From Pseudomonadota bacterium (GTDB lineage: Bacteria > Pseudomonadota > Gammaproteobacteria > Xanthomonadales > Rhodanobacteraceae): a stretch of DNA of 64,000 nt. The stretch lies in contig JAJYQO010000047.1 in assembly GCA_021794575.1 (NCBI GenBank), forward strand, positions 1 to 64,000, read 5' to 3'. The translations under genes were made by a program, and so were the position numbers. Below, one piece after another: positions 1 to 64,000 of the stretch (its first letter is position 1; every line of letters starts with the position of its first letter). A model generated the notes under the pieces. That model was given only the letters and a program-made list of their open reading frames with translations, was not told the DNA's origin and did no database searches.

Positions 1-2893
1 TGCCCAGCAGGTTGAACAGGATCTGCCGGATGCGCAGTTCGTCGCCCAGCACGTGGTGCGGCAGTTCGGCCGGCTGCATCTCCATGCCGAAGCGCAGGCC
101 CTTGGCGGCGGCCAGCGGACGCTCGGCTTCGGCCAGCTCGAACACCAATAGCACCGGATCGTAGGGCGCCTCGTCCAGTTGCATACGCCCGGCCTCGATG
201 CGCGCCAGATCCAGTGCGTCGTTGACCAGCTTCTGCAGCAGGCCGCCGGAGCGCGCGATGGCCTGCACGTAGCGCTGCTGGCGCGCGTCCAATGCGGTGC
301 CCGAGAGCAGTTCGCACATGCCGAGCACGCCGGTCATCGGGGTGCGGATCTCGTGGCCCAGCTCGGCCAGAAAACTCGTCTTGGCGGCGCTGGCTTGCTC
401 GGCTACGCGGCGCCGCTCCTCGGCCAGCAGCATGCGCTGCCGCTGCGCCATGCGGCGCCGCCACAGCAACACCACGAGGACCAGCAGCGCGGCGGCCAGC
501 AGCACATAGCCCAGGCGCGCCCACCAGGTGGCCCAGGGCGGCGCGACCACGGTCACCCGCAGCGGCGCGGCGGTGCCCCAGGGGCCGCCGGACATGGCCT
601 GCGCCTGCACCTCGAGGCGGTAGCTGCCGGGCTCGAGGCGTCCGAAGTTCTGCACGCCGTCGCCGCCTACCTCGACCCAATCGCGGTTCCAGGGCGGCAG
701 GCGCACGCGGTAGCGCACCCGCGCCGGACTGAGATACGACAGCGCACGCATGGTGATAGTGAGATCGCGCGTGCGCCAGCCCAGGCGCAACGTGCCGTCG
801 TGGGCCGACAGCGCCAGGCTGCGCCCGTCGCCGCTGGCCTGCATGCGCGTCAACACCGGCCGCGGCGCCGGCAAGCCGGGGGCGCGACGCAGCGGCGCGA
901 AGCCGAGCAGGCCGTCACGCACGGCGGTGAACAAACTGCCGTCGGCGCCGCGCACGAACCCCGCCGCGCTGGCGCGCAGGCCGGCCAGCACGGGTTCCTC
1001 CTCGAAGCGATTGACGCGTCGGTCGTGCGGGTCGTAGCGCATCAGTCCGCGCAGCGTCGAAGCCCAAACGCGCCCGGCGGCATCCACCGCCAGCGCCAGC
1101 ACGCGCGCGCCCGGCCAGCCCTGGCGCGCGTCGATGCGCGCCAGCAGCCGTGCGCGGCCGTCGCTGTCGAGCCGGTAGTGCTCCAGCGCGCCGGTGCGCG
1201 CCAGCCAGAATCCGCGCGCGTCGAAGGCCAGCGCGTCGACTACGCCGGGCTGCACGCCGGGCACGGCGCGCAGCGCGCCGTCGGCGTCCATGCGCTCCAG
1301 GCCCGCGCGCGTGGCGCGCCACAGCTGGCCGTCGTGCCAGCGCAGCGCCGTGGTCTGCTCCTCGGCCATGTCCGGCCGCGGCAGCGCGACCCGGCTGACC
1401 GCCAGCGTGCGCAGGTCGATGCGTCCGAGGCCGTGGATGGGATCGGCGAAGTACAGCGCGTTGCCGCCAGCCACCACCAATGCGGCAATCGACGAGCCCG
1501 GCGTATCGGGCCAGGGCAACGCCAGCGTCCGCCAGAGGCCGGCGGCATCGCGCAGATACAGCGAACCCGGACCGCCGACCCACAAGCGGCCCTGCGGATC
1601 CTCGGTGAGCGCATCGATTTCGTGCGGCCGCGTCCACGGCGCCGCGATCGACTGCACCGCGCCGGTGCCCGGATCGAGGCGGCCGATCCAACCCTGCGCA
1701 TTGCCCAGCAGCACGCTATGGCCGGCGCCCGCGCACAGCGCGGTGAAGCTGCCGAACGGCAGGCTGGACGGATCGTCGGGCACATGGCGAAACAGGCTGA
1801 AGTCGCGCCAGTCCGGCGGCAGATAGGCCAAGCCGCCGCTGTTCGAGGTCAGCCACAGGCCGCCCTCGCGATCGCGCAGCAGCCCGACGATGCGCCCCGA
1901 TGGCAGGCCACCGCGCAACTGCGGCTGCGGCAGGAACAGGCTCCAGCGCCCGGCCGCGTCGCGATAGCGCAGGCCGTTGCTGCAGGCCAGCCACAGGCCG
2001 CCGGCAGTATCGGTGACGCTGCTGTAACAGACGCCCGCGCCACCCGGCACCGGCAGCGCGCGCGGCGCGGCGGACGGGTCGGCCGGGTCACGCTGGATCA
2101 GATACAGGCCGCGCGTGGTCACCGCGCGCAGGCTGGCGCCGCTGCCGGCCACCGACAGCACGACCACATGCTGGTCTTGCGGGAAGTGTACGTGCGCGAT
2201 GCGCCCGTCCGGCGCGCGCACGTCCAGCCCGCCGAGGGTGCCGATCCACAGATCGCCATCGGCGGTGGCGTGCAGGCTGAACACCACGTCGGACACCAGG
2301 CTGTCGGTATCGCCTTTGCGGTGGCGTACCTGCGTGATGTGCCCGTGCGGACCCAGCCGCGCCAGGCCGCCTGCATAAGTGCCCACCCAGATCGCGCCGT
2401 CCGGTGTCTGCGCCAGCGCGAACACGTCGTCGGCGCCCAGACTGTGCGCGTCGCCGGGTTCGTGCACCCAGCGCTGGAACCCGTAACCGGGGATGTAATG
2501 CAGCAGGCCGGTTCCCTCACCGCCGGCCCACAGCCCGCCGCGGGCATCGATCAGCAGCGCCGAAATATCGTTGCCCGGCAGAGAATGCGAATTGCTGGTG
2601 TCGTGGCGGAACACCTCGAAATGCACGCCGTCGTAGCGCACCAGACCATCGCGCGTGCCGATCCAGATGAAGCCCCGGGGATCCTGCACGGCCATGTAAC
2701 TGCCGGCGTCGGTCATACCCTCGCGGCGGCCGTAGTCGCGGAACTGCGGGGTCTGCAGCAAGGTGCGCGCGGGCGGTGCCGGCGGCTCGGGTGCGGCCTG
2801 CGCCGGCTGCGCGCGGGCACGGCCCGGCGCTAGCGCAACGCCGAACAACGCCATCGCGCACACCAGCAGCCAACCGCGCCGCGGTCCGACCAT
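1..2893 (-). CDS. Propeller-type sensor histidine kinase (C-terminus cut by window edge)
   Basis: Membrane sensor kinase of a two-component system; its ligand is unknown. The minus-strand frame is open from an ATG at 2893, preceded by a strong AGGAGGGGG ribosome-binding site, through the left edge; about 964 residues are visible. A signal peptide (~1-28) leads into a long periplasmic region of Reg_prop beta-propeller repeats (e.g. GFIWIGTRDGLVRYDG near residue 74) to about residue 690. A Y_Y_Y-like domain (~697-790), one membrane helix (~795-812) and a HisKA domain follow; the H-box HEIRTP places the phospho-acceptor at His847. The ATPase domain has just begun (ELRIRQILFNLLG) when the window ends. 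Family members often carry a C-terminal receiver domain, so it may be a hybrid kinase; that part is not visible. It is divergent from the YceI operon at 3031, which is a possible but unproven target. Confidence 0.88.
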   Translation of the reverse strand, partial: MVGPRRGWLLVCAMALFGVALAPGRARAQPAQAAPEPPAPPARTLLQTPQFRDYGRREGMTDAGSYMAVQDPRGFIWIGTRDGLVRYDGVHFEVFRHDTSNSHSLPGNDISALLIDARGGLWAGGEGTGLLHYIPGYGFQRWVHEPGDAHSLGADDVFALAQTPDGAIWVGTYAGGLARLGPHGHITQVRHRKGDTDSLVSDVVFSLHATADGDLWIGTLGGLDVRAPDGRIAHVHFPQDQHVVVLSVAGSGASLRAVTTRGLYLIQRDPADPSAAPRALPVPGGAGVCYSSVTDTAGGLWLACSNGLRYRDAAGRWSLFLPQPQLRGGLPSGRIVGLLRDREGGLWLTSNSGGLAYLPPDWRDFSLFRHVPDDPSSLPFGSFTALCAGAGHSVLLGNAQGWIGRLDPGTGAVQSIAAPWTRPHEIDALTEDPQGRLWVGGPGSLYLRDAAGLWRTLALPWPDTPGSSIAALVVAGGNALYFADPIHGLGRIDLRTLAVSRVALPRPDMAEEQTTALRWHDGQLWRATRAGLERMDADGALRAVPGVQPGVVDALAFDARGFWLARTGALEHYRLDSDGRARLLARIDARQGWPGARVLALAVDAAGRVWASTLRGLMRYDPHDRRVNRFEEEPVLAGLRASAAGFVRGADGSLFTAVRDGLLGFAPLRRAPGLPAPRPVLTRMQASGDGRSLALSAHDGTLRLGWRTRDLTITMRALSYLSPARVRYRVRLPPWNRDWVEVGGDGVQNFGRLEPGSYRLEVQAQAMSGGPWGTAAPLRVTVVAPPWATWWARLGYVLLAAALLVLVVLLWRRRMAQRQRMLLAEERRRVAEQASAAKTSFLAELGHEIRTPMTGVLGMCELLSGTALDARQQRYVQAIARSGGLLQKLVNDALDLARIEAGRMQLDEAPYDPVLLVFELAEAERPLAAAKGLRFGMEMQPAELPHHVLGDELRIRQILFNLLG

Positions 2894-3017
2894 GATCCCC
2901 CTCCTGGCGGCGCATCATGCCACCCGCGGCGATCGCACGCGTTGACGGCAGGCACTGGTCGCGGCTGGTGAAGTGTGTGTTTACGGGCCTGTTCACGCCC
3001 CCGGCACCGCGGCTGCC

Positions 3018-3023
3018 CATAAT
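3018..3023 (+). promoter_or_regulatory. -10 box CATAAT 7 nt upstream of the yceI start, leaderless-type
   Basis: CATAAT is followed by only seven bases before the ATG at 3031, and no Shine-Dalgarno sequence is visible. This spacing would put the transcription start at or next to the A of the start codon. The same TAnnnT-N6/7-ATG layout recurs at several other genes in this window. No good -35 match is seen. Confidence 0.45.
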
Positions 3024-3030
3024 CGGCCGC

Positions 3031-3684
3031 ATGTCGATTGGCACACTCCCCTTGCCGGGCCGGCGGCGCGACGGCGCTCTGCTGCTGGCCTTGCTGCTGC
3101 TGGCGCCGCTGGCGCATGCCGGCGAATATCGTTTCGATCCGGTGCACAGCAGCGTGGTGTTTTTCGTCGATCACGACGGTTACAGCGACGCGGTCGGGCG
3201 CCTGAAAATCGCACGCGGCTGGTTCCGTTTCGACGAGCGCGACTGGGCCGACTCGAAAGTCGTGGCCGACATCGCGCTGGATTCGGTGGACATGGGCGAC
3301 AAGAGCTGGGACCGCGTGGTGGCCGGCGCCGATTTCCTCGATGCCAAGGCGCATCCCTACGCGCACTTCGCCAGCACCTCGGTGGAAAAGACCGGCGCCG
3401 ACACCGGCATCCTGTACGGCCAACTGACCCTACGCGGCCACACCGAGGGCATCGCTTTTCCGTTCCGCCTCAACAAACGCGCCTTCACCATCTACGGCTT
3501 CCACACCGTGGCCGGCTTCACCGGGCTGGCCAGCGTCGACCGCAAGCTGTGGCACATGGGTGCCTTCGACAGCGTGGTGGGCGTGAAAGTAAAGGTGCTG
3601 CTGGAGATCGAGGGTATCGCCGACGACAACGCGCAACACGCTTATGCGGCCGCCGCGGCCCGCGACAAAGGAGCCAAACCGTGA
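3031..3684 (+). CDS. YceI-family periplasmic protein
   Basis: Predicted 217-residue secreted protein of the YceI family, lipocalin-like beta-barrels that bind isoprenoid or amphiphilic molecules such as polyprenyl quinones. ATG 3031 is chosen because it starts directly at a signal peptide (hydrophobic LLLALLLLAPLAHA, cleavage before GEYRFDP); upstream in-frame starts would add a non-signal extension. Mature-domain features include FDPVHSSVVFFVDH near the N-terminus and LTLRGHTEGIAFPF in the core. It is the first gene of a three-gene unit. Its stop overlaps the GTG start of a cytochrome b561, and a second, divergent YceI follows. YceI next to cytochrome b561 is a common pairing and suggests a role in quinone or membrane redox chemistry. 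The exact ligand cannot be read from the sequence. Confidence 0.85.
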   Translation: MSIGTLPLPGRRRDGALLLALLLLAPLAHAGEYRFDPVHSSVVFFVDHDGYSDAVGRLKIARGWFRFDERDWADSKVVADIALDSVDMGDKSWDRVVAGADFLDAKAHPYAHFASTSVEKTGADTGILYGQLTLRGHTEGIAFPFRLNKRAFTIYGFHTVAGFTGLASVDRKLWHMGAFDSVVGVKVKVLLEIEGIADDNAQHAYAAAAARDKGAKP

Positions 3685-4265
3685 ACTGGCGTAGCACGCA
3701 CGCACATTGGGGCGTACTGGCCAAGGCCTTCCACTGGCTCGCGGCGCTGGGCATCTTCGCGCTGGCCGCCATCGGCCTGTACATGGTGGGCATGCCGCTG
3801 GGGCTGGCCAAGCTGAAGATGTATCTGCTGCACAAGGCGCTCGGCATCACCGTGTTGGCGCTGGTGCTGCTGCGGCTGCTGTGGCGCTTGTTCGACCGCC
3901 ATCCGCGCTACCCCCCGGGCATGCCGCGCTGGCAGGTGGGCGTCGCGCACGCCAGCCACGCGCTGCTGTATCTGCTGCTGCTGGCGGTACCGATCTCGGG
4001 CTGGGTCTACAACTCGGCCTCGGGCTTTCCGCTGCCCTGGTTCGGACTGGTCGACCTGCCGGCCATCGCGCCGGTGTCCAAGCCGCTGGCGCATCTGGCG
4101 CTGACCGTGCACGAGACTGCGTTCTGGACGCTGGCTGCGCTGGTGCTGCTGCATGTCGCCGCCGCCATCGAACACCACGTGCGCCAGCGCGACGCCGTGC
4201 TGGCGCGCATGCTGCCGTGGCGCACGCGGCGCGCGCATGCCATTTCCGACGGAGAAAATCCATGA
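3681..4265 (+). CDS. Cytochrome b561 (di-heme membrane protein)
   Basis: A 194-residue integral membrane cytochrome of the bacterial b561 (CybB/YodB) family, which moves electrons between the quinone pool and periplasmic acceptors. Four hydrophobic helices are visible. Histidines fit heme ligation: HWLAALGIFALAAIG and LLHKALGI in the first two helices, HASHALLYLLLL in the third, and HETAFWTLAALVLLHVAAA in the fourth. The GTG start at 3681 is preferred because AAAGGAG lies 7-8 nt upstream and the GTGA overlaps the stop of the preceding yceI. The stop overlaps the ATG of the next yceI in the same way, so the three genes are almost certainly co-transcribed and translationally coupled. Confidence 0.9.
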   Translation: MNWRSTHAHWGVLAKAFHWLAALGIFALAAIGLYMVGMPLGLAKLKMYLLHKALGITVLALVLLRLLWRLFDRHPRYPPGMPRWQVGVAHASHALLYLLLLAVPISGWVYNSASGFPLPWFGLVDLPAIAPVSKPLAHLALTVHETAFWTLAALVLLHVAAAIEHHVRQRDAVLARMLPWRTRRAHAISDGENP

Positions 4266-4825
4266 AAGCTTCGTTGGCCTCCATGCTGCTGCTGGGCGCG
4301 CTGCTGGCCCCGGCCGCGCAGGCGCAGGCGCAGGACTGGACCGTGCAGCCCGGCAGCACGCTGGGCTTCGCGACCACCTTCGAGGGCGTCAAGTTCGCCG
4401 GCGCGTTCAAGCAGTTCAGCGCGCGAATCGCTTTCGACTCCGCGCATCCGCAGGCGTGCACGCTGGACGCGACCATCACGCTGGCCAGCGCCGATACCGG
4501 CAATGCCGACCGCGACAAGATGCTGCCGACGGCGGACTTCTTCGATGTGGCCCGATTCCCCACGGCCACTTATCGCGGCGCCGACTGCACGCCCGCGGGT
4601 CCGGGACGCTACAGCGCGCAGGGCACGCTGACGCTGCGCGGCATCAGCAAGCCGGTGCCGCTGACGCTGCAGTGGCGGATGCAGGGCAACGGAGCGCTGC
4701 TGACCCTGGACGCCAACGTGCCGCGACTGACCTTTGGCGTGGGCAGCGGACAATGGGCCGACCCCAGCGCCATCGGTCTGGATGTAGCGGTGCACGGCGT
4801 GCTGAAGCTTACGCCGGCCAAATAA
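4262..4825 (+). CDS. YceI-family periplasmic protein (second paralog)
   Basis: A 187-residue secreted YceI-family protein. A signal peptide (MLLLGALLAPAAQAQAQ) precedes the barrel, which shows typical family segments (GSTLGFATTFEGVKFAGAF, LPTADFFDVARFPTATY, GTLTLRGISKPVPLTL). It is only distantly similar to the YceI encoded at 3031. The DADRDKML/FFDVARFPTATY region is closer to the classic YceI consensus, whereas the upstream copy is more divergent. Its ATG overlaps the cytochrome b561 stop by ATGA. Two different YceI proteins flanking one cytochrome b561 suggest distinct lipid or quinone ligands serving one membrane redox module. It ends 16 bp before the convergent RDD gene. Confidence 0.88.
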   Translation: MKASLASMLLLGALLAPAAQAQAQDWTVQPGSTLGFATTFEGVKFAGAFKQFSARIAFDSAHPQACTLDATITLASADTGNADRDKMLPTADFFDVARFPTATYRGADCTPAGPGRYSAQGTLTLRGISKPVPLTLQWRMQGNGALLTLDANVPRLTFGVGSGQWADPSAIGLDVAVHGVLKLTPAK

Positions 4826-4841
4826 CCGTGGCCGCAGCGGT

Positions 4842-5351
4842 TCAACGCTGCAGACGCACCAGGCGCGTGCCGCTGAGGCGGTCGTGCAGGGTGCGGCGCG
4901 CGCGGTCGAACGGCAGCGCGGCGTAATCGATCACCCACAGCGCCGCCACCGCCAGCAGCGCCACGCGCGGCGACGCGACCCGACCCAGCAGCAGGGCCAG
5001 CAGCGGCGCCGCGGCCAGCAGCGCGCGCAGCAACGCGCGCGGCAGGCGTGGCGGCGCACCGTCCGCGGCCAGCACGCGCAGTCGCCAAGCGCGTGCGCCG
5101 ATGCTCTGCCCGCCGCGCCACCACGACAGCACGAAATAGCCGGTCAGCACGGCCAGTTGCAGCCCCTGGTACGCCAGCGGCACCTGTGCGTGGCCGCCGC
5201 GCATCGTCACCAGCCGCGCATGCGTGGCCAACTGCGCCAGCAGCCCCACCACCAGCAGCAGCGCCAGCGCGATCAGCAGGTCGTACAGCAGCGCGGCCAG
5301 ACGCGGTGCGATGGATGCGGGCGACGGGGCGGAATCGGTGTCGGCGGACAT
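4842..5351 (-). CDS. RDD-family membrane protein
   Basis: A 169-residue inner-membrane protein of the RDD family, function poorly defined; some members affect ion exchange. The start at 5351 (MSADTDSAPSPASIAPRLAA) is chosen because the RDD domain begins directly after it; an upstream in-frame extension has no family-like sequence. The arginine of the family name lies in SIAPRLAALLYD, and an acidic pair follows in the usual place (YDLLIALALLL). Two to three further hydrophobic helices follow, then WWRGGQSIGARAWRLRVL, another typical RDD segment, and a C-terminal DRLSGTRLVRLQR. It is divergent from xerD with 46 bp between start codons, and convergent with the YceI operon. Confidence 0.85.
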   Translation of the reverse strand: MSADTDSAPSPASIAPRLAALLYDLLIALALLLVVGLLAQLATHARLVTMRGGHAQVPLAYQGLQLAVLTGYFVLSWWRGGQSIGARAWRLRVLAADGAPPRLPRALLRALLAAAPLLALLLGRVASPRVALLAVAALWVIDYAALPFDRARRTLHDRLSGTRLVRLQR

Positions 5352-5397
5352 GCGCGAAAGGCTTGCGGCGCGCGCGCGCCGGGGCCAGCATCGTGCC

Positions 5398-6363
5398 ATG
5401 GATTCGACCACCGCCCGGCGCCGTGCGCCGCATGTGCGCGCAGACACTGCTCCGGCCACCGACGCGAGTATCGCCGTTGCCGCCGAGATCGAGCGCTTTC
5501 TCGAACGCCTGTGGGCCGAGGACGGCCTGGCCGACCGCACGCTGACCGCGTACCGCCAGGATCTGACCGGCTTCGCGCGTTGGCTGGCGCCGCAGGGCAT
5601 CGCGCTGGCGCAGGCCGGCCGCGAGCACATCCTGCGCTATCTGGGCGAACGCGGCGCACAGGGCATCAAGGCGCGCAGCAATGCGCGGCTGATCTCCACG
5701 CTGCGCCGCTACCACGCCGCGCGCCAGAAGCAGGGCGCCGGCGGCGCGGACCCCACCGCGCTGCTGGAATCACCCAAGCTGCCGCGCGGCCTGCCCAAGG
5801 CGCCCGGCGAGCGCGAGGTGGAGGCGCTGCTGGCCGCGCCGGACGTAGCCACCCCGCTGGGCCTGCGCGACCGCGCCCTGCTGGAGCTGATGTACGCCTG
5901 CGGGCTGCGCGTCAGCGAACTGGTCACCCTGCCGCTGGCCGCGCTCAACCTGCGCCAGGGCGTGCTGCGCGTGGCCGGCAAGGGCGGCCGCGAACGCCTG
6001 GTGCCGATCGGCGCGATGGCGCTGGACTGGATCGAGCGCTACCTGCGCGAGGCGCGGCCACGGCTGGCCGGCACGCAGCGCAGCGAGGCGCTGCTGCTCA
6101 CCCGGCGCGGCACCGGCATGACCCGGCAGATGGCCTGGACGCTGATCAAGCGCCACGCCATCGGCGCCGGTATTCCCGCCCAGCGCATCTCGCCGCACGT
6201 GCTGCGTCACGCCTTCGCCACCCACCTGCTGAACCACGGCGCCGACCTGCGCGCCGTGCAGATGCTGCTCGGCCACGCCAGCCTGTCGACCACGCAGATC
6301 TACACCCTGGTCGCGCGCGAAGGACTCAAACGGCTGCATGCGCAGCATCATCCGCGCGGGTGA
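5398..6363 (+). CDS. xerD: Tyrosine recombinase XerD
   Basis: Site-specific recombinase that, with XerC and FtsK, resolves chromosome dimers at dif. This is a 321-residue protein, slightly longer than E. coli XerD (298) owing to an N-terminal extension of about 30 residues after ATG 5398. The core-binding domain (IERFLERLWAEDGLADRTL...) is followed by the catalytic domain. The full active site is visible: Arg171 (GLRVSEL), Lys195 (GKGGRER), His267 and Arg270 (HVLRHAF), His293 (LGHASLS) and the nucleophile Tyr302 (QIYT). The segment HGADLRAVQMLLGHASLSTTQIYT is closer to XerD than to XerC. It is a single gene with no phage context, so a housekeeping recombinase rather than an integrase. Confidence 0.93.
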   Translation: MDSTTARRRAPHVRADTAPATDASIAVAAEIERFLERLWAEDGLADRTLTAYRQDLTGFARWLAPQGIALAQAGREHILRYLGERGAQGIKARSNARLISTLRRYHAARQKQGAGGADPTALLESPKLPRGLPKAPGEREVEALLAAPDVATPLGLRDRALLELMYACGLRVSELVTLPLAALNLRQGVLRVAGKGGRERLVPIGAMALDWIERYLREARPRLAGTQRSEALLLTRRGTGMTRQMAWTLIKRHAIGAGIPAQRISPHVLRHAFATHLLNHGADLRAVQMLLGHASLSTTQIYTLVAREGLKRLHAQHHPRG

Positions 6364-6392
6364 TGCGCGATCGACCCGGGAACACCGCCGGC

Positions 6393-6430
6393 TCCCGGCT
6401 CGGCCCTGCGGGCCGTCCGGGATGACGTCA
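6393..6430 (+). repeat. Dispersed intergenic repeat, single copy (CGGCTCGGCCCTGCGGGCCG family)
   Basis: The gap between xerD and maiA (6364-6573) contains one copy of a short repeat with core CGGCTCGGCCCTGCGGGCCG followed by TCCGGGATGAC. The GGCCC-TGC-GGGCC part is a small hairpin. Nearly identical copies are clustered at 63311-63641 and, in the opposite orientation, at 15476-15514. A decayed second copy (CCGTCCGGGATGGCG) follows at about 6447. Nothing else recognisable is in this gap, and no terminator with a U-tract is seen. Confidence 0.75.
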
Positions 6431-6573
6431 ACAAAGAAGGGACGCGCCGTCCGGGATGGCGTACTGGCCCGACGCTACGCGCCATCCGGGAGAACCCACT
6501 GGCGAGTGGCCCGGCTTCCGGAGCAGGGGCGCAACGGGCCGGCCCCGGATTCCGTCCTGGAATCGCCGGGGAG

Positions 6574-7239
6574 TCACCCGCGCGGTGCGTCCGGCTGCAC
6601 CTCCGGCGTGGCGCGTCGGAAGGCTTCCAGCGCCATGCAATTGGCGAAAATGCGGCGCACGGTGGGGAACGGCGCCAGATCCACGCCCCAACGCTGCGCG
6701 CTGAACACCTGCGGCACCAGGCAGCAGTCGGCCAGGGTGGGACGGTCGGCCTCGCTGAAGCTGCCGGTGGAGGGGTGCTCGGCCAGCATGGTCTCCAGCG
6801 AGGTGAAGCCGCTGCCGATCCAGTGCTGCATCCAGCGCCGGCGCTCGACCTCGGGCACCGAGAACTCGCGCTCCAGATACTTCAGCACACGCTGGTTGCC
6901 CAGCGGATGCATATCGCAGGCGATGGCCTGCGCGACCGAGCGCACGCGCGCGCGATCGCGCGCCAGCGGCGGCAGCAGCTTGGCTTCGCCGTCGTAGGCC
7001 TCGTCCAGGTATTCGATGATGGCCAGCGACTGGCGGAACACACGCTCGCCGTCCAGCAGCGTGGGCACCAGGCCCTGCGGATTGAGGCGGCGGTAGTCGT
7101 CACGGTGCTGCTCGCCATCGCCGGCAACCAGGTTGACCGTGCGCAGTTCATAGGCCAGCCCCTTGAGATTGAGGGCAATGCGCACACGGAAGGCGGCGCT
7201 GGAACGCCAGTAGCTGTAAAGGACCAGCGGGCTGCTCAT
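6574..7239 (-). CDS. maiA: Maleylacetoacetate isomerase (zeta-class glutathione transferase)
   Basis: A 221-residue GST-fold enzyme that isomerises maleylacetoacetate to fumarylacetoacetate with glutathione in tyrosine/homogentisate breakdown. The N-terminal thioredoxin-like domain carries the zeta-class motif in its proteobacterial form (YWRSSAAFRVRIALNLKGL). There the Ser-Ser pair is kept and the Cys of the eukaryotic SSCSWRVRIAL motif is Ala. NPQGLVPTL and QSLAIIEYLDE give the glutathione-binding cis-proline and acidic residue. The helical C-terminal domain includes the conserved ADCCLVPQVF. It is a stand-alone gene here; hmgA and fah are not adjacent. The start ATG 7239 is the only one that keeps the N-terminal beta strand intact. 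Confidence 0.92.
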   Translation of the reverse strand: MSSPLVLYSYWRSSAAFRVRIALNLKGLAYELRTVNLVAGDGEQHRDDYRRLNPQGLVPTLLDGERVFRQSLAIIEYLDEAYDGEAKLLPPLARDRARVRSVAQAIACDMHPLGNQRVLKYLEREFSVPEVERRRWMQHWIGSGFTSLETMLAEHPSTGSFSEADRPTLADCCLVPQVFSAQRWGVDLAPFPTVRRIFANCMALEAFRRATPEVQPDAPRG

Positions 7240-7469
7240 GGCTCACCTCGATACCTGCGGCCCCGCGCCGCGCGGATGCGGCATTGAAGCATGCGCGCGC
7301 CGCAGCGCGCAGCAGATATTTGAGTTGCGCCGCAGCACTTGCCAGACTGCCGCTTCGACGCACGCGGGCGGCCCGACGCGGGCGGCCCTATTGCCGCCAT
7401 GGTCGTGGCAACCCGGGTCCATTCAATCACGCGCGCGCCTTCGTTTAACCTCGACCCGGAAATCGCCCA

Positions 7470-7561
7470 TGAACTTCCTCCGTATGACCGACCTCGACCT
7501 GCGCGGCAAGCGCGTGCTGATCCGCGAAGGCGAGCCGGCGGCTGGTTGCGCGCTGCCTTGA
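7470..7561 (+). pseudogene. Truncated duplicate of pgk (about 30 codons)
   Basis: An ATG at 7470 opens a 30-residue frame whose first 20 residues equal the N-terminus of phosphoglycerate kinase ([20 protein letters not shown]). It then changes to an unrelated tail, [10 protein letters not shown], and stops. It lacks the D-x-N-V-P substrate loop and everything after it, so it cannot be an enzyme. It keeps the same upstream context as real pgk, so ribosomes may still start there; it could act as a leader peptide. The stop codon lies in the loop of a 10-bp hairpin. A simple duplication scar is the conservative reading. Confidence 0.7.
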
Positions 7562-7573
7562 ATGGCAGCGCGC
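7548..7573 (+). promoter_or_regulatory. Perfect 10-bp hairpin around the stop codon of the pgk fragment
   Basis: GCGCGCTGCC (7548-7557) and GGCAGCGCGC (7564-7573) are exact inverted repeats with a 6-nt loop, TTGAAT. The TGA stop of the truncated pgk frame (7559-7561) lies inside the loop. No U-tract follows, so it is not a standard intrinsic terminator. It could be an RNA structure sensitive to ribosome position, upstream of true pgk at 7686. Confidence 0.6.
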
Positions 7574-7685
7574 GCCGACGAGCGCACGGCCAGGATGGCC
7601 GGGCCGAGTGCCGCACCAAGGATGGTTGCTTGCGCAGCCCATGCGCTTGGCCCTTCCTCATCCCATCCCGACCCGGAAATCGCCC

Positions 7686-8864
7686 ATGAACTTCCTCCGC
7701 ATGACCGACCTCGACCTGCGCGGCAAGCGCGTGCTGATCCGCGAGGATCTCAACGTGCCGATCAAGGACGGCCGCATCGCCTCGGCGCAGCGCCTGGACG
7801 CTGCCCTGCCCACGCTGCGCACGGCGCGTGCGGCCGGCGCGCGCGTGCTGGTGCTTTCGCATCTGGGCCGGCCGCGGGAGGGCGTGTTCGAGGCATCGGA
7901 ATCGCTGGCACCGGTGGCTGCCTGGCTGAGCACGGCATTGGGCCAGCCGGTGCGGCTGGCACGCGAGTATCTCGACGGCATCGAGGCCGCGCCCGGCGAG
8001 GTCGTGCTGCTGGAAAACTGCCGCATGAATGTCGGCGAAGGCAAGGACGATGCCGCACTGGCAGCGAAATACGCCGCGCTGTGCGACGTGTTCGTGATGG
8101 ACGCCTTCGGTACCGCGCACCGCGCGCAAGCTTCGACCCACGGCGTGATCCGGGCCGCGAAGATCGCCTGCGCCGGCCCGCTGCTGGCCGCCGAGCTCGA
8201 CGCGCTGGGCCGCGCGCTGCAACATCCGCAACGGCCACTGCTGGCGATCGTGGCCGGCAGCAAGGTATCGACCAAGCTCACCCTGCTCGAGAATCTGATC
8301 GGCAAGGTGGACCAATTGATCGTCGGCGGTGGTATCGCCAACACCTTTCTGGCCGCGCAGGGCCTGCCGGTGGGCAAGTCGCTGCATGAGCCGGACCTGA
8401 TTCCCGCCGCGTTGCGCGTGCTGGATGCCGCCAGGACGCGCGGCGCCGAGCTGCCGCTGCCGGAGGATGTGGTGGTGGCGCCACGCTTCGCCGCCGACGC
8501 GCCGGCCACGGTGAAGCCGGTGCGCGCGGTCGGCGCGGACGACATGATCCTCGACATCGGTCCCGAGACCGCCGCGCGCTATGCGGCGCTGATCGCCCGG
8601 GCCGGCACGGTGTTGTGGAATGGCCCGGTGGGCGTGTTCGAGTTCGACGCCTTCGGCGGGGGCACCGAAGTGCTGGCACGCGCCATCGCGGCCAGCGCGG
8701 CATTTTCGATCGCCGGCGGCGGCGACACGCTCGCGGCGGTGGACAAGTACGGTATCGCCGAACAAATCGGCTACATCTCCACCGGCGGCGGCGCCTTTCT
8801 CGAGTTTCTGGAAGGCAAGGAACTGCCGGCGGTAGCTGCGCTGCGTCAGCGCGCGGGGGGCTGA
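7686..8864 (+). CDS. pgk: Phosphoglycerate kinase
   Basis: Glycolytic/gluconeogenic enzyme transferring phosphate between 1,3-bisphosphoglycerate and ADP (EC 2.7.2.3). It has 392 residues, the usual bacterial length. The PGK signature [10 protein letters not shown] lies near residue 20. Substrate-binding SHLGRPREG, nucleotide-binding GPVGVFE, and the C-terminal [13 protein letters not shown] loop are all present. ATG 7686 is chosen; a second in-frame Met five codons later (MTDLDLRGK) is possible. It is followed after only 5 bp by a HAD phosphatase and then the rfb genes, so it probably heads one transcript to 12984. Pairing with dTDP-rhamnose genes rather than gap, pyk or fba is unusual. The duplicated leader at 7452-7744 may affect its expression. 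Confidence 0.96.
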
Positions 8865-8869
8865 GCACG

Positions 8870-9544
8870 ATGCCCCGGCTATGGCTGTTCGATCTCGATG
8901 GCACGCTAGTCGATTCCGCGCCCGGTATCCACGCCAGCATCGATCACGCGCTGGCCACGCTGGGCCGGCCGCCGCTGCCGGTGGCGCGACTGCCGCGCTG
9001 GATCGGCCCGCCGCTGCGGCAGAGCTTCGCCGAGGTCTGCGCCGACGCCGCCGAGGTCGAGCGCGCGGTCGATGCCTACCGCGCGCGTTACGCCGCGCAC
9101 GGCTGGGCCGAACACCGCGTGTATCTCGGCATCCCCGAGCTGTTGCGGCAACTGGCTGCGCAGGGCGCGCGACTGGCGGTGGTCACCAGCAAGGTCGAGC
9201 GCTACGCGCGCCAGATCGTGCAGGCGGCATCCTGGGGCCAGAGCTTCAGCGCCGTGTACGGCGTCGGCGAAACCAGCGCGCACTCCGAAAAGGCCGCACA
9301 GATCGCGCAGGCGTTGCGCGATTTCGCGATTCCCGCGCGCGCCGCGGTGATGGTGGGCGACCGCAGCTACGACATCGAAGGCGCGCATGCCAACGGCGTG
9401 CGCGGCGTCGGCGTGCTGTGGGGTTACGGCGCGCGCGAAGAGCTGGCGGGCGCCGGCGCCGACGCGCTGGCCGCGCGGCCGGCGGACCTGCTTCTGCCGG
9501 CCGCATGCGGCGATAATGCCTCCCTCACCAAGGAATCGGCATGA
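8870..9544 (+). CDS. HAD-superfamily phosphatase (phosphoglycolate-phosphatase-like)
   Basis: A 224-residue haloacid-dehalogenase-fold hydrolase. Motif I is [10 protein letters not shown] near the N-terminus (nucleophile Asp and general acid Asp), motif II the Thr-Ser of [10 protein letters not shown], motif III the Lys of [12 protein letters not shown], and motif [14 protein letters not shown]. The cap insert [10 protein letters not shown] is typical of the Gph/PGMB-like branch. The substrate cannot be named from sequence; phosphoglycolate or a sugar phosphate would fit the neighbours. It starts 5 bp after pgk, and its stop overlaps the ATG of rfbB by 4 nt, so it belongs to the pgk-rfb operon. 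Confidence 0.85.
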
Positions 9545-10605
9545 AGACGACCTGGCTGGTCACCGGCGGTGCCGGTTTCATCGGCGGCAATTTCGTGCTG
9601 GAAGCGTTGCGCGCGCCCGGCACGCGCATCGTCAATCTGGACAAGCTCACCTACGCCGGCAATCTCGACACGCTGGCGGCGCTGCGCGGCAATCCGGATC
9701 ACGTGTTCGTGCGGGGCGACATCGGCGACCGCACGCTGCTGGCGAAGCTGCTGGCCGAACACGCGGTCGACGCGGTGATCAACTTCGCCGCCGAATCGCA
9801 CGTGGACCGCTCGATCGACGGTCCGGCCGCCTTCATCGAGACCAACGTAGTCGGCACCCTGGCCCTGCTGGAGGCCGCGCGCGACCACTGGAAGGCGCTG
9901 CCGCTGGCGCGCCAGGACGGCTTCCGCTTCCTGCACGTGTCCACCGACGAGGTGTACGGCTCGCTGGGTCCGCTGGGCGCGTTCACCGAAACCACGCCGT
10001 ACGCGCCCAACTCGCCCTACTCGGCCTCCAAGGCGGCCTCGGACCATCTGGTACGCGCCTTCCACCACACCTATGGCCTGCCCACGCTGACCACCAACTG
10101 CTCCAACAACTACGGCCCCTACCAGTTCCCGGAAAAACTCATCCCGCTGACCATCCAGAAGGCGCTGCACGGCGAGCCGCTGCCGGTATACGGCGACGGC
10201 CGCAACGTGCGCGATTGGCTGTACGTGGGCGACCACTGCGCGGCCATCCGCCGCGTGCTGGAAGCCGGGCGCGTCGGCGAGACCTACAACGTCGGCGGCA
10301 ACAGCGAGCGCGAGAACATCCAGGTGGTGCGCGCGATCTGCGCGCTGCTGGACGAACGCCGGCCGCTGGCCGACGGCAAACGCCGCGAGACGCTGATCAG
10401 CTTCGTCAAGGACCGCCCCGGCCACGACCGTCGTTACGCCATCGACGCCGGCAAGATCCGCCGCGAGCTGGGCTGGCAACCGGCGTACGATTTCGAGAAC
10501 GGCCTGGCGCACACGGTGGACTGGTATCTCGACCACCAGCCCTGGGTCGCGCGCGTGCTGGACGGCAGCTACCGCCTGCAGCGCCTGGGTGGAGCGGCGG
10601 CATGA
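9541..10605 (+). CDS. rfbB: dTDP-glucose 4,6-dehydratase
   Basis: A 354-residue extended short-chain dehydrogenase, the second step in dTDP-L-rhamnose synthesis (EC 4.2.1.46). The NAD-binding motif [11 protein letters not shown] lies at the N-terminus. Catalytic elements include [10 protein letters not shown] (Asp-Glu acid/base pair in place of the usual Asn) and the YxxxK motif in [10 protein letters not shown]. Substrate-binding [18 protein letters not shown] is also present. Start and stop overlap both neighbours by ATGA, so it is translationally coupled with the HAD phosphatase and rfbA. Rhamnose made here would feed O-antigen, exopolysaccharide or rhamnolipid. Confidence 0.97.
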
Positions 10606-11495
10606 ACGCGGAAAACCGCAAGGGCATCATCCTGGCCGGCGGCTCCGGCACCCGGCTGTATCCGATCACCCAGGCGATCAGCAAACAACTGCTGCCGGTG
10701 TACGACAAACCGATGATCTACTACCCGTTGGGCACGCTGATGCTGGCCGGCATCCGCGAGGTGCTGATCATCAACACCCCGCACGAGCAGCCGATGTTCC
10801 AGCGCCTGCTGGGCGACGGCAGCCAGTGGGGCATGCGCCTCGAATACGCCGCGCAGCCCTCGCCCGACGGCCTCGCGCAGGCGTACCTGATCGGCCGCGA
10901 GTTCGTCGACGGCAAGCCATCGTGCCTGATCCTGGGCGACAACCTGTTCTACGGTCACGGCTTCACCGAGCAGCTGCGCGCGGCCAGCGAGCGCACGCTG
11001 GGCGCCACCGTGTTCGGCTACTGGGTGCGCGACCCGGAGCGCTACGGCGTGGCCGAGTTCGACGCCGACGGACGCGTGATCGGGCTGGAAGAAAAACCCG
11101 CGCGGCCGCGCTCCAGCTACGCCGTCACCGGCCTGTACTTCTACGACGGCCGCGCCAGCGATTTCGCCGCCGGCCTAACGCCCTCGCCGCGCGGCGAACT
11201 GGAAATCACCGACCTCAACCGCTGCTACCTGCGCGACGGCACGCTGATGCTGGAAAAACTGGGCCGCGGCTATGCCTGGCTGGACACCGGCACGCACGAG
11301 TCGCTGGTACAGGCGTCCAACTACATCGAAACCATCGAGAACCGGCAGGGGCTGAAGGTGTGCTGTCCCGAGGAAATCGCGTTCCTCAACGGCTGGATCG
11401 ACCGCGCGCAACTCGAACGTCTGGCCGCGCCGCTGGCCAAGACCGGTTACGGCCGCTACCTGCTGGCACTGGCCGCGGAAGGCCCGCACGCATGA
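10602..11495 (+). CDS. rfbA: Glucose-1-phosphate thymidylyltransferase
   Basis: A 297-residue nucleotidyltransferase, first step of dTDP-rhamnose synthesis (EC 2.7.7.24). The N-terminal pyrophosphorylase motif [11 protein letters not shown] with [17 protein letters not shown] contains the dTTP-binding and catalytic residues. [11 protein letters not shown] holds the metal-binding Asp, and [20 protein letters not shown] is the sugar-binding region. It is the length of RmlA. ATGA overlaps on both sides place it in the middle of the rfbBACD chain. Confidence 0.97.
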
Positions 11496-12049
11496 GGCGA
11501 ATCGATACCGACCTGCCCGGCGTGTGCATCCTGGAGCCGGATGTGCACGGCGACGGACGCGGCTATTTCTTCGAGAGCTTCCACGCCGGCAAGTTCGACG
11601 CGCTGGGCCTGCAGCCGGTCTTCGTGCAAACCAACGTGTCGCACTCGGCGCGCGGCGTGCTGCGCGGGCTGCACTACCAGTGGCCGCGGCCGCAGGGCAA
11701 GCTGGTCAGCGTACTGTTCGGCGAGGTGTGGGACGTGGCCGTGGACATCCGCCGCGGCTCGCCGACCTTCGGCCGCTGGACGGCGGCGGCGCTGAGCGCG
11801 GAGAACCACCGCCTGTTCTGGATTCCCGAGGGCTACGCCCACGGCTTCTGCGTGCTCAGCGAACACGCCACCTTCATGTACCAGTGCACGGCGCTGTACG
11901 ACGCACAGGCGGACGCCGGCGTGCGCTGGAACGACACCGATCTCGCCATCGCCTGGCCGCTGTCGGTACCGATTCTTTCGGCCAAGGACAGCATCGCGCC
12001 GCGCCTGGCCGAGATCGCGCCCGAGCGCCTGCCGGTGGCCGCGCCGTGA
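11492..12049 (+). CDS. rfbC: dTDP-4-dehydrorhamnose 3,5-epimerase
   Basis: A 185-residue cupin-fold epimerase (EC 5.1.3.13), third step of dTDP-L-rhamnose synthesis. Family features include [30 protein letters not shown] (with the catalytic His of RGLHYQ), [18 protein letters not shown] and [14 protein letters not shown]. It overlaps rfbA by ATGA and rfbD by GTGA. Its order (B, A, C, D) is the common Xanthomonadales one. Confidence 0.96.
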
Positions 12050-12984
12050 GAATCCTGCTGCTGGGCGCGGCCGGCCAGGTCGGCTTCGAGCTGATGCGCG
12101 CGCTGGGGCCGCTGGGCGAGGTGGTGCCGGCCACGCGCGCGGGCCTGCTGCCCGGCCAGGTGCCCTGCCGCAAGGCCGATCTGACCGACACCGACGCGGC
12201 GTTGATCGCCCTGCTCGATGCCCTCGCGCCGGCACTGGTCGTCAACGCGGCGGCCTACACCGCCGTCGATCGCGCCGAGGACGAGCCCGCGCTGGCGCGG
12301 CGCATCAACGGCGATGCCGTGGGCACGCTGGGCCGCTGGGCCGCGTCACGCGATGTGCCGGTGATCCACTATTCCACCGACTACGTGTTCGACGGCGCCG
12401 GCCGACGCCCCTGGCGCGAGGATGACGCCACTGCGCCGCTGGGCGTGTATGGCGCCAGCAAGCTCGCGGGCGAGCAGGCGTTGCGCGCCAGCGGCGCGCC
12501 GCACCTGATCCTGCGCACTGCCTGGGTGTACGCCGCGCGCGGACACAACTTCCTGCGCACCATGCTGCGCCTCGCCGCCGAGCGCGACACCTTGCGCGTG
12601 GTCAGCGATCAATTCGGAGCGCCCACGCCGGCGCGCCTGATCGCCAACGCCACCGCCGCGATCGTGGCACGCAGCGCACCGCGCGGTGCGTTCGGGCGCG
12701 ATGTACCGTGGGGCACGTATCACCTCACTGCCGCCGGCCACACCAGTTGGCACGGTTTCGCCACGGCGCTGCTGACGTCGGCGCAGCGCGCCGGACTGAT
12801 CGCGAAATCGCCGCGCGTGGAGGCCATCGCCAGCGCCGACTACCCCACGCGCGCGCGCCGCCCGGCCTGGTCAGTGCTGGACTGCGCGCGCGTGCAGCAG
12901 ACCTTCGCCCTGCGACTGCCGGAATGGGATGTCGCGTTGAACGCGGTGATCGGGGAATTGGCCGGCGGCGGCGCACAGAAGTAG
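12046..12984 (+). CDS. rfbD: dTDP-4-dehydrorhamnose reductase
   Basis: A 312-residue SDR-fold reductase forming dTDP-L-rhamnose (EC 1.1.1.133). The GTG at 12046, overlapping the rfbC stop as GTGA, is preferred because the Rossmann motif LLLGAAGQVGFEL starts four residues later. The catalytic set is visible: Thr of HYSTDYVFDG and YxxxK in YGASKLAGEQ. RTAWVYAARGHNFLRTML is the substrate-binding segment. It is the last gene of the pgk-rfb unit; 144 bp separate it from hprK. No clear terminator was seen after its stop. Confidence 0.95.
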   Translation: MRILLLGAAGQVGFELMRALGPLGEVVPATRAGLLPGQVPCRKADLTDTDAALIALLDALAPALVVNAAAYTAVDRAEDEPALARRINGDAVGTLGRWAASRDVPVIHYSTDYVFDGAGRRPWREDDATAPLGVYGASKLAGEQALRASGAPHLILRTAWVYAARGHNFLRTMLRLAAERDTLRVVSDQFGAPTPARLIANATAAIVARSAPRGAFGRDVPWGTYHLTAAGHTSWHGFATALLTSAQRAGLIAKSPRVEAIASADYPTRARRPAWSVLDCARVQQTFALRLPEWDVALNAVIGELAGGGAQK

Positions 12985-13128
12985 CACGCGATCGCAGGAA
13001 TGTCCGCGCGCCGCGCCGGATGCGGTCCGCCCCGGCGGATGTGGAGGAAAACAGGCGTGTTCCCGCGCGGGATACGCGCATGGCCCCCTGCTGGCAGAAT
13101 GCGCGGGTCACGCGCCGAGCCCCGACGG

Positions 13129-14082
13129 ATGGAACGCATCACCGCCCGCCAGCTATACGAGAAAGTGCAGGAGCGGCTGGCCTTGCGCTGGGTCGCCGGC
13201 GTGCGCGGCGAGGGCCGCATGCTGGAGCCCAACGCCGGGCGCGAGCGGCGGCCTTCGCTGGTCGGGTACCTGAACCTGATCTACCCCAACCGCGTGCAGG
13301 TGGTGGGCAGCGAGGAGCTGGCCTACCTGGACGGCCTGGAAGCGCGCCAGCGCTGGGAAACGCTGCAGCGCATCGTCGCGCAGCGCCCGGTGGCGCTGAT
13401 CGTCACCAAGGACCAGGCCATCCCCGCCGATCTGCGCGAGGCCGCCGAGGACAGCGGCACGCCGCTGTGGATCAGCGCACTGCGCGGCCACGAGATCTAC
13501 ACCTGGCTGCAGTACCACCTGACGCGCGTGCTGGCGCGGGCGCAGACCCTGCACGGCGTGCTGATGGAGATCTATTCGATCGGCGTGCTGGTCAGCGGCG
13601 AGCCCGGCACCGGCAAGAGCGAGCTGGCGCTGGACCTGATCACGCGCGGGCACCGCCTGGTGGCCGACGACGCGCCCGAGTTCAGCCTGATCGCGCCGGA
13701 CGTGATCGACGGCACCTGCCCGGAGCTGCTGCGCGATCTGCTCGAGGTGCGCGGTCTGGGCGTGCTCAACGTGCGCGAGATGTACGGCCACACCGCGGTG
13801 AAGGATTCCAAGTATCTGCGCCTGGTGCTGCATCTGCAGACCTCGGGCGAACACAGCGGCGACCGCGACGGCATGCAGCGCCTGACCGGCGTGCTGGGCC
13901 AGCGCGAGATCCTCGGCGTCAAGATGCCGCAGATCACCATCCCGGTCGCGCCCGGCCGCAACCTGGCGGTGCTGGCCGAGGCGGCGGTGCGCAACCACAT
14001 GCTCAAGAACAAGGGCATCGATCCGGCGCAGACCTTCATCGACCGCCAGGCACACCAGATGCAGAGGCTGCCGCCATGGTGA
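13129..14082 (+). CDS. hprK: HPr kinase/phosphorylase
   Basis: A 317-residue bifunctional enzyme that phosphorylates HPr on Ser46 with ATP (or PPi) and reverses it with inorganic phosphate. ATG 13129 begins MERITARQLYEKVQ, typical of proteobacterial HprK; longer in-frame starts add arginine-rich non-homologous residues. The C-terminal kinase domain has Walker A GEPGTGKSE (~155-163), HRLVADDAPEF with the catalytic Asp, and the HprK signature EVRGLGVLNVREMYG. The target Ser46 is present in HPr at 17517. It overlaps rapZ by 7 nt. The rpoN, hpf and ptsN genes that usually precede hprK are replaced here by the rfb operon. Confidence 0.95.
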   Translation: MERITARQLYEKVQERLALRWVAGVRGEGRMLEPNAGRERRPSLVGYLNLIYPNRVQVVGSEELAYLDGLEARQRWETLQRIVAQRPVALIVTKDQAIPADLREAAEDSGTPLWISALRGHEIYTWLQYHLTRVLARAQTLHGVLMEIYSIGVLVSGEPGTGKSELALDLITRGHRLVADDAPEFSLIAPDVIDGTCPELLRDLLEVRGLGVLNVREMYGHTAVKDSKYLRLVLHLQTSGEHSGDRDGMQRLTGVLGQREILGVKMPQITIPVAPGRNLAVLAEAAVRNHMLKNKGIDPAQTFIDRQAHQMQRLPPW

Positions 14083-14954
14083 CCGATCCGGCCGGCGATG
14101 CCCCGCGCCTGGTGGTGCTGAGCGGTCTGTCCGGCGGCGGCAAGACCGTCGCCCTGCGCACGCTCGAGGACCTCGGCTTCTATTGCGTGGACAACCTGCC
14201 GGCGGCGCTGATCCCGCAACTGGTCGATGCGCTGCTGGCCGGCAGTCACGGGCCGCGCCGCATAGCGGTGGGCATCGACGTGCGCGCGCAGGGCGACGAC
14301 CTGTCGCGCATGCCCGGCGTGCTGGCACAACTGGCGAGCGCCGGCACGCCGGCCGAACTGGTGTTCCTGCACGCGCGCGACGAAGTGCTGATCAAGCGCT
14401 ACTCGGAAACGCGCCGCCGCCATCCGCTGTCCGCGCAGGGGCTGTCGCTGGCCGGCGCCATCGCGCGCGAACGCACGCTGCTGAAGCCGCTGTCGGTGAT
14501 CGCCGAACGCCTGCTCGACACCTCCGACCTCAACGTGCACCAGTTGCGACGGCTGATCGCCACCAGTTACGGCCTGCAGGGCGACGGGCTGACGCTGCTG
14601 TTCGAGTCGTTCGCCTTCCGCCGCGGGTTGCCGCCGGACGCCGATTTCGTGTTCGACGCGCGCTGCCTGCCCAACCCGCACTGGGATCCGGCGCTGCGCC
14701 CGCTGTCCGGTCGCGACGCGCCGGTGCGCGCCTATCTCGAATCGCAACCGCTGGCGCGGCAGTTCCTCGGCGACATGACCGCGCTACTGGAGCGCTGGCT
14801 GCCGCATTTCGTGCAGGAGGACCGCAGCTATGTCACCGTCAGCATCGGCTGCACCGGCGGCCGCCATCGCTCGGTGTATCTGGCCGAACGTCTGACCGAG
14901 CACTTCCGCGAGCGCCACACCCAGGTGCTCACTTTCCACCGTGAGCTGGAATAG
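14076..14954 (+). CDS. rapZ: RNase adapter protein RapZ
   Basis: A 292-residue P-loop protein; in E. coli it binds glucosamine-6-phosphate and directs RNase E to the GlmZ sRNA. The Walker A motif GLSGGGKT (Lys23) and the Walker-B-like DNLPAALIPQLVD are at the N-terminus. The C-terminal region carries the family hallmarks FESFAFRRGLPPDADFVFD, LPNPHWDPALRPLSG and SIGCTGGRHRSVYLAE. It overlaps hprK by 7 nt and precedes the EIIA gene by 3 bp. Whether the GlmZ pathway exists in this organism cannot be judged here; the link to HprK and EIIA suggests a cell-envelope/PTS signalling role. Confidence 0.95.
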   Translation: MVTDPAGDAPRLVVLSGLSGGGKTVALRTLEDLGFYCVDNLPAALIPQLVDALLAGSHGPRRIAVGIDVRAQGDDLSRMPGVLAQLASAGTPAELVFLHARDEVLIKRYSETRRRHPLSAQGLSLAGAIARERTLLKPLSVIAERLLDTSDLNVHQLRRLIATSYGLQGDGLTLLFESFAFRRGLPPDADFVFDARCLPNPHWDPALRPLSGRDAPVRAYLESQPLARQFLGDMTALLERWLPHFVQEDRSYVTVSIGCTGGRHRSVYLAERLTEHFRERHTQVLTFHRELE

Positions 14955-14957
14955 GCG

Positions 14958-15356
14958 ATGACCAGCGGCATCCTTCTGGTCACCCATGTCGGCATTGCCC
15001 ATGCGCTGATGGACGCCGCACGCCATGTGCTTGGCCGGTTGCCGCCCGAACTGGACAGCGTCGAGATCGCCGCCGACGCCGACCCCGAGCAAGCCCTGCG
15101 CGAAGCCGCCGCGCATGCCGCCAGCCTCGACCACGGCGAAGGCGTGCTGGTGCTCTCCGATCTGTACGGCGCCACGCCCTGCAACATCGCCACGCGCCTG
15201 GGCGAACAGAGCGCGCGCCTGCGCTGGGTGGCCGGGCTGAACCTGTCGATGCTGCTGCGCGTGCTCAATTACGCCGACAAGCCGCTGGACGATTTGGCCA
15301 GGATCGCCGTCAGCGGCGGCCATACCGGCATCCGCGCCGATCACGCGGGGCATTGA
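14958..15356 (+). CDS. PTS mannose-family EIIA protein
   Basis: A 132-residue single-domain EIIA of the mannose/fructose class. The phosphorylatable histidine is His10 in LLVTHVGIA, and DLYGATPCNIA is the other family landmark. No EIIB, EIIC or EIID is encoded nearby, so the phosphorelay EI to HPr to this EIIA is likely regulatory. Possible outputs are control of RapZ, HprK or transporters. It follows rapZ after 3 bp and is the last gene before a 540-bp gap rich in repeats. Confidence 0.92.
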   Translation: MTSGILLVTHVGIAHALMDAARHVLGRLPPELDSVEIAADADPEQALREAAAHAASLDHGEGVLVLSDLYGATPCNIATRLGEQSARLRWVAGLNLSMLLRVLNYADKPLDDLARIAVSGGHTGIRADHAGH

Positions 15357-15404
15357 GGCCCGCGGGAGCGGACCGGGATTCGCGCGACCGGCAGACCCCT
15401 CTTC

Positions 15405-15585
15405 TGATGCCATCCCGGACGATGCGCAGTACCAGGCCGGTTCGTCATCCCGGACGGCCTTCTCCTTCTTTTGATGTCATCCCGGACGGCCCGCAGGGCC
15501 GAGCCGGGATCCAGACCGGTGCCCCGCAAGCACCACTGGATCCCCGGTTCGCGCTGCGCACGCCCGGGGATGACGGCATAAAGAA
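15405..15585 (-). repeat. Dispersed repeats in the 540-bp gap after EIIA
   Basis: The 15357-15896 gap holds at least three copies of the TCATCCCGGACGGC-type repeat, in the opposite orientation to those at 6393 and 63311. The best one, 15476-15514, begins GTCATCCCGGACGGCCCGCA and ends AGCCGGGATCCAG. A longer palindromic unit (GGATCCCCGG...CCCGGGGATGAC) follows at about 15539-15570. Such units often lie at transcript ends. Beyond them the gap has only a possible small frame at 15771. Confidence 0.7.
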
Positions 15586-15770
15586 TTCATCCTGCGCGAG
15601 CCGTCCATCGAGGTTCTCGCGGACGGCGCGCGATGCCGGGCCGGGAGCCGGCAGCCGGCGCGGTGGAAACCGGTCGCCATGCGCGCCGCCTGCGCACTGT
15701 GCCGGCCGCGCGCACACCGGATTTCGCGGTGCAGCGCGCCCGCCGCCGCGGCATTGGCTAGCATCGGCGC

Positions 15771-15887
15771 ATGACGACGCGACCCTCCGGCAGCGCCGGC
15801 CGCCGCGGCGCACACGCGTGGTATTCGCCGCCGGCGGACACGCGGTGCGCGGTCATCGCCTGCCGGCGCGCGCGGCATCTGCCCTGA
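15771..15887 (+). CDS. Possible 38-residue small protein, no recognised family
   Basis: An ATG at 15771 opens a 38-codon frame (MTTRPSGSAGRRGAHAWYSP then a Cys/Arg-rich tail) that stops 9 bp before the symporter start; GAGG lies between. A -10-like TAGCAT sits exactly 6 nt upstream of the ATG, matching the leaderless layout seen elsewhere in this window. Symporters of this family are often preceded by a small DUF3311 membrane protein, but this frame has no membrane helix and does not look like one. It may be a coupling leader, a decayed DUF3311 gene or chance. Confidence 0.25.
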   Translation: MTTRPSGSAGRRGAHAWYSPPADTRCAVIACRRARHLP

Positions 15888-15896
15888 GGATCCGCA

Positions 15897-17447
15897 ATGC
15901 GCTGGAGCGCCTTTGCCGTATTTATCGTCCTGTTCGCACTGGTGACCGGGCTGGGCTTCGTGGCGGCGCGCTGGCGCCGCGCCGACCTGAGCCAACTGCA
16001 CGAATGGGGGTTGGGCGGGCGCCGCTTCGGCACCGTGGTGACCTGGTTCCTTCTGGGCGGCGATCTGTACACCGCCTACACCTTCATCGCCGTGCCGGCG
16101 CTGGTGTTCGGCGCCGGCGCGATGGGCTTCTTCGCGCTGCCCTACACGGTGATCGCCTACCCGCTGGTGTTCCTGGTGCTGCCGCGGCTGTGGCGCGTGG
16201 CGCACCGGCACAACTACGTCACCGGCGCCGATTTCGTGCGCGGCCGCTACGGCAGTCCGACGCTGGCGCTGCTGGTGGCGCTGACCGGCATCCTCGCCAC
16301 CATGCCCTACATCGCGCTGCAGCTGGTGGGCATGGAAGTGGTGATCGCGGCGCTGGGTTTTCCGATGGGCGGCATGCTGGGCGACCTGCCGCTGATCGTG
16401 GCCTTCGTGATCCTGGCCGCTTACACCTACACCAGCGGCCTACGCGCGCCGGCGCTGATCGCGGTGGTCAAGGACGCGCTGGTGTACCTGACCGTGCTCA
16501 CGGTGGTGATCGTGGTGCCGTGGAAGCTGGGCGGCTTCGCGCCGATTTTCGCCGCGGTGCCGGCCGGCAAGCTGCTGCTGGCCACGCCGCCCGCGCACAG
16601 CCTGGGCCAGTACAGCGCCTTCGCCAGCCTGGCGCTGGGCTCGGCGCTGGCGCTGTTCTGCTATCCGCATGTGCTGACTGGCGTGCTGGCCGCCAGCAAC
16701 GCGCGTACGCTGACCCGCAACATGGCGCTGCTGCCGGCCTTCAGCCTGGCGCTGGGCCTGCTGGCGCTGCTCGGCTACATGGCGCTGGCGAGCGGCGTGG
16801 ACAAACTACCCGAGTTCGCGCCGTACTTCGCGCGCTTCAAGGCCAGCTTCGCGGTGCCGGCGCTGATCCTGCACAGCTTCCCGCAGTGGTTCGCCGGCGT
16901 GGCGCTGGCCGCCATCGCCATCGGCGCGCTGGTGCCCGCGGCGATCATGTCGATCGCGGCGGCCAACCTGTGGACGCGCAGCATCTACCGCGAGTACCTC
17001 AATCCGCGCTGCACGCCGGCGCAGGAATCCGGCCAGGCCAGACTGGCCTCGCTGGTGGTGAAGTTCGGTGCGCTGCTGTTCGTGCTGCTGCTGCCGACCA
17101 GCTACGCCATCAACTTCCAGCTGCTGGGCGGGGTATGGATCATCCAGATCCTGCCGGCGCTGCTGTTCGGCCTGTACACGCGCTGGTTCCATCGCGGCGC
17201 GCTGATCACCGGCTGGGCGGCCGGCATGCTGACCGGCACGCTGATGGCGCTGGACCTGCGCTTCGCGGGCTCGGTGTTCACGCTGCACGCGCTGGGCTGG
17301 ACGGTGCCGGGCTACGCGGCGCTGTATGCGCTGCTGGTGAACATCGCGGTCGGCGCGCTGGCCACGCCGCTGCTGCGCGCGCTCGGTGCCGGCGAGGGCA
17401 GCGACGCGACGCGCGCCGAAGACTACCGGCCCGCCACCGCCGAATAG
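15897..17447 (+). CDS. Sodium/solute symporter (SSS family)
   Basis: A 516-residue polytopic membrane protein with about 13 hydrophobic helices, related to the MctP-like monocarboxylate branch of the SSS family. Family features include GRRFGTVVTWFLLGGDLYTAYTF in the first helices (sodium-site region), VLPRLWRVAHRHNYVTGADFV, and ALAAIAIGALVPAAIMSIAAANLWTRSIYREY, the conserved helix-8/9 motif. The substrate cannot be fixed; pyruvate, lactate or short organic acids are plausible. It sits between EIIA and HPr in an otherwise conserved regulatory PTS cluster, which suggests PTS control of this carrier, by inference. A small coupled frame may precede it. Confidence 0.88.
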   Translation: MRWSAFAVFIVLFALVTGLGFVAARWRRADLSQLHEWGLGGRRFGTVVTWFLLGGDLYTAYTFIAVPALVFGAGAMGFFALPYTVIAYPLVFLVLPRLWRVAHRHNYVTGADFVRGRYGSPTLALLVALTGILATMPYIALQLVGMEVVIAALGFPMGGMLGDLPLIVAFVILAAYTYTSGLRAPALIAVVKDALVYLTVLTVVIVVPWKLGGFAPIFAAVPAGKLLLATPPAHSLGQYSAFASLALGSALALFCYPHVLTGVLAASNARTLTRNMALLPAFSLALGLLALLGYMALASGVDKLPEFAPYFARFKASFAVPALILHSFPQWFAGVALAAIAIGALVPAAIMSIAAANLWTRSIYREYLNPRCTPAQESGQARLASLVVKFGALLFVLLLPTSYAINFQLLGGVWIIQILPALLFGLYTRWFHRGALITGWAAGMLTGTLMALDLRFAGSVFTLHALGWTVPGYAALYALLVNIAVGALATPLLRALGAGEGSDATRAEDYRPATAE

Positions 17448-17516
17448 CCGGCCAAGGCTGGACCGCCGCGGCGCGAACCCGCATGCTAGACGTCCGTTTG
17501 CCTGCCCCACGTCGCC

Positions 17517-17786
17517 ATGCCCGAACGCGAGACCGTCATCAGCAACCGCCTGGGCCTGCATGCGCGCGCCGCCGCCAAGCTGGTGCAGACCGTACAGGGG
17601 TTCAAGTCCGGCGTCTGGCTGCGCGCGCGTGGCCATGAGGTCGATGCGCGCAGCATCATGGGCGTGATGATGCTGGCCGCCGGCACCGGCACGCCGCTGA
17701 CCGTGCGCGCCGAGGGCAGCGACGCCGAAGCCGCGCTGGCGGCGGTGGTGGATCTGATCGAGCGCAAATTCGACGAGGGCGCCTGA
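17517..17786 (+). CDS. ptsH: Phosphocarrier protein HPr
   Basis: An 89-residue HPr carrying phosphate from EI to EIIA. His15 lies in GLHARAAAKLV, the EI phosphorylation site. Ser46 lies in ARSIMGVMML, the HprK target and its recognition helix. Both regulatory sites are intact, matching the HprK gene at 13129. The product starts 4 bp before EI. The 69-bp gap from the symporter has no clear terminator, so it may be part of the same transcript. Confidence 0.95.
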   Translation: MPERETVISNRLGLHARAAAKLVQTVQGFKSGVWLRARGHEVDARSIMGVMMLAAGTGTPLTVRAEGSDAEAALAAVVDLIERKFDEGA

Positions 17787-17790
17787 GCCG

Positions 17791-19539
17791 ATGTCGCCGA
17801 ACGCCGCCCGCCGGGTGCTGGAGGGCCAGCGCGCTGCGCCGGGCATGGCGCTGGGCCGCGTGCGACTGCAACTGCCGCACCGGTACAGCATCGACGCATC
17901 GCCGCTGCCCGCCGATGCGATCGAGCAAGAACTGGCGCGTCTCGACGCCGCGCTGGCGCACGCGCGCGGCGAACTGACCGAGCTGCGCCAGCGCCTGCAC
18001 GGCGCGCTGGCGCGCGAGGCGCAACCGTTCCTGGACACCCACGCGCTGATCCTCGACGATCCCGAACTGCGCGGCAGCCTGGTCGATCTGATCCGCAAGG
18101 GCCGTTACCGCGCCGGCGCCGCGCTGGTGGCGCAGCGCGACCGCCTGATCGAAGTGTTCCGGCGCATGGACGACGCCTACTTGCGCGCACGCGAGGACGA
18201 CCTGGCGCAGGTGATCGCGCGCGTGCTGGACGCGCTCGAACATGATGGCCGCAGCGAGGAACGCCGCATGGCCGCGCGCCTCGGCGAAATCCTGGTGGCC
18301 GAGAACCCCTCGCCGGCCGAACTGGCCAGCCTGGCCGAGCGCGGCCTGTGCGGCGTGATGGCGACGGGCGGCAGCGCCTATTCGCACGCGGCGATCCTGG
18401 CGCGCAGCCTGCATCTGCCGATGCTGTGCAGCGTGCAGGACGCGGAAACCGTGCTCGGCGACGGCGATCTACTGCTGCTGGATGGCGAGGGCGGCTTCGC
18501 CATCGCGCACCCGGCCGCGCAGGATCTGGCCACGCTGCGCCAGTGGCAGCGCGCGCAAGCCGCACGCCCGCGCGTCGCGCCAGTGCCGGCCGCACCGGCA
18601 CGCACCCGCGATCATGAACAGGTCGCGCTGTACGCCAATGCAGAGTTGCCCGGCGAAATCGCCGAAGCGCGCGCGCTGGGCGCGATGGGCGTGGGCCTGT
18701 ACCGCACCGAGCTGCTGTATCTGCGCCAATCGGCGCTGCCCGGCGAGGAGGAGCAGTACGCCGCGCTGCGCGGGCTGATGCTGGCGCTGGACGGCGCGCC
18801 GGCGACACTGCGCACGCTGGACCTGGGCGCCGACAAGGCCATCGGCACCGGACTGGCGATGCCGACCGAAGCCAACCCGGCGCTGGGCGTGCGTGGCGTG
18901 CGGCATGCCCTGCGCCATCCGGCAATCCTGCGCACGCAACTGCGCGCCATGCTGCGCGCGGCGCAGCTGGGTCCACTGCGCATCCTGCTGCCGATGGTCA
19001 CTGTGGCCGAGGAAATTGCCGCGGTGCGCGCGCACGCGGCGGAATGCCTGGCCGAACTGCACGCCGCGGGCGTGCCGGCGCCGGCGGCACTGCCGCCGCT
19101 GGGCGCCATGGTCGAAGTGCCGGCCGCCGCGCTGGGCGTGCGCACGCTGCTGCACGAAGCCGATTTCTTGGCCATCGGCAGCAACGATCTGGCGCAGTAC
19201 GTACTGGCCGCCGACCGCAACCTGGGCACGCTGGCCGGACTCTACGATCCGCGCCACCCGGCGTTGCTGCGGCTGATCGCTTTCGTGACCAGCGCCGCGC
19301 GCCGTGCCGGCAAACCGCTGTCGATCTGCGGCGAGATCGCGGGCGACGCCACCGCGCTGCCGCTGCTGCTGGCCGTGGGCATCCGCGAGCTGTCCATGTT
19401 GCCGGCGCGCCTGCCGGCAGCGCGCGCGGTGGTGGAAGCGGCGCATTGCGCGCAATTGCGCGCGCACCTGCCGCGACTGCTGCGTGCCGGCTCGCGCGCC
19501 GAGATCGAGGCGCTGCTGTGCACGCTGCAGCAGCCGTGA
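17791..19539 (+). CDS. ptsI: Phosphoenolpyruvate-protein phosphotransferase (Enzyme I)
   Basis: A 582-residue Enzyme I that autophosphorylates from PEP and passes phosphate to HPr. The phosphohistidine is in GGSAYSHAAILARS (~residue 190). The PEP-binding C-terminal barrel has GLYRTELLYL, the PEP-utilising signature DFLAIGSNDLAQYVLAADRN, and the catalytic Cys in LSICGEIAGD. Length matches E. coli EI (575). It has no N-terminal GAF domain, so it is not the PtsP paralog. It closes the hprK-ptsI cluster. No EIIC-type transporter lies in the window, consistent with a PTS that senses carbon or energy rather than importing sugar. Confidence 0.95.
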   Translation: MSPNAARRVLEGQRAAPGMALGRVRLQLPHRYSIDASPLPADAIEQELARLDAALAHARGELTELRQRLHGALAREAQPFLDTHALILDDPELRGSLVDLIRKGRYRAGAALVAQRDRLIEVFRRMDDAYLRAREDDLAQVIARVLDALEHDGRSEERRMAARLGEILVAENPSPAELASLAERGLCGVMATGGSAYSHAAILARSLHLPMLCSVQDAETVLGDGDLLLLDGEGGFAIAHPAAQDLATLRQWQRAQAARPRVAPVPAAPARTRDHEQVALYANAELPGEIAEARALGAMGVGLYRTELLYLRQSALPGEEEQYAALRGLMLALDGAPATLRTLDLGADKAIGTGLAMPTEANPALGVRGVRHALRHPAILRTQLRAMLRAAQLGPLRILLPMVTVAEEIAAVRAHAAECLAELHAAGVPAPAALPPLGAMVEVPAAALGVRTLLHEADFLAIGSNDLAQYVLAADRNLGTLAGLYDPRHPALLRLIAFVTSAARRAGKPLSICGEIAGDATALPLLLAVGIRELSMLPARLPAARAVVEAAHCAQLRAHLPRLLRAGSRAEIEALLCTLQQP

Positions 19540-19711
19540 GGCTGCCGACGGCAAGCCATCGGGCGACAACAGCGCGGTACCGATCGCACGGGTGCCGCGG
19601 CGGAATCCGCGGATTCAGGCCCTGTTGCGAAGCGCGGACAGCCCTCCCGCAGCGGCCTTTGCGCTGACAGCACGCGGTCATTACGCAACCGTATCCGCAA
19701 TCTCGCGCGAT

Positions 19712-19725
19712 TTGATCCGGATCAA
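19712..19725 (+). promoter_or_regulatory. FNR/Anr-type operator upstream of the pet operon
   Basis: TTGATCCGGATCAA is a perfect match to the FNR-family consensus TTGAT-N4-ATCAA. It lies in the 393-bp gap between ptsI and petA. Its centre (19718.5) is about 41.5 bp upstream of the start expected from the -10-like TACTGT at 19749, the standard class II activator position. This suggests oxygen-linked control of the cytochrome operon by an FNR or Anr protein encoded elsewhere. Confidence 0.75.
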
Positions 19726-19748
19726 GTGCCAGCGCCGCGTTGCCGGCG

Positions 19749-19754
19749 TACTGT
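19749..19754 (+). promoter_or_regulatory. -10 box TACTGT of the presumed pet promoter
   Basis: TACTGT lies 23 bp downstream of the FNR-like site; a transcription start about 7 bp later (near 19760) would leave a 5' leader of about 170 nt before petA. No separate -35 is seen, as expected for a class II activated promoter. The rest of the 19540-19932 gap shows no gene and no other clear element. Confidence 0.5.
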
Positions 19755-19932
19755 GCACCGCTTCGGCTTGCAGCGATGCACAGCAGCGAACCCGGCGCGC
19801 GCGGAGTAGTCATCGCCGCTTCCGATTGCAGCGTGCGGCACGCGGGCTGCCGCTACTTGCGGCCCTGCCGGGTTCTACATCCACGCGCCACGGTTGCCGC
19901 ATGCCCGCTCGGAATCACCCGGAAACAAACGC

Positions 19933-20622
19933 ATGAATGACACGCCAAACGCGAAAGGCAGCAGTACCGGGCCCTACCTCATGGACTCGATCCGCCCGGA
20001 TGTCCAGACCGATCCGAAGCGCCGGACATTCCTGCTGGCCGGCGCCGGCGTGCTGGGTGCCGGCGCAGTCGGCCTGTTCGCCGACATCCTGATCGACAAC
20101 ATGAACCCGGGCAAGGCGGTGCAGGCGGAAGGCGCACCGATCGAAGTCGACATCAGCCAGATGCAACCCGGCCAACTGCTGCTGGTGGAATGGAAGAAAA
20201 AACCGGTGTGGATCCTGCGCCGCGAGCCATGGATGCTGCAGACCCTGGCCGAACCAGGGCTGCTGCGCCGGCTGAAGGATCCGCACAGCAGGCAGAACCA
20301 GCAGCCGGATGCGGACTTCGTCAACGGCAACTACCGCGCGCTGCGTCCGGATGTCTTCATCGCCGTCGCGCTGTGCACGCACATGCAGTGCATTCCGGAC
20401 TATCGCCCGGCGCCGCACACGGTGACGCCGTGGTGGCCCGGCGGCTTCCACTGCGCCTGCCACGGCTCGATGTACGACTTCTCGGCGCGGGTGATCGAAG
20501 GCTCGCCGGCGCCGCTGAATATCCCGATTCCCCCGTACTACTGGAAAACCGGCCAGGTGGTGAGCATCGGCGAAATCAACAAGGCGGGCGGCGACAAAAA
20601 CTGGTCGCCGGACATCTGGTAG
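19933..20622 (+). CDS. petA: Rieske iron-sulfur subunit of a cytochrome bc1-type complex
   Basis: A 229-residue ubiquinol-cytochrome c reductase Rieske protein. The N-terminus has a twin-arginine motif (KRRTFLLAGAG) leading into a membrane anchor helix. Cluster box 1 is CTHMQC (Cys148, His150, Cys153) and box 2 CACHGS (Cys174, Cys176, His177). All four Fe ligands and both disulfide cysteines are kept, but Leu-Gly of the usual CTHLGC is Met-Gln and the Pro of CPCHGS is Ala. The long loop between the boxes is like other gammaproteobacteria. It is the first gene of the operon behind the FNR-like site, followed after 28 bp by a c4-type cytochrome. The altered residues near the cluster could shift its redox potential. 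Confidence 0.92.
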   Translation: MNDTPNAKGSSTGPYLMDSIRPDVQTDPKRRTFLLAGAGVLGAGAVGLFADILIDNMNPGKAVQAEGAPIEVDISQMQPGQLLLVEWKKKPVWILRREPWMLQTLAEPGLLRRLKDPHSRQNQQPDADFVNGNYRALRPDVFIAVALCTHMQCIPDYRPAPHTVTPWWPGGFHCACHGSMYDFSARVIEGSPAPLNIPIPPYYWKTGQVVSIGEINKAGGDKNWSPDIW

Positions 20623-20650
20623 CGGCCAGCGGACATTCACGGATACCGAC

Positions 20651-21574
20651 ATGACCTCGATCACCGCAGCGCGCGGCACCCGGTGTTTCGTCGCAGCGGC
20701 GCTGCTGGGCGTTTTCGCCTCCGGCGCCGTCGCCGCCTCGAGCGATTATCACGGGCTGCCGCCACCGCCCGTCGCGGCGCGGCAGGGCGCGAAACTGACC
20801 GCCGTATGCTCGGCTTGCCACGGCGCCACCGGCGTCTCCGTCGCGCCCGCTTATCCGAATCTGGCCGGCCAGCAATACAACTACATCCTCAAGGAGCTCG
20901 AGGATTTCCGCAGCGGCAAGCGCACGTCACCGATCATGAGCGGGATGGCCATGACCATCCCGGCCGCACCGGGCAATCGGGACCTCAAGGACATCGCCGC
21001 GTATTTTTCGCAGCAGCCGCTGCCGGACACTGTCGCGGCCGCACCTGCGCCGGCAGCGCAGCTGAAGCTGGGTCGGCAGATCTACACGCAGGGTCTGCAA
21101 GGACGCGGGGTGCCCGCCTGTGCCGCCTGTCATGGCCTGGGCGGCGGCGGCAACGGCCCCATGGCCATCCCGGCGTTGGCGCTGCAGCACGAGACCTACG
21201 TGCTGGCGCAGCTCGAGCTGTTCGCCTCCGGCGCACGCAGCAACGCACCCGGGCACGTCATGCACAGCATCGCCAAGCACATGAACAAAACGCAGCAGAC
21301 CGCGGTGGCCGCCTACGTTCGGCAGCTCGATCCACGAACCACTCTGGGCATCGGACCCAAGACCTACAGCCAGTACGTGCGCCAGCAGATGGCCGGCCCG
21401 GCGCCCCCGACACCGCCGGGTACAACCCATGCGCCGGTTTCCGCGGCGCCTGCGAAGCGGGCTGCCCCGGGACCTGCTGCGGCGGTCTCCAGCACACACA
21501 TCGAGGCACCGACCGGACGCGCCCAGCCCGGCGCGGCCGATGCCGCCACCCGCAGAGAGTCAGGCCATGACTGA
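20651..21574 (+). CDS. Di-heme cytochrome c4-like protein
   Basis: A 307-residue exported protein with a signal peptide (to about ALLGVFASGAVAAS) and two class I cytochrome c domains. The heme motifs are CSACH (53-57) and CAACH (157-161), each followed by the gly-rich and Met-bearing segments usual for c4. A proline/alanine-rich C-terminal tail of about 75 residues (from TPPGTTHAPVSAAPAKRA) is extra compared with c4 and may be a flexible linker. It is encoded between petA and petB, with its stop overlapping petB by 8 nt, so it is probably a dedicated electron partner of this bc complex. In Acidithiobacillus pet operons a c4 cytochrome (cycA) is also co-encoded, though in a different order. 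Confidence 0.9.
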   Translation: MTSITAARGTRCFVAAALLGVFASGAVAASSDYHGLPPPPVAARQGAKLTAVCSACHGATGVSVAPAYPNLAGQQYNYILKELEDFRSGKRTSPIMSGMAMTIPAAPGNRDLKDIAAYFSQQPLPDTVAAAPAPAAQLKLGRQIYTQGLQGRGVPACAACHGLGGGGNGPMAIPALALQHETYVLAQLELFASGARSNAPGHVMHSIAKHMNKTQQTAVAAYVRQLDPRTTLGIGPKTYSQYVRQQMAGPAPPTPPGTTHAPVSAAPAKRAAPGPAAAVSSTHIEAPTGRAQPGAADAATRRESGHD

Positions 21575-23000
21575 AACGAGTCGATCGCGCACGCTGCGCG
21601 TGCTGGACTGGTTCGACCGGCGGCTGCCGCTCACGGCGCTGTGGCGCACCCAGCTCAGCGAATATCCGGCGCCGAAGAACTTCAACGTGTGGTACCTGTT
21701 CGGCTCGCTGGCGCTGCTGGTGCTGGTGCTGCAACTGGCCACCGGCCTGTTCCTGGCCATCCACTATCAGCCCAATCCGCAACTGGCCTACTGGTCGGTG
21801 CTGCGCACCATCCAGCGCGATTCGCACTGGGGCTGGCTGATCCGCGACATGCACGTCGTCGGAGCTTCGGCTTTCTTCGTGCTGGTCTATCTGCACATGT
21901 ACCGCGGCATCATGTACGGCTCGTACAAGAAGCCGCGCGAACTGCTGTGGCTGATCGGCATCTTCATCTATCTGGCGCTGGCCGCCGAGGCGTTCCTGGG
22001 CTACCTGCTGCCCTGGGGACAGATGTCGTACTGGGGCTCCGCGGTGGTGACCAACTTCGTTACCGCGATTCCGGTGATCGGCAAGCCGATCGCGCAATGG
22101 CTGCGCGGCTCGTTCGTGATCGGCCTGCCCACGCTGAACCGGTTTTTCATCTTCCACGTGTTCCTGATGCCGGTGCTGCTGCTGGCGCTGGTGCTGGTGC
22201 ACATGATCGCGCTGCACCAGGTCGGTTCGAACAACCCGGACGGCGTCGAGATCCACGACAACGTCAACGAGACGGGATGGCCGCGTGATGGCATTCCGTT
22301 CCATCCGTACTACACGGTGAAGGATCTGTTCGGGGTCAGCGCGTTCTTCGTGGTCTTCTTCTGGTTCGTGTTCTACCGCCCGGATGGCTGGGGTTTCCTG
22401 CTCGACAAGCTGAACTACACACCGGCCAACATCCTGCACACGCCCAGCGACATCCACCCGCTGTGGTTCTTCCTGCCGTTCTACGCGATGCTGCGCGGCG
22501 TGCCGGACAAGCTGTACGGCATCCTGGCATTCGCCGGCTCATTCGCGCTGCTGGCCTGCCTGCCGCTGCTGGACCGCAATCCGGTGCGCTCGATCCGCTA
22601 CCGCTCGCCGCTATACAAGCTCAATATCCTGGCCATGCCGCTGTCGTTCCTGTGGCTGGGCTACATCGCCCATGGCTTTGCCACCGAACACAACATGGTC
22701 TACGGCCTGCACGTGACGGAAATCTTCTACGCCACGTTCCTGGTACTGCCGTTTTTCAACAAGCCGCGCTCGCCGCGGGCCACCTTGACCTGGCTGATCC
22801 TCGCCGAGGCCGTGGTCTGGATGATCGACGTCTGGATGTATTCCATCCACGCCCATGGCTGGGGCCTGATGCTGCTGACCGACTGGATCCCGTCGCTGTA
22901 CCTGCTGCTGCTGTTCGGCATGGCCCTGCTGCGACCCGCGTGGACCCGCGACGCCGCGTCTTTGCCGGAGCGGCTGACCGCCGGCGGAATTTTCCACTGA
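21567..23000 (+). CDS. petB: Cytochrome b subunit of bc1-type complex with altered Qo motif
   Basis: A 477-residue cytochrome b with eight or more helices plus a C-terminal extension of hydrophobic helices. The four heme ligands are in place: His96/His110 in MHVVGASAFFVLVYLH and His197/His212 in FHVFLMPVLLLALVLVH. LHQVGSNNPDG is the classic loop after helix D. The Qo-site motif that is normally PEWY reads PLWF (298-301), so the conserved Glu that takes part in quinol oxidation is Leu. The bases are unambiguous (CCG CTG TGG TTC). This implies modified Qo chemistry or operation in the reverse direction. It overlaps the upstream c4 gene and is separated from petC by an 86-bp gap holding a strong hairpin. 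Confidence 0.93.
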   Translation: MTETSRSRTLRVLDWFDRRLPLTALWRTQLSEYPAPKNFNVWYLFGSLALLVLVLQLATGLFLAIHYQPNPQLAYWSVLRTIQRDSHWGWLIRDMHVVGASAFFVLVYLHMYRGIMYGSYKKPRELLWLIGIFIYLALAAEAFLGYLLPWGQMSYWGSAVVTNFVTAIPVIGKPIAQWLRGSFVIGLPTLNRFFIFHVFLMPVLLLALVLVHMIALHQVGSNNPDGVEIHDNVNETGWPRDGIPFHPYYTVKDLFGVSAFFVVFFWFVFYRPDGWGFLLDKLNYTPANILHTPSDIHPLWFFLPFYAMLRGVPDKLYGILAFAGSFALLACLPLLDRNPVRSIRYRSPLYKLNILAMPLSFLWLGYIAHGFATEHNMVYGLHVTEIFYATFLVLPFFNKPRSPRATLTWLILAEAVVWMIDVWMYSIHAHGWGLMLLTDWIPSLYLLLLFGMALLRPAWTRDAASLPERLTAGGIFH

Positions 23001-23005
23001 ATCCA

Positions 23006-23057
23006 CCGCATCGATGCCCGCCGCGATCCCGGTCGCGCAACCAGGGCATCGATGCGG
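23006..23057 (+). promoter_or_regulatory. Intercistronic hairpin between petB and petC
   Basis: CCGCATCGATGCCC (23006-23019) and GGGCATCGATGCGG (23044-23057) form a perfect 14-bp stem around a 24-nt loop that itself can pair (GCGA/TCGC). No run of T follows, so it is unlikely to be a full terminator. Such structures between co-transcribed genes commonly act in RNA processing or stability and could set the ratio of cytochrome b to c1. Confidence 0.65.
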
Positions 23058-23086
23058 ACGGTCCTGAGACGAGTTGGGGTCGTACC

Positions 23087-23893
23087 ATGAAACTGTCATT
23101 GACGAGCGTGCTGCAACGGTGGACCAGACTCGGCGCGATGCTGCTGCTGACCGCGCTGGCGGGCAGCGCCTGGGCATCGGTGCAGACCACGCAGCCGCCG
23201 CTGCGCCCGATCACGATCGACCTGCATGACCAGGCGGCTTTGCGCACGGGCGCCCTGTACACCCTGCACATGTGCGTCGCCTGCCACGGCATCCAGGGCG
23301 CGCGTTACAGCGAACTGCCGCCGGTGCTCGGACTCAGCAAAGAAGACTTCCTCAAATACATTTCGACCAACGGCCGGCACTACCACGACACCATTACCAG
23401 CAACATGTCCGAAGCCCTGATGATGAAGTTCGTGGACATGGCGCCGCCCGATCTCACCGAGATCGCCCACCGGCGCTCGCCGGCCTGGCTGTACACGTAC
23501 CTGACCTCGTTCTATGCCGACCCCGCGCGCCCGACCGGCGCCAACAACGTGGTGTTCTACAACGTCAGCATGCCGGACGTGTTCGCGACGATGCAGGGCC
23601 TGCAAAAACCCGTCATGGTCGACGGCCTGCGCTTCGGCAGTCCGGCCAAAATCGCGGTGGGCGTGCAGCCGCTGACCGCCGGCACGATGTCGCGCGCGCA
23701 ATTCGACCAGACGGCGAAGGACATCGTCACGTTCCTGTACGCGGTGGCGCACCCGCACCAGCAGGAGCGCATGCGGCTGGGGCCATGGATCATCGGCCTG
23801 TTCGTGATGCTCTCGGTGCTGACCTATCTGATCTACAGGCTGTACTGGGCACGGGTCATCACCGGCAAGCAACGCTGGTGGCGGATCCGATGA
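23087..23893 (+). CDS. petC: Cytochrome c1
   Basis: A 268-residue membrane-anchored c-type cytochrome of the bc1 complex. The signal peptide (to about SAWA) precedes the heme motif CVACH (63-67). Cytochrome c1 landmarks follow: MAPPDLTEIAHRRSPAWLYTYLTSFYADPARPTG, with NNVVFYNVSMPDVFATMQG in the region of the axial Met. A C-terminal membrane helix (IIGLFVMLSVLTYLIYRLYW) anchors it. The ATG at 23087 is chosen for the signal peptide. Its stop overlaps the next small gene by ATGA. Confidence 0.92.
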   Translation: MKLSLTSVLQRWTRLGAMLLLTALAGSAWASVQTTQPPLRPITIDLHDQAALRTGALYTLHMCVACHGIQGARYSELPPVLGLSKEDFLKYISTNGRHYHDTITSNMSEALMMKFVDMAPPDLTEIAHRRSPAWLYTYLTSFYADPARPTGANNVVFYNVSMPDVFATMQGLQKPVMVDGLRFGSPAKIAVGVQPLTAGTMSRAQFDQTAKDIVTFLYAVAHPHQQERMRLGPWIIGLFVMLSVLTYLIYRLYWARVITGKQRWWRIR

Positions 23894-24249
23894 GCACGGC
23901 GGCCACGATGCCGGTGCCGGCCGGCGCGCACGCGCAAACCGCCAGCCTGCGCCTCTCCAGAAACGCCTACTTGGCCCTGGCGCTGGGCTCGGTCCTGTAT
24001 GTGTTCGCGATCTGGTACGAGGTCTACGTGGACACCAGGGCGGTGACCGAATCGGAACCGGATGCTTTCCTGCAGAGCCACCGCCAGTGGCGCCTGCGCA
24101 CGGCGTTCCTGTTCCTGCTGTGGACGATACTGGCCGGGTTCTGCGTACCTTTCGGATTCGGCGCAGCTGTTTTCATCCCGGCGTACGGATGGTTTCTTTA
24201 CCGCCTCTCCAAAGGGCTCATCCGGTTCCACCGGCGCGGGGTGATCTGA
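23890..24249 (+). CDS. Small two-helix membrane protein of the pet operon, unknown
   Basis: A 119-residue protein without a recognised family. A short Ala-rich N-terminus precedes a first helix (YLALALGSVLYVFAIWYEVYV). An acidic stretch (TESEPDAFLQSHRQW) and a second, broader hydrophobic region (AFLFLLWTILAGFCVPFGFGAAVFIPAYGWFLY) follow, then a basic C-terminus (KGLIRFHRRG). Its ATGA overlap with petC argues that it is translated with the complex. It could be an accessory subunit or assembly factor of the bc complex; no heme-binding pattern is seen. Confidence 0.7.
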   Translation: MSTAATMPVPAGAHAQTASLRLSRNAYLALALGSVLYVFAIWYEVYVDTRAVTESEPDAFLQSHRQWRLRTAFLFLLWTILAGFCVPFGFGAAVFIPAYGWFLYRLSKGLIRFHRRGVI

Positions 24250-24410
24250 CCGGCCGCGCTCCCGCACGCCGTGGCGCGGACCGCGTCGGGTTGTTCGATG
24301 CGTCCGACGCGCGCCTGCGCGTTGCGCGGACTGGCGGCAATGGGCGGATCGGCGTGCGCCCGTCGCCGACCACCGAATGGCCGATCCCCCCCCGACCGAG
24401 AGTAGTGATC

Positions 24411-25196
24411 ATGAATGATCCCGGCCAAGCCGTTCCGGCGTATTCCGACTTGCTGTCCTACGCGCCGCGCGCCGATCTGCTGGCCGGCCGCGTGCTTCTG
24501 GTGACCGGCGCGGCCGATGGCATCGGGCGCGCCGTGGCAATGACCTACGCCCGGCATGGCGCGCGACTGGTTCTGCTGGACTGGAACCGCAAGGGACTGG
24601 TGGCGCTGCAGCGCGAACTGGGCGAAGCGGGGCATGCCGAGCCGCTGCTGTGTCCGGCGGACCTGTCGGGCATCACCGTGGCCGGGGTGCGCAAGATCGT
24701 CGACGGCATCGCGACCCGCTGCGGCGTCCTCGATGGCCTGCTCAACAATGCCGGCTGGATCGGCGCCCTGGCGCCGTTCGAGCACTATGCGCCCAATACC
24801 TGGCTGAAGGTGATGAACATCAACCTGGCGGCGCCTTTCTTTCTCACGCAATGGTGCATGCCGCTGCTGCGGAAGTCGCCTGACCCGGCGCTCGGGTTCT
24901 CTCTGCACGCGACGGCGCACGCATTCTGGGGTGGCTTCGCCATGGCCAAGGCGGCGCAGGAAGCGCTGCTGCACGTCCTCGCCGAGGAGTACCACCTGCA
25001 GGGCGCCGCCGCGGTGCGCGTGTTCGGCATCGATCCGGGACCGGTGCTGACGGCGGGGCGGCGCCAGCATTTCCCCGGCGAGGCGCCGGGCGCACATCCG
25101 GCCGCCGAGGACGTCACCGGCCCCTATCTATACGCCATGGGCCCGGATGCGGTGCGCAGCAGTCCGCTGCTGCTGCGTTCGCGCGGCGCCGTGTGA
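24411..25196 (+). CDS. Short-chain dehydrogenase-like protein lacking the catalytic tyrosine
   Basis: A 261-residue SDR-fold protein. The nucleotide site TGAADGIG (32-39) and NNAG (112-115) are intact. The active-site Ser164 and Lys180 are present, but the YxxxK tyrosine is Phe176 (FAMAK; the codon is TTC). Without the tyrosine the normal hydride-transfer chemistry should be severely impaired, so a structural, regulatory or sensor role is possible. It lies 161 bp downstream of the small pet gene on the same strand; that gap has an 8-bp inverted repeat (24346-24353/24380-24387). The Acidithiobacillus pet operons also contain an SDR gene (sdrA) next to the bc1 genes. It is convergent with the LysR gene. 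Confidence 0.85.
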   Translation: MNDPGQAVPAYSDLLSYAPRADLLAGRVLLVTGAADGIGRAVAMTYARHGARLVLLDWNRKGLVALQRELGEAGHAEPLLCPADLSGITVAGVRKIVDGIATRCGVLDGLLNNAGWIGALAPFEHYAPNTWLKVMNINLAAPFFLTQWCMPLLRKSPDPALGFSLHATAHAFWGGFAMAKAAQEALLHVLAEEYHLQGAAAVRVFGIDPGPVLTAGRRQHFPGEAPGAHPAAEDVTGPYLYAMGPDAVRSSPLLLRSRGAV

Positions 25197-25217
25197 GCCG
25201 GTGACGCGCCGGGGCGA

Positions 25218-26156
25218 TCAGCGCGCGCGACGGCGCGCTGGACCCGTCGCGCCATCGGCCGCGGCGTTGGGCGGCGCGGCGAGTGCGGTGTCCAGCAGCG
25301 CCTGCAGCAGCGCGCTGCGATAGCGTCCGCGCGCCAGCACCAGCGAGAGCTGGCGCTGCAGATCCAGAAACGGCGTGGGCAGGATTTCCAGCTCGCCGGC
25401 GGCCAGTTCGGCGCGCACCGCCACGCGCGGCAGGCAGGCGATGCCGAGGCCGGCCAGCACCGCCTGCTTGATCGCCTCGCTGTTGCTCAGTTCGAGCACG
25501 GTGATGCCCGGAGGCAGACGCGTCAGCTCGCGCTCGACCTGCGCGCGCGTGGCCGAGCCGTGCTCGCGCAGGATCCAGCACGCGCCGGCGAAATCCGCGG
25601 GCCGCAGCCGTCGCCGCTGCGTCAGCGGGTGCCCGGGTCGCGCGCACACCGCCAGCGCGTCGTCGCGCCAGGGCAGCACTTCGAGTCCGGTGCGCGCGGC
25701 CGGCCCCTCGACGCAGCCGACATCCAGCGCGTAATCGAGCACGCGCTCCAGCACGGTGTCGGTGTTGTCCACCCCGAGCCGTACCGAGGCCCGCGGATGC
25801 CGGGCGGTGAAACCGCCCAGCAGTTCGCCCACACGGTAGCTGCCCACGGTGTTGCTGGCGCCGATACGCAGCTCGCCCAGCAGTTCGTCCGGCCCGGCGG
25901 CGGCGCTGCGCTCCAGCGCCTGCAGACGCGCCAGCACCTCGCGCGCCTGCGGCAGCAGCGTGCGTCCGCGCGCGTTGAGATGCAGGCGCTGGCGCGCGCG
26001 GTCGAACAGCGCCACGCCGATGCGCCGCTCCATGCCGGCCAGCGCCATGCTGGCGGCGGGCTGCGTCAGATGCAGTTGTTCGGCGGCGGCGCGCACGCTA
26101 CCCAGCGCGGCCACCGCAACGAACACTTCGAGCTGGCGCGGACTGATGCCGATCAT
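25218..26156 (-). CDS. LysR-family transcriptional regulator
   Basis: A 312-residue LysR regulator. The N-terminal winged helix-turn-helix runs from ISPRQLEVFVAVAALGSVRA through LTQPAASMALAGMERRIGVALFDR. A substrate-binding domain follows (LGELRIGASNTVGSYRVGELL, LEVLPWRDDALAVCARPGHPL, IKQAVLAGLGIACLPRVAV), most like the CysB/CbbR-type branch. The effector is unknown. It is transcribed toward the SDR gene and away from ettA, so no divergent target is apparent. A -10-like TAAGCT lies 6 nt upstream of the ATG (26163-26168), with no Shine-Dalgarno sequence, again fitting leaderless translation. Confidence 0.9.
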   Translation of the reverse strand: MIGISPRQLEVFVAVAALGSVRAAAEQLHLTQPAASMALAGMERRIGVALFDRARQRLHLNARGRTLLPQAREVLARLQALERSAAAGPDELLGELRIGASNTVGSYRVGELLGGFTARHPRASVRLGVDNTDTVLERVLDYALDVGCVEGPAARTGLEVLPWRDDALAVCARPGHPLTQRRRLRPADFAGACWILREHGSATRAQVERELTRLPPGITVLELSNSEAIKQAVLAGLGIACLPRVAVRAELAAGELEILPTPFLDLQRQLSLVLARGRYRSALLQALLDTALAAPPNAAADGATGPARRRAR

Positions 26157-26228
26157 GCGCGCAGCTTAGCCGCTGGCGCGCCCGCGCCCCATACTTGCCG
26201 CTTCGGACTCCCGATCCCGGTCCCGGTC

Positions 26229-27890
<1,662 letters not shown>

Positions 27891-28250
27891 GGAATCTCCG
27901 GGATAACGGCAATGCCGCGCCCACACGGCAGGCGGCGGGTGGAATCGGGATGGCGCCGGCTGCTGCAGCGACGCCATGCCGCTGCGCGTGGCGCCTCGAA
28001 GCAGTCGTCGCGCCCCAGCGAAGAAGGTAGCGGGCATCCAGTGCCCTGGCGTCAACGGAATTCCCGCGTGCGCGGGCATGACCGGAATCCGTTCAAGACA
28101 CTGGGCACGGCTGGAGCGCGCCGCGACGGCGGCACGCGATTATCCCCGAGCACGCCGCGCGGCGCCAGCGTCGCTATGCGCAAACCCGCGTCTCCATTAA
28201 ACTTTTGCGCCGATACGGCGCCGCGCGCCTACCCCGCATCCGAGGCCACC
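27891..28250. other. 360-bp divergent gap between ettA and glyA
   Basis: It should hold promoters for both divergent genes, but no clear -35/-10 pair could be assigned; ATTAAA near 28196 is a weak candidate for glyA. A small palindromic unit with core CCCGCGTGCGCGGG (28063-28076), flanked by near-inverted AACGGAATTCC and GGAATCCGTT, lies at about 28054-28096 and looks like a REP-type element. No open frame of interest is seen. Confidence 0.5.
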
Positions 28251-29504
28251 ATGTTCCCCAGCAGCACGCACATCGCCGGCTACGACGACGAACTGGCGCG
28301 CGCCATCGCCGCCGAGCGCCAGCGCCAGGAAGACCACGTCGAGCTGATCGCCTCGGAAAACTACGCCAGCCCGCGCGTGCTCGAGGCGCAGGGCAGCGTG
28401 CTGACCAACAAGTACGCCGAGGGTTATCCGGGCAAGCGCTACTACGGCGGCTGCGAGTACGTGGACATCGCCGAGCGCCTGGCCATCGAACGCGTCAAGG
28501 CGCTGTTTGACTGCGACTACGCCAACGTGCAGCCGCATTCGGGTTCGCAGGCCAACGCGGCGGTGTACTTCGCGCTGCTCGAGCCGGGCGACACCATCCT
28601 CGGCATGAGCCTGGCGCACGGCGGGCACCTGACCCACGGCGCCAAGGTGAACTTTTCCGGCAAGTTGTTCAACGCCGTGCAGTACGGCGTGGATGCCGAT
28701 GGTCGGATCGACTACACCGAGATCGAGCGCCTGGCACGCGAGCACAAGCCGCGGATGATCGTTGCCGGCTTCAGCGCGTATTCGCAGGTGATGGACTGGG
28801 CGCGCTTCCGCGCCATCGCCGAGGCGGCGGGTGCGTATCTGTTCGTGGACATGGCGCACGTCGCCGGCCTGGTCGCCGCCGGCGTGTACCCCAGCCCGCT
28901 GCCGCATGCACACGTGGTCACCAGCACCACGCACAAGACCCTGCGCGGACCGCGCGGCGGCATCATCCTGGCCAAGGGCGCCGACGCGGACCTGCAGAAG
29001 AAACTGCAGTCGATGATCTTCCCCGGTACCCAGGGCGGTCCGCTGATGCACGTGATCGCGGCCAAGGCGGTGGCCTTCAAGGAGGCCCTGGAGCCCGGCT
29101 TCACCCTCTACCAGCAGCAGGTGGTCAAGAACGCCAAGGCCATGGCCGCGACGCTGCAGCGACGCGGCTACCGGATCGTCTCCGGCGGCACCGAGAACCA
29201 CCTGATGTTGATCGACCTGATCGGCCGCGAGGTCACCGGCAAGGACGCCGAGACGGCCCTGGGCAAGGCGCACATCACCGTCAACAAGAACGCCGTGCCG
29301 GGCGATCCGCGCTCGCCGTTCATCACCTCCGGCCTGCGCATCGGCACCCCGGCGGTGACCACTCGCGGCTATCGCGAGGCCGACTGCGGCGCGCTGGCCG
29401 GCTGGATTGCCGATGTGCTCGACGCCCCCGCCGATGAAGCCGTCATCGCCGGCGTGCGCAGCAAGGTCACCGAACAGTGCCGCGCGTTTCCGGTGTATGG
29501 CTGA
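28251..29504 (+). CDS. glyA: Serine hydroxymethyltransferase
   Basis: PLP enzyme interconverting serine and glycine with tetrahydrofolate (EC 2.1.2.1). It has 417 residues, as in E. coli. The PLP lysine is Lys229 in [14 protein letters not shown]. Other family landmarks are [47 protein letters not shown] and [17 protein letters not shown]. It is followed by nrdR and the riboflavin genes, the usual glyA-nrdR-ribD order of many proteobacteria. Confidence 0.97.
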
Positions 29505-29617
29505 GATGAAGCCGGGACTCGGCAGAGCCCCGCACCGGGGCCGTCTTGACTATTGCGCGCCGACCGGTTTCCCGCACCGTCCGCACGGGGAGATCCGTGC
29601 ACGCCGCGGACTTTTTC

Positions 29618-29655
29618 CGAATCCCGAGTTCCGAGTCCCGAGTTCCGTGTCCCGG
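29618..29655 (+). repeat. Short direct-repeat cluster (CGAGTTCCGAGTCCCG family) before nrdR
   Basis: CGAATCCCGAGTTCCGAGTC and the following bases repeat a 7-8-bp unit (CCCGAGT/TCCGAGT) about five times immediately ahead of nrdR. The same unit forms the inverted arms of the element inserted in hrpA (56948-57085), so it belongs to a dispersed family. The remainder of the 29505-29663 gap has only a short CCCCG-CA-CCGGGG hairpin near 29530-29545. Confidence 0.6.
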
Positions 29656-29663
29656 CTCAACTG

Positions 29664-30194
29664 ATGCACTGCCCCTTCTGCCAGCACGACGATACCCGCG
29701 TGATCGATTCGCGCGTTTCCGAGGACGGCAGCAGCATCCGTCGCCGCCGCGAGTGCCCGGCCTGCGGCGAGCGTTTCAATACCTTCGAAACCGCCGAGAT
29801 CCGCCTGCCGGCGGTGATCAAGAGCGACGGCCGGCGCGAACCGTTCGACGAGCGCAAGCTACGCGTCAGCTTCGAGCGCGCGCTGCAGAAACGCGCGGTC
29901 GGCCCCGAGGCCATCGACACCGCGGTGCGCGCTGTGCTGCACGGTCTGCGCATGGGCGGCGAACGCGAAGTGCCCTCGCTGCAGGTGGGCGAGCTGGTCA
30001 TGGGCGAACTGAAAAAACTCGATCAAGTCGCCTACGTGCGTTTCGCTTCGGTGTACCGGCGCTTCGAGGACGTGCAGGCGTTCCGCGAGGAAATCGAGCG
30101 CCTGGAGCGCGACCTGCCCGTGCTCGAGGGTCTGCAACTGCCCCTGTTGCAACCCGCAGCCGCAGGCAAGCCGGACAAGTCCGGCAAGCGCTGA
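29664..30194 (+). CDS. nrdR: Transcriptional repressor NrdR
   Basis: A 176-residue repressor of ribonucleotide reductase genes that senses ATP/dATP. The N-terminal zinc ribbon has Cys pairs in MHCPFCQH and [13 protein letters not shown]. The ATP-cone domain follows ([44 protein letters not shown]). It is slightly longer than average owing to a Lys/Pro-rich tail. ATG 29664 gives the canonical MHCPFC start. It precedes ribD by 2 bp and is likely co-transcribed with glyA and the rib genes. Confidence 0.96.
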
Positions 30195-30196
30195 AC

Positions 30197-31438
30197 ATGA
30201 GCGCCTTCAGCGCCGTTGACCACGCGCACATGGCCGAAGCGCTGCGTCTGGCGCAATGCGGCCTGTACACCACGCAGCCCAATCCGCGCGTCGGCTGCGT
30301 GATCGCGCGCGGCGCCGAACGGGTGGGTGAAGGCTTCCACGCGCGCGCCGGCGCACCGCACGCCGAGGTGCACGCGCTGCGCGCCTGCGGCGAACGCGCG
30401 CGCGGCGCCACCGCCTACGTGACGCTGGAACCCTGCGCGCATCATGGGCGCACGCCGCCCTGCGCCGATGCGCTGGTGCAAGCCGGTGTGGCGCGCGTGG
30501 TGGTCGCGTGCAGCGACCCGTTTCCGCGGGTGGCCGGCGCCGGCATCGCACGCCTGCGCGATGCCGGCATCACGGTCGACGCAGGCCTGATGCAGGACGC
30601 CGCGCGCGAGTTGAACCGCGGCTTCTTCAGCCGCATCGAGCGCGGCCGCCCGTGGCTGCGCCTGAAACTGGCCATGAGTCTGGATGGTCGCACCGCGCTG
30701 GCCGACGGCCGCTCGCTATGGATCACCGGCGAGGCGGCGCGCCTGGACGCGGCGCGCTGGCGCGCGCGCAGCTCGGCCATCCTCACCGGCGCCGGCACCG
30801 CGCGCACCGACGACCCGCACCTGACCGTGCGCCTCGATCCCCGCGCATCGCACGGGGATGGCGGGAACATCGACCACCTCACCCCCCGGGAGCGGAGCAG
30901 GGGTGAGGGCACGCCTCTTGCGCAGCGCCGCGAATCAGCCGAATCCCCATCTCCGACCCTTCCCCCGCATGAAGAAGGGAGCCCGGCCACGGCCTTCGTG
31001 CCGCCGCTGCGCGTACTGCTGGACACGCGCCTCGATGCCTTGCATGCGTCCGCGCACCTGCTCGACGCCGCGGCGCGCACCCTGATTCTGCACGCGCCCG
31101 GCGCCACGCCCGCGCACGCCGCCTATGCGCGTGCCGAATGCGTGGCGCTGCCGCTGCGCGACGGCAGACTCGATCTGCACGCCACGCTGGCCCTGCTCGC
31201 CGCGCGCGGCTGCAACGAGGTGCAGGTGGAGGCCGGTGCCGCGCTGGCCGGCGCGCTGCTGCACGCCGGCCTGGTCGACGAATTGCTGCTGTACATCGCG
31301 CCGGTGCTGCTTGGCGACAGCGCGCGCCCGCTGCTGCACCTGCCCACGCTCGCCGACATGGCCGCGCGCTGGCAACTGCGCACGCTGGATCAGCGCATGC
31401 TCGGCGAGGACATGCGCCTGCTGCTGCGCCCCACCTGA
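30197..31438 (+). CDS. ribD: Bifunctional riboflavin deaminase/reductase RibD, with an in-frame repeat insertion
   Basis: Two sequential steps of riboflavin synthesis: deamination and reduction of the pyrimidine intermediate (EC 3.5.4.26/1.1.1.193). The deaminase domain has zinc ligands in APHAEVHAL (HAE) and EPCAHHGRTPPCADAL (PCxxxxxxPPC). The reductase domain starts at WLRLKLAMSLDGRTAL, with TGAGTARTDDPHLTVRL. It has 413 residues, longer than the usual 360-380. About 45 extra residues, rich in Pro/Arg/Glu, lie between LTVRLDPR and PPLRVLLD, where other RibD proteins have a short loop. The extra DNA has the look of a dispersed intergenic repeat. The frame is kept, so the enzyme is probably active. 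It precedes ribE by 9 bp. Confidence 0.95.
   Translation: MSAFSAVDHAHMAEALRLAQCGLYTTQPNPRVGCVIARGAERVGEGFHARAGAPHAEVHALRACGERARGATAYVTLEPCAHHGRTPPCADALVQAGVARVVVACSDPFPRVAGAGIARLRDAGITVDAGLMQDAARELNRGFFSRIERGRPWLRLKLAMSLDGRTALADGRSLWITGEAARLDAARWRARSSAILTGAGTARTDDPHLTVRLDPRASHGDGGNIDHLTPRERSRGEGTPLAQRRESAESPSPTLPPHEEGSPATAFVPPLRVLLDTRLDALHASAHLLDAAARTLILHAPGATPAHAAYARAECVALPLRDGRLDLHATLALLAARGCNEVQVEAGAALAGALLHAGLVDELLLYIAPVLLGDSARPLLHLPTLADMAARWQLRTLDQRMLGEDMRLLLRPT
30846..30995 (+). repeat. Repeat-like element inserted in frame within ribD
   Basis: The inserted stretch contains CTCACCCC (30878-30885) and its inverted copy GGGGTGAG (30900-30907), then CCGACCCTTCCCCCGCATGA and AAGAAGGGAG. 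This is the composition of the CTCACCCC...GGGGTGAG intergenic repeats common in Xanthomonadaceae genomes. It encodes the low-complexity insertion in the RibD reductase domain. Exact borders are uncertain by about 10 bp. Confidence 0.6.
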
Positions 31439-31447
31439 GGAAGCCCC

Positions 31448-32047
31448 ATGTTCACCGGCATCATCCAGTCCGTCGGCCGCGTGGCCGGCATCGAAGCGCG
31501 CGGCGGCGACCTGCGTCTGCGCATCGACTGCGGCGCGCTCGACCTCGGCGGCGTCGCGCCCGGCGACAGCATCGCCGTCAGCGGCGTGTGCCTGACCGCG
31601 ATCGAGCTGGACGCGCACAGTTTCGCGGCCGATGTGTCGCGCGAAACGCTGGCCTGCACCACGCTGGGCGCACTGCAGGTCGACGCATACGTCAATCTTG
31701 AAAAGGCCCTGCGCGTGGGCGATGCGCTGGGCGGGCATCTGGTGGCCGGCCACGTCGACGGCGTCGGCCACGTGCTGGATGTGCGCGCGGACGCGCGCTC
31801 GCAGCGCTGGCGCTTTCGCGCGCCCGCCGAACTGGCGCGCTACATCGCCAGCAAGGGCTCGATCTGCATCGATGGCGTCAGCCTCACCGTCAACGAGGTG
31901 GACGGCACCGTGTTCGGCGTTAACCTGATTCCGCATACCGTGGCGCAGACCTGCTTCGGCCGGCGCACGGCGGGCGCTGCGGTCAATCTGGAGGTCGATC
32001 TGCTGGCGCGCTACGTCGAGCGCATGCTGGGCGCGCGCCCGGGCTGA
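31448..32047 (+). CDS. ribE: Riboflavin synthase alpha subunit
   Basis: A 199-residue enzyme converting two 6,7-dimethyl-8-ribityllumazine molecules to riboflavin (EC 2.5.1.9). It has two homologous lumazine-binding domains. The first begins MFTGIIQSVGRV with GDSIAVSGVCLTAIEL; the second has GGHLVAGHVDGVGHV and SICIDGVSLTVNEVDGTVFGVNLIPHT. Length is typical. It follows ribD after 9 bp; ribBA and ribH, the usual next genes, are not in the window. Its 3' end converges with the ClC gene. Confidence 0.96.
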   Translation: MFTGIIQSVGRVAGIEARGGDLRLRIDCGALDLGGVAPGDSIAVSGVCLTAIELDAHSFAADVSRETLACTTLGALQVDAYVNLEKALRVGDALGGHLVAGHVDGVGHVLDVRADARSQRWRFRAPAELARYIASKGSICIDGVSLTVNEVDGTVFGVNLIPHTVAQTCFGRRTAGAAVNLEVDLLARYVERMLGARPG

Positions 32048-32080
32048 ACCGGTTACGACGGACGTCCACCCTCCTCCGCA

Positions 32081-33937
32081 TCAGTCGCGGCGCGACCAGC
32101 GCAGCCAGCCCAGGTGGCGGTGCGCCACGCTGGTCTCCTCGATGCGGCGGCCGTGCGCGGCGAGAATGTCGCCACGGGTCAGCATGCCGACCACCCGCTG
32201 CGGATCGGCGACATCCACCACCACCAGCCGGCCGATGCCGGCCAGCACCATGTGATCGGCGGCCTCGCGCAGGCTGTGTTCGCCGTGCACCACCCACGGC
32301 GCGCGCCGGATCAGTGTCGCCAGCGGCGCGTCGGGCGCATGCGCGGCATCGAGCAGATCGCGGCGCGTCAGCACGCCGCGCAGCCGGCCGGACTCGTCCA
32401 GCACCGGATAACCCTGGTGTTGCGCTGCCGCCGCGCCGGAAGCCATCCACGCGCGCGCTTCGGCCAGTGTCTGGGCGGCGCGCAGCGTGACCGCCGGCGC
32501 GCTCATCGCGGCGCGCACCGGCACCTGCTCGAGGTAATCGGCGCTGTAGTCGGCGGGCACGCGCACGCCGCGGCGGTCGATTTTCTCGGTCATGATGGTG
32601 GTGCGCATCAGCAGGCCGGAGACCAGGTACGCCGCCATGCAGCCGCCCAGCAGCGGCAGCAGGCCGTGCGGCTGCGCGGTGGTCTCGAAGGCGAACACCA
32701 CCGAGGTGAGCACGGCACGCGAGGCGCCGGCGAACAACGCCGCCATGCCCACCAGCGCGGCCAGGCGCGGGTCCAGGCCCAGCGCCGGCCAGGCGTGCGC
32801 CAGCAGCAGGCCGGTCGCGCCGCCCAGCGCACCGCCGATGGTGAACAGCGGCGCCAGCGTGCCGCCCGAGGTGCCGCTGCCCAGCGCGATCACCCACGAC
32901 AGGAACTTCAGCGCGCACAGCGCCAGCAGCGCGGCCAGGCCGATCCTCCCGGCCACGATCGCCGCGATGTTGCCGTAGCCCACGCCCAAGGTCAGCGGCG
33001 CGAACCAGCCGATCACGCCCACCGCCACGCCGCCCAGCGCCGGCCACCACATCCAGTGCAGCGGCAGCCGCTCGAACTGATCCTCGACCCAATAGGCGGC
33101 GCGCGTCACGCCCACGCTCAGCAGACCCAGCAGCAGGCCCAGCACCGCGCATGCCGCGATGGCCGCCGCACCCGGTATGACCAGATGCGCGAGCGGGAAC
33201 ATCGGCGCGCCGCCTTGCAGCCGGAAGCGCAACGCGGTAGCCGCCACCACGGCGAAAGCGACCGGAATCAGCGAACGCGCGCGACGCTCGAACAGCAGCA
33301 GCTCGATGGCCAGCAGCACCGCCGCCAGCGGCGCCGCGAACACCGCCGCCATGCCGGCTGCGGCGCCCGCGGCCAGCAGCGTCTTGCGCTCATCGGCGGT
33401 GACCTGCACCAGTTGGCCGAGCAGCGAGCCCAGCGCGCCGCCGGTGGCGATGATCGGCCCCTCGGCGCCGAACGGCCCGCCGGTGCCGATGACGATGGCC
33501 GAAGACACCGGCTTCAGCCACACCAGCCGCGGCGGAATGCGGCTCTGGTTGAGCAGCACCTGCTCCATCGCCTCGGGGATGCCGTGGCCGCGGATGGCGC
33601 GCGAGCCGTAGCGCGCCATCACGCCCGCGATCAGCCCGCCGATCACCGGCACCGCGATCACCCAGGCGCCCAGATGATTGCCGGACGGACTGACGAAACT
33701 GTCGGCGACGCGCCCGTAGAACGCCAGATTGGTGATCAGGCCGATCAGCAGGGTCAGCGCGCGCGCGATCAGCGCCGCGGCCAGGCCGATCAGCAGCGCC
33801 AGCAGGCCGATCCACAGCACGCGCCGCGTCGGTGGGCGAAAGCTGCGCGGCATGCGCGCCGCGTCCGAGCCGGATGCCGAGGACGGCGCGACGGGGCTGG
33901 GCTGCGTGCCGCCGTCGATCGATGCGGACTGCGTCAT
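32081..33937 (-). CDS. ClC-type chloride channel/transporter with C-terminal CBS pair
   Basis: A 618-residue membrane protein: ~10-11 helices of the voltage-gated chloride channel family, then two CBS domains. The anion-path motifs are GTGGPFGAEGPIIATGG (the gating Glu is kept, in GAEGP rather than GREGP) and GSGTSGGTLAPLFTIGG (Ser replaces Pro of GSGxPGG). The CBS domains run from about VPVRAAMSAPAVTLRA to GMLTGDILAAHG (the first with GVLTRRDLLDAAH) and may bind adenine nucleotides to regulate transport. The N-terminus has a ~35-residue Ser/Pro-rich segment. Channel or proton antiporter cannot be decided from sequence alone. It is downstream of, and co-directional with, the ABC importer genes but 112 bp away. 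Confidence 0.9.
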   Translation of the reverse strand: MTQSASIDGGTQPSPVAPSSASGSDAARMPRSFRPPTRRVLWIGLLALLIGLAAALIARALTLLIGLITNLAFYGRVADSFVSPSGNHLGAWVIAVPVIGGLIAGVMARYGSRAIRGHGIPEAMEQVLLNQSRIPPRLVWLKPVSSAIVIGTGGPFGAEGPIIATGGALGSLLGQLVQVTADERKTLLAAGAAAGMAAVFAAPLAAVLLAIELLLFERRARSLIPVAFAVVAATALRFRLQGGAPMFPLAHLVIPGAAAIAACAVLGLLLGLLSVGVTRAAYWVEDQFERLPLHWMWWPALGGVAVGVIGWFAPLTLGVGYGNIAAIVAGRIGLAALLALCALKFLSWVIALGSGTSGGTLAPLFTIGGALGGATGLLLAHAWPALGLDPRLAALVGMAALFAGASRAVLTSVVFAFETTAQPHGLLPLLGGCMAAYLVSGLLMRTTIMTEKIDRRGVRVPADYSADYLEQVPVRAAMSAPAVTLRAAQTLAEARAWMASGAAAAQHQGYPVLDESGRLRGVLTRRDLLDAAHAPDAPLATLIRRAPWVVHGEHSLREAADHMVLAGIGRLVVVDVADPQRVVGMLTRGDILAAHGRRIEETSVAHRHLGWLRWSRRD

Positions 33938-34049
33938 GCGGGTGTTCCGGTTGCGGCGAAGCGCGCGAGGCTACGCGGATCGAGGCCGGGTGGCTGGCTG
34001 GAAAATGAACGCCGTGCAGAACCCACGCACCGCGCGCGGGATCACGCAT

Positions 34050-34874
34050 TCAACGCTTGACGCTCCCCAGCAGCAGACCCTGGATGTAATAACGCTGCAG
34101 CAGCAGGAACAGCAGCAGCACCGGCAGCACCGTGACCAGCGCGCCGGCCATCAGCATCTCGACGTTCTGATTGTGCTCGCGCGCCAGCGAGGCCAGCGCG
34201 ATGGGCAGCGTGTAGTGGCCGCTGCCGGTAAGCACGATCAGCGGCCACATGAAGTCGTTCCAGGCGGTGAGGAACGTGAGGATGGTCAAGGTCAGAATGA
34301 TGGGCTTGAGCAGCGGCAGCACCACGCGCAGGAAGATGCGCAGCTCGCCGGCACCGTCGATGCGCGCGGCCTCGAGCAGTTCGTCGGGAATGGCGCGCGC
34401 GTACTGACGCACCAGGTAGATGCCGAAGATGCTGGCCAGCGCGGGCAGGATCACGCCGGCGTAGCTGTCGACGATATGCAGTTCGCGGGCCAGCAGGAAC
34501 AGCGGCATCATCGCCACCTGCGCCGGAATCACCAGCGCGGCCAGCAGCAGGCCGAACACGCGCTCGCGCCCGGCGAAGCGCAGCTTGGCGAAAGCGTAGC
34601 CGGCCAGCAGGTTGCACAGCAGCGAACCCGCGGTGATGCCGCCCGACACCAGCAGGCTATTGAGCAGGTAACGGCCGAGATCGGCGCCCACGAACAGCGC
34701 GCGGTAATTGGCCAGCGTCGCGTGCACCGGCCATAGCGGCGGCGGAAAGCTGCTGGCCGAGCCCGCCGGCATCAGCGACACCGACAGCATCCACAGCAGC
34801 GGGAACAGGGTGACGCCGGCCAGCAGCGCCAGCAGGCCGTTGATGCTCCACGCGGCGGCGCGCGCGGCGTTCAT
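34050..34874 (-). CDS. Carbohydrate ABC transporter permease (MalG type)
   Basis: A 274-residue inner-membrane permease of the CUT1 sugar-importer family. Six hydrophobic helices are visible. The ATPase-contacting EAA loop reads LLEAARIDGAGELRIFLRVVLPLL. The C-terminus is short and basic (LLLGSVKR). Its ATG at 34874 overlaps the stop of the upstream permease as ATGA. It is the last gene of the importer unit. No ATPase gene follows, so a shared MsmK/UgpC-type ATPase elsewhere is needed. Confidence 0.92.
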   Translation of the reverse strand: MNAARAAAWSINGLLALLAGVTLFPLLWMLSVSLMPAGSASSFPPPLWPVHATLANYRALFVGADLGRYLLNSLLVSGGITAGSLLCNLLAGYAFAKLRFAGRERVFGLLLAALVIPAQVAMMPLFLLARELHIVDSYAGVILPALASIFGIYLVRQYARAIPDELLEAARIDGAGELRIFLRVVLPLLKPIILTLTILTFLTAWNDFMWPLIVLTGSGHYTLPIALASLAREHNQNVEMLMAGALVTVLPVLLLFLLLQRYYIQGLLLGSVKR

Positions 34875-35755
34875 ACCCAGCCCTTGCGGCGGCCCAGCCG
34901 CACCAGCACCCAGGTCGCCGCCAGGCTGAACACGAACAGCACGAAGGCGATCGCCGAGGCCAGGCCCAGATTCCACCAGTCGAAACCCTGGTTGTACATC
35001 AGGTACAGCACCGACAGCGTGCTCTGCAGCGGTCCGCCCTCGGTGATCACGTAGGGCTCGGCGAACAATTGGAAATAGCCCACCATGGTCAGCAGGCCCA
35101 CCGTCATCAGCGTCGGCCCCAGCATCGGCAGCGTGATGTGGCGCAGCTGCCGCCAGGCGCCGGCGCCGTCCAGGCGCGCGGCCTCGTAAAGCTCCCCGGG
35201 AATGGCCTGCAGCCCGGCCAGCACGATGATCATCGCGTAGCCGAAGTTCTTCCACACCGCGAACAGGATGATGGTGGGCATCGCCAGATGCGGGTTGCCC
35301 AGCCAGTCGAGCGGGTGGATGCCGAGCGCGCCCAGCGCGTAATTGACGACACCGTAACGCTGCTGGAACAGGTATTTCCAGATCACCGCCACCGCGACCA
35401 GATTGGTCACCACCGGCGTGAACAGCGCGACGCGGAAAAACCCTTTCCAGCGCGCCAGCCGCGAGTGCACCAGCAGCGCCGCGCCCAGCGCGGCGGCGAC
35501 CGACAGCGGCACGCCCACCGCCACGAAGTACAGCGTGTTGCCCAGCGCCTTCCAGAACAGGCCCATGCGCAGCACGACCAGGTAATTGGCCAGCCCGACG
35601 AAGCGCAGATTCTTCAGGCTGGCCAGGGCATAGATGTCGAAGTCGGTGAAGCTGAGGCCCAGCGCCGCCAGCACCGGCAGCAGGAAGAACACCGCGATCA
35701 CGATCAGCGCCGGTGCGGCGAACATCCATCCAGCCAGCGCCTGGCGGGATTTCAC
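34871..35755 (-). CDS. Carbohydrate ABC transporter permease (MalF type)
   Basis: A 294-residue CUT1 permease with about six helices and the EAA loop LYEAARLDGAGAWRQLRHITLPML. The GTG at 35755 is preferred: GGGAGG lies 6 nt upstream, and the codon overlaps the stop of the binding-protein gene as GTGA. Internal ATGs would remove the first membrane helix. Together with the 34050 permease and the 35752 lipoprotein it forms a sugar importer. Given the GH144-like enzyme encoded just upstream, oligosaccharides from a beta-glucan are a plausible substrate (inference). Confidence 0.92.
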   Translation of the reverse strand: MKSRQALAGWMFAAPALIVIAVFFLLPVLAALGLSFTDFDIYALASLKNLRFVGLANYLVVLRMGLFWKALGNTLYFVAVGVPLSVAAALGAALLVHSRLARWKGFFRVALFTPVVTNLVAVAVIWKYLFQQRYGVVNYALGALGIHPLDWLGNPHLAMPTIILFAVWKNFGYAMIIVLAGLQAIPGELYEAARLDGAGAWRQLRHITLPMLGPTLMTVGLLTMVGYFQLFAEPYVITEGGPLQSTLSVLYLMYNQGFDWWNLGLASAIAFVLFVFSLAATWVLVRLGRRKGWV

Positions 35756-37041
35756 GGCAACCTCCCGTGCGCCAGCATCCAGCGGCGCTTGGCGAGGATG
35801 GCGTCGGTCTTGCGGTCCATCAGCGCGGTGGCCTGGGTCACGTCGAGCTCGCCCCAGGCGGCGCGCGCGGCGATGGTCTGCATCTCGCGCACGATCTGCT
35901 CGTATTCGGCGATGCGCGGCACCGCGCGCGCGCGTTCGAGCTGCGCGCGGAACGCCGCGGCGTAGGGGTCGCGCGCGATGTCCGGCCGCGCCCAGCTGGC
36001 GCGGCGCGGCGGCAGGTCGCCGGTCAGCCGGTGGAAGGCGTCCTGTACCGAGGGCCGCGACAGGTATTCGATCAGCTGCCAGGCTGCCGCCCGGTGCCTG
36101 CTGTTGCGGAAGATCACCAGACTGGCGCCGCCGGCGATGCCGGAGTTGCTGGCAGCACCCGTGGGCCCGGGCAGCGGCGCGGTGGCCCAGTCGTTCTGGA
36201 CCGCGGCCGGCATGAGCGTCGCGAACTCCTGGATCATCCACGGGCCGGAGACATAGAACGCGTAGTGCCCGCGCGCGAATTCGATGGGTACGCTGGCGAC
36301 CTGGGTGTTGTCGATGCGCGGTGCGTAACCATCGCGGAAGAAACTCAGATAAAAGCGCAGCGCCGCCTGGAACTGCGGCGTCTGGAAATTGCCGTAGCGG
36401 TCACCGTCCCTGAGAAACGAGCCGGGCTGTTCCAGCGACAACGACACCAGTTGCTCGAACTCGTTGAGCGGCAGCAGCGCCGCCCAGTCGCCGGGACGGG
36501 CGTGCGCCTTCAGTGCGGCCAGCATGCGCGCCCAGCCGGCCCAACTGCGCGGCGGATGATCGAAACCCGCCGCGGCGAGGATGTCCTTGCGGTAGAAGAT
36601 CAGGCGCGTATCCACGTACCACGGCACGCCGTAGGCCTTGCCGCCGACCACGTTGCTCTTCCAGATACCGGGAAAGTAGTCGCTGGGCGTAACGATGTGC
36701 GAAGCGGCGATGTAGCCGTCCAGCGGCACGATGGCGCGCAATGCGGCCATCTCCGGAATCCAGGTATTGCCCATCTGCGCGATGTCGGGCGTGGTGCCCC
36801 CGGCATAGGCGGTGAGCAGCTTGGCGTGCGCCGCGGTCCACGGCAGCTGCTGCACCTCGACGCGGATGTGCGGATGCTCGCGCTCGAAACCCCGCACCAG
36901 CCGCGCGGCCATCCGCCCTTCCTGACCCATGGCCCAGAAGTGCAGCACGACGATGCGTCCACCCGGCGCTGCGCGCGTGCAGCCGCCGGCCAGGGCCGTC
37001 AGCAGCACCAGCAGTACCGGCAACAGACGGCGGGATCGCAT
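35752..37041 (-). CDS. Extracellular solute-binding lipoprotein of the sugar ABC importer
   Basis: A 429-residue family 1 solute-binding protein. The lipobox LTALAGGC near residue 21 marks a lipoprotein. Typical fold segments are VLHFWAMGQEGRMAARLVRGFEREHP, LLTAYAGGTTPDIAQMGNTWIPEM and FARGHYAFYVSGPWMIQEF. Aromatic residues in the cleft (Trp, Tyr, Phe) fit sugar binding. It starts 9 bp after the GH144-like gene and overlaps the first permease by GTGA, so enzyme and importer are one unit. Confidence 0.92.
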   Translation of the reverse strand: MRSRRLLPVLLVLLTALAGGCTRAAPGGRIVVLHFWAMGQEGRMAARLVRGFEREHPHIRVEVQQLPWTAAHAKLLTAYAGGTTPDIAQMGNTWIPEMAALRAIVPLDGYIAASHIVTPSDYFPGIWKSNVVGGKAYGVPWYVDTRLIFYRKDILAAAGFDHPPRSWAGWARMLAALKAHARPGDWAALLPLNEFEQLVSLSLEQPGSFLRDGDRYGNFQTPQFQAALRFYLSFFRDGYAPRIDNTQVASVPIEFARGHYAFYVSGPWMIQEFATLMPAAVQNDWATAPLPGPTGAASNSGIAGGASLVIFRNSRHRAAAWQLIEYLSRPSVQDAFHRLTGDLPPRRASWARPDIARDPYAAAFRAQLERARAVPRIAEYEQIVREMQTIAARAAWGELDVTQATALMDRKTDAILAKRRWMLAHGRLP

Positions 37042-37050
37042 CGCCTGTCT

Positions 37051-38508
37051 TTACTGCATGGCCGGTCTGCCGTCCAGCCAGCCGCCGGTGAAGCCGGCGC
37101 GCTGCAGGCCGCGGCGGATGTACGGATTCCTGCGCATCACCCGCCAGACGAAGCCGGAGCGGTAGTTCTCGATCATCAGCAGGATCGGCCCCTGGTCGAT
37201 GCCCAGGCGCTCGCTGTCCACCCAGCCCACGCCGGGCACCACTTTGCCGCTGCGCAGCAGCGCGCCGGTAAGGTGGAAGCTGGGATTGAACGCATCGACG
37301 TAACCGTAAGGCCCGTAAATAGCCGAACCGTAGCGGGCCTGCATGGCCTCGATCATCGGGATGACGATGTGCGGGGCGAAGGCGATCGAACCCAGTGCCG
37401 CGGTCGGCGCGATGGTGCCGTCGTCCCGCGTTCCGCGGAGGCCGGCGCCGCGCGCGGCATAGCTGAAGAAGATCCGCTTGCGGCCGCCCTGGTCCAGGAC
37501 GAAGTCGCCCGGCCCGTCGCACGCGGTCAGGCCCCACAGATCCTTGCCGTAGCCGGTCCAGTGCATGGGGTTGGCGATGGCGTAGTCGCGCTGCGATTCG
37601 GTGGCGCGGCGCCCGTTGATGAAATAGTCGATGCCCTTGCCGCGCATGTAGGCGTCCTGGATGCCGCGGAAGTCGATCCACGACTCCGAGTACTGATGCC
37701 CGAACAGCGGCGCGAAACTGAGCTGCTCGCGACCGTAGTAATCACCCCAGAATCGCGGATAGGTGGCCGTCCATGCGCTCCAGGCATTTTTTTGCACCGG
37801 ATGCGTGGGCGAGCCCAGCGCCTCGATGTACAGGATCATGCCCTCGTTGTAGCCCTGCCAGTTGGCCTTGATGAAGCCGTGCTCCGGTGTCCAGCCCATG
37901 CTGATCAGCGGCGCGTCCACCTGCATCCAGGGCCAGTCCACGCGTTCGTACAGGGTCCTCGCCAGTTCGCGGATCCTGCGTTCCCGCGGCGTATCGCGAT
38001 CGAAATAGCTCATGTCGAACAGCACGCCGCCCATCAGCAGCGCAGTGTCGATGGTCGAAAGCTCGATGCCCGGCCAGCGCCGACCCGTGCGCATGTCGAG
38101 GAAGTGGTAGTAGAAGCCCTTGTAGCCGGTCACGCCCGCCGCGGCGGAGCCCTGCGGCGCAGCACTGAAGAACTCCAGCGTCGCCAGCGTGCGCTGTGCC
38201 GCCTGCGCGCGCGTAATCCAGCCGCGCTCGACGCCGATGGGGTAGGCGGTCAGCGCGAAGCCCACCGCGGCGATGCTGGAAAACGACGGCCCCGGATAGT
38301 GATCCGGCGCCAGTCCGTTGTCGGGATTGGTGGTGTCCCAGAAAAAATCGAAGGTGCGCTTTTCGATCTGCGCGATCAGCGGCGGCACGGCGTGCTCCAC
38401 CGGCAACGCCGGTATGGCGGCCGCGGCAGGTCTCGTCTGCGCATGTGAGACGGTCGGCAGCACCGTCAGCAAAGCGGTGCACAGCAGCAGCAACAAGGAT
38501 TTGGGCAT
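37051..38508 (-). CDS. Secreted glycoamylase-domain (GH144-like) glucanase
   Basis: A 485-residue exported protein with a signal peptide (LLLLLCTALLTVLPTVSHA) and a full PF10091 glycoamylase-type (alpha/alpha)6 domain. Characteristic stretches include KRTFDFFWDTTNPDNGLAPD, GWITRAQAAQRTLATLEFF, WQGYNEGMILYIEALGSPTH and GVGWVDSERLGIDQGPILLM. The characterised relatives of this domain are endo-beta-1,2-glucanases (GH144), so beta-1,2-glucan or its fragments are the best guess; this is inference. The start at 38508 has GAGG 7-8 nt upstream. A strong intrinsic terminator ends only 20 nt before the ATG. It is followed by the importer genes with 9 bp spacing. A lipoprotein paralog is encoded at 44727. 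Confidence 0.88.
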   Translation of the reverse strand: MPKSLLLLLCTALLTVLPTVSHAQTRPAAAAIPALPVEHAVPPLIAQIEKRTFDFFWDTTNPDNGLAPDHYPGPSFSSIAAVGFALTAYPIGVERGWITRAQAAQRTLATLEFFSAAPQGSAAAGVTGYKGFYYHFLDMRTGRRWPGIELSTIDTALLMGGVLFDMSYFDRDTPRERRIRELARTLYERVDWPWMQVDAPLISMGWTPEHGFIKANWQGYNEGMILYIEALGSPTHPVQKNAWSAWTATYPRFWGDYYGREQLSFAPLFGHQYSESWIDFRGIQDAYMRGKGIDYFINGRRATESQRDYAIANPMHWTGYGKDLWGLTACDGPGDFVLDQGGRKRIFFSYAARGAGLRGTRDDGTIAPTAALGSIAFAPHIVIPMIEAMQARYGSAIYGPYGYVDAFNPSFHLTGALLRSGKVVPGVGWVDSERLGIDQGPILLMIENYRSGFVWRVMRRNPYIRRGLQRAGFTGGWLDGRPAMQ

Positions 38509-38527
38509 CGCAACCTCGGACGGGATT

Positions 38528-38562
38528 AAAAAAACGCGCGCCGCCTTGCCAGCCGGCGCGCG
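38528..38562 (-). terminator. Strong intrinsic terminator between the halogenase and GH144 genes
   Basis: On the minus strand a 9-bp GC stem (CGCGCGCCG / CGGCGCGCG, 38554-38562 and 38535-38543) with a 10-nt loop is followed directly by seven Ts (38534-38528). It lies 126 bp after the halogenase stop but only 20 nt before the GH144 start codon. It therefore also forms part of the GH144 leader and could act as an attenuator. A (CACACG)n-like tract lies just upstream at about 38567-38588. Confidence 0.85.
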
Positions 38563-38687
38563 CAATCACGCACACGCACACGCACAAGCCACGTCCGTCC
38601 TGGTCGTGGGAAACAATCGCCCTGCTGCCCGGCACAGCGGCGCCCGTCGCCGGTTTCGACCCCGCGCGGCGGCGCCCATGCCGGCCA

Positions 38688-40202
38688 TCAGGCCACGACC
38701 GCGCAGCGGCGGTCGATGAAGGTCTGGTGCGGCGGCATTATCTCGACGCAACTATCGATCACCTGCGCCACGCCCCCCACCAATTGCGTCAGCTCGGCAT
38801 CGCTGATCTGGTCCACGAGCGGATGGTAGCCACGGGGCATCAGATTCTGCCCGATCATCACCTGCACCCAACTCAGTTCGGCGAACATCTCGTTGCATTC
38901 GTAAAAGACCAGCCCACTGTCCATGAACAGCCGGATCCGGTGGGCCAGATGCTGCGGAATCTCCATGCGGGCGCACTCGCGCCACAAAGGCGTGTCGTCG
39001 CGCTGGATGGCGTGATAGTGCAGGATCAGGAAATCGCGGATGCGCTCGATCTCGAAGGCGAGTTGCGCGTTGTACTCGTCCCGCACTACAGGGCTGAAAT
39101 CGTTCCATGGCATCACCGCCAGCAGACGCGCGATGCCGGACTGGATCAGGAAGATACTGGTGGACTCCAGCGGTTCCAGAAAGCCGCTGGCCAGTCCCAG
39201 CGCAACCACGTTGCGGTTCCAGAACTTGCGCCGCCGGCCCGGCGTGAATCGCAGCAGGCGCGGCTCGCCGAGCGGCGCGCCGTCAAGGCTGGCACGCAGC
39301 TTCGCAGTGGCCTCGTCGTCGCTGATGTGCCGGCTGGAATAGACATAGCCGTTTCCGGTGCGGTTCTGCAGCGGAATGCGCCATTGCCAGCCCGCAGCGC
39401 GCGCGCTGACGCGTGTGTAGGGCGTCGGTGGTCCCACCTTGGCGCAACCCATGGCCACCGCGCGGTCGCAGAACAGCCAGCGGGTGTAGTCCTCGTAACC
39501 GGTGTGCAGCGCCTGCTCGATGAGCAGGCCGCGGAAGCCGGAACAGTCCACGAACAGGTCGCCTTCGATGCGCGTGCCGTTCTCCAACTGCACTGCGGTC
39601 ACATCGCCGCGCTCGGGGTGCAGGTGGACATGCGCGATCTTGCCTTCGGTGCGGCGCACGCCACGCTGCTCGGCATAGCCGCGCAGGTAGCGCGCGTACA
39701 GGCCGGCATCGAAGTGGTAGGCGTAGTGGATGTCGGCCAACGGCGAGTTGGCCGGCGCATCGCTGGACGATGGCATGAACTTGCCCAGCACCGCGGCGGC
39801 CGTGTTGATGGAATAGTCGTTCAGCGGCCGGGCGATGCCCTTCAGTTGGGCCTTGATCCAGAACTGGTGGAATGCCAGCGGACCGATGTCGTGACCCAGC
39901 TTGCCGAACCCGTGGATGTAGCTGTCGCCGATACGCCCCCAGTCGCGGAACTGGATGCCCAGCTTGAAGGTGCCCTGCACATGGCGGACGAACTCGACTT
40001 CATCGATGCCGAGCAGATCGTTGAACCGTCTCAGGTGCGGCACCGTGGCCTCGCCCACGCCGATGGTGCCGATTTCCTCCGACTCGACCAGGTGCACGGC
40101 ATAGCGCGGCCCCAGCACCTTGGCGAAGGCGGCCGCCGCCATCCAGCCAGCGGTGCCGCCGCCGACGATCACGATGCGCTGGATTGCCTGCCGCTCTTTC
40201 AT
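38688..40202 (-). CDS. Flavin-dependent tryptophan-halogenase-like protein
   Basis: A 504-residue FADH2-dependent halogenase family protein (PF04820). The FAD-binding GGGTAGW is at 14-20, the catalytic lysine Lys80 in GTFKLGIQF, and the halogenase motif WxWxIP at Trp272-Pro277 (WQWRIP). The chloride-site segment is LEPLESTSIFLI (ESTS instead of the usual ESTG). It is therefore likely to make hypohalous acid, although its substrate is unknown. Halogenase-like genes beside TonB receptors are frequent in Xanthomonadales and Caulobacterales, and some characterised ones brominate indoles. Here it lies 100 bp after the TonB receptor with hairpins between and before a strong terminator. Confidence 0.88.
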   Translation of the reverse strand: MKERQAIQRIVIVGGGTAGWMAAAAFAKVLGPRYAVHLVESEEIGTIGVGEATVPHLRRFNDLLGIDEVEFVRHVQGTFKLGIQFRDWGRIGDSYIHGFGKLGHDIGPLAFHQFWIKAQLKGIARPLNDYSINTAAAVLGKFMPSSSDAPANSPLADIHYAYHFDAGLYARYLRGYAEQRGVRRTEGKIAHVHLHPERGDVTAVQLENGTRIEGDLFVDCSGFRGLLIEQALHTGYEDYTRWLFCDRAVAMGCAKVGPPTPYTRVSARAAGWQWRIPLQNRTGNGYVYSSRHISDDEATAKLRASLDGAPLGEPRLLRFTPGRRRKFWNRNVVALGLASGFLEPLESTSIFLIQSGIARLLAVMPWNDFSPVVRDEYNAQLAFEIERIRDFLILHYHAIQRDDTPLWRECARMEIPQHLAHRIRLFMDSGLVFYECNEMFAELSWVQVMIGQNLMPRGYHPLVDQISDAELTQLVGGVAQVIDSCVEIMPPHQTFIDRRCAVVA

Positions 40203-40219
40203 TGACGGTCGCCATCGGG

Positions 40220-40290
40220 TGGCGGGCGCATCGCACCCGCCAGTCGCGTGTCCGGGCCAACCCGCGCCGGACCATGCAATGGCCCGGCGC
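40220..40290 (-). terminator. Two hairpins after the TonB receptor gene
   Basis: In the 100-bp gap between the receptor and halogenase genes, 40264-40290 forms a 12-bp stem with one mismatch (GCGCCGG-x-CCAT, loop GCA), starting 12 nt past the receptor stop. 40220-40242 forms a second stem (TGGCGGG with CCCGCCA, extendable). Neither has a U-tract, so partial termination or 3'-end protection of the abundant receptor message is more likely than full termination. Confidence 0.5.
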
Positions 40291-40302
40291 CGGTCGCTAC
40301 GG

Positions 40303-43300
40303 TCAGAACTTCACACCAACGGTCAGCTTCACGTAGCGCGGATAGCCCGAGATCTCGCCGATGGGGTTATACGAGACCGGGTATTTGTTGAGCACCCCGT
40401 TGCTGCCGTAATTCTCGATGTAGCTCGAGTAGTTGTGCCAGTTGAACACGTTGATGATGTCGGCACGAGCGTAGGCATCGAGCCCGTACAACTTGAAGTT
40501 CTTGGTGAACTGCACCGAGAAGTCGCGGTAGCCCCAGATGCGTCCGCCGACCAGGAAGTGCGAGCCCTGCGGCGTGGCCGCCACTGGAATACAACCGCTG
40601 GGCGTATTGGGATCGCCGTAGCAGGCCAGGTTGACGCCAGGAATCGGCGTGGCCAGCGTCAGGCGCGCGCCCATGGCGATGTCCCACGGTCCCTTCAACG
40701 TGCCTGCCACCACGATGCGCTGCTTGGCCACCGGCTCGCTGATGAACGGATACTGCCATGGATACTGCGCGTCGAAGGAGTAGTTGTTGTTGAGCGCCTG
40801 GTTGTCCATGTTCCACTTGGCGTCCGTCCAGGTGTACGCGATCGTCAGGCCCCAACCCGATTGTTCCGTGTAAGGCTTATCGGCAGAGACCAGCAGCTGC
40901 GTGGTGCGCGTCTCCAGGGAGTTGCCCCACAGGATCAGGTTGCCGAATCCAGGCAGCGGATAGGTCCACGGCTGGCCGACGCCACCCCATGGTTCGTTCA
41001 CCCAGAACGCGCCACCGGGCGCGCGATTGCCCAGGAAGCCGGTCAAGCCGTCGTAGCTGAGCACCCGCGACACCGCCACACTGGTGTTCCACTCGCCGAT
41101 GCGGTTGCGCATGCCGAGGGTGAACTGGTCGGAATACGGCGTCTTCAGGTTGTTGGGCATCATGTCCACTTCCTTGCCCGTGAACGAGCCGCCCATCAAT
41201 GCCTGCAGCGCTGGAATGCTCAGATACGACGGATTCCAGGTGTAGCAAGGGGTCTGGCCGGACAGGCACGGCTGCGACGCCGTACCGAAGTAGATCGTCG
41301 GCTGCGACAAAACGTACTTGGTCTGCTCGAGCTGCAGCAGGTCGTAGAGGTTGTGGTTGTAGGTGCGGCCGATGGCACCGAAGATCACGTGCTTCTGGTG
41401 ACCATTGATGTCATAGGCGAAGCCGAAGCGCGGCGAGAAGTGCCACTTGGCGCTGCGGCTGTGGCCGTTGCTGACGTAGTCGTTAATGTTGATGCCACCC
41501 TGCGCGAGCTGCTGGGCGTAGGTGACCCCGGGCGCCGCACCAGGAGCCTGGCTGTTGAGCGCCGCCAGCACCGGCGCCGGCGTGACGTAGTTGAGGTAGG
41601 CCGGGCTGCGGTCATAGTCGGCGCGCACACCCAGGTTGAAGGTCCAGTAGCGATTGACCGTCCAGTTGTCCTGCAGGAACGCGTCCATCAGCGTGTTCCG
41701 GCTGACCGACACCGGGCTGAGACCCGGGACGGGCGAGCCGAACTGAACCTGGTACGGCGTACTCTCGGTGCCGGTGGTCGGCGAGACCTTGTAGTAGAAC
41801 AGGGCATTGCTGTCACCGGCATCCTGCGCAGTCAAGGTGACCCGCTGGATGTTGAAGCCCGCCTTGATGACGTGGTCACCGTGCCAGGTCAGGCCGTCGT
41901 AGGTGAAGTGGTCGAAGATGCCGGTACCACGCTGGCCCTTGTTCTGGAACGCCAGCGGCGAGTTGCCGGTCTGCACGATGATCTGGTTGGGGTTGAGCGG
42001 ATAGTTGGTGTTGATGGCCGCGGTGTAGGCATTGCCGATTCCCAGCACGATCGGCGTCGGCTGCCAGGCGGCATCCTGCCAGGTCGCCTCCAGGCGGTTG
42101 AACCAGTCGTAGCCGCTGTGCTCCCAGGCCAGGTCGGCGGTCTTCTGGAAGTTGATGGTGTTGAGGCCGGCGGACCGGGTCATGACCCCCCCCACTCCAC
42201 CGATCGCGGATTCGTTGCGGATATGCGACTCCAGCACGAAGCGGTCGTGGCTGGTGGGCTCGTAGTCGATCTTGGCAAACCAGTTGTTCTCGCGGAACGG
42301 CAAGTTGGCTGGGCCGATCTGCGACTGCACGCTCGCAGGCAACTGGCTCACGTAGACCTGCGGCGCATCCGGAACCACAGTGGTCGGCGTGCTGAATTTC
42401 TTGCCTTCGTAGGCGATGAAGAAGTGTGCCTTGTTCTTGATGATGGGCCCGCCGAAGTCGAAGCCGTAGTCACGGTCCGTTGACGGCGTCTTGGGAGGCT
42501 TGGCGTTCTCGGCCGGCGTGGCCGCGCGCATGCCCGAACTGTTGAAGCTGTAGAACACCTGCCCCTTGTACTGGTTGGTTCCCGACTTGGTGGCCGCCAC
42601 GACGGCGGCGCTGGAGAGCATGCCGTACTCGGCTTCCTGGCCGTTGGTGATCACGCGGTACTCACCGATGGCGAGCTGCGGGAACGGATTGCCCTGGCTG
42701 GAGTTCTGTCCGACGATGCCGCCCTGCAGCACCAGGTTCTTCTGGCTGACGCCGTCGATGTAAACGTTGATGGCGCTGTCGGCCTGGCCGCCGGCCTGCA
42801 GCTCGGTATTGCCATTGGCGGCGCGGCTGAACACCATGCCCGGCACGGTGTCGGCGAACTGCAGGAAGTTGCGCGAAGCGGCGGGCATGTTCTGGATCTG
42901 GTGCAGCGAGATGTAGCTGCCCACCTGCGAGGTGTTGACATCCTGGACATTGGCCGCGGTGCCGATGACCGTGACCGTGGCCAGCTCGGCAGCGCTTTTC
43001 TCGGCCGCCGACGGCGCGGTCAGATCGAGTGTCATCGTCGAGGCGACATTGAGCTTGACCGTTTGCGGCGTCCCCGAGCCCGCCTGCACCGTGTAGGTGC
43101 CGGGCGGCAGCCCGAGCAGGGCGTAGACGCCCCTGCCATTGGATTCGGTCTTGCGCGTGAGGCCGGTGGCGATCTCGCGCACGGTGATGACGGTGTTGGG
43201 CGCCGCGGTGCCGCGCAGGGTGGCATCGGCACTGGCGGCAAGTGCGGAAGTGGGCAGGACGGTGCCCACACCCACCAGCGAGGTGGCGATCAGGCTGGCC

Positions 43301-43335
43301 AACAACTTTTTCTTGAAGCTACGGGACGTTTGCAT
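40303..43335 (-). CDS. TonB-dependent outer-membrane receptor, Oar-like
   Basis: A 1010-residue outer-membrane receptor. After the signal peptide (to about TSALAAS) comes a carboxypeptidase-regulatory-like domain (GTAAPNTVITVREIATGLTR, GVYALLGLPPGTYTVQAG). A plug domain and a 22-strand-type barrel follow, ending in the outer-membrane signature (KLTVGVKF, terminal Phe). The N-terminal extension puts it in the Oar group, used in Xanthomonadales for large substrates including glycans. It starts 26 bp after the lacI gene with GAGGGGA upstream and no room for its own promoter, so it is probably expressed with lacI. With two GH144-like enzymes and an ABC importer nearby, a glucan oligosaccharide is the likely cargo (inference). 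Confidence 0.92.
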   Translation of the reverse strand: MQTSRSFKKKLLASLIATSLVGVGTVLPTSALAASADATLRGTAAPNTVITVREIATGLTRKTESNGRGVYALLGLPPGTYTVQAGSGTPQTVKLNVASTMTLDLTAPSAAEKSAAELATVTVIGTAANVQDVNTSQVGSYISLHQIQNMPAASRNFLQFADTVPGMVFSRAANGNTELQAGGQADSAINVYIDGVSQKNLVLQGGIVGQNSSQGNPFPQLAIGEYRVITNGQEAEYGMLSSAAVVAATKSGTNQYKGQVFYSFNSSGMRAATPAENAKPPKTPSTDRDYGFDFGGPIIKNKAHFFIAYEGKKFSTPTTVVPDAPQVYVSQLPASVQSQIGPANLPFRENNWFAKIDYEPTSHDRFVLESHIRNESAIGGVGGVMTRSAGLNTINFQKTADLAWEHSGYDWFNRLEATWQDAAWQPTPIVLGIGNAYTAAINTNYPLNPNQIIVQTGNSPLAFQNKGQRGTGIFDHFTYDGLTWHGDHVIKAGFNIQRVTLTAQDAGDSNALFYYKVSPTTGTESTPYQVQFGSPVPGLSPVSVSRNTLMDAFLQDNWTVNRYWTFNLGVRADYDRSPAYLNYVTPAPVLAALNSQAPGAAPGVTYAQQLAQGGININDYVSNGHSRSAKWHFSPRFGFAYDINGHQKHVIFGAIGRTYNHNLYDLLQLEQTKYVLSQPTIYFGTASQPCLSGQTPCYTWNPSYLSIPALQALMGGSFTGKEVDMMPNNLKTPYSDQFTLGMRNRIGEWNTSVAVSRVLSYDGLTGFLGNRAPGGAFWVNEPWGGVGQPWTYPLPGFGNLILWGNSLETRTTQLLVSADKPYTEQSGWGLTIAYTWTDAKWNMDNQALNNNYSFDAQYPWQYPFISEPVAKQRIVVAGTLKGPWDIAMGARLTLATPIPGVNLACYGDPNTPSGCIPVAATPQGSHFLVGGRIWGYRDFSVQFTKNFKLYGLDAYARADIINVFNWHNYSSYIENYGSNGVLNKYPVSYNPIGEISGYPRYVKLTVGVKF

Positions 43336-43361
43336 GGTTTCCCCTCACGGGCAAAGTGGGA

Positions 43362-44492
43362 CTAGCGGTTCTTGGGTGCTGCCGGGGTACTGCGCCGGCG
43401 CGCGTCGGGTCCGACCCGCGCGCGCTTCTCTATGGAGGACTGCATCGATGCGACGGAAGGCGCCGCCGCGACGTGGTTGTGCATGCCGCAAGACGCGCGC
43501 AGCACCAGTTCGGGCGCCAGCATCAGCACACTGTGCGCCTGCGGTTGAACCGACTTCTCGGCGGCCGTCGCCACCAGCTGGTCCAGTGCGCGGCCACCCA
43601 GATCGGCGATGCGCACGCGCACCGTGGTCAGCGGCGGCTGCGTGAAGCGCGCCGTGGGAATGTCGTCGAAGCCGGCCAGCGCCATATCCTCGGGTACGCG
43701 CAGGCCGGCTTCGCGCAGCGCGAACAGGCAGCCGATCGCCATCGAATCATTGGCCGCGAACAGCGCACGCGGCAGCCGCTTCTGGCGGGCGATCTGGCTG
43801 CCGGCGCGATAGCCCGATTCCTCGGTGAAATCGCCGGCCACGATCTGCGCCTCGGCACCCGGCAGCAATTCGTGCAACGCCGCCAGGTAGCCCTGCAGGC
43901 GCTCCTCTGCGTCCAGGTTGCCCTTCGGCCCGGCGATGAAAGCGATCTCGCGGTGCCCGCAATGCACCAGGTGCCGCGTCATCGCGAACGCGCCGCTGCG
44001 ATTGTCCACCGCCAGCGCCGGCAGCCGCGTGTGGCCGCGCACCGGATTGAGCAAGATCGCCGGCAGCATCTCCGGCAGGTGCTCCTCGACGAAGCCGGGG
44101 TCGGCATGCGGCGACATGATCAGCAGCCCGTCGACACGGCCCAGCATCGCCTGCAAGGCGGCGGCGGTCTCGCCGGCATCGCCGTGCGAGCTGGACAGCA
44201 GCAAGTGGTAACCGTGCGCGCGCGCGGCGCGGTCGATGCCGCGGATCAGCTCCGAGAAGAACTCGCCGTGCATGTCCGGCAGCAGCGCGCCGATGGTCTG
44301 CGTGCGGCGCGTGATCAGACTGCGCGCGCCGCTGTGCGGGACATAGCGTAGACGCGCGGCCACCGAGCGCACGTGGGCGCGCACCTCCGGCGCGACGTTG
44401 TCGCGGCCGTTGAGCGCACGCGACACGGTAGCCACGGAGACCTCGGCTTCACGCGCCACGTCTTTGATGGTGATCGCCACTCCGCCCCGCAT
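43362..44492 (-). CDS. LacI-family transcriptional regulator of the glycan locus
   Basis: A 376-residue LacI/GalR regulator. The DNA-binding helix-turn-helix is at the N-terminus (IKDVAREAEVSVATVSRALN region), with the hinge helix RAHVRSVAARLRYVPHSGARSL. The periplasmic-binding-like effector domain includes TIGALLPDMHGEFFSELIRGI and ALFAANDSMAIGCLFALREAG. ATG 44492 is preferred because the next residues lead straight into the HTH; an earlier in-frame ATG (44576) would translate across the operator. It probably represses this locus and itself: LacI-type operator sequences lie 37-50 bp and further upstream of its start. Confidence 0.93.
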   Translation of the reverse strand: MRGGVAITIKDVAREAEVSVATVSRALNGRDNVAPEVRAHVRSVAARLRYVPHSGARSLITRRTQTIGALLPDMHGEFFSELIRGIDRAARAHGYHLLLSSSHGDAGETAAALQAMLGRVDGLLIMSPHADPGFVEEHLPEMLPAILLNPVRGHTRLPALAVDNRSGAFAMTRHLVHCGHREIAFIAGPKGNLDAEERLQGYLAALHELLPGAEAQIVAGDFTEESGYRAGSQIARQKRLPRALFAANDSMAIGCLFALREAGLRVPEDMALAGFDDIPTARFTQPPLTTVRVRIADLGGRALDQLVATAAEKSVQPQAHSVLMLAPELVLRASCGMHNHVAAAPSVASMQSSIEKRARVGPDARRRSTPAAPKNR

Positions 44493-44528
44493 GGCCGCCA
44501 CAGCGGCCTGCAACGAATTCGGGGCGAC

Positions 44529-44542
44529 TGTAAACGTTTGCA
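44529..44542. promoter_or_regulatory. LacI-family operator TGTAAACGTTTGCA
   Basis: A 14-bp palindrome with the central CG and one mismatched pair, the typical LacI/GalR operator (TGnAAACGTTTnCA). It is 37-50 bp upstream of the lacI start, so autorepression is likely. TGCAAAACGA at 44551 resembles a further half-site. Confidence 0.8.
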
Positions 44543-44591
44543 GACGTCTTTGCAAAACGATTTTTTTATGATGCAACGCAATAATATTGTT

Positions 44592-44611
44592 TGCTAAACA
44601 ATTGCTTAGCA
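44592..44611. promoter_or_regulatory. 20-bp near-perfect palindrome in the lacI leader/promoter region
   Basis: TGCTAAACAATTGCTTAGCA reads the same on both strands except for one pair. It is in an unusually AT-rich stretch (44560-44670). It differs from the LacI-type operator at 44529, so it may bind a second regulator or be part of the promoter (TATTAT-like sequence is adjacent on the minus strand). Confidence 0.6.
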
Positions 44612-44618
44612 GTTCCTT

Positions 44619-44645
44619 TTACCTGCGCCAAACAAATGCAGGTAA
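44619..44645. promoter_or_regulatory. 8-bp inverted repeat TTACCTGC / GCAGGTAA
   Basis: Exact arms TTACCTGC (44619-44626) and GCAGGTAA (44638-44645) are separated by 11 nt. It lies beside the palindrome at 44592 and could be a protein-binding dyad or a weak hairpin. It carries no U-tract. Confidence 0.45.
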
Positions 44646-44683
44646 GCGGTCCCGGGCAAGGCGAAAATTATTGCTATGCAGCA

Positions 44684-44697
44684 TGTAAACGTTGCCG
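44684..44697. promoter_or_regulatory. Second, partial LacI-type operator
   Basis: TGTAAACGTTGCCG keeps the left half of the operator at 44529 (TGTAAACG) with a degenerate right half. It is 155 bp from that operator, a spacing that would allow looping, and lies 30 bp past the end of the upstream GH144 gene. Confidence 0.5.
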
Positions 44698-44726
44698 GCC
44701 ATCTCGCATCTTCACCGCCGCGACCC

Positions 44727-46496
44727 CTATTGCACGCTGGGCGTTCCGGCCAGCCAGCCGCCACTGAAACCGGCGCGCTGCAGTCCGGCCATGATCGCCG
44801 GATTGCCGCGCATCACGCTCCACACCAGACCGCTGCGGTAGTTCTCCAGCATCAGCAGGATCGGCCCCTGGTCGATGCCGAGATACTCGGAATCGACCCA
44901 GCCCACGCCCGGCACCACCGTGCCCGAATACGGCGTGACACCGGTGTACCGGAAGCTGGGATCGAACGCGTCGATAAAACCGTACTGACCATGGATGTAG
45001 GCGCCGTAAGTGGACAACATCGACTCGATGGCGGGAATGACGATCGACGGCGCGAACACGATCGAGCTCAGTGCCGCGGTGGGCGCGATGGTGCCGTCAT
45101 CCAGCGTGCCGTGGATGCCGGCACCGCGCGCGGCGTAGCCGTAGAACGTACGCTGCTGCCCGCTGGCGTCGGTGAAGGAGAAATTGCCCGGGCCATCGCA
45201 GGCGGTCAGGCCCCACAGATCTGCGCCGTAGCCGGTCCAGCCCATCGGATCGGCGATGGCATAGGCCTGCTGCGATTCGGTGGCGCGGCGGCTGTTGATG
45301 AAGTAGTCGATGCCGACGCCGCGCATGAAAGCATCCTGGATACCGCGGAAGTCGATCCACGCCTGCGAGTACTGGTGGCCGAACAGCGGTGCGAAGCTGA
45401 GTTGCTGGCGGCCGTAGTACGTGCCCCAATCACCGGGATAGGTGGCCGCCCACTGGCTCCAGGCGGTGCCCGCGACTGGATAGGTGGGTGAGCCCATAGC
45501 CTCGATGTAGAGGATCATCGCCTCGTTGTAGCCCTGCCAGTTGTAAGCCGAGTAGCCCGACTCCGGCGTCCATGCCAGATTGATCAGCGGCGGATCGGCC
45601 TGCGTCATCCATGGCCAGTCCACGTTGTCGAAAAGCCGGTTGGCCAGCGTGCGAATCTGTTGCTCGGTGCTGTTGTTCTGGTCGAAGTAGCCGGCGTCGA
45701 ACAGCACCCCGGCCATCAGCAGCGCGGTGTCGACGGAAGAAATCTCCGAGCTGCCGTAGCGCAGTCCGGTGTCGAGATCGAGGAAGTGATAGAAGAACCC
45801 GTGGTAGCCGGCGTCGCCGCTGGCGGCGGGTCCCTGCGGCAAGTTGATGAGGAACTGCAGCGTGGTCAGTACGCGCTGCGCCGCCTGCGCGCGCGTGACC
45901 CAGCCGTTCTGCACACCGACGGGATAGGCCGTCAGCGCAAAACCGGTGGCGGCGATGCTGGCATAGGGCGAGGGGGTGCCTCCGGTGCTGACATGGTCCG
46001 GCGCCAACCCGTTGGCGGGATTGGTGGTGTTCCAGAAATATTCGAAGGTCTGCTGCTCGATCTGCGTCAGCGCAGCCGGCAGTGCCGGGTTCACCAGCAG
46101 CGTCAGCGTGGTGCTTGCGCTCTGGCCGTTGCTGCCGGCGGTCAAGGTGAGGGTGTAGGTGCCCGCCGCGACCGCAGCAGCCACGCTCAGCGATTCGTTC
46201 TGCTGGCCCGTGCCGGCCGGTCCGCTGCCGGTAGCGGTCAAGCTTACGCCGGCGGGTGCGCCACCGAGTGTCACCGTCACCGGCACTGCGCTGGCCGGCG
46301 AGACATTGAGCACGAAGCTGGTGCCGCCGCCGGCAGGCACCGTCAGCGCCGCGGGCGACGCGCTGATCGCCAGGCTACCCGGCGCCGGACCCACCGTACC
46401 GCCCGACGCGCCGACTGCACTGCTGCCGCCGCCGCATCCAGCCAGCGTCAGCAGCCCACCCAGCAGCATGGCGCGGACAACCGTCTTGTGCAGCAT
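44727..46496 (-). CDS. GH144-like glucanase lipoprotein with N-terminal Ig-like domain
   Basis: A 589-residue surface or periplasmic lipoprotein: lipobox LLTLAGCGGG near residue 20, then a Ser/Thr/Gly-rich beta-sandwich (about 45-140, SISAS...LTLLVNP). A full glycoamylase-type domain follows (QQTFEYFWNTTNPANGLAPD, WQGYNEAMILYIEAMGSPTY, GVGWVDSEYLGIDQGPILLML). It is clearly homologous to the secreted enzyme at 37051 through the whole catalytic domain. Its lipid anchor and extra domain suggest it works on the polymer at the membrane, while the other enzyme trims what is imported (inference). GH144 relatives act on beta-1,2-glucan. It ends 234 bp before lacI and may be a separate transcript. Confidence 0.88.
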   Translation of the reverse strand: MLHKTVVRAMLLGGLLTLAGCGGGSSAVGASGGTVGPAPGSLAISASPAALTVPAGGGTSFVLNVSPASAVPVTVTLGGAPAGVSLTATGSGPAGTGQQNESLSVAAAVAAGTYTLTLTAGSNGQSASTTLTLLVNPALPAALTQIEQQTFEYFWNTTNPANGLAPDHVSTGGTPSPYASIAATGFALTAYPVGVQNGWVTRAQAAQRVLTTLQFLINLPQGPAASGDAGYHGFFYHFLDLDTGLRYGSSEISSVDTALLMAGVLFDAGYFDQNNSTEQQIRTLANRLFDNVDWPWMTQADPPLINLAWTPESGYSAYNWQGYNEAMILYIEAMGSPTYPVAGTAWSQWAATYPGDWGTYYGRQQLSFAPLFGHQYSQAWIDFRGIQDAFMRGVGIDYFINSRRATESQQAYAIADPMGWTGYGADLWGLTACDGPGNFSFTDASGQQRTFYGYAARGAGIHGTLDDGTIAPTAALSSIVFAPSIVIPAIESMLSTYGAYIHGQYGFIDAFDPSFRYTGVTPYSGTVVPGVGWVDSEYLGIDQGPILLMLENYRSGLVWSVMRGNPAIMAGLQRAGFSGGWLAGTPSVQ

Positions 46497-46637
46497 GGGC
46501 CATGCTCCTCGGCGACGCTGCCGCTGATGCTAACGGCACGCGGGCACGCCACCGCTCAACGAATGATTACAAACGCGTCCGTGTGCGTGCGCCGCGCAAG
46601 CGCAGTCGCTGGTGCCACGCGAAGATCCATGCCTGCG

Positions 46638-47204
46638 CTATTCGCCCGATGGATTGGGTTTGCGACAGGTATCCACGTGCTGCCGGTCGGTCGTGTACTG
46701 ATCGGTCTGGCCGTGCGCGTACGCGATCTCGGCCAGGGTCTGCCAGCCGCGCGCGCACAGCGCACCGAAGCGCGGCCCGTGCCGCAGGGCGCGCGCGGCG
46801 AATTGCCCGGCCGCTGCCCACTCACCCTGAGCCAGCGCCATTTCGGCGCGATCCTGCAGCAGGTCGGGGGCATCGGGTTCGCGCGCCAGCGCCTGGTCGA
46901 ACAGTTGCGCCGCCGTTGCGTAATCGCCCACCTCGGCCGCCGCGCGCGCCTGCGCCGCCAGCGCAGCGACGCCGGCCGGGCGCAGCGGATGGATTTGCAG
47001 CACCGAGTGGTTGTCGGCACCGGCCCGACGGATGGCAGCCAATATCCGCGCCGCATCTGCGGCCGGCAGTGGCGTCGGCGGCGGCGGTGCTTGCGGCGCG
47101 GTCGCGCACGCGCCGAGCAGCAGCGCGGCGGCCAGCAACGCGCTCAGCCGCTGTGCGCGGGCGCCGGACCTTGCAGCCAGTGCTTGAACTGATCCAACAG
47201 ACAT
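46638..47204 (-). CDS. TPR-containing lipoprotein
   Basis: A 188-residue predicted lipoprotein: signal and lipobox LLAAALLLGACATA, Pro-rich linker, then helical repeats of TPR type (AEVGDYATAAQLFDQALAREPDAPDLLQDRAEMALAQGEWAAA in two units). The start at 47204 is supported by GGAGG 8 nt upstream, although it lies 61 nt inside the 3' end of the PBP1B gene in a different frame. Co-translation with PBP1B suggests a periplasmic partner, such as LpoB-like activation of the synthase. No LpoB homology is seen, so this is only a hypothesis. Confidence 0.75.
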   Translation of the reverse strand: MSVGSVQALAARSGARAQRLSALLAAALLLGACATAPQAPPPPTPLPAADAARILAAIRRAGADNHSVLQIHPLRPAGVAALAAQARAAAEVGDYATAAQLFDQALAREPDAPDLLQDRAEMALAQGEWAAAGQFAARALRHGPRFGALCARGWQTLAEIAYAHGQTDQYTTDRQHVDTCRKPNPSGE

Positions 47205-49438
47205 GAGTCTTCCTCCGTGGGCGCGTAGCCCGCGATGAACGGCAATTGTCGCGCGCCGTCGCAGTCACGCGATTCGCGGTGGCCATCCTGCGGATTGATC
47301 CAGTGCAGATCCAGTCCGGACATCGGTGCGGCCGGCAACGGCCGCGTCGGCAATTTCTGGAACAGGCGCATCCACACCGGCAGCGCGCCGGTGGCGCCCC
47401 ACAGCCGCGTCGGCTGGTTGTCGTCGCGGCCCACCCAGACCACGGCGAGATCGCTACCGGTGAATCCGGCGAACCAAGCGTCGCGCTGATTCTCGCTGGT
47501 GCCGGTCTTGCCGGCGGCGTTGAGATACGCCAGCGACGAGGCGCCCAGCGCATGTGCGGTGCCCTCGCGCGGCACTTGCTGCAGCGCCCAGGTCAACAGG
47601 CGCACTGCGCTCTGGTATTCGGGTTTGACTGTGGCGGTGTCGTAACGCTTCAGCAGTTTGCCGTTGGCGGCCAGCACGCCGCGCACGGCGCGCAACGGCT
47701 CGGCGCGGCCGTCGCTGGCCAGGAACTGGTACAGCTCGGCCAGCTCGAACGGCGACAGATCCTGCGCGCCCAGCAGCAGCGAGGGATCGGCATTGATCGG
47801 TGCCGATAGGCCGAACGAGTCGAGAAAACGGCGGATGCGCGCCACGCCCAGTTGCATGCCCAGATGCACCGTGGCCTGGTTGTACGAATTCGCCAACGCG
47901 TCCACCAGCAGCGTGGGGCCATGACTGATGCCGTCGTCGTTGCGCGGCGTCCAGCTGCGCCCGCCGGGCAGCGGCACGGTGATCGGCTCATCCGGCAGGA
48001 TGCTGGCCAGCGACCACTGCTGCGGCTGCGCCAGTGCCACCAGATACGCGAACGGCTTGATGGTGGAGCCGATCTGGCGGCGCGCATCCAGCGCGCGGTT
48101 GAAGCCGGGCAGGCCCGGATCGCGGCCACCCACCAGCGCGCGCACCGCGCCGCTGCGCGCATCGGTCACCACCACCGCGCCCTGCAGACTGCGGCCCTGC
48201 GCGCCCAGCGCGGTCAGCGTGTCGGCCAGCGCGCCTTCAGCGTCCAGTTGCGCGGCGGGATCCAGCGTGGTGTACACCGCCAGACCGCCGGCGCGCAGCT
48301 GCGCGGCGCTGAAGTCCTGCTGCAGTTGGCGCCGCACCAGGTCCATGAACGCCGGGAAGCGATCGCGCGGCAGCCGCGACTCGGGCGTCACACCCAACGG
48401 AGCGGCCAGCGCATAGGCCAGCATCGGGCGCGTGATCAGACCGGTCGCGTAAAACTCGCGCAGCACCGTGTTGCGTCGCTGCAACGCGCGCTCGGGATAG
48501 CGGCGCGGATCGTAATAGCTGGGCCCGCGCACCAGCCCCACCAGCAGTGCGATCTCCTGCGGGCGCAGCGCACCCAGCGGCCGCCCGAACCAGTAGCGGC
48601 TGCCGGCGGCGAAGCCGTGGATGGCCTGTCCGCCCTGCTGGCCCAGGTACACCTCGTTCATGTAGGCATCGAGGATGCGACCGCGACTGTAGTGCGCGGT
48701 GATCAGCACCGATATCAGCGCTTCGTTGAGCTTGCGCACCAGCGTGCGGCTGCGGTCCAGGAACAGGTTGCGCACCAGTTGCTGGGTCAGCGTCGAACCG
48801 CCCTGCTGCAGGCTGCGCGTGCGCAGGTCGGCCAGCATCGCGCGCGCGATGCCGGAAAAGTCGATGCCGATGTGGCGGTTGAAATCGCGGTCCTCCACCG
48901 CCTGCAGACCGGTGATCAGCAGCAGCGGCAGCTGTTGCAGATGCACCACCTCGCGTTCTTCCTGGTGCGCGCCGTACAGCGTGGCGATGCGCGCCGGATC
49001 CAGATGCCACGCGGCCAGCGGACGCCGCGCGGTGAGATCGAGCAGTTTCTGTACCGTGCCGGCGGCCAGGATGACGCGCACGCGGCGCGGCAACTCGCCG
49101 CCGGCCGGATCGGCATAGCCGCGCGAGGCGATCACGAAGCTGTCGCCGCTTTCGCTCCAGGTGCCGGGCACGTGCGCATCCTGGCTTGGCGCGTAGTCGG
49201 CGAAGCGCAGTTCCTGGCGCAGCGTCGTCGCATCCATCGGCACGCCCGCCGCCAGCGCCAACGGCCGCGCGTAGACGCGTGTGGGCTGCGAAAACTCGAG
49301 ATCGCCGAAGCGCTGTACCACGCGCTGGTTGAGCACCCAGGTGTAGGGCGCGCCGAAGCCGATCAGCAGGCCGAGGCCCAGCCAGAACGGCCAGCGCACG
49401 ACGACCCACCACGGGCGCAGGCGTTCGCGGATGCTCAT
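47144..49438 (-). CDS. mrcB: Penicillin-binding protein 1B (bifunctional glycosyltransferase/transpeptidase)
   Basis: A 764-residue class A PBP. A short cytoplasmic tail and one membrane helix (FWLGLGLLIGFGAPY) precede the GT51 domain with the catalytic Glu in AVEDRDFNRHIG and QQGGSTLTQQLVRNLFLDRSRT. The transpeptidase domain has the SxxK serine in GSTIKPF, SYN in NSYNQATV, and KTGTSEN. Length and order match PBP1B; the UB2H region (PTRVYARPLALAAG) precedes the GT domain. Start 49438 (MSIRERLRPWW) is chosen; ATGs at 49483 and 49537 are possible, the latter overlapping the upstream gene. The C-terminus overlaps the TPR lipoprotein gene by 61 nt. Confidence 0.93.
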   Translation of the reverse strand: MSIRERLRPWWVVVRWPFWLGLGLLIGFGAPYTWVLNQRVVQRFGDLEFSQPTRVYARPLALAAGVPMDATTLRQELRFADYAPSQDAHVPGTWSESGDSFVIASRGYADPAGGELPRRVRVILAAGTVQKLLDLTARRPLAAWHLDPARIATLYGAHQEEREVVHLQQLPLLLITGLQAVEDRDFNRHIGIDFSGIARAMLADLRTRSLQQGGSTLTQQLVRNLFLDRSRTLVRKLNEALISVLITAHYSRGRILDAYMNEVYLGQQGGQAIHGFAAGSRYWFGRPLGALRPQEIALLVGLVRGPSYYDPRRYPERALQRRNTVLREFYATGLITRPMLAYALAAPLGVTPESRLPRDRFPAFMDLVRRQLQQDFSAAQLRAGGLAVYTTLDPAAQLDAEGALADTLTALGAQGRSLQGAVVVTDARSGAVRALVGGRDPGLPGFNRALDARRQIGSTIKPFAYLVALAQPQQWSLASILPDEPITVPLPGGRSWTPRNDDGISHGPTLLVDALANSYNQATVHLGMQLGVARIRRFLDSFGLSAPINADPSLLLGAQDLSPFELAELYQFLASDGRAEPLRAVRGVLAANGKLLKRYDTATVKPEYQSAVRLLTWALQQVPREGTAHALGASSLAYLNAAGKTGTSENQRDAWFAGFTGSDLAVVWVGRDDNQPTRLWGATGALPVWMRLFQKLPTRPLPAAPMSGLDLHWINPQDGHRESRDCDGARQLPFIAGYAPTEEDSCLLDQFKHWLQGPAPAHSG

Positions 49439-49505
49439 GGGGTCGGAAACTCCCGGCGCACGCGGTGTGCGTGCGTCGCGCATGCTCGCATCGCCCGGCG
49501 CATGC

Positions 49506-50336
49506 TCAAAGCCCCCAGCAGCGCGCATCGGGCTCAAATGCGCGCGGCGTCACGGCAAGCAGCGCGACCGCGGTCGCATTGTCGGCGACCAGGTCGGCAT
49601 CCAGCCGCGCGATCGGACCGCGCAGTGCCGGATGCAGCGCAGCCACGCGCAACAGCGCGCGCGGCAACGGCACGCCCAGTGTGGCGAACGGCAGGCTGGC
49701 GCGCACGCGCGCAAACATCTGCGCGGCCGGCAGCCGCTCGCCGCCACCCAGTTCGAGCACCGCGTTCAGCGGCGTCGCGCGCACCGCGGCGGCGCGCAAC
49801 GCCAGCGCCACGTCCTCGGCGTGCACCGGCTGGCGCAGACCGCGTCCGGCCGGCAACGCGAACAGACGCACGCGGCGCGCGCGGCGTGCCAGCGGCGTCA
49901 GGCTACGGTCGCGCCCGGCGCCGTAGATCAGGGTCGGTCGCAGGATGGTCCAACCGACGCCGCGCCGCGCGCACACCTCGCCCAGGGTCTGCTCCGCGGC
50001 GCGCAGGCGCGCAGCCAGCGCGCGCTCCGCGACCAGCGGCGAATCCCGCTTGCTGGCCGCGCTCATCGAGCTTATGGCCAGCACGCGCGCGCCCAACGCC
50101 AGCGGCGCACGCGCCAGCCAGGCGGCCAGCGCATCCAGCGGACCGGCGCTGAATACATGGCGCAGTGGCGGCAGCGGCGGCGCATCCGGCAAACCGCCGC
50201 GCAGCCAGCGCGCGGCCGGCGCGTCTTCGGCGGGTGCGCGGCGGCTCAGCGCCAGCACTTCGGTTTCCTGCGCGGCCAGCAGCGGCAGCAGAAAATGCCC
50301 GACCTGGCTGCTGGCGCCAATCACCAGCGTCGTCAT
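49506..50336 (-). CDS. NAD(P)-dependent epimerase/dehydratase-like protein
   Basis: A 276-residue Rossmann-fold protein: the N-terminal nucleotide motif TLVIGASSQVGHFLLPLL, the Ser of AISSMSAASKRDSP, and IYGAGRDRSL in the extended-SDR manner. The usual YxxxK is not obvious (SAASKRDSP keeps a Lys but no Tyr), so it belongs to the atypical SDR group and may be non-catalytic or a quinone/lipid-binding variant. It lies between the TPR protein and PBP1B in one direction with short gaps. Confidence 0.7.
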   Translation of the reverse strand: MTTLVIGASSQVGHFLLPLLAAQETEVLALSRRAPAEDAPAARWLRGGLPDAPPLPPLRHVFSAGPLDALAAWLARAPLALGARVLAISSMSAASKRDSPLVAERALAARLRAAEQTLGEVCARRGVGWTILRPTLIYGAGRDRSLTPLARRARRVRLFALPAGRGLRQPVHAEDVALALRAAAVRATPLNAVLELGGGERLPAAQMFARVRASLPFATLGVPLPRALLRVAALHPALRGPIARLDADLVADNATAVALLAVTPRAFEPDARCWGL

Positions 50337-50360
50337 GCGGGCGCGCCCGGCCCGCGCCGC

Positions 50361-52019
50361 TCAGGCACCGCCCAGGCCCTGCGCCAGCGCCTGCACGCGC
50401 GGATCGGACGGCACCCAGCGCTGCGCCTGCGCCAGCGCCTGGCGCGCGGCGCCACGGTTGCCGCGCGCCAGATCGCGGTTGGCCAGCTGCAGCCAGGCTG
50501 CGCCCAGTTGTTGCCGCAGTGCGTCCACCCCGGCGGCACCCGGCGCCAACTGCGCATAGCTCTGCAGCAGATCGCCGGCGTGATGCAGACGCCCCGCGCG
50601 CAGCGCCTGCCCGGCGGCCTGCTCGGCCTGCTGCGGCAAGGCGCGCAGGCCGTCATTGGCGGCGCGACTCTCGCCATCCAGCGCCAGCGCCTGCCGGTAC
50701 AGGTCGAAGGCGCTGCTGCCCGGTGGGGTCAGGAAATCGCCGCGCGCCGCGGCCGCCTGCGCGCGCTGCACCAGCGCCTGTGCCTGCGCGCGCTGCGCGG
50801 ACGGAACCTGCGGCTGGGCCTGATGCTGCTGCCTGGCGCGGGCCAGCCGCGCAAGTGCCGCGGCCAGTTCGGCGGAGTGCGGCGTCAAGGTGGCGGCCTG
50901 GTCGAGCAGCGCGCGCGCGGCGGAAAAATCCCCGGCATCGGTTTGCGCGTGCGCTTGCACGATCAGCGCCGTGGCCACGCGCGCCAGGCCGGCCTGCGCC
51001 TGCGTATTGCCGGGATCGGAAGCCAGCACCTGTTGGTACAGCAGCAGCGCGTTGCGCGTGGGCGGGGTGGTGATGTGCCCCTGCGCGAGCAGCCGCGCGG
51101 CGGCGTGCAGGGTTTGCGTGTCGGCCTGCGCGGCGGCCCGTTCGCGGCTGGCCAGATCGGCGCTGAGTTCAGGCAGATCGGCCTGCGCGGGCAGCAGGCC
51201 GGCAAGCCGCCGGATTTGCTGCTGCGCGGCATGCAGATCGCCATTGTCCAGACTGACGCGCACCTGCTGCGCCAGCGCCGCGCCCACCCGATCCAGGCCA
51301 TGCCGCGCGACGGCATTGCCGGGATCGATCTGCAGCATTTGTTGATACAGGCTGGCGGCGCCCCGCGCGCCGTCCAGGTTGCCCGCCGCGAATGCCTGCC
51401 GCGCGCGCGTCACCAGGTCGCTAAGCTCGACGCCGCGCGCACGCTGACGCGCCAACTGCTGCTCCAGCGTCTGCAGCGCCATGCCGCCGCCCAGCAGCGC
51501 GCGTGCTTGCTGCAGCGCCTGTCCGGCGGCTTCGAGCCGGTGCGCGGCCAGCGCCGCTCTGGCGCGCGCCAATTCGGCCTGACCTACCGCCTGCAGGCCG
51601 TTCTGTGCGCGGCCGTTGTCGCCGCTGATCGTCGCGGCCTGCATGTAATAGCCGCGCGCGGCCTCGAGTTGGCCCTGCGCCAGAGCGCGGTCGCCCTGAT
51701 CCAGAAGATGGTCGAGCTGCGGCGTCGGCAGCAACTGCGCGAACCAGTCGCGATGCTGCGCCACCAGCAGCGTGCCGGACAGCAGCAGAACGGCCAGCAG
51801 CAGCCACAGCCGCCAGCGCGGCGCGGCCGCGCCCAGATGCCGCGATGCCGCGCGCGGCGCATGTTCCGGTGCACGCCGCGCGGCCCGCGGCGTCCGTGGC
51901 TCGGCGCGAAAATGCGGCAGCCCGTCGGCCGGCGGCGGCACGGGCTTCGGCGCATCCAGTGAACCCAGTTGCGGCTCGATGCGCGGCGTGACAGTGGAGC
52001 GTTGATCGCGTGAGGGCAT
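50361..52019 (-). CDS. Single-pass membrane protein with TPR-like repeats
   Basis: A 552-residue protein of unknown function. A ~65-residue Arg/Pro-rich cytoplasmic N-terminus is followed by one helix (WRLWLLLAVLLLSGTLLVAQ), then Ala/Gln/Leu-rich helical repeats to the C-terminus, probably in the periplasm. The repeats carry a recurring pattern: GHITTPPTRNALLLYQQVL and GDFLTPPGSSAFDLYRQAL, i.e. TPP-x3-A-x2-LY near each ~130-residue interval. This resembles proteins annotated as TonB-linked TPR components in Xanthomonadales, but no TonB C-terminus is present. It starts the PBP1B gene cluster. Confidence 0.7.
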   Translation of the reverse strand: MPSRDQRSTVTPRIEPQLGSLDAPKPVPPPADGLPHFRAEPRTPRAARRAPEHAPRAASRHLGAAAPRWRLWLLLAVLLLSGTLLVAQHRDWFAQLLPTPQLDHLLDQGDRALAQGQLEAARGYYMQAATISGDNGRAQNGLQAVGQAELARARAALAAHRLEAAGQALQQARALLGGGMALQTLEQQLARQRARGVELSDLVTRARQAFAAGNLDGARGAASLYQQMLQIDPGNAVARHGLDRVGAALAQQVRVSLDNGDLHAAQQQIRRLAGLLPAQADLPELSADLASRERAAAQADTQTLHAAARLLAQGHITTPPTRNALLLYQQVLASDPGNTQAQAGLARVATALIVQAHAQTDAGDFSAARALLDQAATLTPHSAELAAALARLARARQQHQAQPQVPSAQRAQAQALVQRAQAAAARGDFLTPPGSSAFDLYRQALALDGESRAANDGLRALPQQAEQAAGQALRAGRLHHAGDLLQSYAQLAPGAAGVDALRQQLGAAWLQLANRDLARGNRGAARQALAQAQRWVPSDPRVQALAQGLGGA

Positions 52020-52090
52020 GGCGGCGACGGGCGGGCTGCGCGCAATCTAGCACCGGGCCGTGCGCGGCATGCGCGTGCCGCTGCGCGGAT

Positions 52091-54220
52091 TCAGGCGGCG
52101 GCCAGTCGCCGCGCCTCGCGCACGTTGGGCAGCGCCGAAAGCCGGGCCAGCAATTGCCCGAGCTGCTCGAAATCGCGCACGCGCAGGCTGTAGCGCATGT
52201 GCAGTTCGCCGCTATCGGCCAGGCGCTGCGAGCTGGAAGCGATTATGCCCACGCCGGACTGAGTGATGGTGCTGGTGACATCCTTCAGCAGATCCTTGCG
52301 CTCGTAGCCCAGCACCGCGATGTCGGTCTGGTAGGCCGCCGCGTTGGCCTGGCCCCAGGCCACCTGGATGACGCGCTCGGGCTCGCGCGCAGCCAGCCGC
52401 GCCAACGCCGCGCAGTCGGCGCGGTGCACGGACACGCCGCGGCCGCGCGTGACATAGCCCTGCACCGCGTCGCCCGGCAGCGGCTGACAGCAACGCGCCA
52501 ATTGCAACAGCAAGTTGCCCACGCCCTCGATGGTCAGCGCGCCGGGCTCGCTGCGCAGCCGTGGCCGCGCAGGTGCGGCGGGCGGCGCATCCGGCTCCGC
52601 CATCACCGGCGGCGCGTGCAACTCGTGCAGCGCACGCGCCAGTTGGCCGGCGCCGACTTCACCCAGCGCCAGCGCCTCGAGCAGTTCGTCCTGCGATTTC
52701 AAACCCAGCCGCACGGGCAATCCATCCAGATGACTGCCGGGCAACGCCAGCCGGCGCAGCTCGCGCTCGAGGATGATGCGGCCTGCTTCCAGGTTGGCGG
52801 CGTGTTCGACGCGGCGGAACCACGCGCGCACCTTCTCCCGCGCACGCCCGGTGTGCAGATAGCCATGCTGTGGCGATAGCCAGTCGCGGCTGGGCTGTGC
52901 CTGCTTGCCGGTGAGGATCTCGATGCGGTCGCCCGACGCGGGCACGTGCGTCAGCGGCACGATGCGGCCGTTGACCTTGGCGCCGCGGCAACGGTGCCCG
53001 ACCTCGGTGTGCACGTGGTAGGCGAAATCCAGCACGCTGGCGCCGTGCGGTAGGTCGACCACCTCGCCCTTGGGCGTCAGCACGTAGATGCGGTCTTCCA
53101 GCAAATCGGTGCGGAACGCCTCGACCAGTGCACCGTCGTCCGCGCTGCGGTTCTCCAGCAGGCGCCGCATCCAGGCGATGCGCGCCTCGAAGGCGGCATC
53201 GCCGCCGCCGCCTTCCTTGTAGCGCCAGTGCGCGGCTACGCCCAGCTCGGCGGATTGGTGCATCTCGCGCGTGCGGATCTGCACCTCCAGCGCGCGGCCC
53301 TGCGGCCCGACCACCGCGGTGTGCAGCGAACGATAGCCGTTGGGCTTGGGCCGTGCGACGTAGTCGTCGAACTCGTTGGGGATCGGCGTCCACAACTGGT
53401 GCACCACGCCCAGCGCGGCGTAGCAGGCCGCCACGTCGGCCACCATCACGCGCAGCGCGCGGATGTCGTAGAGATCGGAAAAATCCGCCGCCTTGCGCTG
53501 CATCTTTTTCCAGATCGAATAGATGTGCTTGGGCCGGCCGGCCACCTCGGCGTCGATGCCGGCGGCGCGCAGGGCTTCTTCCAGCTGCGTGCGCGCCTGC
53601 GCGATCCACTGTTCGCGGTCGTCGCGGCGCTCGTCCAGCAGTGCGGCGACGCGCCGGTAGACCTCGGGTTGCAGGTAGCGGAAGGCCAGATCCTCCAGCT
53701 CCCACTTCACCTGCCAGATGCCCAGCCGGTTGGCCAGCGGTGCATGCAGGTCGGCGGTCTGCTGTGCAAGCCGGTGGCGCTCGTCTTCCGGTAGCCGCGC
53801 CGCCGCGCGCAACCGCGCCAACTGGCGCGCCAGCAGGATGAACACCACGCGCAGGTCGCGCACCATGGCCAGCAGCAGCCGGCGCAGGCCCTCGGTACGT
53901 TCGTGCGCCGGCGCATCGGCATGCAGGGAGAACACCCTTTCGGCGGCCTGCTGGCCTTCGACCAGACGCCGCAGAGTCTCGCTGTGAGCGACGGACGCGG
54001 CAGCCCAGACCTCCGGCGCGACGCACGCCAGGTCGAACCACAGCGCCGCGGCCAGGGTTTCGGCATCGCCGTCGAGTTGCGCCAGAATGCGCAACGTCGC
54101 GTCGCTGCCGGCCGGTAGTCCGCCCTGTGCGCGCCAGGCCGCGCAGGCGGCCGCCAGCGGCGCCGGTGCGGCGACGTCGCACCAGCGCGCGTCAAGGGCG
54201 GTGGCGGACTGCGCGCGCAT
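52091..54220 (-). CDS. relA: RelA, (p)ppGpp synthetase
   Basis: A 709-residue stringent-response synthetase. The N-terminal hydrolase domain is degenerate (no HD motif), as in RelA, so it is synthetase-only. The synthetase domain has GRPKHIYSIWKKMQRK, YDIRALRVMV and EFDDYVARPKPNGYRSLHTAV. TGS (DRIYVLTPKGEVVDLPHGASVLDFAY), zinc-finger/helical and ACT domains follow to the C-terminus. SpoT is expected elsewhere. A -10-like TAAGCT lies 6 nt before the ATG (54227-54232) with no ribosome-binding site, another leaderless candidate. Confidence 0.95.
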   Translation of the reverse strand: MRAQSATALDARWCDVAAPAPLAAACAAWRAQGGLPAGSDATLRILAQLDGDAETLAAALWFDLACVAPEVWAAASVAHSETLRRLVEGQQAAERVFSLHADAPAHERTEGLRRLLLAMVRDLRVVFILLARQLARLRAAARLPEDERHRLAQQTADLHAPLANRLGIWQVKWELEDLAFRYLQPEVYRRVAALLDERRDDREQWIAQARTQLEEALRAAGIDAEVAGRPKHIYSIWKKMQRKAADFSDLYDIRALRVMVADVAACYAALGVVHQLWTPIPNEFDDYVARPKPNGYRSLHTAVVGPQGRALEVQIRTREMHQSAELGVAAHWRYKEGGGGDAAFEARIAWMRRLLENRSADDGALVEAFRTDLLEDRIYVLTPKGEVVDLPHGASVLDFAYHVHTEVGHRCRGAKVNGRIVPLTHVPASGDRIEILTGKQAQPSRDWLSPQHGYLHTGRAREKVRAWFRRVEHAANLEAGRIILERELRRLALPGSHLDGLPVRLGLKSQDELLEALALGEVGAGQLARALHELHAPPVMAEPDAPPAAPARPRLRSEPGALTIEGVGNLLLQLARCCQPLPGDAVQGYVTRGRGVSVHRADCAALARLAAREPERVIQVAWGQANAAAYQTDIAVLGYERKDLLKDVTSTITQSGVGIIASSSQRLADSGELHMRYSLRVRDFEQLGQLLARLSALPNVREARRLAAA

Positions 54221-54274
54221 GGCGCCAGCTTAGCCCAGCCCGCCAGATCCCACGGTGTTCTGCCGGCAAACTGC

Positions 54275-54280
54275 TAGCAT
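54275..54280 (+). promoter_or_regulatory. -10 box TAGCAT 7 nt upstream of the start at 54288
   Basis: TAGCAT-GCGCGCC-ATG has no Shine-Dalgarno sequence, the same spacing as at 3031 and 62150. It suggests a leaderless message for the small secreted protein. Confidence 0.45.
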
Positions 54281-54287
54281 GCGCGCC

Positions 54288-54785
54288 ATGAAAACCTCCT
54301 TGCGCATCCTGCCCCTGCTGCTGGCCCTGACCGCCTGCGGCCTCGCCCATGCCCAGAGTTTCTCGTCGCTGCAGGAGCGCATGTCCGCCGCCGACTTCCA
54401 GAAAGCCGGTCTCGACAAGCTCACGCCCGAGCAGTTGCACTTTCTCAACGCGTGGCTGCGCACGCACATGGGCGGCGCCGGCAACGGCGGCGCCGGCACG
54501 GCACCGGTCGTGGTCGGCCCGGCCAACCGGTTCGGCTATCGCGCGCCTGCGGACCAGTCGCGCGGCACGGTCGCGTCGACCCTGGTCGGCAACTTCAGCG
54601 GCTGGGACAGCCACACGCGGCTGGCCTTGGCCAACGGTCAGATCTGGCAGGTTTCCGAGTCCAGCAGCTGGAGCTGCCAGTCGTTGAAAGACCCCAAGGT
54701 CACCATCAAGCCGATGCTGCTGGGCAGTTGGCTGGCCTACATCCAGGGGTGCTCGAACTCGGTTCGCGTCGAGCGCGTGCGCTGA
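54288..54785 (+). CDS. Small secreted protein, unknown function
   Basis: A 165-residue exported protein. The signal peptide is MKTSLRILPLLLALTACGLAHA; a type I cleavage after LAHA is likely, though LTAC could serve as a lipobox. The mature part has a helical N-terminal segment (MSAADFQKAGLDKLTPEQLHFLNAWLRTH), a Gly-rich linker and a C-terminal beta-rich segment (VGNFSGWDSHTRLALANGQIWQVSESSSWSCQSL). Two cysteines (SCQSL, GCSNS) could form a disulfide. No family could be named. ATG 54288 is chosen for the signal peptide and the -10 box directly upstream. Confidence 0.7.
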   Translation: MKTSLRILPLLLALTACGLAHAQSFSSLQERMSAADFQKAGLDKLTPEQLHFLNAWLRTHMGGAGNGGAGTAPVVVGPANRFGYRAPADQSRGTVASTLVGNFSGWDSHTRLALANGQIWQVSESSSWSCQSLKDPKVTIKPMLLGSWLAYIQGCSNSVRVERVR

Positions 54786-54880
54786 ACCGCCGCGCGTGGA
54801 TCGCCGTCTCCGGCGCGTATCCGCGCGCCGTCATCGCCGTGCATTGCCGGGCATCGCGGCGCGCCGCGTGATGCGCGTGG

Positions 54881-57800
54881 CTAGCGGCCGGCGGCCGCCG
54901 TGTCGGCGACCGACTCCGCTTCCGCCAGCACGCGCTGCAGGCGCTTGACCGACACCGGTTGCGCGGTGCCCAGCTCCTGCGCGAACAGCGACACACGCCA
55001 TTCCTCGAGCAGCCAGCGCAGCGACCACCACGCGGCATCGTCGCGACCCTGCGCGCGCAGCGCCAGCAGCCTGCGCCAGTACGGCAGCACTTCGAGCATG
55101 CGCCGCTGGTCGCGTGCGGCGTCCTGGCGCAGGCGCTCGGCGCGCAGACGCATGGCCTTGAGATAGCGCGGCAGTTCGACCAGTTCATCGCGGCTGCGCT
55201 CGGCCAGAAAGCCGGGCGCCAGCAGCAGTTCGAGCTGTTCGCGCAGATCGTCGTAGCTGGCGCGCGCATAGCCGATTAGCGACGGTTGCAGCCAGGGACG
55301 CAGCTCGGACTGCGCGGTGACGACGGCTTCGGCGCGCTCGAAGCGCAGCATGGCTGCACCGAACAGTCCGCGCGCCAGTGCCGCGCGCAACGGCTCGAAC
55401 GCGCTGCGCTGGCGCACGTCCAGATCGGCCCCGGCCAGCAACTCGCGCAACGCGCCCTCGACGATATCGGCACGCAGCACCTGCACGTCACCCAGCCCTG
55501 CCCAAAGCAGCGCCCCGGCCTGTGCCAGCGGCAATTGGCGCGCGGCGCGCTTGATCTCGCCGGCCAGCGCCAGGCGCAGCAGCCGCGCCACGCCCAGGCG
55601 ATGCGCCGCCTGCGCCTCGTCGCCGCGCTCGAACACGCGCAACGCCACGCTCTGACCCTGATCGACCAGGGCCGGAAACGCATCCAGTCCGCCCGGGCCG
55701 GCGACGCGCGCGGGGATGTCCTCGAAATCGAAATTCGCCACGTCCTCGCGCTGCATATCTGTGGCGCTGCGCTGCGTGAACGCGCTGCGCGCGGCATCCG
55801 ACCACTGCGCGCGCAGCGCGCCGGGGTCGCGCCCCGCCGCCAGCACGCCGCCGTGCTCGTCGCACAGCTCGATGCGCATGCGCACGTGCGGCGGCAACTC
55901 GATCGCGGCGAAATCGGCGGCGCTCACGGCCACACCGGTGATGCGCGCCAGATACTGCGCCAGCACCTGCGCGAGCGGTTGTGCGCGCGGCGCCTCGGCC
56001 GCGCAGAAGGCGCGCGCGAAATCCGGCGCAGGCACGAAGTGCCGGCGCAGCGCCTTGGGCAAGCCGCGGATCAACTCGGCCACTTTCTCCGGCAGCAGAC
56101 CGGGCACCAGCCAGTCCAGCGCGGTGTCCGGCAGCGCGTTGAGCAGTGCCAGCGGCACGCGCACGGTGATGCCGTCGTCCACGCTGCCCGGCGTGTAGCG
56201 GTAGGTCAGCGGCAGACGCTGGCCGGCCAGCTCCAGGGCGGCCGGATACTGGCCGGCGACGCCCGGCGGCGTGTCCAGCAGATCATCCAGCGACCAATGC
56301 AGCGCGGCGCGCTGCGCGGCGCCGGCCTGCCGGTACCAGTGCGCCAGCGCCTGCGCGCTGGCGATGGACTCGGGCAGTTTGCCGGCGAAGAAGGCCGCAC
56401 GCTGCGCCGGCGTCTTCAGCAGACCGCTGCGGCGCTGCTGCGCCTCCACGCGCTCGGCATCGCGCAGCACGCGACGGTTAGCGGCAAGCACGTCGAGCCC
56501 GGCATCGATCGCGCACTCGGCCAGCGCCTGTTCGAGAAAGATCGCGTGCGCCTGCGCCGCGTCCTGACGCTGAAACTGCACCAGCCGGCGCTCGGCCAGG
56601 TTCAGCCCGAACAGGCTGACCTGCTCGTAGGCCAGTACCGCGCCGCGCGTGCGCGACCAGTGCGGATCGAACCAGGCGCGACGGATCAGATGCGCGGCTT
56701 GCCGCTCGATCCAGGCCGGCTCGACACGCGCGTTCATCAGCCCGTACACGCGGCCGGAGAGATCCAATACCTGCGCCGAGAACAACCACTGCGGCGGCGC
56801 CTTGACCAACGCCGAACCGGGGAAGATCTGCCAGCGCCGCGCGCGCGTGCCTAGGTAGCCGCCTTTTTCGTCCTTGCGTGCGACCTGCGTGGGCAGACCG
56901 GAGAGCAGCGCGCAGTGGATGGCTTCATCTTTGCGGGACTCCGGACTCGGGACTCGGGACTCGGGAGTGGGGCGACGTGCTGCCACTGCTGATGCCGCTT
57001 CAGCGCGAGAAGGTAGTCGCGGCCCTTCATCCGTGCGAGTTCGCGCTGGATTTTCCGAGTTCGCAGTCCCGAGTCCCGAATCCCGGCCGTCATCGAGCAC
57101 GCGCAACTGCCGATGCAATTCGCGCCACTCGCGCATACGCAGGAAACTCAGGAAATGCCGCGCGCACCAGTCGCGCAGCTTGGATTGCGTGAGTTCTTCG
57201 TGCGCTTGCTGGTAGGCGTCCCACAAGCGCAGCACGCCGATGAAATCCGAATGCTTGTCGGCGAACGCGGCATGCGCGGCATCCGCCGCGGCGCGCGCGT
57301 CGACCGGGCGCTCGCGCGGATCCTGGACGCTGAGGAAGGCCACCAGCACGCGCAGCGACTCGGTCGCGCCCAGCGCTGCGCCTTCGATCAGCATGCGCGC
57401 CAGGCCCACGTCGATGGGCAGCGCGGCGATGCGCCGGCCGATGCCGGTGAGGCGGTGCTGGTCGTCCACGGCACCGATCTCGGCCAGACGCCGCCAGCCT
57501 TCGGACCAGGCGCGCGGTTCCGGTGCGTCCAGGAAGGGAAAGTGCTCCACCTCGCCCAGGTCCAGCGCCAGCATGCGCAGAATCACGCCGGCCAGCGCGC
57601 TGCGCTTGAGTTCCGGATCGCCGTAACGCGGCCGCTGCGCGAAATCGTCCTCGGCATACAGACGCACGCACACGCCGGGGCCGACGCGCCCGCAGCGGCC
57701 CATGCGCTGCTCGGCGGCGGCCTGCGCGATCGGCTCGATGTGCAGCCGCTCGATCTGGCTGCGCGCGCTGTAGCGCTTGACGCGCGCCAGGCCGCTGTCG

Positions 57801-58858
57801 ATCACGTAGCGGATGCGCGGCACGGTCAGCGAAGTTTCCGCCACGTTGGTGGTCAGCACCACGTGACGCTCGGGGCCGGGATGAAACACGCGGTCCTGTT
57901 CGGCGGTCGGCAGCCGCGCGTACAGCGGCAGGATGCGCGTGTGCCGGTAGCGGCGGCGCTCCAGCGCCAGATGCACCTCGCGAATCTCGCGCTCGCCGGG
58001 CAGGAATACCAGCACGTCGCCGCGCGGATCGGCGTGGGTGATTTCATCCAGCGCCGTTGCCACCTGTGCCGGCAGGTCGGCCTCGCCGCGATTCTCGGGC
58101 GGGCGCCAGCGCACGTCGACCGGATGGCCGCGCCCCTGCACCGCGATCACCGGTGCGCCGCCGAAGAACTCGGCGAAACGCGCGGTATCGAGCGTGGCCG
58201 AGGTGACGATCAGCTTGAGATCCGGCCGCCGCGGCAGCAGACGCTTGAGGTAGCCCAGCAGGAAATCGATGTTGAGGCTGCGCTCGTGCGCCTCGTCCAG
58301 CACCAGCGTGTCGTAGGCGGCGAGCGCGCGGTCGCCCTGCGTTTCGGCCAGCAGGATGCCGTCGGTCATGAACTTCACCAGCGCCGCATCGCCGACGCGC
58401 TCGTCGAAACGCACCTGGAAGCCGACGCGATCGCCGACCGTGGTGCCCAGTTCCTCCGCCACGCGCCGCGCCACCGCGCGCGCGGCCAGCCGGCGCGGCT
58501 GCGTGCAACCGATCAGGCCGGCGACGCCGCGTCCGGCGGCCAGGCACAGCTTGGGCAATTGCGTGGTCTTGCCCGAGCCGGTTTCGCCGGCCAGGATCAA
58601 CACTTGATGCTGCCGGATGGCTGCGATGATCGCCGCGCCCTGGCCCGCGATGGGCAGGGCCTCATCCACCGCCACCCGCGGCACGCTGGCCGCCCGCGCG
58701 GCGCGGCGGCGCGCCGAGGCGTCGATCTGCGCGGCGAGCTGGCGCAGGGCTTCCGGCGCGGGCGCCGCGCCCAGCGCGCGCAGCCGCGACAGTAGTCGCG
58801 CGCGGTCGCGCGACAGCACGTTGTCCAGCGCGTCGCGCAGGGCGCTGATCGATTCCAT
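54881..58858 (-). CDS. hrpA: ATP-dependent RNA helicase HrpA, with an in-frame repeat insertion
   Basis: A 1325-residue DEAH-box helicase (E. coli HrpA about 1300), acting on mRNA and stalled or collided ribosomes. Motifs: GETGSGKTTQ (Walker A), DEAHERS (Walker B/II), SATLD (III), and TNVAETSLTVPRIRYVIDSG and QRMGRCGRVGPG in the second RecA domain. The ratchet/OB region and a long C-terminus follow. The start is taken at 58858 (MESISALRDAL); the frame is open to 58933. Between about codons 590 and 650 lies a ~55-residue Arg/Pro/Ser-rich insertion (e.g. [14 protein letters not shown]) encoded by a repeat with inverted arms; other HrpA proteins have a short segment there. The insertion keeps the frame. 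It is divergent from dps. Confidence 0.93.
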   Translation of the reverse strand: MESISALRDALDNVLSRDRARLLSRLRALGAAPAPEALRQLAAQIDASARRRAARAASVPRVAVDEALPIAGQGAAIIAAIRQHQVLILAGETGSGKTTQLPKLCLAAGRGVAGLIGCTQPRRLAARAVARRVAEELGTTVGDRVGFQVRFDERVGDAALVKFMTDGILLAETQGDRALAAYDTLVLDEAHERSLNIDFLLGYLKRLLPRRPDLKLIVTSATLDTARFAEFFGGAPVIAVQGRGHPVDVRWRPPENRGEADLPAQVATALDEITHADPRGDVLVFLPGEREIREVHLALERRRYRHTRILPLYARLPTAEQDRVFHPGPERHVVLTTNVAETSLTVPRIRYVIDSGLARVKRYSARSQIERLHIEPIAQAAAEQRMGRCGRVGPGVCVRLYAEDDFAQRPRYGDPELKRSALAGVILRMLALDLGEVEHFPFLDAPEPRAWSEGWRRLAEIGAVDDQHRLTGIGRRIAALPIDVGLARMLIEGAALGATESLRVLVAFLSVQDPRERPVDARAAADAAHAAFADKHSDFIGVLRLWDAYQQAHEELTQSKLRDWCARHFLSFLRMREWRELHRQLRVLDDGRDSGLGTANSENPARTRTDEGPRLPSRAEAASAVAARRPTPESRVPSPESRKDEAIHCALLSGLPTQVARKDEKGGYLGTRARRWQIFPGSALVKAPPQWLFSAQVLDLSGRVYGLMNARVEPAWIERQAAHLIRRAWFDPHWSRTRGAVLAYEQVSLFGLNLAERRLVQFQRQDAAQAHAIFLEQALAECAIDAGLDVLAANRRVLRDAERVEAQQRRSGLLKTPAQRAAFFAGKLPESIASAQALAHWYRQAGAAQRAALHWSLDDLLDTPPGVAGQYPAALELAGQRLPLTYRYTPGSVDDGITVRVPLALLNALPDTALDWLVPGLLPEKVAELIRGLPKALRRHFVPAPDFARAFCAAEAPRAQPLAQVLAQYLARITGVAVSAADFAAIELPPHVRMRIELCDEHGGVLAAGRDPGALRAQWSDAARSAFTQRSATDMQREDVANFDFEDIPARVAGPGGLDAFPALVDQGQSVALRVFERGDEAQAAHRLGVARLLRLALAGEIKRAARQLPLAQAGALLWAGLGDVQVLRADIVEGALRELLAGADLDVRQRSAFEPLRAALARGLFGAAMLRFERAEAVVTAQSELRPWLQPSLIGYARASYDDLREQLELLLAPGFLAERSRDELVELPRYLKAMRLRAERLRQDAARDQRRMLEVLPYWRRLLALRAQGRDDAAWWSLRWLLEEWRVSLFAQELGTAQPVSVKRLQRVLAEAESVADTAAAGR
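56948..57085 (-). repeat. Inverted-repeat element within hrpA
   Basis: The arms CGGGACTCGGGACTCGGGAG (56948-56967, plus T) and the inverted copy at 57065-57085 match at 19 of 21 positions, flanking 96 bp. The arms are built from tandem (C/T)CGGGA(C/T) units, the same family as the cluster before nrdR (29618-29655). The element adds about 55 codons to hrpA without a frameshift. It resembles a short non-autonomous, MITE-like repeat, but target-site duplications were not clear. Confidence 0.7.
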
Positions 58859-58968
58859 CGGCTTGCAATTCGCGCGCGGTGGCGCCATCTCGAGAGGGCG
58901 CGGCATGATAGCCGCCCGCCCCTTTCCACTCATGCTCCGCGTGGAGCCCCAGCCTGAAGGAGTGCACC

Positions 58969-59436
58969 ATGGCCGTCGATATCGGCATCGGCAAGAAAGA
59001 CCGCGAAGCCATCGCCAAGAGCCTCTCGGCGCTGCTGGCCGACACCTACTCGCTGTATCTGAAGACCCATGGCTTCCACTGGAACGTCACCGGGCCGATG
59101 TTCAACACGCTGCATCTGATGTTCGAGACGCAGTACAACGAGCTGTGGACCGCCGCCGACCTGATCGCCGAGCGCATCCGCGCGCTGGACGTGTACGCGC
59201 CGGGCTCGTACAGCCAGTTCGGCAAGCTCACCTCCATCCGGGAGGAAACCGGCATCCCTGACTGGAAGGGCATGACGCAGCAGCTGGTGGAAGGCCACGA
59301 GGCCTGCGTGCGCACCGCGCGCGGCACGTTCAAGCTGGCCGACAAGGCCGACGACCAGCCCACCGCGGACCTCGCCACGCAGCGCATGGAATACCACGAG
59401 AAAACCGCCTGGATGCTGCGCTCGTTGCTGAAGTGA
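58969..59436 (+). CDS. dps: Dps-family ferritin-like DNA-protection protein
   Basis: A 155-residue Dps/miniferritin that oxidises and stores iron and protects DNA in stress. The ferroxidase region is [18 protein letters not shown]...[22 protein letters not shown], with the conserved His-Trp and carboxylate pattern of the ferroxidase site. The N-terminal lysine-bearing tail ([14 protein letters not shown]) may bind DNA. AAGGAG lies 7 nt upstream of the ATG. Divergent from hrpA, with 110 bp between starts. A hairpin after the stop may end the transcript. Confidence 0.95.
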
Positions 59437-59457
59437 TGACCTGAGCATGCGATGAAA

Positions 59458-59490
59458 CCGCGGTGCCAGCCACGTTGGCCGGCGCCGCGG
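59458..59490 (+). terminator. Hairpin downstream of dps
   Basis: CCGCGGTGCC (59458-59467) pairs with GGCGCCGCGG (59481-59490), 10 bp with one G-T pair, and the loop can form a further GCCA/TGGC stem. It begins 21 nt after the dps stop. There is no U-tract, so termination would be weak or factor-dependent. Confidence 0.45.
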
Positions 59491-59547
59491 CCTCCGCTAC
59501 GCTTGCGCGCTTGGGCCGCGCCTGGCGCGGCGCGTTGAGTCCGGCGC

Positions 59548-62139
59548 TTGTCCCCCACCTCCGCCTCCCCCGCACGCTCCTGGTCGCGCGCCCTGCTGCT
59601 GGCGCTACTGGTGGCCGCCGCCAACTTCGGCCTGTGGGCCTGGGCCAACCGGCCTGCCAACGCGCCGGCCTGGACCGGGCCCATCCATGGCTTCGCCTAC
59701 AGCGCCTATCGCCGCTTCCAGAGCCCGCTGACCGGGGACTATCCGACGCCGGCGGAGATCAGCGCCGACCTGGCCATGCTGTCGCATTACACGCACCGCA
59801 TCCGCACCTACTCCGCGCTGCAGACACCGGAGATTCCGCGGCTGGCGCGCAATTACGGCATGCACGTGATGGCCGGCGCCTGGCTGGATCGCGACAAGCG
59901 CCACAACGAGCAGGAACTGAAGGCGCTGATCGCGCTGGCGCACCGCTATCCGCACACCATCACCCGCGTGATCGTGGGCAACGAGGTGCTGCTGCGCAGG
60001 GACATGGCGCCTACCGAGCTGATGAAGTACCTCGACCGCGCGCGCGCCGCCATCCGCCAGCCGGTGTCCACCGCCGAACCCTGGCACATCTGGGAAACCA
60101 ACCCGGAACTGGCCGACCACGTGGACTTCCTCACCGTGCACCTGCTGCCCTACTGGGAAGGCATCCCGCGCAAGGACGCGGTGGGCGACGTGCTGATGCG
60201 ATACCACCAGTTGCAACGGCTGTTCCCGGGCAAGCCGATCGTGGTCGGCGAGGTGGGCTGGCCCAGCAACGGCGACCGCTACAAGTACGCCGAGCCCAGC
60301 CTGGCCAACGAGGCGCTGTTTCTGCGCCAGTGGTTCAACGTGGCCAAGGCCAACCACATCGACTACTACATCATGGAAGCCTTCGACCAGCCCTGGAAGG
60401 AGAACCTGGGCGAAGGCCGCGTCGGCGCCTACTGGGGCATGTTCGGCGCCGATCGCAAGCTGAAGTTCCCGCTCACCGGCCCCATCCTCGAAGACCCGCA
60501 CTGGCCGTTGAAGGCACTGGCGGCATCCCTGCTGGCGATGCTGCCGATGTTGCTGTTCGCGCGCTACTTCGAGCGCTTCCGCGTACGCGGGCGGCTGCTG
60601 TTCCTGGCGCTGATCCAGCTCGCCGCCGGGCTGATCGCGTGGTCGGTGACGGTGCCGTTCGCCTTCTATCTCGACCCCGTCGACTGGGCCATGCTGGTGA
60701 TCCTGTTCCCGGCGCAGCTGGCCATCCTGGCGGTGCTGCTGATCAACGGCTTCGAGTTCGTCGAGGTGCTGTACCACCGGCGCTGGCAGCGTCATTTCCC
60801 GCTGCTGGAGCCCCTGCCGCCCGAGCGCCAGCCGTTCGTATCGGTGCACCTGGCCTGCTACAACGAGCCGCCGGAGATGGTGATCGCCACGCTCGACTCG
60901 CTGGCCGCGCTCGACTACGCGCATTTCGAGGTGCTGGTGATCGACAACAACACCAAGGACGATGCCGTGTGGAAGCCGGTGCGGGCGCACTGCGAAAAGC
61001 TCGGCCCGCGCTTCCGCTTCTACCATCTCGATCCATGGCCGGGCTTCAAGGCCGGCGCGCTCAACTTCGGCCTCAAGGAAACCGATCCGCGCAGCGACGT
61101 GATTGCCGTGGTCGATGCCGACTACGTGGTGCGCAACGACTGGCTGTCACGCCTCACCGGCTACTTCGACGACCCCAAGGTGGCCGTGGTGCAGTGCCCG
61201 CAAGCGCATCGCGACTTCGAGCACAACGCGTTCCGGCGCATGACCGCATGGGAGTTCGACGGTTTCTTCCGCATCGGCATGCACCACCGCAACGAACGCA
61301 ACGCGATCATCCAGCACGGCACCATGACCCTGGTCCGGCGCAGCGCGCTGGAGGGCGATGGCGGATGGTCGGAGTGGACCATCTGCGAGGACGCCGAACT
61401 GGGACTGCGCCTGATGCACGCCGGCTACGACCTCGTGTACGTGGACGAGTTGATGGGCAAGGGCCTGACCCCGGCCGATTTCACCGCCTACAAGTCGCAG
61501 CGCTACCGCTGGGCGTTCGGCGCCATGCAGATCCTCAAGGCGCGCTGGAACTGGATGACTCAGCCGGGGCCGTTGACGCCGGGGCAGCGCTTTCACTTCC
61601 TCACCGGCTGGTTCAGCTGGTTCGCCGACGCGCTGCACCTGGTGTTCACCCTGATGGCGCTGCTGTGGACCGCGCTGATGCTGCTGTTCCCGCAGTACTT
61701 CAGCCTGCCGCTGAAATTGTTCCTGATCCCGGTGTTGGGCTTTTTCGTGGCCAAGGCGGTGTTCGGCATCTGGCTGTACCGCAAGCGCGTGCCCTGTTCG
61801 TGGCGCGACACGCTGATGGCCGCCATCGCCAGCATGGGCCTCAGTCACGCCATCGCGCGCGGCATCTGGCGGGGCCTGGTCAAGAAGAAGGGCGAGTTCG
61901 TGCGCACCGCCAAGCGCCGCCGCCTGGACCGCCGTCCCAGCGCCTTCGCCTCGGTGCGCGAGGAACTGTTCATGGTGATCGGCCTGGCTGCCGCCATCAC
62001 CGGCATGGTGCTGCTGTTCGGCGGGCGCTACGAGGAGGGCAAGATGTGGATCGCGATCCTGGTCGCGCAGTCCATTCCCTACTTCGCTGCCCTGATCGGC
62101 GCCTGGCTTGCGCACCGCGAGGGCGAGCGCGCGGGGTAG
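59548..62139 (+). CDS. NdvB-like beta-glucan synthase: GH17 domain fused to GT2 transferase
   Basis: An 863-residue membrane enzyme. After an N-terminal helix comes a periplasmic GH17-like domain with both catalytic glutamates: Glu146 (GNE) and Glu235 (GEVGW). Further helices and a cytosolic processive GT2 domain follow (CYNEPPEMV, DAD at 523-525, CEDAELGL at 613-620, QRYRW at 651-655), then more membrane helices. This is the layout of Pseudomonas NdvB, which makes cyclic beta-1,3-glucans. The first possible start in this frame is a TTG at 59548; an in-frame stop lies 10 bp upstream and the next ATG is about 77 codons in, beyond the signal helix. The gene is followed 10 bp later by a phosphatase-like gene. 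Confidence 0.85.
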   Translation: MSPTSASPARSWSRALLLALLVAAANFGLWAWANRPANAPAWTGPIHGFAYSAYRRFQSPLTGDYPTPAEISADLAMLSHYTHRIRTYSALQTPEIPRLARNYGMHVMAGAWLDRDKRHNEQELKALIALAHRYPHTITRVIVGNEVLLRRDMAPTELMKYLDRARAAIRQPVSTAEPWHIWETNPELADHVDFLTVHLLPYWEGIPRKDAVGDVLMRYHQLQRLFPGKPIVVGEVGWPSNGDRYKYAEPSLANEALFLRQWFNVAKANHIDYYIMEAFDQPWKENLGEGRVGAYWGMFGADRKLKFPLTGPILEDPHWPLKALAASLLAMLPMLLFARYFERFRVRGRLLFLALIQLAAGLIAWSVTVPFAFYLDPVDWAMLVILFPAQLAILAVLLINGFEFVEVLYHRRWQRHFPLLEPLPPERQPFVSVHLACYNEPPEMVIATLDSLAALDYAHFEVLVIDNNTKDDAVWKPVRAHCEKLGPRFRFYHLDPWPGFKAGALNFGLKETDPRSDVIAVVDADYVVRNDWLSRLTGYFDDPKVAVVQCPQAHRDFEHNAFRRMTAWEFDGFFRIGMHHRNERNAIIQHGTMTLVRRSALEGDGGWSEWTICEDAELGLRLMHAGYDLVYVDELMGKGLTPADFTAYKSQRYRWAFGAMQILKARWNWMTQPGPLTPGQRFHFLTGWFSWFADALHLVFTLMALLWTALMLLFPQYFSLPLKLFLIPVLGFFVAKAVFGIWLYRKRVPCSWRDTLMAAIASMGLSHAIARGIWRGLVKKKGEFVRTAKRRRLDRRPSAFASVREELFMVIGLAAAITGMVLLFGGRYEEGKMWIAILVAQSIPYFAALIGAWLAHREGERAG

Positions 62140-62142
62140 TCT
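62137..62142 (+). promoter_or_regulatory. -10 box TAGTCT 7 nt upstream of the start at 62150
   Basis: TAGTCT-GTTCGGC-ATG lies over the stop of the glucan synthase. No Shine-Dalgarno sequence is present. The downstream gene may have its own leaderless message as well as reading through from the synthase. Confidence 0.4.
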
Positions 62143-62149
62143 GTTCGGC

Positions 62150-62599
62150 ATGTTGGAGCAAATCCTCAACTACCGTCCGCTGATGCCCGATCTCGCCACC
62201 TCGGGCCAGCCCGACGCGGACGAGTTGGCTGCCATCGCCACGGCGGGCTACCGGCTGGTCGTCAACCTCGCCCTGCACGACGCGGAGTACGCGCTACCCG
62301 ACGAAGCTGCCAGCGTGCGCGCACTGGGCATGGACTACGAACATATCTCGGTGGATTTCGCAGCGCCGACGCCGGAAGACCTGCGCAACTTTTTCGCGGT
62401 GATGGACGCGAACGCCGGCAGGAAGATCTGGGTGCACTGCGCGGCCAACAAGCGCGTATCGGTGTTCGTGGGCCTGTGGTTGCACCTGCGCCGCGGCGTA
62501 CCGACGGACGCGGCTTTCGCGCTGCAGCGGGACACCTGGCAACCGGATGCGGTGTGGGCACGCTTCATCGCCGATGCACTCGCCCCGCAGCCCGGCTGA
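62150..62599 (+). CDS. Protein tyrosine phosphatase-like protein (HC-x4-R type)
   Basis: A 149-residue protein related to the dual-specificity/beta-lactamase-hydrolase-like phosphatases. The P-loop reads WVHCAANKRVSVF: the nucleophile Cys and the Arg are separated by four residues, as in DUF442-like members, instead of five as in classical PTPs. LATSGQPDADELAAIATAGY and FAAPTPEDLRNFFAVMDANAGRK are typical of the bacterial family. The ATG at 62150 is preferred over an upstream GTG extension. Placed 10 bp after the glucan synthase, it could control that enzyme, but this is speculation. Confidence 0.75.
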   Translation: MLEQILNYRPLMPDLATSGQPDADELAAIATAGYRLVVNLALHDAEYALPDEAASVRALGMDYEHISVDFAAPTPEDLRNFFAVMDANAGRKIWVHCAANKRVSVFVGLWLHLRRGVPTDAAFALQRDTWQPDAVWARFIADALAPQPG

Positions 62600-62662
62600 A
62601 ACCCGCCAGGCGCCACGGTGCCGGCGTAGCATGCGCAAACCATCCATCCTGAGCGCGTCGCC

Positions 62663-63280
62663 ATGCCCACGTCCGAGCTGACTTTCTACACCAACCCAAA
62701 GTCGCGTGGCCGCATCGTGCGTTGGATGCTGGAGGAAACCGGAGCGCCTTACACCACTGAGATTCTGGAGTACGGCACCAGCATGAAGGCCGCGCCGTAT
62801 CTGGCGATCAACCCCATGGGCAAGGTGCCAGCCATCCGGCATGGCGACACCGTGGTCACCGAGTGCGCGGCGATCTGCGCGTATCTCGCCGATGCCTTCC
62901 CGCAGGCCGGGCTGGCGCCGCCGCCGCACAGTGCCGCGCGCGGCCCCTACTACCGCTGGCTGTTTTTCGCCGCCGGTCCGCTGGAAGCGGCCTGGACCAA
63001 CCGCGCGCTGGGCGTGGCGGTGCCGCCGGAGCGCAGCGTCATGGTCGGCTACGGCTCGTTCGAGCAGGTGCTGGACACGCTCGAGGCCGCCATCGGCGAG
63101 CGCACCTATCTGGCGGGCGACCGCTTCAGCGCCGCCGACGTCTATGTGGGTTCGCAACTGGGATTCGGCATGCAGTTCGGCATGATCGACAAACGCCCCG
63201 CCTTCACGCGCTACTGGGCCGGGCTGGAAGCGCGGCCCGCCAAGCGCCGCGCCGAGGAGATCGACGGCGCGATGAATTAG
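62663..63280 (+). CDS. Glutathione S-transferase family protein
   Basis: A 205-residue soluble GST. The N-terminal thioredoxin-like domain shows FYTNPKSRGRIVRWMLEETGAPY (Ser/Arg near the glutathione thiol), NPMGKVPAI with the cis-Pro, and ECAAICAYLAD, the gamma-glutamyl binding motif. The helical domain has YLAGDRFSAADVYVGSQL, the N-capping Asp motif. The substrate is unknown. It stands alone, followed by a repeat cluster. Confidence 0.9.
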   Translation: MPTSELTFYTNPKSRGRIVRWMLEETGAPYTTEILEYGTSMKAAPYLAINPMGKVPAIRHGDTVVTECAAICAYLADAFPQAGLAPPPHSAARGPYYRWLFFAAGPLEAAWTNRALGVAVPPERSVMVGYGSFEQVLDTLEAAIGERTYLAGDRFSAADVYVGSQLGFGMQFGMIDKRPAFTRYWAGLEARPAKRRAEEIDGAMN

Positions 63281-63310
63281 ATCGCGACGATCGCGACCGC
63301 CCGCACCGCT

Positions 63311-63641
63311 GGATCCCGGCTCGGCCCTGCGCGCCGTCCGGGATGACGTACCGGCTCGGCCCTGCGGGCCGTCCGGGATGACATCGTGAAGAGAGATGCA
63401 CCGCCCTTTCTGCTGTCATCCCCGCGCAGGCGGGGATCCAGTGGCTCCTGCGCGGCGCCCGCCTGGATCCCGGCTCGGCGCTGCGCGCTGTCCGGGATGA
63501 CGTACCGGCTCGGCCCTGCGGGCCGTCCGGGATGACATCGAGAGTAAGGGGTGCGCCCGCCGGGATGACATCAAACAATTCAGCGCACCCTCGGGGAGGA
63601 CATCGCTTTTTTGCTGTCATCCCCGCGGCGGCGGGGATCCA
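63311..63641 (+). repeat. Cluster of dispersed repeats
   Basis: The 407-bp gap 63281-63687 is filled by repeats. The ~36-40-bp unit (GGATCCCGGCTCGGCCCTGC...CCGTCCGGGATGAC) appears at 63311-63350, 63351-63386, 63464-63503 and 63504-63539, with a fragment at ~63561. An inverse type (TGTCATCCCCGCGCAGGCGG and GGATCCAG) is at 63412-63441 and again at 63612-63641. The units pair up in head-to-tail and inverted order and hold small hairpins. There is no spacer regularity of a CRISPR and no open frame. Confidence 0.85.
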
Positions 63642-63687
63642 GCGGCTCTTGCGCAACGCCCATCCGGATCCCGGCATGCCGCGCCGC

Positions 63688-64000
63688 TCACAACTCGCGC
63701 AGCGCCACGCTGACCGGCACGCGCGCGGCGCGCAGTGCGGGGAAGATGCCGCCGATGAAGCCGATGGCCAGCGCCCACTTCAGGCCCTGCACCAGCAGCA
63801 CCGGGCTGACGTGGAACTGGAACACCACCTGGCTGAAGTCGGCGCCCAGCGTGCTGACGGTATAGCCGTTGAACAGCAGCCAGGCGATGGCGCCGCCCAG
63901 CACGCCGCCCAGCAGCGCCAGCAGCAGCGTCTCCAGCAGCACCGCCAGTACCACCGGCAGGCCGCCGAAGCCGATGGCGCGCAGCGTAGCGATCTCGCGA
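63688..64000 (-). CDS. FtsX-family ABC transporter permease, C-terminal part
   Basis: The minus-strand frame is open to the right edge; about 104 C-terminal residues are visible. REIATLRAIGFGG is the conserved segment before the last membrane pair of MacB/LolC-type permeases. It is followed by helices LLETLLLALLGGVLGGAIAW and GLKWALAIGFIGGIFPALRAAR, and the C-terminal PVSVALREL, a typical MacB-type ending. Substrate and partner ATPase lie outside the window. Confidence 0.85.
   Translation of the reverse strand, partial: REIATLRAIGFGGLPVVLAVLLETLLLALLGGVLGGAIAWLLFNGYTVSTLGADFSQVVFQFHVSPVLLVQGLKWALAIGFIGGIFPALRAARVPVSVALREL

Follow-up and report, generated by a model that had tools for sequence, protein, structure and literature searches.

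The cytochrome b gene petB in the window (the whole 64,000-nt stretch of DNA analysed here; the genome that carries it is referred to as G000) encodes the Qo motif PLWF, while the textbook motif of bc1 complexes is PEWY. This PLWF is a real Qo motif and is fixed in its lineage. We regard it as probable that PetB with its PLWF is the cytochrome b of a second, petI-like bc1 complex in a putative Fe(II)-oxidising autotroph which also possesses an ordinary PVWY bc1, and that this second complex is likely to work uphill.

The codons GAC ATC CAC CCG CTG TGG TTC at 22449-22469 read D295-I-H-P-L-W-F301 in a 477-aa ORF, the last four of them (CCG CTG TGG TTC, 22458-22469) being P298 L299 W300 F301. PetB exceeds the Pfam cut-offs for both halves of cytochrome b, Cytochrome_B (PF00033, 211.8 bits, cut-off 27.2) and Cytochrom_B_C (PF00032, 97.8 bits, cut-off 20.7). 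In gapless alignments PLWF coincides with PVWY in the P. aeruginosa bc1 (PDB 8smr, IAPVWYF) and with PEWY in Arabidopsis (8bel, IVPEWYF), and as the 8smr homologue is approximately 50% identical the alignment of the motif is unambiguous. The first-pass annotation had placed PLWF at residues 298-301 and noted the absence of the Glu, and translation and the exact alignment to the PEWY position agree on both; PetB was also searched for a PEWY equivalent elsewhere, and no PEWY-like site was found beyond PLWF.

The heme ligands H96, H110, H197 and H212 are invariant across 192 aligned proteins. The same is true for R93, Y146, M153 and N283, with Y306 being nearly invariant, and GSNNPDG is found at residue 220. 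DIHPLWF is also encoded in three genomes of the same genus (G005, G008, G011), in the Rhodanobacter MAG L033 and in G319, and the motif codons differ synonymously among those relatives. Since the motif is kept in these five near relatives with synonymous differences, and petB has a dN/dS of 0.06-0.14 within the genus, a sequencing error at the motif is excluded. The earlier description of PetB as an intact, non-decayed protein is borne out by the four heme histidines, the GSNNPDG loop and the purifying selection on petB.

Table 1. Features of the pet locus, with positions in the window.
Feature	Position	Strand	Basis or remark
petA, Rieske iron-sulfur protein, CTHMQC...CACHGS	19933..20622	+	TIGR01416 172.7 bits (cut-off 97.4); cluster motif survey
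Diheme c4-like cytochrome c, two CxxCH, overlaps petB start	20651..21574	+	PF00034
petB, cytochrome b, 477 aa	21567..23000	+	Pfam PF00033, PF13631, PF00032
ef-loop D280-K281-L282	22404..22412	+	Alignment; R. capsulatus roles from PMC10583091
D295-I296-H297, just N-terminal of the motif	22449..22457	+	Relatives mostly H-I-A/V
Qo motif PLWF, residues 298-301 of PetB	22458..22469	+	Translation, alignment
petC, cytochrome c1, one CxxCH	23087..23893	+	PF02167
Small membrane protein, 119 aa	23890..24249	+	No Pfam/NCBIfam match
Short-chain dehydrogenase (SDR), comparable to sdrA of Acidithiobacillus pet operons	24411..25196	+	PF00106
LysR-type regulator, opposite-strand neighbour	25218..26156	-	PF00126, PF03466

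The surrounding genes comprise a bc1 complex (petABC), with a Rieske protein that has its cluster ligands and scores above the TIGR01416 cut-off, and a cytochrome c1 above that of PF02167 (Table 1). The diheme c4 and an SdrA-like SDR beside petABC make up a gene set of the petI type in a differing order, as predicted from the genes. The complex looks intact and functional to judge from its sequences, and a second pet operon in the same genome is a canonical petABC with PVWY. The 119-aa membrane protein adjoins petC in six loci (window genus, L033 and G319) and is a candidate accessory subunit, and the LysR-type protein is a possible regulator of the pet operon. In G000 and G005 the SDR gene adjoins the pet cluster; in L033 it lies upstream, and it was not seen in the loci of G008 and G011. 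The operon set minus the SDR is present in G008, G011 and G319; G341 possesses petA-c4-petB-petC. Directly upstream of the pet operon (14958-19539) we observed PTS-like phosphotransfer genes (EIIA-like, HPr-like and enzyme I-like), between which lies a gene resembling that of a sodium/solute symporter, all names coming from reading the translations.

By analogy of gene content, and not of PetB sequence, the closest published arrangement is petI of A. ferrooxidans, cycA1-sdrA1-petA1-petB1-petC1 (PMC2754497), which is Fe(II)-induced and has been assigned to uphill electron flow (PMC2754497; PMC10654088). In both loci a diheme cytochrome c and an SDR accompany the bc1 genes; both occur in addition to a second bc1 and belong to genomes with a Cyc2-like protein and RuBisCO. 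The window differs in its order petA-c4-petB-petC-119aa-SDR, in the extra 119-aa protein and in that no rusticyanin was found above the cut-off in G000. The PLWF clusters of G319 (72% identity) and G341 (53-54%) share with the window cluster a clade (support 99), the order petA-c4-petB-petC and DIHPLWF, and like G000 their genomes hold Cyc2 and RuBisCO. They come from different families, and petC of G341 is without an adjoining 119-aa protein or SDR.

G000 contains a gene for the RuBisCO large subunit next to a divergently oriented LysR gene, the complex I genes nuoD, nuoF and nuoI, and, on G000:C89, a candidate for a Cyc2-like cytochrome-porin fusion, which has AVPMFARETGQPCAACH. The Cyc2 signature is AXPXFAR[Q/K][T/Y] five aa before a single CXXCH, together with a porin C-terminus (PMC8406198). 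The candidate reads AVPMFARET and then GQPCAACH, so that FARET compared to FAR[Q/K][T/Y] is one residue off the signature, and it shares 36% identity with the search query, which was the rus-linked G341 homologue. A published network links the Cyc2 of Acidithiobacillus with Rhodanobacteraceae homologues (PMC10654088). Reading 47% of the G000 genome revealed no terminal oxidase. In G011, approximately 2 kb separate cyc2 and the PLWF pet cluster, which are on opposite strands. Of the 13 genomes of the genus (several of them incomplete), 12 have a homologue of Cyc2 and 4 have the pet cluster, which means that the window-type pet cluster is not required for having Cyc2.

We further report that the related pattern [DE]I[HR]PLW[FY] was verified in nine genomes (G000, G119, G157, G197, G235, G312, G319, G341 and G408). 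Seven of these nine have Cyc2 compared to 28 out of the 369 gammaproteobacterial genomes overall, with a Fisher p of ~2e-7 that ignores relatedness; counted by family, Cyc2 is present in six out of seven families with this pattern. Ordinary PVWY or PLWY motifs are found in other genomes with Cyc2. Matches in G334 and G252 were rejected as not being cytochrome b, while the G157 match is one.

It is the Cyc2-like protein, RuBisCO, complex I and the petI-like operon, and not the motif, that make an uphill transfer of electrons from Fe(II) plausible. Going by gene content, Fe(II) respiration would involve this complex, whose putative partner is the diheme cytochrome c. On this context we lean towards an uphill run, in which quinone would be reduced to supply complex I and CO2 fixation, as the most likely role of the complex. 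PLWF by itself does not set the direction. The suggestion made earlier, that loss of the Glu points to reverse operation, finds no support: most of the genomes searched have a non-Glu bc1 and no other bc1, and the R. capsulatus variant E295V still works forward (PMC10583091).

The main rival to the uphill role is an ordinary forward role of the second complex, e.g. with reduced sulfur compounds, in which PLWF would be neutral and the cell would switch between its complexes depending on the substrate. The sole bc1 complexes of family f43, which carry PLWF and adjoin Thiomargarita in the tree, are in agreement with a forward role, as is petII of A. ferrooxidans, which is sulfur-induced and also comes with c4 and sdrA (PMC2754497). 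Since petII has both, c4 and SDR neighbours do not settle the direction. A forward role is less easily reconciled with Cyc2 in six of the seven families with the wider pattern and with the position of cyc2 near the pet cluster in G011, and we consider it possible rather than expected.

To place the motif among its relatives we used a protein collection picked by similarity to PetB of the window; the counts therefore describe its relatives and not all bc1 complexes. The 147 beta- and gammaproteobacterial cytochrome b proteins have PVWY (116), PLWY (17), PLWF (12), PTWY (1) or PAWY (1), and PEWY is absent from all of them. The alphaproteobacterial-type proteins possess PEWY in 30 out of 30 fetched. 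In a tree for which the motif was masked and the PEWY proteins served as the root, PEWY lies on one side and all beta/gamma proteins on the other (support 100). Loss of the Glu, as far as these sequences tell, is the rule in the beta/gamma part of the tree and not peculiar to the window enzyme. The initial statement that nearly all bc1 proteins have PEWY was not confirmed for this part of the tree, although it fits the alphaproteobacterial type, and a Leu at the second motif position, which had been noted as unfamiliar, is common in both PLWY and PLWF.

PLWF itself appears in three groups of the rooted tree, namely the window clade (seven proteins including those of G319 and G341, support 99), family f129 and family f43, and it has had at least three origins. 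According to the survey and the tree Val and Leu were exchanged many times at position 2. The rarer step is the change of Tyr to Phe at position 4; Leu at position 2 is not the unusual letter. PLWF is a rare but recurrent lineage variant. A pattern search for PLWF plus flank matched 8 out of 369 gammaproteobacterial genomes, with one match for the backward control pattern, so that the matches exceed what chance would give; the match in G310 was discarded as chance, the protein not being a cytochrome b. True PLWF cytochrome b occurs in 7 genomes out of the 286 that encode this type of cytochrome b in the gammaproteobacterial sample, and in this respect the motif is uncommon, as had been supposed. 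G111 and G255 have PLWF in their sole bc1, and a Cyc2 homologue was not found in either. Because these are single PLWF complexes without Cyc2, PLWF alone is no marker of iron oxidation or of direction. A RuBisCO search gave no match in the f129 genomes searched. An in-frame TGA in petB of G054 and G064 was considered as recoding and rejected, since it sits past the real stop. Kao and Hunte (2014) reportedly described PVWY in beta- and gammaproteobacteria and special patterns in acidophiles, and PLWF may already be tabulated there; a literature text search on PLWF and other Qo motif variants returned nothing relevant.

The residues around the motif differ as well. The Rieske cluster loop docks at the Qo site, and it reads CTHMQC in the window genus and G319, CTHLQC in G341 and CTHLGC in nearly all others. 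The Rieske protein at 19933-20622 has CTHMQC/CACHGS in place of CTHLGC/CPCHGS, a replacement which among the loci read is confined to the window clade, and which could represent a shift in redox potential or docking. In R. capsulatus the proton network consists of E295 (of PEWY), H276, D278 and Y147; the E295V variant retains a forward turnover of 110 s-1 compared to 380 s-1, and its function is lost only if H276 is also removed (PMC10583091). In our alignment D280 of PetB corresponds to H276 and L282 to D278. The H276 column holds Glu in 144 out of 147 PVWY/PLWY proteins, Asp in seven out of seven proteins of the window clade, and always H, E or D in PEWY proteins, and a 3-residue insertion directly precedes it in the non-PEWY proteins. 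Proteins of the window clade have Leu in the D278 column. In this clade and in f129, Asp takes the place of the TPxHI histidine (column 295), and column 297 holds His.

The Qo site has thus changed as a set: HIAPVWY to DIHPLWF, the ef-loop Glu to Asp, and the Rieske CTHLGC to CTHMQC. As residues near the motif changed too, proton release may well be rewired. Read from the alignment to R. capsulatus, the proton on the heme bL side would leave via Y146 and the ef-loop carboxylate D280, which would replace the PEWY Glu, and H297 possibly assists its exit. Compared to the P. aeruginosa bc1 (PVWY type, PDB 8smr; ~50% identity), PetB shares the fold, the heme ligands, the 3-residue ef-loop insertion, an acidic ef-loop residue and a hydrophobic residue where PEWY has its Glu. 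It differs in having Leu/Phe instead of Val/Tyr, Asp instead of Glu at 280, DIH instead of HIA at 295-297, and the Rieske loop CTHMQC.

It might be argued from these changes that the window enzyme lost the Glu as a special adaptation, which would slow quinol oxidation and favor quinone reduction. The rarity of PLWF (7/286), the Rieske-loop (CTHMQC) and ef-loop changes that accompany it in the window clade, and the enrichment of the related [DE]I[HR]PLW[FY] set in Cyc2 genomes would all agree with this, but the beta/gamma relatives collected are without the Glu throughout, mostly in a single bc1, G111 and G255 carry PLWF in a sole bc1 without Cyc2, and E295V of R. capsulatus works forward (PMC10583091). 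We therefore regard a special adaptation as quite improbable. Rather doubtful, too, is the idea that DIHPLWF, the ef-loop Asp and the Rieske CTHMQC/CTHLQC together form a Qo site adapted to reducing quinone with high-potential electrons from Fe(II), by which an uphill bc1 would be recognisable from sequence. If the co-varying set did mark uphill bc1 complexes in iron oxidisers, it would provide a sequence test for the physiological direction, which to our knowledge is currently assigned by growth experiments alone. The role of the PEWY Glu in quinol oxidation is still debated, and natural Glu-free enzymes with joint changes in cytochrome b and the Rieske loop represent natural experiments on the proton exit path.

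In the tree, petB of the window groups with proteins of other families, at a great distance from its own family's canonical petB. This position and the presence of the cluster in only 4 out of 13 genomes of the genus suggest that it was horizontally acquired. The same patchy occurrence and probable acquisition could be expected of a relic or a decaying duplicate, a reading which the intact ligands, the full operon kept in relatives and the low dN/dS make very hard to believe. One genome of the genus, G010 (listed as 99% complete), gave no cytochrome b match at all, unlike its relatives with their one or two bc1 operons; this is either an assembly gap or a true loss.

A further observation concerns G341, which possesses a third, split cytochrome bc complex (L158, G341:C3:226001-246000; 3374-5353 on the minus strand, with neighbours at 1466-6782). 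Here a single 659-aa ORF joins the PF00032 C-terminal half of cytochrome b to an NAD(P)H/FAD oxidoreductase that carries a BFD [2Fe-2S] domain (Pyr_redox_2, Rubredoxin_C, Fer2_BFD), and the equivalent of the motif is DVRPLFF. The Rieske loop of this third complex is CTHMCC, and the complex adjoins rusticyanin-, cox- and cyc2-like genes. In an iron oxidiser, a fused protein of this kind could provide a direct link between quinone chemistry and NAD.
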